Below are positions 1 through 22,032 of a stretch of DNA of 22,032 nt, one piece after another. Source of the stretch: a virus; IMG/VR virus record IMGVR_UViG_3300046808_000928, positions 1 to 22,032 of that record; one strand, written 5' to 3'. The notes under the pieces are model-generated. The model was not told the origin of the DNA. It saw only the letters and a program-made list of their open reading frames with translations, and searched no databases. The translations under genes and the position numbers were made by a program. Every line of letters begins with the position of its first letter. Within the stretch, counting starts at the first letter, position 1.

Positions 1-188
1 GATTTAGGATTGAGTTTTATATCCATCAAATGAATATCGGTTTCCAATTCATCTGGATGTGTGAAGTTAATGTATTTTTCTGTTCTATCATTAAATAAAA
101 AATACATACCGACTACGGCACTTTCGGATTGATGTTTGTTTAGATTAGATAATAATGGAACACAAACACATATTTTGTCTTGAAACAT
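1..188 (-). CDS. Partial gene running off the window, function unknown
   Basis: This is the N-terminal 62 codons of a minus-strand gene that continues past position 1. The frame opens with ATG at 188 (MFQDKICVCVPLLSN...) and stays open to the window edge, including a readable stretch YFLFNDRTEKYINFTHPDE. It starts 14 nt after the stop of the 216-residue gene, which suggests it is the next gene of the same baseplate transcript. No good Shine-Dalgarno is seen before the ATG (the leader reads AAATTTACT), so expression may depend on coupling or the true start may differ. I do not recognise the family. By position it is probably another virion or baseplate protein, but nothing in the visible part proves that. 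Confidence 0.6.
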   Translation of the reverse strand, partial: MFQDKICVCVPLLSNLNKHQSESAVVGMYFLFNDRTEKYINFTHPDELETDIHLMDIKLNPK

Positions 189-202
189 AGTAAATTTAAG
201 AA

Positions 203-853
203 TTATTCATAAACAGTCATTTCGCGAGGACTCGTAATTATCTTACGCAATATACGAAATTTTTCTGAGAATCTACTAATAATTCTTCGATTTGAACTAA
301 CTACTCCTGGAATTTTTAATATTCCATCTTCAAATATATCATATTCTGGACCGTCAACCTTCCAAGGAATAGAAACCAATTCGTATAAATACTGGTTTAT
401 ACCCTCACTTTCTGTATTGTAGAATTTTGTTTGTCCTTCGTCTATCTCAAAAAATACTCTATCTTTTTCATTTCTCTTTGATACAAAGTATCTTGTTATT
501 GATCCGTCTTTTATTTCCTTATCTGTCAATTTTCTTCTAACTGCCCTTGGTGAATCATAAAGATAATACTGTGCTTTTGCTCCTTGGTTTTTTCTTTTGT
601 CACCACCAACAATTGAAAAATGTTTTAGGTCATAATACTTCTTCGTTGCTTCTTCCATTGTCTTTAACCTAACAAGTCTTTTAGATCTTAATGGATCCCA
701 ATCAATTTGTGTAAATATTTCACCAGATGAATATCTATGATAAAATCCAACATATTCCTTCCAATCATCCAATGTCATATATTCACCACCGTTTGTGAAT
801 AATTCCCTTTGTATCTGATTTTCTGCATAGTATATTTTAGATCTTGTTGCCAT
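203..853 (-). CDS. Conserved virion-type protein, probably baseplate-associated
   Basis: This 216-residue soluble protein has no signal peptide or membrane segment. The N-terminal segment around residues 16-45 contains LFTNGGEYM followed by EYVGFYHRY. It resembles the FTxGGEFM...YxGxYH pattern I remember from uncharacterised structural proteins of marine T4-like phages. The middle is rich in Lys/Arg (residues about 55-130), and the C-terminal third carries INQYLYELVSIPWKVDGP. The start is well supported: AGAGGTAA lies 8-10 nt before the ATG. The gene sits 18 nt behind the hub gene and 14 nt ahead of the next, so it is part of the baseplate operon. A role in the baseplate or hub periphery is inferred from position only; an assembly factor is equally possible. 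Confidence 0.7.
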   Translation of the reverse strand: MATRSKIYYAENQIQRELFTNGGEYMTLDDWKEYVGFYHRYSSGEIFTQIDWDPLRSKRLVRLKTMEEATKKYYDLKHFSIVGGDKRKNQGAKAQYYLYDSPRAVRRKLTDKEIKDGSITRYFVSKRNEKDRVFFEIDEGQTKFYNTESEGINQYLYELVSIPWKVDGPEYDIFEDGILKIPGVVSSNRRIISRFSEKFRILRKIITSPREMTVYE

Positions 854-871
854 AGTGAATTACCTCTATTA

Positions 872-2950
872 TTAAACACCACCGTTTATTCTTGCTGCAG
901 TATTTAAAGTTGTTTCCCATGTTTCGGCACTTACTTTATGATTTATTTTAGTAACAGTAAAAAACATTTTACCTGCATATCTTCCGGGTATTAAATTAGT
1001 TGTAACTGCATCACCAAACTTAAATCCCGATATACCATCAACTGTAACTGAAAAATCTATCGGATACAAAGCATTTTTCATCCAGTGACCAGGATCAGAT
1101 TTTTTGTTTTGAACGAGTGCTGATTTGTACGAATCACCCCATGCAGTATTTATACCGGCAGTTGAAATAGCATTTTCCAAGTCCTTTAATGCCTGTGTTG
1201 CAGGATTTAATGGTGTTTGTCCTGGAACAGAAACATCACTGTCACCACCACCACCTCTTGCTGCAGTATATGCAGCGGTTGCAAGTGGTCCGGGTGGTTT
1301 ACATGATATTGAAACCGTTTTTATCATAGGTCTAAATCCACTTGCTTCAAATCTAAAAGCTTTCACATTTGGGTTATATGTGAAATCTTCTACTGATAGA
1401 ACTGCTACTTTGCTACCCACACCACCACAGGTACTAATTTTTTCAACTACTGTTGCACCTAATTGCCAATGATTACCACACGCTTCGTTTACTCTTTTTA
1501 CTAATTCATTTAGAAAACTCGTCAATGCCTTCTCACCAACATCAGTTGATTTTTCAGTAAAAAATTTACGCCAAGTATCTTTAACATGATCAACAGATAA
1601 CCAAATACCACCAAGATATGCAGGCGTATTGTTCATTGTTACATTACCGGTTGGACCTTTCAAGTCTATTCCGTCTGTGCCTGAATATGGTTGAACAAAA
1701 TCCCACAACACTTCCATAGGATATGCAGATTTTAGATAATCATATTTTTGCAATTCCGATTCATTTCTTGTTATATCGACTTTCATAAAAGATTGTAATT
1801 TACTTGTTTTCAAATACCTATTTATAAACTCCTCAATTACCTGTAATGATATGTAATAAAACTTTTTTACAATTGGTTTTGTTATTTGTCCAGAACTACC
1901 AGCTGCACCACCAGATGATGTACCAGCAGAACCTGCAGAACCAGATGAACCTCCTGCTAAATCAGTTTTAGTAACTTCATTGGTTGCTGGTGGATCCGGT
2001 TGCCATGGAATACCAACTGCTGCGTATCGTAATCCATAACCACTTGGACCATTATGGCTCTGCACTTCCCATGCCTTTATACCATATAATTGTTCCGGAT
2101 CAGCAGGATTTCCAGAAGGAACTTGTCCCGATGCACCCGATGTCCCGCTTGTTGATTGAACTGGATTTATTACAGACATATCTTGATCTATACAAGTTGC
2201 TAAATCATGGCCAACTATTGGTATATTTTTAGGGTCTAATGGATTGAATCCACCAGATGAACCTTGATTTGTATTTGTATTGCTAGAATTAGCAGCTGTT
2301 CCACCAGCTGCATTTGGAGCACTTGCAAATTGTGATGTTGTGGTTGTGTTAGTAGATTGTTGACCAGGAGCACCAACTGCCAGTGTTGCTGCCGATACCA
2401 CTGAAACTTGTGCACTAACAGACATATCTTGATTTACCGCCCAATTGAAATTATAGATTATACCAGAAAAAGTAAATTTAGAAGCACACGGCTGAGCAGC
2501 ATAGGTTGACCAACCAAATGAAATACCACAACTCTTTCCAGGAACAAAATAAGCACCCTCAATCGCACCCAATGCCATAGATGATCTATTAACCTCTGGA
2601 TAAACAGTGAAACTAAATGTTCCTTTTATCAAAGATCCCATAGTTCCTTCATTATTTACATCGATTCCGTTTAAAAGCGGTAACTTTGGTAGATGTCTTC
2701 TTGATGAATATAGACTTAAATCACCGAGTTTATCGGATGCTAATGTACTTCCAGGAAAACCAAGAGCAACACCAGCACCACCACCAATTCTTCCCCATGA
2801 CTTTTTACCATAAGACCAATATAATCCAGTCTCGTTTCCCTTTCCACTTGTTCTAATCTTTCTACCATAGAAAGAAGCACGGGCTGTCATTTCACCGCCA
2901 ACTGCTACTTGTTGAACAAAAGGACTTTTAATATCAAGTGTGTATGCCAT
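872..2950 (-). CDS. Putative baseplate hub protein (gp27/gpD-like) with low-complexity linkers
   Basis: This 692-residue protein is probably the central baseplate hub that links the tail tube to the spike. Two parts support this. The N-terminal half has the segment at residues 108-150 (GTFSFTVYPEVNRSS...FVPGKSCGISFGWS). The C-terminus (last ~60 residues) reads VTVDGISGFKFGDA, then FTVTKINHKV and ETWETTLNTAARI, a layout typical of gp27/gp44/gpD hubs, whose last domain ends in a W-T-T strand. Between them are Gly/Ser/Ala/Thr/Asn-rich linkers at about residues 195-235, 264-285 and 331-355, which are unusual for a hub. The ATG is 2 nt after the LysM gene's stop; a GAG overlapping that stop is the only ribosome-binding signal, so translational coupling is likely. 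The hub call rests on pattern memory and gene order; a spike-bearing fusion or other baseplate protein is the main alternative. Confidence 0.65.
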   Translation of the reverse strand: MAYTLDIKSPFVQQVAVGGEMTARASFYGRKIRTSGKGNETGLYWSYGKKSWGRIGGGAGVALGFPGSTLASDKLGDLSLYSSRRHLPKLPLLNGIDVNNEGTMGSLIKGTFSFTVYPEVNRSSMALGAIEGAYFVPGKSCGISFGWSTYAAQPCASKFTFSGIIYNFNWAVNQDMSVSAQVSVVSAATLAVGAPGQQSTNTTTTSQFASAPNAAGGTAANSSNTNTNQGSSGGFNPLDPKNIPIVGHDLATCIDQDMSVINPVQSTSGTSGASGQVPSGNPADPEQLYGIKAWEVQSHNGPSGYGLRYAAVGIPWQPDPPATNEVTKTDLAGGSSGSAGSAGTSSGGAAGSSGQITKPIVKKFYYISLQVIEEFINRYLKTSKLQSFMKVDITRNESELQKYDYLKSAYPMEVLWDFVQPYSGTDGIDLKGPTGNVTMNNTPAYLGGIWLSVDHVKDTWRKFFTEKSTDVGEKALTSFLNELVKRVNEACGNHWQLGATVVEKISTCGGVGSKVAVLSVEDFTYNPNVKAFRFEASGFRPMIKTVSISCKPPGPLATAAYTAARGGGGDSDVSVPGQTPLNPATQALKDLENAISTAGINTAWGDSYKSALVQNKKSDPGHWMKNALYPIDFSVTVDGISGFKFGDAVTTNLIPGRYAGKMFFTVTKINHKVSAETWETTLNTAARINGGV

Positions 2951-2952
2951 AA

Positions 2953-3288
2953 CTACTCATTTTCAGTATATCTATCAAACAATGCTGCAATTCCTGTATA
3001 TTCATCGTAATACGGTATTCGTATTATTTTTCCAGGAGGAATTGTCAGCGATCCTTTTCCTAAATTATTAACTTTAGCAATAACATACCAAAGTGTTTCA
3101 TCTCCAAAATATTCTAATGCAAGTGTATCTAATCTATCACCTTGTTGTGAAACAATTTGAACATCCTTATTATTTGCATAATCAGAATACATCACACTGG
3201 ATAGTCTACGAATTCTCTTCGTATTACCATCTGAATCTATTTTTTTAGAATTATTTATTATACTACAACCGTCATATCTGCTAGGCAC
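2953..3288 (-). CDS. LysM-domain baseplate protein (gp53-like)
   Basis: This small protein of 111 residues has a LysM-type fold in its second half (about residues 43-93): VQIVSQQGDRLDTLALEYFGDETLWYVIAKVN, then a PPGK-IRIP ending. In contractile tails such a small LysM protein (gp53 in T4, gpX in other phages) sits in the inner baseplate near the hub. The place here, directly before the hub gene, fits that role. The start is GTG at 3288: an in-frame TAA lies six codons upstream and no ATG exists between, while AGAG sits 5-9 nt ahead of the GTG. T4 gp53 is larger (196 residues), so this is a compact version. A host-wall-binding LysM is less likely because there is no enzyme domain or export signal. 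Confidence 0.75.
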   Translation of the reverse strand: MPSRYDGCSIINNSKKIDSDGNTKRIRRLSSVMYSDYANNKDVQIVSQQGDRLDTLALEYFGDETLWYVIAKVNNLGKGSLTIPPGKIIRIPYYDEYTGIAALFDRYTENE

Positions 3289-3358
3289 GATGTATCTCTT
3301 TAATTAGTGTTACATTCTACAACTATAATTATCAAATTTTATAATTTGTTTTTGTTTA

Positions 3359-6300
3359 TTATCCGCCACCCGCATTTGTTCCGGTTCCACCACCAGTTGC
3401 TCCACCACCAGTTGCTCCACCTCCACCGGTGTCTGTTCCCTCGGGTTCTTTATCTGTACCATCTGTTGATATAATTGCACCAATTTCTTTATCAGCGGTA
3501 GCATTCTGTTTTTTTGCTTCATCTTGAAGATCTTTAGTTGTTTGTGGTCTTTGAGTAACCGGAACATCTTCCGCACCCAATGGAACTGCAACGAATTCGT
3601 CTTGATCACCTCCACCTTCATCGAATGTTCTGAAATAATTTACAACTGTGTTTGAAGTCGGAGCAATACCATTTGGTGTACCTGCAAGGTCATCATCATA
3701 CAATGGATACATATATGTATTTCTTTCAGGACGATAAACACCGATAACAGTAAATCCACAAGACACTTGTATAGTCTTAGGTAGTTGTAAAACACCAGGA
3801 CTTGATATATTTTTTGATGCACCCGCGAGATCGAAATCTTCTTTTAATTGAGATGTCTCCCATGTACCACCAACATTGTCAAATGTATATGACAATGAAT
3901 TGATAAATCCAGGTGTCTTTCTAAAAAGATGACCTATATTTAATCTACATAATGGAGCTTTTATGAAGCCACCGGTTGTATATTCTGGTGCAGTCCATGA
4001 TGCTAGATAATTTAATTTACGCCATGATGCTTTCATTTCATCACGAGAACCGATATGTACGGTAAATCCAAAACTAACATCTCTCTCATAACTTCCAAAA
4101 GTATAAATTGGATCTCCTCTACCCATATAATTAACAGGACTCCAACTTGGTTTGTGGTTATCTGTTATACTATCAAAAGCAGCACGGAAAACAATAGCTT
4201 CCGCAGGCGCTCCTTTCCCACCACCTTTTATTTTTGCACTTGTAAAATAGAAAGATACTAAATCTTCAGCACCAGGAAGGTTTGAATCTGAGTTAGAACC
4301 CAATTCATAAACATAATTATTATCAACCCATCCTGTTTTATTTTTCTTGAAGTCAATAATGTTTATTCTATCACCACGAAACTTATAACCTTGACCAGAT
4401 TTTAATTTTGGTGTTGGTGTTCCGTTCTTATCTTGATAAATAACATTAGACTTAAATGGAAGATTTTTTTGATTACCAGGTTCACCTTGTTTACCAAATC
4501 CATGATTAATATCCAAGTTATATTTGTGATAACGGATAACTTTTGGATCGGAAGAGAAGAATCCCGGAACAACTTCTTTATTTGGATCAGTATTTTCTGC
4601 ATTAAATAAATCATGTCTGAAATCGTTGTATTCATTTGAACGATCACCGGCTCCTTTTTTTACTCTTGCTAATTTTGAATAAGCAACAGAAGAATATTGT
4701 TTATGTGGAGCATCAATTGGTTTTTCTTCCGTTGGTGTTCTTTCCAATATTTTGTTAGCAGGAGTAAATAAGTCCTTTGATTTAGCACGAAGTCTATCGT
4801 TAAATGAGATATATCTTGGATCAAATGGAGTTGCTTCTGGTTTTTTAAGGAAATCCAAAGTTGATGTTTGTATATCAACATCACCTGTGTATGTTCCATT
4901 TTCATCGTTTCTTGCTTTTGCACCACCCAACAGATAAGAAAGTGCGGAAAGCATACCATCCACTTTATTTTGTGTTGTTACAGTGAATGTGTTGTTTATT
5001 CTAAATGAATATCTACTATCAATTTCACCACCACCTGCATCACGAGTTAATGCACCATAAAATATTTCTCTTTTAGCAGTAGACGGATATTGACTTGGTA
5101 GTACCGCAGCAGTATTGTATATGCCCAAATATGGATGTGATGAACGGTTTATAACTGTTTCCGAAACATTTTTTCCGGAATTAGGACCGTTTGTACCAGA
5201 CAATCTTACTATTTTTGAATTTATAGATGGTTCTTTATACTTACCATTTGTTTTTGAATTAACTGGTATCAAAGTTGATGGTAATAATTCACCAACAAGA
5301 GCAACTAATCTATTATAGGGATATGCATATCTATTAGATTCAGTTGGTATATCTGTTCTTGGTATTTTCCAATTAGTCTCATCCCCAGCAGGATTCAATG
5401 CAAGTGTTGTATTCTCATATCTGTTTGTTGATGAGTCTGATGGATCATTTGTACTATCTTCACCGTGTCTAACTTTCAATAGTCTTAATCCACCATCGAT
5501 ATTCTCAATAGTAGAAATTAATGATGACTTATTAAACAAACGATTTATTGGTTGATTATTATTTGCGGTTGCCGAGTCATTTGGGTTATAATCAACAAAC
5601 GGATTTAATTTATAGAGTCTATCTTGTAGTTCAACCCATCGTTGTCCTTTGTTTGAATTTAACCAACCGGATATTCTTTTTACATCCGCTTCTTTTATAT
5701 TGGATAACAATGATTTATTATCACCGAATGTTTCATTTTCAAAGTTACCCTTCTCTTGTATTCCTCTTAATACAAATGGTTGATTTGGTGTATCTTTGTT
5801 ATAAGAAGCATCCAACAATGAATATTTACCATATTGTGTATCAAGTTGACCATCCATTGACCATCTTGCAAGATAACTTCCGTTCAATCCAGTGTCTTTC
5901 ATTGTTCGTTCATACTTGTTCAAATATGAACCAGGAGCGGACTTCATTTTTATAGAAGGAACTTGATTTTCAAGTGTTGCAAATAATGTACCATTTGCCC
6001 AAGGGCGTTTGCCCAAAGATAATGGAGCAAATTCTTCACCGTTTGAAGTTGTTAATCCACCAGCAGACCTTGCTGATTGTATAGCGTATCTATCGGAAAG
6101 TGATGCATTATAACTCAAACCAGGATTGATTATAGGATACAATGTACCATCGTTTTGAGACATCTTTGGTAAAAATCCTTTTCTCGTGGATAAGGTATAA
6201 CCAAAAAAGTTTGTTACTGGTTTATCAAGTGCAATAGATTTATTAGTTCCACTTTCAGTAGAAAGAATAGAATAGGCGGAAGCATAATTTGTTACGGTCT

Positions 6301-9300
6301 TATCGGATGCAAATGATTGGAATCCTCTACCTGCCTGTGTTCTATTGTTTCTTTGTGCAACATCCAAATAATCTTTACCGGTTGGATTTCTTGTCAATCC
6401 AAAGTAATTTATAGTTGGTGCACTTGTTCTGTTACCAATCCAAGTAAATCTTGATGATTCGGTTTTATATTTTGTTTCTTCGTTTTCTCTGGCAAATTTA
6501 TGGAAACCACTCGTTGTATTTTTATTTGATAAATCAAAATAATTAACAGTTGGTGCCTCTTCTTTACCACCTGTGAAAGTTAAGAATGATGTTTCCCAAT
6601 TATATTCAGTTATAGGTCTTCCACTTCCCTTTGGCATAATATCCAAAGTAAATCCAGTTTGATTGTCATCTGGAAAGAAATTAGTTGGTGATGGTCTTGT
6701 TCCTGCAAATGTAAACCTTGATGATTCTGTTTTATATTCAGTTTCAGGATTACTTGCACCTTTTGCCATTATATCAAGTGTGAATCCACCTTGATTATCA
6801 TCTGCGAAGAAATTAACAGGTGATGGTCTTCCACCAGTAAATCCATAGAAAGATGATTCGTGTAGATATTCAGATTCAGGAATACCAGCATTTCTTTTTA
6901 TGTTTTGTGAGAACCCAACTGCATTTGTATCTTGAAACCAATTTGCTCCTTCACCTGGAAACTGACCAACAAATCCGTAAAGTGATGTTTCGTGTAAATA
7001 TTCCGTATCTGGATTACTTGAACCCTTTGGCATTATATTAAGAGTAAATCCTGGAGCATTTAGATTTTCAAAATAATTTACGCCTTTTGCTGGGAATTGT
7101 CCTTTGAATGTAAATTCAGATGAGTCTTTTACATATTTACTATCAAGTTTTTCAGCAAGTTGATGGAAACCAACAGTGGTAAATTTTCCAGATATATCAA
7201 AGTAATTAACTTCAGGAGCAGATCCTCTTCCACCATCCCAATCATATTGTGATGATTCTTTTACATATTTTGAATCCAACATCTGTGCAAGTCTGTGGAA
7301 TCCAACAGTTGTATGTTTACCAGATATATCGAAGTAATTAACTTCTGGAGCAGCACTTCTACCACCATCCCAATCAAATTCAGAAGATTCTTTTATGTAC
7401 TTACTATCATACTTCTGAGCAAATGTGTGGAAACCAACGGTTGTAAATTTTCCAGTTAAATCAAAGTAATTTACAGCAGGAGCAGAACTTCTACCGCCAT
7501 TCCAATCAAACTCGGATGATTCTGGAATATATTTTGAATCATATTTTTCTGCAAATGTGTGGAATCCAACAGTGGTAAATTTTCCAGTTAAGTCAAAATA
7601 ATTTACAGACGGTGCAGAAACACGAGCACCATTCCAATCGAATTCAGAAGACTCTGGAATATATTTTGAATCTAACTTAGCAGCAAATGTATGGAATCCA
7701 ACAGTTGTATGTTTACCAGTTAAGTCAAAGTAATTGACAGCAGGAGCAGAATCTTTTTTTCCATCCCAATCGAAGTCAGATGAATCTGGAATATATTTTG
7801 AATCTCTCAATACTGCAAATGAATGGAATCCAACGGTTGTGTGTTTGCCAGTCAAATCAAAATAGTTTACAGTTGGTACATCAGACTTACCACCATCCCA
7901 ATTGAATATGGATGCATCCTTTATGTATTTTGAATCGTATGTCTGTGCAAAAGAATGAAATCCAGCACTTGTACTTTGACCTGATAAATCAAAATAGTTT
8001 ACAACTGGAGCAGATTCTTTACCACCATCCCAATCGAATACAGATGAACCTTGAACATATTTTGATTCGTATGTTTGTGCAAATGTATTAAATCCAGCAT
8101 TAGTATTTGTTGAATCTAAGTCAAAATAATTTACAGCAGGTGCAGATGCAGGATTACCTTTCCATGTAAATTCAGACACATCTTTTTTATACTTTGAATC
8201 ATATTTTTGAGCAAACGGATGAAATCCATCGGTTGTATATTGTTTTAACAAATCGAAATAATTTACAGCAGGTGCATTCTCTACTGAATTACCATCCCAA
8301 TCAAATCTTGAAGAATCTGGAATATATGAAGATGCTAAGAATTGACTAAATGTTTGAAATCCTTGTGATGTATGTTCACCCAATAAATCTAAATAATTTA
8401 CTCCAGGAGCTGCTTGTTTATTTCCAGACCAAACAAATTCGGATGCATCCGGAATATATTTAGAATCACCCCTAACAAAAAATTTATTAAATCCACCAGT
8501 TGTTTTCGGTACACCCAAATCAAAATAATTTACTTCTGGAACCGCTTCACGCTTTCCTGGCCAACCAAACCTCGATGAATCTGTTTTAAAGTTTGTTTCC
8601 AACATAGGAGCAAATGTTGTGAACCCATTTGTTGTAACTGTCTTACTAACATCAAAATAATTGACAAAGGGTATTTTTACAAAAGAATATATTGATGTAT
8701 TGTTTTGATATAATGTTTCAGTTGGATCTATAAATAAAGTAAAACCACGACCATTTTTATCCGAGAAGGCATTTGTAAATGGTGCATTTTTTGGTGATCC
8801 AGCCCAAACATATTCGGATTGTCCTGTGAATTGAGTCTCTCCTACTTTTGCATTTCTATTAAAACCTGATGCATTAACATTTGAAAAGAAATCAACTGAT
8901 TGTTGTCCTACAATAGACAATAATGAGTTGGAAGGATTTTCATGTCTTCCACTCAAAACAGTTGGTGTTATACCATCTAAATTCAATTCACTGTTATCGT
9001 TTTCTAATTTACTTAAACCACTATATCGTATTGAATTAATTTCTTGTGTTGGTGTGAGTTTTTCTAATTGAGATGTTCCAACAAATCTTATAGGTCTTAT
9101 ATCTATGTTTAATTGACTTTCATCACCAAAATGATTTGTTCCATTTTCAACCCTCAATATTTTTGTATTAGGATTAACAACCAAACCTTCTTTGATGGTA
9201 TCTGTTATTATATTTGGAGTTTGTTCTGTTCTATCAAATGATAAACTCTTTCTCAATAATGCAATATCTGGATTAATAACATTGTTTATAGGTGAAAGTA

Positions 9301-10132
9301 AGTCTGTGTTAATGATTGCACTTTGACCTTCTCTGTTTATAGATAATGGAATTTTATTTATACGAATATTCGGATTATCTATATTATTAATTTCTTCGTT
9401 AGTGTTTTTAGATATATTTGGTGTTTCATTTTCTCGATTGAAAGACTGTTGCGGTCTTGAAATCTCTACCTTTGGATCAGTTATATTATTAACTGTCTCA
9501 CCTGTTTCTTTCTTTATATCGGGAGTGCTACTTGTTCTATCAAAAGAAAGTGGTCTTGATTGTACATCAATCTGAGATTCCAAGTTGTTTTGTCCAGATA
9601 CGGAACGATTAATCAGTGTTTCAGATGTATTCAATCTACTTTGAAATCCATCTCTACGAATTTCTGAGAATTTTGATGTTACCGTTTCAAGTGGAACTGC
9701 ACTTAATCCATTGGTTTCAATTGGATTAGTTTGAGGTGAATATTGAGAAATTGCATTTACCAATACACTTTCAAATGCTGTTTTTACTATATCATCTTGT
9801 TTAGTTGAATTTAATCTATCTTCAAGTGATTGAGTTTTTGTTGGTTTAACTATATCATCGAGTTTAGTAGAACCCAATCTTGTTTCAATTGGTTTATTGG
9901 TTGTAGGTTTTTGTATATCATCTAATCTTGATTTACCGAGTTTACTTGTTACACTAACAGGAGTTGGTTTTACTATATCGGGAGCATTATTTAATAATCC
10001 ATCTGTAATTGGTTGATTTACTGCAAAATTTTTGCTATTAGTTGCAATAGAAGAATTAGGAGTTAATTTATTATCCTTCGCAACCTCTGAACGATATTTT
10101 GATAAATCAGATTTTAAATCCACTAATGACAT
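3359..10132 (-). CDS. Giant repetitive baseplate/tail protein with tube-initiator-like C-terminal domain
   Basis: At 2257 residues this is the largest gene in the window. Layout: residues 51-118, four short DDIVKPT-type repeats about 21 apart; residues 194-327, four units of about 33-34 residues with (L)SFDR and TPNI motifs; residues 413-1245, about 20 units of about 44 residues built on VNYFDL...GFHTFA...DSKY...SSEFDWDG; residues 1260-1950, non-repetitive; residues about 1957-2150, a domain containing NYMGRGDPIYTFGSYERDVS, WRKLNYLASWTAPEY and PGFINSLSYT. That last pattern is one I associate with tail-tube-like initiator/baseplate cap proteins (gp48/gp54 type). The tail end is Gly/Thr-rich. 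ATG is preceded by CAGGAA (9 nt gap) and by an ATATTTAT motif 24 nt upstream. It lies between tape measure and LysM genes, where T4 has its tube-initiator genes. The repeats' function is unknown; a fibre or collar structure anchored to the baseplate is an inference. Confidence 0.8.
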   Translation of the reverse strand: MSLVDLKSDLSKYRSEVAKDNKLTPNSSIATNSKNFAVNQPITDGLLNNAPDIVKPTPVSVTSKLGKSRLDDIQKPTTNKPIETRLGSTKLDDIVKPTKTQSLEDRLNSTKQDDIVKTAFESVLVNAISQYSPQTNPIETNGLSAVPLETVTSKFSEIRRDGFQSRLNTSETLINRSVSGQNNLESQIDVQSRPLSFDRTSSTPDIKKETGETVNNITDPKVEISRPQQSFNRENETPNISKNTNEEINNIDNPNIRINKIPLSINREGQSAIINTDLLSPINNVINPDIALLRKSLSFDRTEQTPNIITDTIKEGLVVNPNTKILRVENGTNHFGDESQLNIDIRPIRFVGTSQLEKLTPTQEINSIRYSGLSKLENDNSELNLDGITPTVLSGRHENPSNSLLSIVGQQSVDFFSNVNASGFNRNAKVGETQFTGQSEYVWAGSPKNAPFTNAFSDKNGRGFTLFIDPTETLYQNNTSIYSFVKIPFVNYFDVSKTVTTNGFTTFAPMLETNFKTDSSRFGWPGKREAVPEVNYFDLGVPKTTGGFNKFFVRGDSKYIPDASEFVWSGNKQAAPGVNYLDLLGEHTSQGFQTFSQFLASSYIPDSSRFDWDGNSVENAPAVNYFDLLKQYTTDGFHPFAQKYDSKYKKDVSEFTWKGNPASAPAVNYFDLDSTNTNAGFNTFAQTYESKYVQGSSVFDWDGGKESAPVVNYFDLSGQSTSAGFHSFAQTYDSKYIKDASIFNWDGGKSDVPTVNYFDLTGKHTTVGFHSFAVLRDSKYIPDSSDFDWDGKKDSAPAVNYFDLTGKHTTVGFHTFAAKLDSKYIPESSEFDWNGARVSAPSVNYFDLTGKFTTVGFHTFAEKYDSKYIPESSEFDWNGGRSSAPAVNYFDLTGKFTTVGFHTFAQKYDSKYIKESSEFDWDGGRSAAPEVNYFDISGKHTTVGFHRLAQMLDSKYVKESSQYDWDGGRGSAPEVNYFDISGKFTTVGFHQLAEKLDSKYVKDSSEFTFKGQFPAKGVNYFENLNAPGFTLNIMPKGSSNPDTEYLHETSLYGFVGQFPGEGANWFQDTNAVGFSQNIKRNAGIPESEYLHESSFYGFTGGRPSPVNFFADDNQGGFTLDIMAKGASNPETEYKTESSRFTFAGTRPSPTNFFPDDNQTGFTLDIMPKGSGRPITEYNWETSFLTFTGGKEEAPTVNYFDLSNKNTTSGFHKFARENEETKYKTESSRFTWIGNRTSAPTINYFGLTRNPTGKDYLDVAQRNNRTQAGRGFQSFASDKTVTNYASAYSILSTESGTNKSIALDKPVTNFFGYTLSTRKGFLPKMSQNDGTLYPIINPGLSYNASLSDRYAIQSARSAGGLTTSNGEEFAPLSLGKRPWANGTLFATLENQVPSIKMKSAPGSYLNKYERTMKDTGLNGSYLARWSMDGQLDTQYGKYSLLDASYNKDTPNQPFVLRGIQEKGNFENETFGDNKSLLSNIKEADVKRISGWLNSNKGQRWVELQDRLYKLNPFVDYNPNDSATANNNQPINRLFNKSSLISTIENIDGGLRLLKVRHGEDSTNDPSDSSTNRYENTTLALNPAGDETNWKIPRTDIPTESNRYAYPYNRLVALVGELLPSTLIPVNSKTNGKYKEPSINSKIVRLSGTNGPNSGKNVSETVINRSSHPYLGIYNTAAVLPSQYPSTAKREIFYGALTRDAGGGEIDSRYSFRINNTFTVTTQNKVDGMLSALSYLLGGAKARNDENGTYTGDVDIQTSTLDFLKKPEATPFDPRYISFNDRLRAKSKDLFTPANKILERTPTEEKPIDAPHKQYSSVAYSKLARVKKGAGDRSNEYNDFRHDLFNAENTDPNKEVVPGFFSSDPKVIRYHKYNLDINHGFGKQGEPGNQKNLPFKSNVIYQDKNGTPTPKLKSGQGYKFRGDRINIIDFKKNKTGWVDNNYVYELGSNSDSNLPGAEDLVSFYFTSAKIKGGGKGAPAEAIVFRAAFDSITDNHKPSWSPVNYMGRGDPIYTFGSYERDVSFGFTVHIGSRDEMKASWRKLNYLASWTAPEYTTGGFIKAPLCRLNIGHLFRKTPGFINSLSYTFDNVGGTWETSQLKEDFDLAGASKNISSPGVLQLPKTIQVSCGFTVIGVYRPERNTYMYPLYDDDLAGTPNGIAPTSNTVVNYFRTFDEGGGDQDEFVAVPLGAEDVPVTQRPQTTKDLQDEAKKQNATADKEIGAIISTDGTDKEPEGTDTGGGGATGGGATGGGTGTNAGGG
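6398..8896 (-). repeat. About 20 tandem ~132-bp coding repeats (VNYFD units)
   Basis: Residues 413-1245 of the 2257-residue protein are about 20 head-to-tail units. The [V/T/I]N-F anchors fall at residues 413, 453, 490, 534, 578, 623, 667, 711, 755, 799, 843, 887, 931, 975, 1018, 1064, 1106, 1150, 1196 and 1241, so the period is 44 with small deviations. Units starting at 755-975 are nearly identical (units at 843 and 887 differ at 5 of 44 residues), while flanking units diverge. Units at 1018-1150 form a second subtype with GFTLDIM in place of GFHTFA. Conserved positions are mostly aromatic (NYF, GFH, KY, FDW). Confidence 0.92.
9152..9553 (-). repeat. Four ~33-residue N-terminal repeats (SFDR/TPNI units)
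   Basis: Residues 194-327 of the 2257-residue protein contain four units with the anchors PLSFDRTSSTPDI, QQSFNRENETPNI, PLSINREGQSAII and SLSFDRTEQTPNI. Each is followed by a NN-I-(D/N)P-(K/N/D) stretch (TDPKVEISR, DNPNIRINK, NPDIALLR, NPNTKILR). They are polar, Asn/Thr-rich and more diverged than the 44-residue units. Their meaning is unknown; an extended, repetitive binding strand is one possibility. Confidence 0.8.
9779..9982 (-). repeat. Short DDIVKPT repeats at the N-terminus
   Basis: Residues 51-118 of the 2257-residue protein carry PDIVKPT, DDIQKPT, DDIVKPT and DDIVKT at a spacing of about 21, with R/K-L-x-S-(T/R)-K/L preceding the last three. This resembles a chain of short linear motifs rather than a folded domain. 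Confidence 0.8.
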
Positions 10133-10155
10133 CTTTTATTTCCTGTTTGTTTCAT

Positions 10156-10163
10156 ATAAATAT
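10156..10163 (-). promoter_or_regulatory. ATATTTAT leader motif upstream of the giant repeat gene
   Basis: The octamer ATATTTAT on the sense (minus) strand ends 23 nt before the ATG at 10132. It lies at the centre of a perfect 6-bp inverted repeat, GTTTCA/TGAAAC (arms 10164-10169 and 10149-10154). It is the last copy in the transcription direction, so if it is a promoter it would drive the repeat protein, LysM, hub and 216-residue genes together. Promoter function is inferred from recurrence. Confidence 0.55.
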
Positions 10164-10179
10164 TGAAACGATAGATTTA

Positions 10180-13100
10180 TTAAACTTTGCGTCCATAAGA
10201 ATTATCTATTCCAACATTATATGAATTTTTTAGATTAATTGTAGACTTTATTTCATCTATTACTCTATCACCAAACTTAATAACAGTTGGTTGATTTGCC
10301 GCAGAATTTATTGCATTTATAAGTGCATCCAATCTTGCCTCAACACCAGACATATTAACAGTTGAACCACCAGCACCGCCAGCTCCACCGGCTCCACCTG
10401 CTTGAGTTGCTCCCATTGGAGATTCGCCCATAGTTGATTGTTGCATTGGAGAGAATCCTTTTTCTCCAGATTCTTGTGATTCACCACCACCAAATAGACT
10501 ACCAAGCGCACCACCGACTGAACCCATAATTCCAGAAGCAGCTGATCCCAATCCACCGGCAACACTACCAATTACACCACCGATAGATTCTGCCATTTTT
10601 TGAAGTGGTTCTAATGCTGCACTCAATTTTGCGTCTATACTTTGTAGTACCAATAATTCAGGTGATTCTGTTTGTTCTCCACCACCTCCACCACCCATAG
10701 CATCCATTGCCGCACCAACTTGTTGTGTTGCACTCGCGTTAGCAACAACTGAACCTTGTGGTAGTGATACAACTTCTGGACCGTTTTCACCAACTAATGT
10801 TGCACCACCTTTTTTAATTATACCACCGGTAGCAGCTGCACCCATCATTTGAACTTCTTGTTTAAGTCCTTCTGCATCACCATCCATTGCCAATTGTTGA
10901 GCACGAGATCCGTCTGGATAATCTTTTGGATTCATGGAAACACCGCCACCTGCACCTTCACCACCTGCTGATTTTTGTAGATAAGCTGCAGCAGCTCCTG
11001 CTGCACCCCCACCGGCTTTTGCGGTTGCTGGTTTTGTTCCTCCTGCACCCTTTGTTTCTTCCGCTTTTTTCTCTGTTTCTTCTTCACCACCACCAAATAT
11101 ATCAAGAACTCCAGAAACTTTGTCAGTAATACTTGTTATAGAACCCATGAAATTATCAAACAACCCTTTTACTAAATCAAATGGTGCCATAATAAAATCT
11201 TTTATACCATTACCCATGGTTTCAAGACCACCCATGATGTCACCATTGAACATCTGTACCAAACCATCTATTATGTTTGTTACCAAATCAAATGGTGCCA
11301 TTACATAATCTAATACAAGTTTACCTATGTTTTGAATGTATGTACCAATATCACCAAACACACCTGTTGCAAAATCAAAAAACTTAGTTACAGAACCTTT
11401 TAAGTTTGTTCCAAAAATTGAATCTATTGCACCAAAAATTGTTTCATATATCATTTTAGGCAGACCAATGAACAAATCATAGAACATTTTGCCAACACCA
11501 TCTATTGCACCCTTGAAATCTCCGGTAAATAATTTTACAACGGCTCCGATTAAATCGGCAAAAAGTGTAATTGGTGTAACAAGTAATGTTGCAATTATAT
11601 TACCAACCGCAGTTATTACAGGTTGTAGTTTTTCAAATATACCCTTTATAGTATCCATCGTTCCAGCAGTCTCTTTACCAGATTCTTGTGCAGGGAATAG
11701 TGGTTCAAATGCCTTCTTTACAACATCAAATAAACCAGTGAATGTTGTAAATATTCCTTGAAAAGCCGTCCATAGAGGAGTTACTATTGCAGTCCAGAGT
11801 ATTTTCATAGGAGTGATTAACATACTAATTATTGCAGATCCTAATTGTGTTACAACCCCAAAGACAGATGATATTACATCATTTATTTTTGTAAAAATAT
11901 CTCCAATACCGCCAACACTTCCAGCTCCTGAACTAAATACTGAAAATATTCCTGTTATGAGATCTAATATTGGTGATAATAAACCAAATGCAAGTTTAAA
12001 TGGTTGAACCATTACATTAAAAATTATTTTACCAACACCCATCAATACCTCAACGATAGGAGACAACACAGAAAAGATACCGTCAAAAATACCAACAAGA
12101 CCACCCCCAACTTCCTTTGCATCAAACATAGAATGAACCATGCCAACAATAGGAGCAATTAATTTAGTTGCAGCTTCTTTTATCTTGGTCATAATGTCTT
12201 GTAAGTTTTCTGCCATGGTAGCAGATTCTTTTTCAGCCGCAAGTTTTTCTATGTATGCTTTTTGTTGTGCGTCAGTTGTATTTTTTAATTTTTCAGCAAG
12301 TTGTTCTTGATTCATGTTTTGTAGTTCGGCTATTTTATTAGAATCCAAACCAATATCTCTATACTCTTGTGCCTTGGTAAGCATCTCAGTCATTTCATCA
12401 ACAGACATACCCATAGCATCTGCCATAGATTTCTGTTGAAGTCTGTTCATACTTTGGAATTCGGATAAAGATCCAGCTTGATTCAACAACTCATCTTGCA
12501 ATCCAGCAATATCACCATTTAATGCAAGTTGTCTAGCAGCATCCAAATTCAAATCTCTACCAGTCAATACTCTGGCTTCCATCTCTTTTGCGAGAGATGC
12601 TTCAATATCCAACATACCATCACCGATGTCTTGGACTTTTTTCAAATCCATACCCAACATCTTTGCCTTTTGTGATGCCTTAATAAGTGATTCAGTACCA
12701 CCCTTGAATGCAACAGCAACGGATTTAGGAACATCTGCAAGTGCTTTCATAGCGGCTTTATCGGTCATAAGACCTTTACTCAATCCTTGACTCTTTGATA
12801 CAAGTGAACCCATAGATTCACCGGTTAGTGTTGCAAGTGATTTTATATTACTTATTTCATCTGCACTCATACCGAATTTTTCACTAAGTACGGTTGCATC
12901 TTTAGCAAACTGTTCGAGTTCTTTATTACCACTCTTTATCTGAGAAGCAACATCAAGTCCACCCATGATGTCACTAACGGTTGCCATTCCCTTTACAACT
13001 TCTTGTGTATTGACACCAACTATCCCCATATCCTTTGCCATACCCCTAGCAGCAGATTGTGTCTTTAATGCTTCGTCTTTTGTACCACCTAATGTTTTTT

Positions 13101-14271
13101 GAATTTCTGAAACGGATTTATCAACATCCATAAACGAACCGATGATAAGTCCAACCGCAGCAAGTATAGCAAATATAATAACTTGTGGTCCTGCCATCAG
13201 AGCAGCACCAAATGATTTTGCACCGGCAACAAGAGATTGCATACCGGCCGCACCACCTTGTTGAAATCCAGTAACTACATTTGTTAGAGAATCACCCAAA
13301 TTCTTTTTAAGTGAATCTTGAACTTCATTCAATCCAAGTGCCTTAGTTATTGCAGCACCACCTGGAATTTTTGAAACAGCGGCTTCCATTCCATCAAACA
13401 CACCACCAAGTTTAGTCTGTTCGATAGTACCCCTTATTTTATCGGCGGTCTTTAATATTTTAGCCTGCATTTCTGCATCTTTCATATTTTGACCATTCAT
13501 TTCTTCTTTTGCGTAGTATTGGTCTTGTAGTATTTTTTGTTGTTCTTTTAATACTTCAACTACTTGAAATTGACCTGCGTTCATTGCAGCATCCATTTCT
13601 ATTTTAATTCTTGATAATCCCAATATTTCACGAGATGTATCTAACTCGATAAACTTACCTTGTCTGGCCGCCTTTTCCGCTTCCGCCTTATCAATTATAT
13701 TTTCCAAAACAAGTGCATTCGTACTTGCAAGTTCTCGTGTTGCTCTTAAAAGACCTTCTTGTTCTGCGCCTTCTTCCGAAACAACCTTCTGTAAACTATC
13801 TGCAATATCTAATGCTTCCCTTCTTGCCTTCTGGTATTCTTTGGATGATTTTAGAGTTGAGTCACCGTACTTGTCTATTCTTTCGTATTTTAATTTTAAA
13901 CTTTCAGCAGTGTCACTTGCTTGTTTTTGTATGATTTCGTTCTCTTTTGAAATCTTTGCAGTATTCTTAGTTACTTCTACTATTTTTTGTTGTGCAGCAA
14001 GTTCTTTTTGTTTTAATTCGTCACGCTTCTTATCACTTACTAATTCTTGACCAGTTAGACTTATTATCTGTTTATTGACGCCTTGTCTTTGTTTTTCTAA
14101 ATCTAATGCACGAGACTGAATATCGGCTATCTCTTGAAGATTTATTTTATCTTCACGAGAAAGACCGACCAGTTTATCACGAAGATCGATGAGTTGGCGA
14201 GTAATATCCGCCTCTTGTGCCCTAAGATTTTTAATATCTTCAGCATCTCTTTTATTTATTTCTTCTGCCAT
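10180..14271 (-). CDS. Tail tape measure protein
   Basis: This 1363-residue protein sets tail length and occupies the tube lumen before DNA release. Residues about 1-290 are charged, heptad-rich coiled coil (DIKNLRAQEADITRQLIDLR...). A strongly hydrophobic stretch at about 356-378 (GPQVIIFAILAAVGLIIGSF) and a long amphipathic, aromatic/Ile-rich region at about 700-1010 follow; the latter has internally similar units (TPITLFADLIGAVVKLFTGDF; APFDLVTNIIDGLVQMFNGDI). At about 1147-1178 is GGIIKKGGATLVGENGPEVV followed by SLPQGSVV, a signature I know from many tape measures. The C-terminus is Gly/Ala-rich. It follows the gp26/gp51-like chaperone pair, as expected. At 0.15 nm per residue of helix the protein could span up to roughly 200 nm. 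ATG at 14271 has GAG 5 nt ahead. No terminator is seen after it. Confidence 0.93.
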   Translation of the reverse strand: MAEEINKRDAEDIKNLRAQEADITRQLIDLRDKLVGLSREDKINLQEIADIQSRALDLEKQRQGVNKQIISLTGQELVSDKKRDELKQKELAAQQKIVEVTKNTAKISKENEIIQKQASDTAESLKLKYERIDKYGDSTLKSSKEYQKARREALDIADSLQKVVSEEGAEQEGLLRATRELASTNALVLENIIDKAEAEKAARQGKFIELDTSREILGLSRIKIEMDAAMNAGQFQVVEVLKEQQKILQDQYYAKEEMNGQNMKDAEMQAKILKTADKIRGTIEQTKLGGVFDGMEAAVSKIPGGAAITKALGLNEVQDSLKKNLGDSLTNVVTGFQQGGAAGMQSLVAGAKSFGAALMAGPQVIIFAILAAVGLIIGSFMDVDKSVSEIQKTLGGTKDEALKTQSAARGMAKDMGIVGVNTQEVVKGMATVSDIMGGLDVASQIKSGNKELEQFAKDATVLSEKFGMSADEISNIKSLATLTGESMGSLVSKSQGLSKGLMTDKAAMKALADVPKSVAVAFKGGTESLIKASQKAKMLGMDLKKVQDIGDGMLDIEASLAKEMEARVLTGRDLNLDAARQLALNGDIAGLQDELLNQAGSLSEFQSMNRLQQKSMADAMGMSVDEMTEMLTKAQEYRDIGLDSNKIAELQNMNQEQLAEKLKNTTDAQQKAYIEKLAAEKESATMAENLQDIMTKIKEAATKLIAPIVGMVHSMFDAKEVGGGLVGIFDGIFSVLSPIVEVLMGVGKIIFNVMVQPFKLAFGLLSPILDLITGIFSVFSSGAGSVGGIGDIFTKINDVISSVFGVVTQLGSAIISMLITPMKILWTAIVTPLWTAFQGIFTTFTGLFDVVKKAFEPLFPAQESGKETAGTMDTIKGIFEKLQPVITAVGNIIATLLVTPITLFADLIGAVVKLFTGDFKGAIDGVGKMFYDLFIGLPKMIYETIFGAIDSIFGTNLKGSVTKFFDFATGVFGDIGTYIQNIGKLVLDYVMAPFDLVTNIIDGLVQMFNGDIMGGLETMGNGIKDFIMAPFDLVKGLFDNFMGSITSITDKVSGVLDIFGGGEEETEKKAEETKGAGGTKPATAKAGGGAAGAAAAYLQKSAGGEGAGGGVSMNPKDYPDGSRAQQLAMDGDAEGLKQEVQMMGAAATGGIIKKGGATLVGENGPEVVSLPQGSVVANASATQQVGAAMDAMGGGGGGEQTESPELLVLQSIDAKLSAALEPLQKMAESIGGVIGSVAGGLGSAASGIMGSVGGALGSLFGGGESQESGEKGFSPMQQSTMGESPMGATQAGGAGGAGGAGGSTVNMSGVEARLDALINAINSAANQPTVIKFGDRVIDEIKSTINLKNSYNVGIDNSYGRKV

Positions 14272-14287
14272 AGTCTCATTTTAAAGT

Positions 14288-14321
14288 AAAAAAAAGTCCG
14301 TATAGATAAATATACGGACTT
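14288..14321 (-). terminator. Rho-independent terminator after the gp51-like frame, containing an ATATTTAT motif
   Basis: Perfect 11-bp arms (sense AAGTCCGTATA / TATACGGACTT; 14311-14321 and 14294-14304) enclose a 6-nt loop and are followed by a T run on the sense strand (eight consecutive A on the plus strand, 14288-14295). It begins 3 nt after the TAA of the gp51-like frame (14325-14327), so it would end the chaperone transcript immediately before the tape measure. Confidence 0.85.
14306..14313 (-). promoter_or_regulatory. ATATTTAT leader motif upstream of tape measure, inside a terminator
   Basis: The sense-strand octamer ATATTTAT occupies the loop and the inner end of the upstream arm of the terminator hairpin, ending 34 nt before the tape measure ATG. 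If it is a promoter, one element would both stop the upstream transcript and start the next. Confidence 0.55.
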
Positions 14322-14324
14322 GAA

Positions 14325-14567
14325 TTATTTCGGTGAGAAGGTAGGCATACTTCGTCTTTGTTTTGATTGAACATTATCTTGATGCCTTTTATTTTGTTCT
14401 TCTATTCTTTTGGTTATTTGTTTTATGTAAAATCGTCTAAGATGTATGGGAAGACTATAAACTTCATCCCATGTAAATCCACCTTGACCATAATAACACA
14501 AATTAAATATTTCCTCGTGTAGACCTATTTTATAGTTAAGTCCCAGGCCAAAAAAATGATACCCCAA
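14325..14567 (-). CDS. gp51-like tail assembly chaperone C-terminal frame, probably reached by frameshift
   Basis: This 80-codon open frame overlaps the last 32 nt of the gp26-like gene. Its readable core (LHEEIFNLCYYGQGGFTWDEVY followed by SLPIHLRRFYIKQI) matches the pattern I know for the small gp51-like protein next to gp26 in T4-superfamily phages: an aromatic GFT-(W/Y)-x-x-VY-x-(L/M)P-x-HLR-x-FY block. It has no ATG before the core; the only early start is TTG at 14567 without convincing Shine-Dalgarno spacing. The relation to the upstream frame is +1 (equivalently -2). This is the classic arrangement of a tail chaperone made as a short form and a frameshifted long form (about 358 residues here) directly before the tape measure. 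An indel error in the sequence at the T run would also explain it. Confidence 0.72.
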   Translation of the reverse strand: MGYHFFGLGLNYKIGLHEEIFNLCYYGQGGFTWDEVYSLPIHLRRFYIKQITKRIEEQNKRHQDNVQSKQRRSMPTFSPK

Positions 14568-15402
14568 TCGGTATATCCATCTCCTTCACCTCACCGGTTG
14601 CTTCCGATATAAATGTGTATGTCAAATCCAGGTCAGGTGAAATTGATTTGATATACTGTCTAAGTGCTCTTGAATCTGCAGCAAATAGCTCATTATCTAC
14701 AAAATTGTTTATAACAGTTCTACCTGTTTCACCATCAACCGCAATAATAAGATGTTTGAGTCTTGTTGTAAGTTCTTTATCAATTCCGGTTTTAACCAAT
14801 GTCTTATTCATGGATTTTAGTTCGGCTTGAACTTCTTTTTCCAATCCATGTGTCATTAGTCTAAATGTAACTACTCGTTTGGATGTAGGTAACTCAAAGT
14901 CAAATTCATTTTTTCCTGCCTCAAATAAGCTATAATCGACCTCCTTGTGCTCGATTTGAGTTAAATCTATTGTTACTTTTTGTTTTGTTCCAGGAGAAAA
15001 TGGATCATCCACTTCTACAACATAATCCTTACCGTACCCCAATATTCGAGCAGCAACCATAATTGCATTTTTATCACCAACATACAAGTCATTATAGTTT
15101 ATTGGCGTTACAATCAAAGACTCAAACAATTTATCTAATACTACACCTTGTTTAATAAGATTTTGTGATGTTAAAATATCTTCTTCTCGTGCAGTCATAT
15201 ATTTCATTTCTATCACACCAGATGAGAGTACATTTTCTGGAGTGTAAATATATCCCTTTGAAGGCAAGGGAACTATTTCAGTTGGAAAGTTTGTCTTCTT
15301 TACATCAGTCTGTTTGTGTTGGGAAAGCAATTGTGCTTTAAGGTCTGCATCCGAAACTGCGTGTTCCGATGGCAATTCATAACCTGTTGGAATTTTTGTC
15401 AT
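14536..15402 (-). CDS. gp26: gp26-like baseplate hub assembly / tail assembly chaperone
   Basis: This 288-residue protein belongs, by pattern, to the T4 gp26-type family (baseplate hub assembly; tape measure chaperone). The landmarks are LPSKGYIY at 46-53, EMKYMTAREEDILTS at 65-79, GVVLDKLFESLI at 86-97, YVGDKNAIMVAARILGYG at 107-124 and a C-terminal helical part (about 195-250). The family usually has a cysteine-containing stretch after the RI-x-YG element; here that place reads VDDPFSPGTK, with no cysteines. ATG at 15402 is preceded by TAGGAAAATAAGTT, a good AGGA signal. An ATATTTAT motif lies 49 nt upstream. The gene overlaps the gp51-like frame by 32 nt, and the tape measure follows, matching the standard chaperone position. 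Confidence 0.82.
   Translation of the reverse strand: MTKIPTGYELPSEHAVSDADLKAQLLSQHKQTDVKKTNFPTEIVPLPSKGYIYTPENVLSSGVIEMKYMTAREEDILTSQNLIKQGVVLDKLFESLIVTPINYNDLYVGDKNAIMVAARILGYGKDYVVEVDDPFSPGTKQKVTIDLTQIEHKEVDYSLFEAGKNEFDFELPTSKRVVTFRLMTHGLEKEVQAELKSMNKTLVKTGIDKELTTRLKHLIIAVDGETGRTVINNFVDNELFAADSRALRQYIKSISPDLDLTYTFISEATGEVKEMDIPIGVSFFWPGT
14550..14556 (-). promoter_or_regulatory. Seven-T slippery run, candidate frameshift site
   Basis: On the sense strand the gp26-like frame reads TCA TTT TTT TGG CCT GGG ACT TAA. The run of seven T covers codons 283-284 and the first base of 285. Slipping +1 (or -2) here joins the frame to GGC CTG GGA..., the gp51-like core. A GGGG lies about 9 nt upstream. 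A weak downstream pairing, GGCCU with AGGUC across an 18-nt loop, is possible. A -1 shift can be excluded because it meets TAG after a few codons. Confidence 0.55.
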
Positions 15403-15451
15403 AACTTATTTTCCTATAACAATTTGTAATAAAACATTTTTAAATACATTA

Positions 15452-15459
15452 ATAAATAT
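15452..15459 (-). promoter_or_regulatory. ATATTTAT leader motif upstream of the gp26-like gene
   Basis: Sense-strand context is ACCATATTTATTAATG. The motif ends 49 nt before the ATG at 15402, the longest spacing of the seven copies, and lies just after the dehydratase stop codon. Confidence 0.55.
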
Positions 15460-15475
15460 GGTAAAATGAAAAAAT

Positions 15476-16444
15476 CTAAACTGATTTCTTATACCAATCA
15501 ATCGTGGATTTCAAACCATCTTCAAAATTTATAAGTGGTTTCCATCCTAATTTTTCTTGTGCCTTAGTTGAATCTACGGCATATCTTCTATCGTGTCCTA
15601 ATCTATCTTCAATATAGTTTATTAAATCTTTCGATTTTCCCATCGTTGATAATAATAATTTTACTATATCTATATTTTTCCATTCATTATCCGAACCGAT
15701 GTTATAAACTTCACCATTCTTTCCCCATTCATAAGCAAACCAAACTGCTCTACAATGGTCATCAACATGAATCCAATCACGAACATTTAGTCCATCACCA
15801 TAAATTGGCAGTTCTTTACCTTTCAATATGTTTGTTATCATTAGTGGTATCAATTTTTCGGTATGTTGTCTTGGTCCATAGTTGTTTGAACAACGAGTTA
15901 TGACTGTTGGGACACCGTAAGTGTGATAGTATGACCTAACAAAACAATCGGCAGATGCTTTTGCCGCTGAGTACGGTGAGTTTGGTAGAATTCGTGAGTG
16001 TTCGTTGAACTTTTCGGTAGAATTTAATTCTAAACTACCATAAACTTCGTCAGTAGATACTTGAACGAACTTTTTTATCCCCAAATCTTTAGCAACGGTC
16101 AAAAGTGAAACAGTTCCTACTATGTTTGTGTCTATAAATGGTTTTCCATCTACAATTGACCTATCTACATGAGATTCCGCAGCAAAATTTATTATACCTT
16201 CAACATCATGGTTAATACAAATCTCTTTAATTAGTTCTGTATTACAGATGTCTGCGTGATAAAATAAATAATCTTCATTATCTGAGAATTCTTCTACATT
16301 TTTTGGATTTCCAGCATAGGTTAGTAAGTCTACATTCACAATTCTGATATTCGATAGGGGTATGCCCAACATCATGTGAATAAAGTTACTACCAATAAAA
16401 CCACAACCACCTGTTACGAGGATAGTTCTTTTTTGATTTGACAT
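15476..16444 (-). CDS. rmlB: dTDP-glucose 4,6-dehydratase (RmlB/RfbB family)
   Basis: This is an extended short-chain dehydrogenase of 322 residues that converts dTDP-glucose to dTDP-4-keto-6-deoxyglucose, the branch point to rhamnose and other deoxysugars. Visible motifs: the NAD-binding GGCGFIG at residues 12-18, the STDEVYG catalytic block (Thr-Asp-Glu) near 126-132, YSAAKASAD (catalytic Tyr and Lys) near 157-165, then NNYGPRQHTEKLIP and the RDWIHVDDHCRA substrate-domain segment. Length and motifs are those of a complete enzyme. I chose the ATG at 16444: a TTG three codons upstream has AGGG only about 3 nt ahead, too close, whereas the ATG has it about 12 nt ahead. No partner genes (rmlA, C, D) are in the window. 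It lies between tail tube and chaperone genes as a single-gene unit with a leader motif on each side, which looks like inserted metabolic cargo. A related nucleotide-sugar dehydratase specificity cannot be excluded. Confidence 0.93.
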   Translation of the reverse strand: MSNQKRTILVTGGCGFIGSNFIHMMLGIPLSNIRIVNVDLLTYAGNPKNVEEFSDNEDYLFYHADICNTELIKEICINHDVEGIINFAAESHVDRSIVDGKPFIDTNIVGTVSLLTVAKDLGIKKFVQVSTDEVYGSLELNSTEKFNEHSRILPNSPYSAAKASADCFVRSYYHTYGVPTVITRCSNNYGPRQHTEKLIPLMITNILKGKELPIYGDGLNVRDWIHVDDHCRAVWFAYEWGKNGEVYNIGSDNEWKNIDIVKLLLSTMGKSKDLINYIEDRLGHDRRYAVDSTKAQEKLGWKPLINFEDGLKSTIDWYKKSV

Positions 16445-16481
16445 ATAAAACAAAACCCTACATTCATTGACATTACTGCCA

Positions 16482-16489
16482 ATAAATAT
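16482..16489 (-). promoter_or_regulatory. ATATTTAT leader motif upstream of the dehydratase
   Basis: Sense-strand context is CCCTATATTTATTGGC. The motif ends 37 nt before the ATG at 16444. The cargo gene therefore carries the same leader signal as the virion genes. Confidence 0.55.
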
Positions 16490-16529
16490 AGGGAATTTTT
16501 CGTAAACAATACTTTTGTATAATAAAAAA

Positions 16530-17018
16530 TTAGTATTGAAGTATTGCGTAATCGTATGCCAATGTCAATGAAATCTCAACAAACGCATCGTTTGCCCAAT
16601 CCATGTCACCGAATGTTGTTGCAGTGATGAAAGCACCTTTGATAGTCCATTCTTCAACTTTATCACCAACAGGTCCTAAGATGTGAAGTGTTAAATCTTT
16701 CTTATAGAAGTCAGAGTAACCATCACGACCAGTTACAGATTCATGTGATAGACGAACCCATTCCATAACTGCCTGAGCAGCGGAAGGAACAATAGGATCG
16801 TACAATTTAATTGTAATATCTTGCCATTCACCTTTACCCTTAACTTTTCGTTTAACATTGATATGGTCAAGTGTAATAGGATTGAAGCTGATATTTGGGC
16901 GTCCAGAACCTTTTACCAAGAAAGCCGGAACACCTTCGATATACAAAATAAATCGGTTTTGTAACTTTGGCTCAAACGGGGTAAAAAAGATTTCCGTGGG
17001 ATCAAGTAATTCAGCCAT
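16530..17018 (-). CDS. gp19: Tail tube protein (gp19-like)
   Basis: The 162-residue length is almost that of T4 gp19 (163). It polymerises into the inner tail tube through which DNA passes. The sequence shows the family layout: N-terminal DPTEIFFTPFEPKLQNRFIL, the central GSGRPNISFNPITLDHINVK with a basic RKVKGKGEW turn, LYDPIVPSAAQAVMEWVR, and the C-terminal ISLTLAYDYAILQY. ATG at 17018 is preceded by TTTGGAGATATAA, a strong GGAG signal. It follows the sheath gene, as in T4. In T4 the next gene is the portal; here it is the dehydratase. A bidirectional terminator separates it from the sheath, and an ATATTTAT motif lies between terminator and start. Confidence 0.95.
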   Translation of the reverse strand: MAELLDPTEIFFTPFEPKLQNRFILYIEGVPAFLVKGSGRPNISFNPITLDHINVKRKVKGKGEWQDITIKLYDPIVPSAAQAVMEWVRLSHESVTGRDGYSDFYKKDLTLHILGPVGDKVEEWTIKGAFITATTFGDMDWANDAFVEISLTLAYDYAILQY

Positions 17019-17050
17019 TTATATCTCCAAATTAAAAATTATCGTTTCAA

Positions 17051-17058
17051 ATAAATAT
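17051..17058 (-). promoter_or_regulatory. ATATTTAT leader motif upstream of the tail tube gene
   Basis: Sense-strand context is GATTATATTTATTTGAAAC, ending 32 nt before the ATG at 17018. It lies just downstream of the sheath terminator, which is where a new transcript would be expected to start. The TTTATnTGAAAC flank is shared with the copy at 10156. Confidence 0.6.
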
Positions 17059-17067
17059 AATCATTTC

Positions 17068-17098
17068 AAAAAAAGTGGGGAGAGTATTTCATCTCCCC
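17068..17098 (-). terminator. Rho-independent terminator between sheath and tube genes
   Basis: On the sense strand, GGGGAGA (17092-17098) and TCTCCCC (17077-17083) form a 7-bp stem with an 8-nt loop. AC and then seven T (17068-17074) follow. It starts 13 nt after the sheath TAA (17112-17114). A six-A run precedes the stem, so the element could also terminate plus-strand transcription. Confidence 0.88.
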
Positions 17099-17111
17099 TT
17101 TTTTATTTCAA

Positions 17112-19550
17112 TTAAGCACCTGGGAACGCAGCACCTGTGTTTTGAATGTTGAAGTCAAGAATGATGAATTCAGCAGTCTTAGCAGGTTGCAAGAACAATT
17201 GACCGTAAAGTATGTTTCTATCAATGATGTCAGGTGTATTGTTACTTTCATCCATGATAACACGGAAAGCATATAAACCTTGGCGTTGTTGAATTGATTC
17301 AAGATATGGTGTCACGATGTTCAAGAAGCGAGTTCTTGTTTGTGATGTGTTTTGTTCAAACACAAGGTATCTTGTAGAAGAAGCAATAAACTTCTTAGCA
17401 GCAATCAACAGACGGCGAACATTGATACGGTCAAGAGCAGATGGACGACCTTGAAGTGTCTTTTGACCCCATACACATACTCCAGTTGCAGGGAATACTG
17501 CGATAGGATTAATTCTTGCCTCATACAATGTATCTCTTTCTGCCTGAGTAAGTCTTGATTTAACTTCAACAACTTCTGTCAGACCACCACGATTCAAACC
17601 AGCAGGAGCGAACCATTCAGCAGACACACGGTCATTGAATGCAATCACACCAGGAAGAACAACAGATGGTGGAACCCAAATTGGTTTGTTTCTGTCCATA
17701 TCAAGAATCTTAACCCAAGGATAATAAGTTGCAGCGTAGTTACTATCAAACCCTTCGGTTGTAGAAACAGCAGTTGCAATATTATCATTGATACCAACAG
17801 CATCCATTACATAGAAAGCGTCACCGCGATCCTCACAAACATCTTTAGCGTATGATGTAACTGCAGAGTGCAATGAATGAATTATACCAGGAGTTGAAAC
17901 CATATTAATATCGAATTCATCTGCATTTGATATTGTATCAAGTGCCTTCTTATATGAAGTATATCCATCAGCAGTTGTAGATGAAATATCGAATCCTTGT
18001 GTATTACCGGCTTCAATATGTGTACCTGTTTTCTTTTGGAGATTTGGTTTGTGACCATCAAATCCACCTTGGAAAGGCACCATGAACTTACGAGAATCCA
18101 ATGCAGTGTTTGTTGTCAAATCGATAGATGCACTGTAAGCACCGGCGGATGATGGGAAACTTGCACCAGGATTTTGGTTATAATCACCAAGATAGAAATC
18201 TACATTACTTCCTGTTGTTTGATTTGCAGTGATTGGCAATGGACGAAGATAATTGAAGTTATCGGTATTTGAGAAATCATAAGAGAATCCCCAATATACT
18301 CGTCTATTGTAAGCACCACCGGCTGTTTGGTCTGCAATATAAGTAGCAGCAGCAGGTTGTGTGAATGCACTTGGTATAGGTGATTTAGGAGCACGGAAAC
18401 CAAAAGGTACTAAGTTTGGAGATACACCACCGTTTGCAACGGCTTCTGTTACTTCAACACGAATATATTTTGATTTGTTAGAATAATCACCGTTTACAAC
18501 AACTTTACCAGCATCTGTTACAGTGATATATCTATCACCAATAACTCTTGTAATATACTTAGGTGAATTAGGATCAAGACTACACTTGAATGATTCTACT
18601 ACATTTGGACGCAAATCTTCATCTTCATAAGTGAATGGTGTTTGTGGAAGTTTAGATTGATCAACAAATCTAACAACAACATCAAAGTCACCATACTCAG
18701 AACCAGCAATTGTTCCAGCAGCACGAATATTTGCAATACCAACTTTTACTTCATAGTTTGAATGAATACCATGAGAAAGAGTATGGAATTTAAACAAATC
18801 GGAAGATATTGAACCAACTTTTTGTGAAGTGATCCATGGTGTAGATGCTTCAAGATAATCAGTTGTGAAATCCCAAGGTGAACCTGCTGAACCTGTTTCA
18901 ATCAAAATAGTAGTTGCACCGTCTGCAGCAATAGAAGCAGATGCCTGTTGTTTGAAATTAACATAGTTGTAAACAGCGTGTGTACCGTAAGGATTATATC
19001 CGTATAAGTCACCAATATATGATGTAGAATCTGGATTGATAGAAGCACTAAATGCAAGTCCGTTTTCACTTGTAGCATTTGTAAATGAGGATACATCTGT
19101 TGTAAATCCACCAGATACAGTAAGAACAAAACTACCACTCTTATTAGAAGCAACAGTAGTGTTTGCAAACAATGAAGTTGCATCTGTATTTGTTACAACG
19201 AAAGTTGGGTGTAAGAACGAAATTAATTTTTTACCCCATGAACCTGTTGCAACGATAGCAATTGGATGCTTCAATGAATATCCACCTGAACCAAGAACAC
19301 GCACGATAGTTGCACTACCAGCGTTATTCAAATAATTTTTTGCAGTATATGGTAAGTACGAATGTTCATAAGTACCACCAAACTTAGTTACAAAGTCACC
19401 ATAACCTTCTACAACAGTTGGTACGAAGGCGGGTCCTTTAAGCGTTGGTCCTACGAGAGCCGCACCGATTGCACCAATTCCTTGTGGAAGGAACGATAGA
19501 TCCAATTCATTGGTAAACACTCCAGGACTTACAATTCTTTCATTAGCCAC
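17112..19550 (-). CDS. gp18: Contractile tail sheath protein (gp18-like)
   Basis: This 812-residue protein forms the contracting outer tail. The N-terminus (residues 1-95) has the typical sheath pattern: SPGVFTNELDLSFLP, AIGAALVGPTLKGPAFVP, FGGTYEHSYLPYTAKNYLNN. The C-terminal domain (about 570-812) is also typical: NRGGLTEVVEVKSRLTQAER, GVCVWGQKTLQ, RINVRRLLIAAKKFI, then ILYGQLFLQPAKTAEFIILDF. The middle (about 110-560) is variable and makes it longer than T4 gp18 (659 residues), so extra surface domains are likely. The start is GTG at 19550 with GGAG 8 nt ahead; there is no nearby in-frame ATG. It has its own leader motif upstream and a terminator downstream, consistent with a monocistronic, highly expressed transcript. 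Confidence 0.95.
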   Translation of the reverse strand: MANERIVSPGVFTNELDLSFLPQGIGAIGAALVGPTLKGPAFVPTVVEGYGDFVTKFGGTYEHSYLPYTAKNYLNNAGSATIVRVLGSGGYSLKHPIAIVATGSWGKKLISFLHPTFVVTNTDATSLFANTTVASNKSGSFVLTVSGGFTTDVSSFTNATSENGLAFSASINPDSTSYIGDLYGYNPYGTHAVYNYVNFKQQASASIAADGATTILIETGSAGSPWDFTTDYLEASTPWITSQKVGSISSDLFKFHTLSHGIHSNYEVKVGIANIRAAGTIAGSEYGDFDVVVRFVDQSKLPQTPFTYEDEDLRPNVVESFKCSLDPNSPKYITRVIGDRYITVTDAGKVVVNGDYSNKSKYIRVEVTEAVANGGVSPNLVPFGFRAPKSPIPSAFTQPAAATYIADQTAGGAYNRRVYWGFSYDFSNTDNFNYLRPLPITANQTTGSNVDFYLGDYNQNPGASFPSSAGAYSASIDLTTNTALDSRKFMVPFQGGFDGHKPNLQKKTGTHIEAGNTQGFDISSTTADGYTSYKKALDTISNADEFDINMVSTPGIIHSLHSAVTSYAKDVCEDRGDAFYVMDAVGINDNIATAVSTTEGFDSNYAATYYPWVKILDMDRNKPIWVPPSVVLPGVIAFNDRVSAEWFAPAGLNRGGLTEVVEVKSRLTQAERDTLYEARINPIAVFPATGVCVWGQKTLQGRPSALDRINVRRLLIAAKKFIASSTRYLVFEQNTSQTRTRFLNIVTPYLESIQQRQGLYAFRVIMDESNNTPDIIDRNILYGQLFLQPAKTAEFIILDFNIQNTGAAFPGA

Positions 19551-19596
19551 TATTTATCTCCAGTATAAATTTATAGATATAGAATTTCTTCTACAC

Positions 19597-19604
19597 ATAA
19601 ATAT
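19597..19604 (-). promoter_or_regulatory. ATATTTAT leader motif upstream of the sheath gene
   Basis: Sense-strand context is AATTCATATTTATGTG, ending 46 nt before the GTG at 19550 and starting 17 nt after the stop of the 98-residue gene. No strong terminator precedes it; a GAATT/AATTC pairing lies just upstream but lacks a T run. Confidence 0.55.
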
Positions 19605-19621
19605 GAATTAAAAATTCCAAA

Positions 19622-19918
19622 CTATGATGCCGAAGGAATAAATTTACCAGAATCTAAATCTAAAACACCGTCTCCATATTTTTCGTTAAGTGACTTAACT
19701 AAATCGGATTCTTGTTTTTGTAAATCATTGTATTTGGTAAACAAACTCTCTCTCAACTCACGCATTTGGTCCAATCTCTTATTCAATAAATGCAATTCAA
19801 TTTCAACTTGCCCAATCTGTGCAGTTGTTGTAGCATAACTTGATTGAAGATCTTTCACTGTAACAATATCTTCTTGTGAAAATTCTTGTTCTGTAATTGT
19901 TTTAGCATTCTCTGCCAT
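19622..19918 (-). CDS. Small coiled-coil protein between tail terminator and sheath genes
   Basis: This 98-residue acidic protein has no membrane segment. Residues about 28-80 form a nearly uninterrupted heptad pattern (QIGQVEIELHLLNKRLDQMR, then ELRESLFTKYNDLQ), so it is very likely a helical coiled coil, ending in a short GDGVLDLDSGKF tail. GAGG lies 9 nt before the ATG, and the gene has its own leader motif. In T4 this place between gp15 and gp18 holds the terminase genes; here only this small gene is present. The function is unknown. An assembly chaperone, scaffold or minor virion protein would all fit its position among the tail genes. Confidence 0.85.
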   Translation of the reverse strand: MAENAKTITEQEFSQEDIVTVKDLQSSYATTTAQIGQVEIELHLLNKRLDQMRELRESLFTKYNDLQKQESDLVKSLNEKYGDGVLDLDSGKFIPSAS

Positions 19919-19955
19919 AATAAAACCTCATTTAAAAAATTAAAAAATAACACTT

Positions 19956-19963
19956 ATAAATAT
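19956..19963 (-). promoter_or_regulatory. ATATTTAT leader motif upstream of the coiled-coil gene
   Basis: Sense-strand context is TGATATTTATAAG; the first base of the octamer is the last base of the TGA stop of the 334-residue gene. It ends 37 nt before the ATG at 19918. In the transcription direction this is the first copy in the window. Confidence 0.55.
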
Positions 19964-20967
19964 CAATCAGCTTCCTCAGGATATACATCCGGTGGTCTGT
20001 TATCGAAATTATCATCTCGTCTACTACTTCTATTTTTCCAATCCCGCAGTCTTGCATCTGCATCATTGTTTATTGAACCGTATCTACTACCTTGTTGTGA
20101 ATAATTTATAGAATCTGGATTCATCATTGAATTAATATCACCGAATAGTTCGGATACGAATCGTATTTTGTTTGCAGTTACAGTTCGTTTTGTAGTTGTT
20201 TCCATTCCAATATCTTTTGGTAACAAGTATCCATGAACTGTTAGTTGGAATGATGCTCTCACTATTCTATCTTGACCAGTGGTATTACTGTCTTCGATAC
20301 TAATAGAATCCAAATTGGTTGAAAACTTAAAAAAGTTTTTATCACCGAAAGATTGTCCACCATAATATATGAAGTTTTCAATTATGTAATTTAACTGATT
20401 TTGATATTCGCACCAAGCAATAAAATCATAAGTTAAATCTACATAGTCAGCCATTGGTGCTAGAAAATATTCATACGGTCTTTTCTTTTCGTATTGTGTA
20501 TGAAACTTATCATACGGTGCCGTTCTATTATATCTTTGTTGCATAACATAAGCAATCTGTTTTGTATTTGCAACTTTGTTTCTTCTCATTTCGTTTTTAA
20601 TAGCAACTCCAGACCTACGAAATGTTATTAATGGTGCAATAGTTTTACCTTTCTTATCTTTTAGGAAACCGTCTTTTTGAATAGATGCCCATTTTTCAGA
20701 GTTTGCATAAATGATTGGAACTGGTATAGACTCATTACCATCCTCAACTTTCAACAACATTTTTTGATCAACAAAAGATTTTACTGCAAAATCTATGTCA
20801 TAGAGTGTAACGCCAACACTTCTCGTTTTATCTTTATCTCTACGAGTTTGAAGATGACGACCCTTACCTAAATCTGGCCTTTGATTTTGTTCCGAATTTG
20901 TATCATCGATGAAAGAATCTCGTGTTCTTCTCAACGGTGGTATTCTATATTTAGATGAATTTTTCAT
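19963..20967 (-). CDS. Putative tail terminator / sheath stabiliser (gp15-like)
   Basis: This 334-residue protein probably caps the tail tube and sheath and joins them to the neck. The core (about residues 50-265) has the order I associate with gp15-type proteins: an N-terminal VPIIYANSEKWA segment, PLITFRRSGVAI, a YEYFLAPMADYVDLTYDFIA strand, the helix CEYQNQLNYIIENFIYYGG, and a final RASFQLTVHGYLLPKD strand. The N-terminus is basic and disordered-looking. The C-terminus is Asp/Arg-rich (about residues 295-334). The gene overlaps the previous stop as TAATG and lacks a clear Shine-Dalgarno, implying translational coupling to the 174-residue gene. The gp15 assignment comes from pattern and order (neck, then this, then sheath), not from a search. 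Confidence 0.62.
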   Translation of the reverse strand: MKNSSKYRIPPLRRTRDSFIDDTNSEQNQRPDLGKGRHLQTRRDKDKTRSVGVTLYDIDFAVKSFVDQKMLLKVEDGNESIPVPIIYANSEKWASIQKDGFLKDKKGKTIAPLITFRRSGVAIKNEMRRNKVANTKQIAYVMQQRYNRTAPYDKFHTQYEKKRPYEYFLAPMADYVDLTYDFIAWCEYQNQLNYIIENFIYYGGQSFGDKNFFKFSTNLDSISIEDSNTTGQDRIVRASFQLTVHGYLLPKDIGMETTTKRTVTANKIRFVSELFGDINSMMNPDSINYSQQGSRYGSINNDADARLRDWKNRSSRRDDNFDNRPPDVYPEEAD

Positions 20968-21491
20968 TATATGTTGCTCGGAATATCATTATGATCTGTT
21001 GTAATTGCAGGACGGAATTCCTCTACTTGAATTCTTGACCTTCTTGTTAAGTGTGTATTTGCAATAATAGAAACATTATGTCCCCATTTCTCAGTTGCAA
21101 AAGAATAATCAGGATTCTTACCACCAAAGTATTGATTTTCCTCAACGGCATCAACTTCCCACCATTCACCGTTATATTCTATAACATCACCCACTTCAAC
21201 AAAAACATCAACTACTTTAAGATATTCTCGTATAAACCCAAAAGAACACGCCTGATTATAGTCTTGTCCAAACTCAGTACCTTCAAATGCCTGATTATCA
21301 CGAGTTATCAATGCAGGAACTTTTACTGGACTATGATATACCTTTCTATCTGATTCATTGTATATGTTAGTCTTAGTATTTTCTATTGATAATTTATAAA
21401 CAGCAACTTCTGTGTCTATAATGTCTGCAATCAATTCCATATTGAATTTATGTACGAGACCAGCATCTCGTGTTCCATGAAATAATGGCAT
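20967..21491 (-). CDS. Putative neck / head-closure protein (gp14-like)
   Basis: This 174-residue soluble protein opens with MPLFHGTRDAGLVHKFNMEL. It continues with a segment, AVYKLSIENTKTNIYNESD, reminiscent of neck proteins. The later GDVIEYNGEWWEVDAVEEN-Q followed by NPDYSFATEKWGHN resembles the connector/head-closure pattern of a small beta-barrel with a tryptophan-rich strand. ATG at 21491 is preceded by AGGATAATAAA, a good Shine-Dalgarno overlapping the end of the upstream gene, and its stop overlaps the next ATG. It is therefore translated as part of a tight three-gene neck block. A gp14-like role is an inference; a generic head-tail joining protein is safe. Confidence 0.55.
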   Translation of the reverse strand: MPLFHGTRDAGLVHKFNMELIADIIDTEVAVYKLSIENTKTNIYNESDRKVYHSPVKVPALITRDNQAFEGTEFGQDYNQACSFGFIREYLKVVDVFVEVGDVIEYNGEWWEVDAVEENQYFGGKNPDYSFATEKWGHNVSIIANTHLTRRSRIQVEEFRPAITTDHNDIPSNI

Positions 21492-21495
21492 TTTA

Positions 21496-22032
21496 TTATC
21501 CTATGTAAATTGCTAAAGGTGTACCATTTAAACTAACATTCAAGTGTTCTGTCTCTGCTCTTTTTGCTTCTAACAATTTAGCACGAGTCATTGTATCTAA
21601 CATCAGTCTTAACTCATCTACCAATGCCTGTTTTTCTGTTCCAGCGGCAGATAACAAATCGGCAGCATTTAGTGTTGTTTCACCATTTGGAATAGGAATA
21701 CTACCGTACTTACCACGAATATATCCAAGATTTTCTTTTGCAAGTGCAAGTGTATACTTAAATATCCACTGTCTTCCAACTGAATTTATGTGTTGATATT
21801 TCATGTGACTATACGGAGCATTTGAAATATCAGATACAGTTCCGTTTGCATATTTTAATGGATTAGACCGTTCTTCTTTTATAATATATTCAATCCACAA
21901 TTTAAAATCTTTAACCGGAATTGGAAATATTCTCAGTTCATTGTTTATCAATTCAAATGAATATGAAGACTTTCTCATCAAATCATTAAATTCGATTGCC
22001 TGAACACGCAACATATCAGCATACATAGGCAT
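21496..22032 (-). CDS. Putative neck/structural protein, partial at its N-terminus
   Basis: 178 codons are visible up to the window edge. The frame happens to begin with ATG at 22032, but the gene may well start further upstream outside the window. Recognisable stretches are ELRIFPIPVKDFKLWIEYI, INSVGRQWIFKYTLALAKEN, LGYIRGKYGSIPIPNGETTL and the C-terminal helix EKQALVDELRLMLDTMTRA, ending in LNGTPLAIYIG. This pattern (a GRQW-IFKYTLALAKE helix, a RGKYG-IPIPN turn and a long charged helix) is one I remember from neck or structural proteins of aquatic T4-like phages, close to gp13 in order. T4 gp13 is 309 residues, so roughly the second half would be visible. It ends 4 nt before the next gene's start. 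Confidence 0.6.
   Translation of the reverse strand: MPMYADMLRVQAIEFNDLMRKSSYSFELINNELRIFPIPVKDFKLWIEYIIKEERSNPLKYANGTVSDISNAPYSHMKYQHINSVGRQWIFKYTLALAKENLGYIRGKYGSIPIPNGETTLNAADLLSAAGTEKQALVDELRLMLDTMTRAKLLEAKRAETEHLNVSLNGTPLAIYIG

Follow-up and report, generated by a model that had tools for sequence, protein, structure and literature searches.

A giant putative tail-tube initiator with an array of conserved 44-residue aromatic repeats in uncharacterized environmental myoviruses

The 22-kb stretch of IMG/VR viral DNA analyzed here (22,032 nucleotides, referred to as the window) carries on its minus strand a phage tail module of the contractile type, which includes a gene for a protein of 2,257 aa (positions 3359..10132, minus strand; an open reading frame with homologs). 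Based on the predicted fold of its C-terminal part and its gene neighborhood, this protein is very probably a tail-tube initiator that bears a giant extension at its N-terminus. This extension contains three repeat families in series, with units of 21 aa, of 34 aa and, in the third, an array of aromatic 44-residue units. As this array is strongly conserved and is not predicted to fold by itself, we propose, at roughly even confidence, that it serves as a multi-site docking chain on the putative initiator.

The genes of the module are arranged in the order sheath-stabilizer-like, sheath, gp19-like tube, gp26-like baseplate hub, tape measure, 2,257-aa protein, LysM/wedge-like and hub-position. 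Directly upstream of the giant gene lies the gene for the tape measure protein (1,363 aa, identified by PHROG hits; 10180..14271, minus strand), and directly downstream a gene for a small LysM/baseplate-wedge-like protein (2953..3288, minus strand), followed by that of a 692-aa protein assigned to the hub position from gene order (872..2950, minus strand). The order of tape measure, giant protein, LysM protein and hub is retained in approximately 50 loci, and the small LysM gene is conserved in 53 related loci. An earlier note on this DNA had described the product as a baseplate-region protein, and the location of its gene between the tape measure and the LysM/baseplate gene bears this out.

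The array is anchored by a C-terminal tail-tube-like domain (residues ~1924–2146; 3695..4363, minus strand), which was absent from the earlier note. Structural modeling with AF2 (53 sequences) predicts a confident beta/alpha domain in this region (pLDDT ~80, in a model with an overall pTM of 0.41). Of the top Foldseek matches in the PDB, almost every one is a chain from the tube or baseplate of a contractile system (9gtp, pyocin 6u5b, 7b5h, and T4 5iv5). Matches in VIA (Z 7–8.7 across 108–160 residues, close to the noise level quoted for the tool) were to P1, AFP/PVC, the 'baseplate-initiators' of A-1(L) and T4, and among those in BFVD were gp48 proteins of T4-like type ('baseplate tail tube cap'). 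In their predicted fold, the last ~200 residues resemble the tube-starting proteins of the T4 baseplate, R-pyocin, cyanophage A-1(L), and Mu. In profile searches, the domain had no match in the PDB and a single, uninformative one in PHROG (E 0.04).

In T4, the tube polymerizes on a platform made up of gp48 and gp54 (PMC3004832), and the hexameric tube initiators of Mu and A-1(L), gp43 and gp18, respectively, are found beside LysM elements (PMC11915804, PMC10966104). With these proteins, as well as the pyocin R2 and eCIS equivalents, the giant protein shares a predicted tail-tube-like domain and a gene located beside those for the tape measure, a LysM protein and the hub (PMC3004832, PMC10966104, PMC11915804). 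The tube-like predicted fold, together with a gene flanked by those of the tape measure and the LysM protein, makes a tail-tube initiator the best identification. The proteins differ considerably in size, as T4 gp48/gp54 are 35–40 kDa and the matched solved chains at most 446 aa, whereas the giant protein counts 2,257 aa, with ~1,900 residues preceding the domain; the three serial repeat families also set it apart from known initiators. Solved tube initiators are small ring proteins, and here the protein bears in addition over 800 conserved residues that belong to a repeat without a named family.

The N-terminus of the protein (residues 1–45; 9998..10132) contains the motif M[AS]LxDLKSDLSKFR, identified by alignment, which is kept also in several distant relatives without the 44-residue array. 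It is followed by three 21-aa repeats of the L-S-K-DDI-KP type (residues 65–127; 9752..9940) and four 34-aa repeats of the SFDR..TPNI..INNI.NP type (residues 195–330; 9143..9550; all on the minus strand). The earlier note had reported about 20 aromatic 44-residue repeats at 6398–8896, and a unit profile readily recovers these at residues ~412–1251 (6380..8899, minus strand), as 19 units with a weak partial unit on the N-terminal side. Most domain E-values of this profile are between 1e-7 and 1e-25, with nothing comparable elsewhere in the protein, and TRF independently identifies a period of 132, equal to 44 codons, at the DNA level. The spacing is as regular as described (44–45 residues for all units but the first, which has 37–41). 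The main-type units (residues 520–1004; 7121..8575, minus strand) are most alike in the center of the array, and the second subtype, rightly placed on one side, comprises four units on the C-terminal side (residues 1005–1181; 6590..7120, minus strand), after which two more ordinary units are present. The central units had been called nearly identical, which they are not: neighbors at residues 697–1004 share 63–88% of their residues and 68–78% of their DNA.

The consensus of the unit is SxFDWDGxRxxAPxVNYFDLxxxxTTxGFHxFAQxYDTKYIxES, in which two motifs are conserved, A (SxFDWDGxRxxAPxVNYFD) and B (TTxGFHxFAQxYDTKYIxES), and aromatic residues make up 17% of the array. The linker between A and B usually has few residues and in some clades tens, and another clade inserts residues between units instead. 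In some lineages the linkers lengthen the units to 57–100 residues and motifs A and B persist. Expanded units of this size were observed in relatives L150, L168, L128, and L152; those of L150 (11500–14300) count 70–72 residues, with 99% identity across 132 bases in one pair of neighbors, a young expansion. C-terminal to the array, AF2 predicts a helical element (residues ~1475–1543; 5504..5710, minus strand; pLDDT 66–90), part of which is conserved in the alignment with the LR756508 relative.

A profile search identified at least 535 IMG/VR loci with the C-terminal domain, of which 80 were kept, roughly 50 of them in the array-bearing group and about 30 outside it. The 44-residue unit is carried by over 50 IMG/VR contigs and by Microcystis phage Mel-JY01, in numbers of 9–21. 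It was found only in this protein, and every complete ORF with the array that was checked also has the C-terminal domain. Among 84,980 prokaryote genomes no contig encodes the repeat, and none of 11 pattern matches was a relative. At the protein level, Mel-JY01, for which the deposited host is Microcystis elabens, is the one named relative with the array. Its protein WWT39329 (2,255 aa), annotated as hypothetical only, has the same architecture with 21 units and 37% identity across 97% of its length; its central units are closer to one another, at up to 97% aa identity. By the C-terminal domain alone, homologs are present in Immutovirus, in the uncultured phage LR756508 and, via distant relatives, in Rhodothermus phage RM378. 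Immutovirus gp035 (Flavobacterium phage, 716 aa) and RM378 p067 (458 aa) have a homologous C-terminal domain and similar neighboring genes, but are far smaller than the window protein; a scan of gp035 revealed no 44-residue units, and p067 would, at 458 aa, be too short for such an array. In LR756508.1 (L004:3753–8498; a 484-kb phage record), dozens of ~20-residue acidic repeats replace the aromatic array before the same C-terminal domain. Array-less relatives carry unrelated short repeats at the same N-terminal place, namely ~18-aa GRH repeats (L077, L082) and ~18-aa Y-D-QS repeats (L074, L085), so that repeat arrays seem to have arisen several times. The group represents widespread, uncharacterized environmental myoviruses, the relatives of which placed other repeats at this site.

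The earlier impression that the repeat belongs to no characterized family is upheld. None of seven single units scored above the curated cut-off in Pfam, where single-unit matches are sub-threshold, and searches by sequence gave no convincing match in the PDB. Pfam matches on the array to RNA_capsid, WDGH and others, including the RNA_capsid score of five units taken together, were rejected because they add up matches that individually lie below threshold; no single unit passes. The PHROG matches on the array, to many unrelated families of unknown function, were likewise rejected. Modeling of five central units (AF2, 103 sequences) gave a pLDDT of 41.6 and a pTM of 0.16, low values that may also reflect an oligomeric or unfamiliar fold rather than an extended chain, and the model contains no regular secondary structure and no helices of four or more residues. 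This speaks against the rod that had been suggested, if taken as a self-folding structure. At this low confidence, the five-unit model does not resemble the long, mainly helical chain of a tape measure, and a separate tape measure gene adjoins.

That the array is conserved although it is not predicted to fold by itself suggests that it folds upon binding a partner, and we infer from this the multi-site docking chain. In the proposed working, the C-terminal tube-like domain would form a ring on which the tail tube polymerizes, as in T4, Mu, and A-1(L), and the chain between the conserved N-terminal motif and this ring carries the 9–21 units of the family (19 in the window). The array would be an extended chain anchored at the tube–baseplate junction, of which each unit binds to, and probably folds on, a repeated virion surface, provided by neighboring copies, the rings of tube or sheath, the wedges or the tape measure. 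Together, about six such chains may serve to strap, or to measure, a part of the tail or the baseplate, and unit number would change as units in the middle are tandemly duplicated or lost. Large conserved repeats on a putative initiator, with others in its relatives, point to a task in tail assembly or the baseplate that is undescribed in the cited literature.

That the array has grown from its center, as proposed in the earlier note, agrees with comparisons of relatives. The units of L140 and L145 are colinear 1:1 except that one additional unit is present near unit 7; between L108 and L112 both array ends are 1:1 and the center is scrambled. The recency suggested for this growth does not hold in the window, where the best unit pair has 79% DNA identity and the divergence of neighboring central units indicates that they are not recent. 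Younger expansions are present in Mel-JY01 (up to 89% DNA identity) and L150 (up to 99%). Some array-less relatives contain one or two weak unit matches, suggesting that one or two ancestral units probably gave rise to the array by expansion.

Across the family, unit number follows tape-measure length, which we report as a lead (Spearman 0.77, 40 representatives; an approximate figure, as hand rules were used for merged or long units and the count of L163/L164 was hand-corrected). The relation persists after phylogenetic correction (r 0.59 for independent contrasts, with a sign-flip p of 0.009; the direction is shared by 20 of 28 contrasts) and is robust to the removal of single clades. The length of the array in residues was rejected as the correlate, being weaker than unit number because one clade has long linkers. 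A relation of this kind would be expected if the array were a second tail element scaled to length (a co-ruler or a lining of the lumen), with units that lie along the tube from the initiator ring and are as many as tail length dictates, and the lack of such a correlation for C-terminal length agrees with it. However, the N-terminal length ahead of the array correlates with tape-measure length too. Moreover, the tape measures of L155 (12 units) and L160 (9 units) are 88% identical and contain no gap of 5 or more, L128 and L152 are 2 units apart with tape measures of 1302 and 1300 residues, and the tape-measure difference between L140 and L145 is mainly one 45-residue low-complexity insert. At 23–29 tape residues per ring (Mu, A-1(L); PMC11915804, PMC10966104), ~45–60 rings are expected for the 1,363-residue tape, against about 19 units. 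We therefore consider such an element unlikely, and strict coupling of units to tube rings is rejected by L155/L160 and the ring counts. Slightly less probable still is a tube initiator with its own modular ruler or strap, in which 9–21 fold-on-binding units run from the initiator ring along the tail. If this were true, the contractile tails of the group would have two co-evolving length elements, tape measure and array; through the family-wide tie to tape-measure length, a second length element can be tested for.

Monomer predictions by AF2 can miss oligomeric folds, and an oligomeric rod or whisker projecting from the baseplate (e.g., a trimeric or hexameric beta structure) would be invisible to them. 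The alternating aromatic positions in the consensus, which suggest short strands, and the aromatic content are compatible with this, but linker insertions of 10–60 residues inside units fit a regular rod poorly and the domain that anchors the array is one of the tube axis, which is buried; this leaves a rod rather unlikely. The variable-length adhesin or receptor-binding array put forward in the earlier note would explain the tail location and a unit number that differs between lineages, yet it finds no support in the pattern of selection. The dN/dS of the array is 0.10–0.25 in close pairs, and in 10 of 11 it does not exceed that of the C-terminal part (the exception being L155/L160); such strong purifying selection argues against a fast-evolving adhesin, and the diversifying or relaxed selection expected of an adhesin or the binding part of a tail fiber is not seen. 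As unit number is 19 across most of the clade of the window and the array is fused to an internal tube-axis protein, an adhesin is very unlikely. Non-adaptive growth, with unit number drifting via replication slippage in a tolerated linker, would account for the confinement of turnover to the array center, for the unrelated repeats at the same place in relatives and for the 3 units by which L155 and L160 differ without a matching change in tape. It is opposed by the purifying selection on the unit sequence and the long constancy of unit number within clades, and appears distinctly improbable to us.

In the tail module of the window, a gene for a sugar-nucleotide 4,6-dehydratase (dTDP-glucose/GDP-mannose type; 15476–16453, minus strand) is located between the tube and gp26-like genes. 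Only 10 related loci have such a gene upstream of the giant one (70–84% identical), and it is missing there in Mel-JY01. Six contigs from different samples (L170–L174 and L199) share a 2,503-residue reading frame with equal unit counts, and unit number thus looks stable in these six.

Follow-up and report, generated by a model that had tools for sequence, protein, structure and literature searches.

The best-described system with which the locus studied here can be compared is the late promoter of bacteriophage T4, an 8-bp box, TATAAATA, placed about one helical turn before the transcription start and without conservation at -35 (PMC2988020). Lineage variants of this promoter exist within the T4 family; in Aeromonas phage Aeh1, for example, the box reads a/gC at -13/-12 (PMC2988020). 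For the Far-T4 phages, that is RM378 and its uncultivated relatives, a survey from 2015 detected no T4 core genes for transcription regulation (PMC4360716); both a promoter and a candidate sigma factor for these phages are proposed here.

The window, by which we mean the whole stretch of DNA analysed, is an IMG/VR virus record of 22,032 bases that has no larger assembly. Its recognised genes lie on the minus strand and encode a contractile tail, with a sheath, a tube, a baseplate-hub-like protein and a tape measure. By tail tube sequence its nearest named phages are Mel-JY01 (85% identity), Flavobacterium phage immuto (59%) and RM378 (41%), and on this protein comparison the window belongs to the Far-T4 group. 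The octamer ATATTTAT, with TATTTAT as its core and most often an A after it, is present in seven exact copies, all on the minus strand, which is the coding strand of every gene, and is absent from the plus strand. We read it as a probable sense-oriented late-promoter variant of the T4 type without a -35 box, and put the probability of this reading at roughly 80%. The features are as follows (all on the minus strand; distances run from the end of the octamer to the start codon, as read from the sequence):

19956-19963, minus strand: putative late-promoter core, exact octamer, 37 nt, in the leader of a 98-aa gene (19622-19918); it overlaps the last base of the upstream stop codon
19597-19604, minus strand: putative late-promoter core, exact octamer, 46 nt, in the leader of the tail sheath gene; conserved in the sheath leaders of relatives
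17112-19550, minus strand: tail sheath gene, gp18-like (phrog_23, E 1.4e-72)
17077-17098, minus strand: intrinsic terminator of the sheath gene, GGGGAGATGAAATACTCTCCCC and then a T-run, directly upstream of the octamer in the tube leader
17051-17058, minus strand: putative late-promoter core, exact octamer, 32 nt, in the leader of the tail tube gene; conserved in the tube leaders of relatives
16530-17018, minus strand: tail tube gene, gp19-like (phrog_4542, E 3.6e-27), the gene 85% identical to its Mel-JY01 counterpart
16482-16489, minus strand: putative late-promoter core, exact octamer, 37 nt as counted to the ATG at 16444 and not to the upstream TTG, in the leader of a nucleotide-sugar epimerase gene (15476-16444)
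16456-16493, minus strand: terminator-like hairpin of 17 pairs with a loop of 4, followed by TTTTGTTTT; its 5' arm contains the octamer at 16482
15452-15459, minus strand: putative late-promoter core, exact octamer, 49 nt, in the leader of the baseplate-hub-like gene (14536-15402); also found at Mel-JY01 gene 35136
14306-14313, minus strand: putative late-promoter core, exact octamer, 34 nt, in the leader of the tape-measure gene (10180-14271)
14294-14321, minus strand: terminator hairpin AAGTCCGTATA-tttatc-TATACGGACTT and T-run, with the core nested in the loop and upper stem
10156-10163, minus strand: putative late-promoter core, exact octamer, 23 nt, in the leader of a 2257-aa gene (3359-10132)

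The counterpart of the first of these cores in Mel-JY01 lies at the equivalent place upstream of the sheath gene, before a 104-aa gene (31641-31955). The epimerase gene, which has its own octamer and terminator-like hairpin, is located between the tube and hub genes and is absent from that place in Mel-JY01; it is probably a late-expressed insert. The 2257-aa gene gave no family match, its middle part visibly consists of repeated units, and Mel-JY01 has a gene of similar size.

A first-pass annotation of the same DNA had reported seven octamers in sense orientation, each in a leader and 23-49 nt before a start codon, and exact matches were obtained at all seven positions. It had also called the pattern strongly non-random, which is borne out by the placement, the total count itself not being unusual: 3.97 copies are expected on both strands of DNA this AT-rich and at least seven occurred in 11 of 100 shuffles, whereas sense leaders, which hold 7/7 copies, make up 2.4% of the window (binomial P 4e-14). 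Dinucleotide-shuffled window leaders contained a mean of 0.23 and a maximum of 2 copies in 300 shuffles, and the AT-richness of leaders is therefore insufficient to explain the placement. Within the window no copy is found inside a gene or in antisense orientation. The earlier statement that genes lack the octamer is thus correct for the window, but it does not extend beyond it, since in Mel-JY01 61 of 90 copies are in genes, the level that chance predicts. For the same reason, commonness inside genes, which had been suggested as grounds for refutation, is a poor test, and density and orientation are informative instead.

As in T4, where late transcription depends on gp55, gp33, gp45 and RNA polymerase, there is a single 8-bp AT box without a -35 box, the leader is short and one box precedes each virion operon, sheath and tube included. 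As a control, TATAAATA in T4 was found to end 14-28 nt before genes 53, 9, 18, 19, 20, 22, 24 and 51; genes 18 and 19, which have late promoters, are the homologues of the sheath and tube genes of the window. The TATTTAT sites share with the T4-type late promoter the lack of a conserved -35 region and a sense position at a short distance before virion genes. The start codons are somewhat further away than in T4, mostly 31-38 nt as against 14-28 nt, and the core reads central TT where T4 has AA. The Aeh1-type promoters likewise carry a lineage-specific change inside the same octamer, although there the first two bases are changed and here the two central ones. The TATAAATA class allows at most minor deviations and the sense core here is TATTTAT(A), so that the octamer is outside that class by sequence, yet it appears to work like it as far as sequence tells.

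The first-pass annotation had advised looking for the motif in related genomes, and there it is conserved. Scans of viral contigs with the sheath and tube as queries returned about 600 stretches each. Among distinct tube leaders ATATTTA was present in sense orientation in 99 of 106 and in antisense orientation in 2, most of the copies ending 31-38 nt before the start codon; among distinct sheath leaders the figures were 76 of 96 and 10. Before both genes the octamer is kept while the flanking sequence diverges, and in pooled relatives sense copies outnumber antisense ones by 383 to 4 and by 241 to 9 (redundant counts). A prior-free motif search on the sheath leaders returned [CT]ATATTTATA, with core positions near 100% in rows that are related sequences, and with C (0.41) or T (0.38) most often preceding ATATTTAT. 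The same kind of search on the tube leaders found a conserved upstream terminator and not the octamer, an artefact of relatedness, and when run on the full set of Mel-JY01 leaders it returned the early promoter as its first motif. At the level of whole genomes, the leaders of both Mel-JY01 (190 kb, of which leaders are 3.2%) and immuto contain 21 sense copies and 1 antisense copy; for immuto the placement rests on the antisense and binomial controls. The leaders of the Mel-JY01 capsid and sheath genes, among other virion genes, have no exact octamer. TATTTAT leaders are not enriched in RM378, and none were found in the tail region of the 484-kb phage LR756508. A motif search in RM378 gave TTTAAATAA, which is perhaps that phage's own box. 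Nothing relevant was found in the literature on a phage promoter with the sequence TATTTATA or ATATTTAT. The octamer is common to a large, little-studied group of T4-like viruses.

TATTTAT leaders are concentrated in the virion modules, where they account for 16 of 29 leaders in Mel-JY01 (4 of 65 elsewhere) and 21 of 32 in immuto (10 of 64 elsewhere), giving Fisher values of 4e-7 and 2e-6 with module borders that were drawn by hand from the annotation after the motif list had been seen. The leaders of small early-type genes carry other sites, TTG-N20-TAnnTTTG at 17 places in Mel-JY01, which matches the Bacteroidota housekeeping promoter, and TTG-N20-TATATTTAG at 29 places in immuto, which resembles it. 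With two leader classes of this kind, the octamer stands apart from promoters of the host type, and the division is consistent with an early/late switch. Three further observations concern the early leaders and their hosts. Between 60 and 77 kb of immuto (L006:10988-26900) many small early genes have a common long leader, TTG-N20-TATATTTAGGTATCAATAATTAA, which far exceeds the length needed for a promoter. In the early leaders of Mel-JY01 (L002-L003) a repeated AACAACCTAACAGGAACACTACG directly precedes the start codons of many small genes. Mel-JY01 (PP395634) was deposited as a Microcystis elabens phage, its early leaders are of the Bacteroidota type and its relatives infect Flavobacterium and Rhodothermus; the actual host may be a bacterium of the Bacteroidota that was present in that culture.

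These data also bear on the alternative that survives best, improbable as we consider it, namely that the octamer is a promoter for the host housekeeping sigma factor, of the Escherichia coli type (TATAAT) or the Bacteroidota type (TAnnTTTG), rather than for a phage late sigma factor. The octamer core shares its AT-richness with the Bacteroidota promoter, early genes of the nearest complete relatives do use such sites, TATATTTAG is present in immuto early leaders, and TATATTTA, which contains the first seven bases of the octamer, also resembles TAnnTTT. However, the T before ATATTTAT is not fixed, and TATTTAT shows no variation at its A and last T, the positions at which TAnnTTTG has T and G. 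Unlike the octamer, the Bacteroidota promoter consists of two boxes, and genuine TAnnTTTG or TATATTTAG sites have their TTG at exactly N20, an arrangement that is missing from TATTTAT leaders: in the 25 and 32 TATTTAT sites examined, no recurrent or fixed spacing of an upstream TTG was found, and the pattern of a Bacteroidota sigmaA site, TAnnTTTG with TTG about 20 nt upstream, is not seen at the octamers. A scan of the window for TTGACA-N16-18-TATAAT gave no excess over shuffles and no site at the coding-strand octamers. Moreover, the motif class belongs to virion and not to early leaders.

A second alternative, slightly less probable still, is that the octamer acts in the leader RNA as a signal for processing, stability or translation, an option that the first-pass annotation had raised and that its constant transcribed orientation at a short distance before start codons would suit. 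It is disfavoured by the terminators. In two window leaders, those of the tape-measure and epimerase genes, the core lies inside terminator-like hairpins and would be hidden in a run-on transcript, and several leaders have a terminator directly upstream, where a promoter would be needed. Ahead of the tape-measure gene, or ahead of a small gene where one is inserted before it, the octamer is located within an intrinsic terminator, in its loop and the upper part of its stem (z -6.8 for the window hairpin). Such nested terminators numbered 37 among 978 distinct TATTTAT contexts and 0 among 469 ATAAATA contexts. Across 34 distinct sequences of the tape-measure hairpin 98.7% of cells are paired, a value biased upward because hairpin formation was the reason for including most of the sequences; 6 of its 11 pairs change on both sides, and pairing in slid controls is 18-52%. 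The same hairpin is present in an independently compiled list of tape-measure leaders, namely in the octamer-bearing leaders of the close group. In 36 tape-measure leader sequences the octamer does not change at all, whereas the stem beneath varies and covaries, which indicates that the octamer is kept for a reason other than pairing. Furthermore, early genes do not carry the same motif.

The first-pass annotation had described the octamer as the reverse complement of the T4-type core. This is literally true but misleading, since TATAAATA and its complement TATTTATA share TAT..ATA and differ only at the two central bases; because TAT..ATA is self-complementary, sense TATTTATA is equally the T4 box with two bases changed, central AA having become TT, and is read in the same direction. 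Of the explanations then offered, a promoter of different sequence is supported and a different polarity is not, no change of polarity being needed for a box that is nearly palindromic outside its centre; the spacing suits a sense promoter. We regard as very unlikely the further suggestion that the element is an antisense late promoter, with NATAAATA on the other strand. The opposite strand does read ATAAATA, the cyanophage and T4 consensus, but this similarity is forced by the near-palindrome. At almost all virion genes such a promoter would direct transcription into the 3' end of the preceding gene, and the spacing of the octamer is tied to the downstream start codon, as fits a sense promoter. 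Sense TATAAATA is rare in leaders, with 2 copies in Mel-JY01 and 7 in immuto as against 12 and 24 of TATTTATA, and shows no enrichment in sense leaders of the window or Mel-JY01. Least probable of all is a role as the target of a DNA-binding regulator or as a mark for replication or recombination: although the function of the octamer is deduced from position, its strict orientation, its fixed range of distances to start codons and its restart position after terminators are properties of promoters, and late promoters occupy the corresponding position before the homologous T4 genes 18 and 19.

The advice to look for a gp55-like factor proved productive in that it led to a conserved candidate family, although the similarity to gp55 is weak. 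A gp55 profile searched against immuto matched gp118 (78174-78872) weakly (E 0.008). Homologues of gp118 are encoded in Mel-JY01 (158764-159534, phmmer 2.4e-38), in contigs G001 (E 5e-73; its sheath is 85% identical to that of the window), G005 and G006, and in hundreds of contigs besides. The family consists of conserved proteins of 230-256 aa with a conserved, helical C-terminal part; in a profile-profile comparison the first 110 residues gave an end-to-end alignment with gp55 (E 0.0013, with a probability of only 19%), the score being 29.1 and that of the best of 201 decoys 26.5. The PHROG matched by the largest number of members (7 of 18) is that of a late sigma factor; the individual PHROG matches are at 0.03-0.4 and the best single E-value belongs to an unknown PHROG. 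Foldseek searches with predicted full-length and N-terminal models placed several sigma factors among the top matches, none significant, and a PDB sequence search gave nothing relevant. Searches of the relatives for canonical gp55 (phrog_234), Sigma70_r2 and phrog_1740, the annotated sigma factor of RM378, gave no strong matches except in RM378 itself. A scan with the Mel-JY01 homologue as query returned no relatives, the exact peptide patterns probably being too strict. By these sequence comparisons the gp118 family is a good candidate for the sigma factor of the octamer, clearly less certain than the promoter function itself. It would differ from T4 gp55 as a separate, longer family, and a gp33-like role for its C-terminal part is speculation.

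Besides its annotated ECF-like sigma factor, RM378 has a distant relative of the candidate (17032-17826), and LR756508 (L315) encodes a relative with 40% identity; both phages have the related protein without TATTTAT leaders, and the protein and the motif are therefore not always paired. Two other factors were considered and rejected: the ECF-like sigma factor of RM378 as late sigma factor, as it has no homologue in Mel-JY01 or immuto, and a phage multisubunit RNA polymerase as reader of the promoter, as the four records tested contain no such gene. Homologues of the sliding clamp are present in Mel-JY01, where the gene adjoins that of the DNA polymerase, and in three contigs; a clamp homologue together with a weakly gp55-like protein is a further resemblance to T4.

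The placement, orientation, conservation and concentration in virion leaders of the element are observed, as are the lack of a recurrent upstream TTG box and the covarying hairpin; its promoter function, its start sites, the identity of the sigma factor and the dependence on the clamp are proposed. According to this proposal, ATATTTAT would serve a Far-T4-type phage as a late promoter with a single box; it would be read in gene direction and take the place of TATAAATA at about -13 to -6, with TT for the central AA and no -35/-33 box. Late in infection it would be recognised by the host RNA polymerase with a phage-encoded gp55-like sigma factor, with the sliding clamp as the probable activator. 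Start sites would lie some 5-8 nt downstream of ATATTTAT, and a short leader, of a few nt to about 40 nt, would be produced for every virion gene or operon. An operon upstream may end in a terminator, in which case transcription would be restarted by the promoter just after that terminator; at the tape-measure gene the restart would occur from inside the hairpin and give a new transcript without the hairpin. In its widest form the proposal is tentative, and we consider it rather doubtful as a whole: Far-T4 phages would have a late-transcription system of their own, in which TATTTATA is read by a new family of late sigma factors whose N-terminal domain is gp55-like and whose conserved helical C-terminal domain might take on the job of gp33 within one chain, and in which some late promoters are nested in the upstream terminator hairpin, termination and restart sharing one element.

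What is proposed here is a two-base variant of the T4 late promoter in distant T4-like phages. Relatives of the window phage are common in public viral contigs, and the 2015 survey of Far-T4 phages left their expression programme open (PMC4360716). With a probable late-promoter core and a named sigma candidate, the expression of Far-T4 genes could be tested directly in Flavobacterium phage immuto, which is in culture, and operons could be called in hundreds of uncultured contigs. The system may also offer a natural case in which a late sigma factor and its promoter have changed together at two base pairs.
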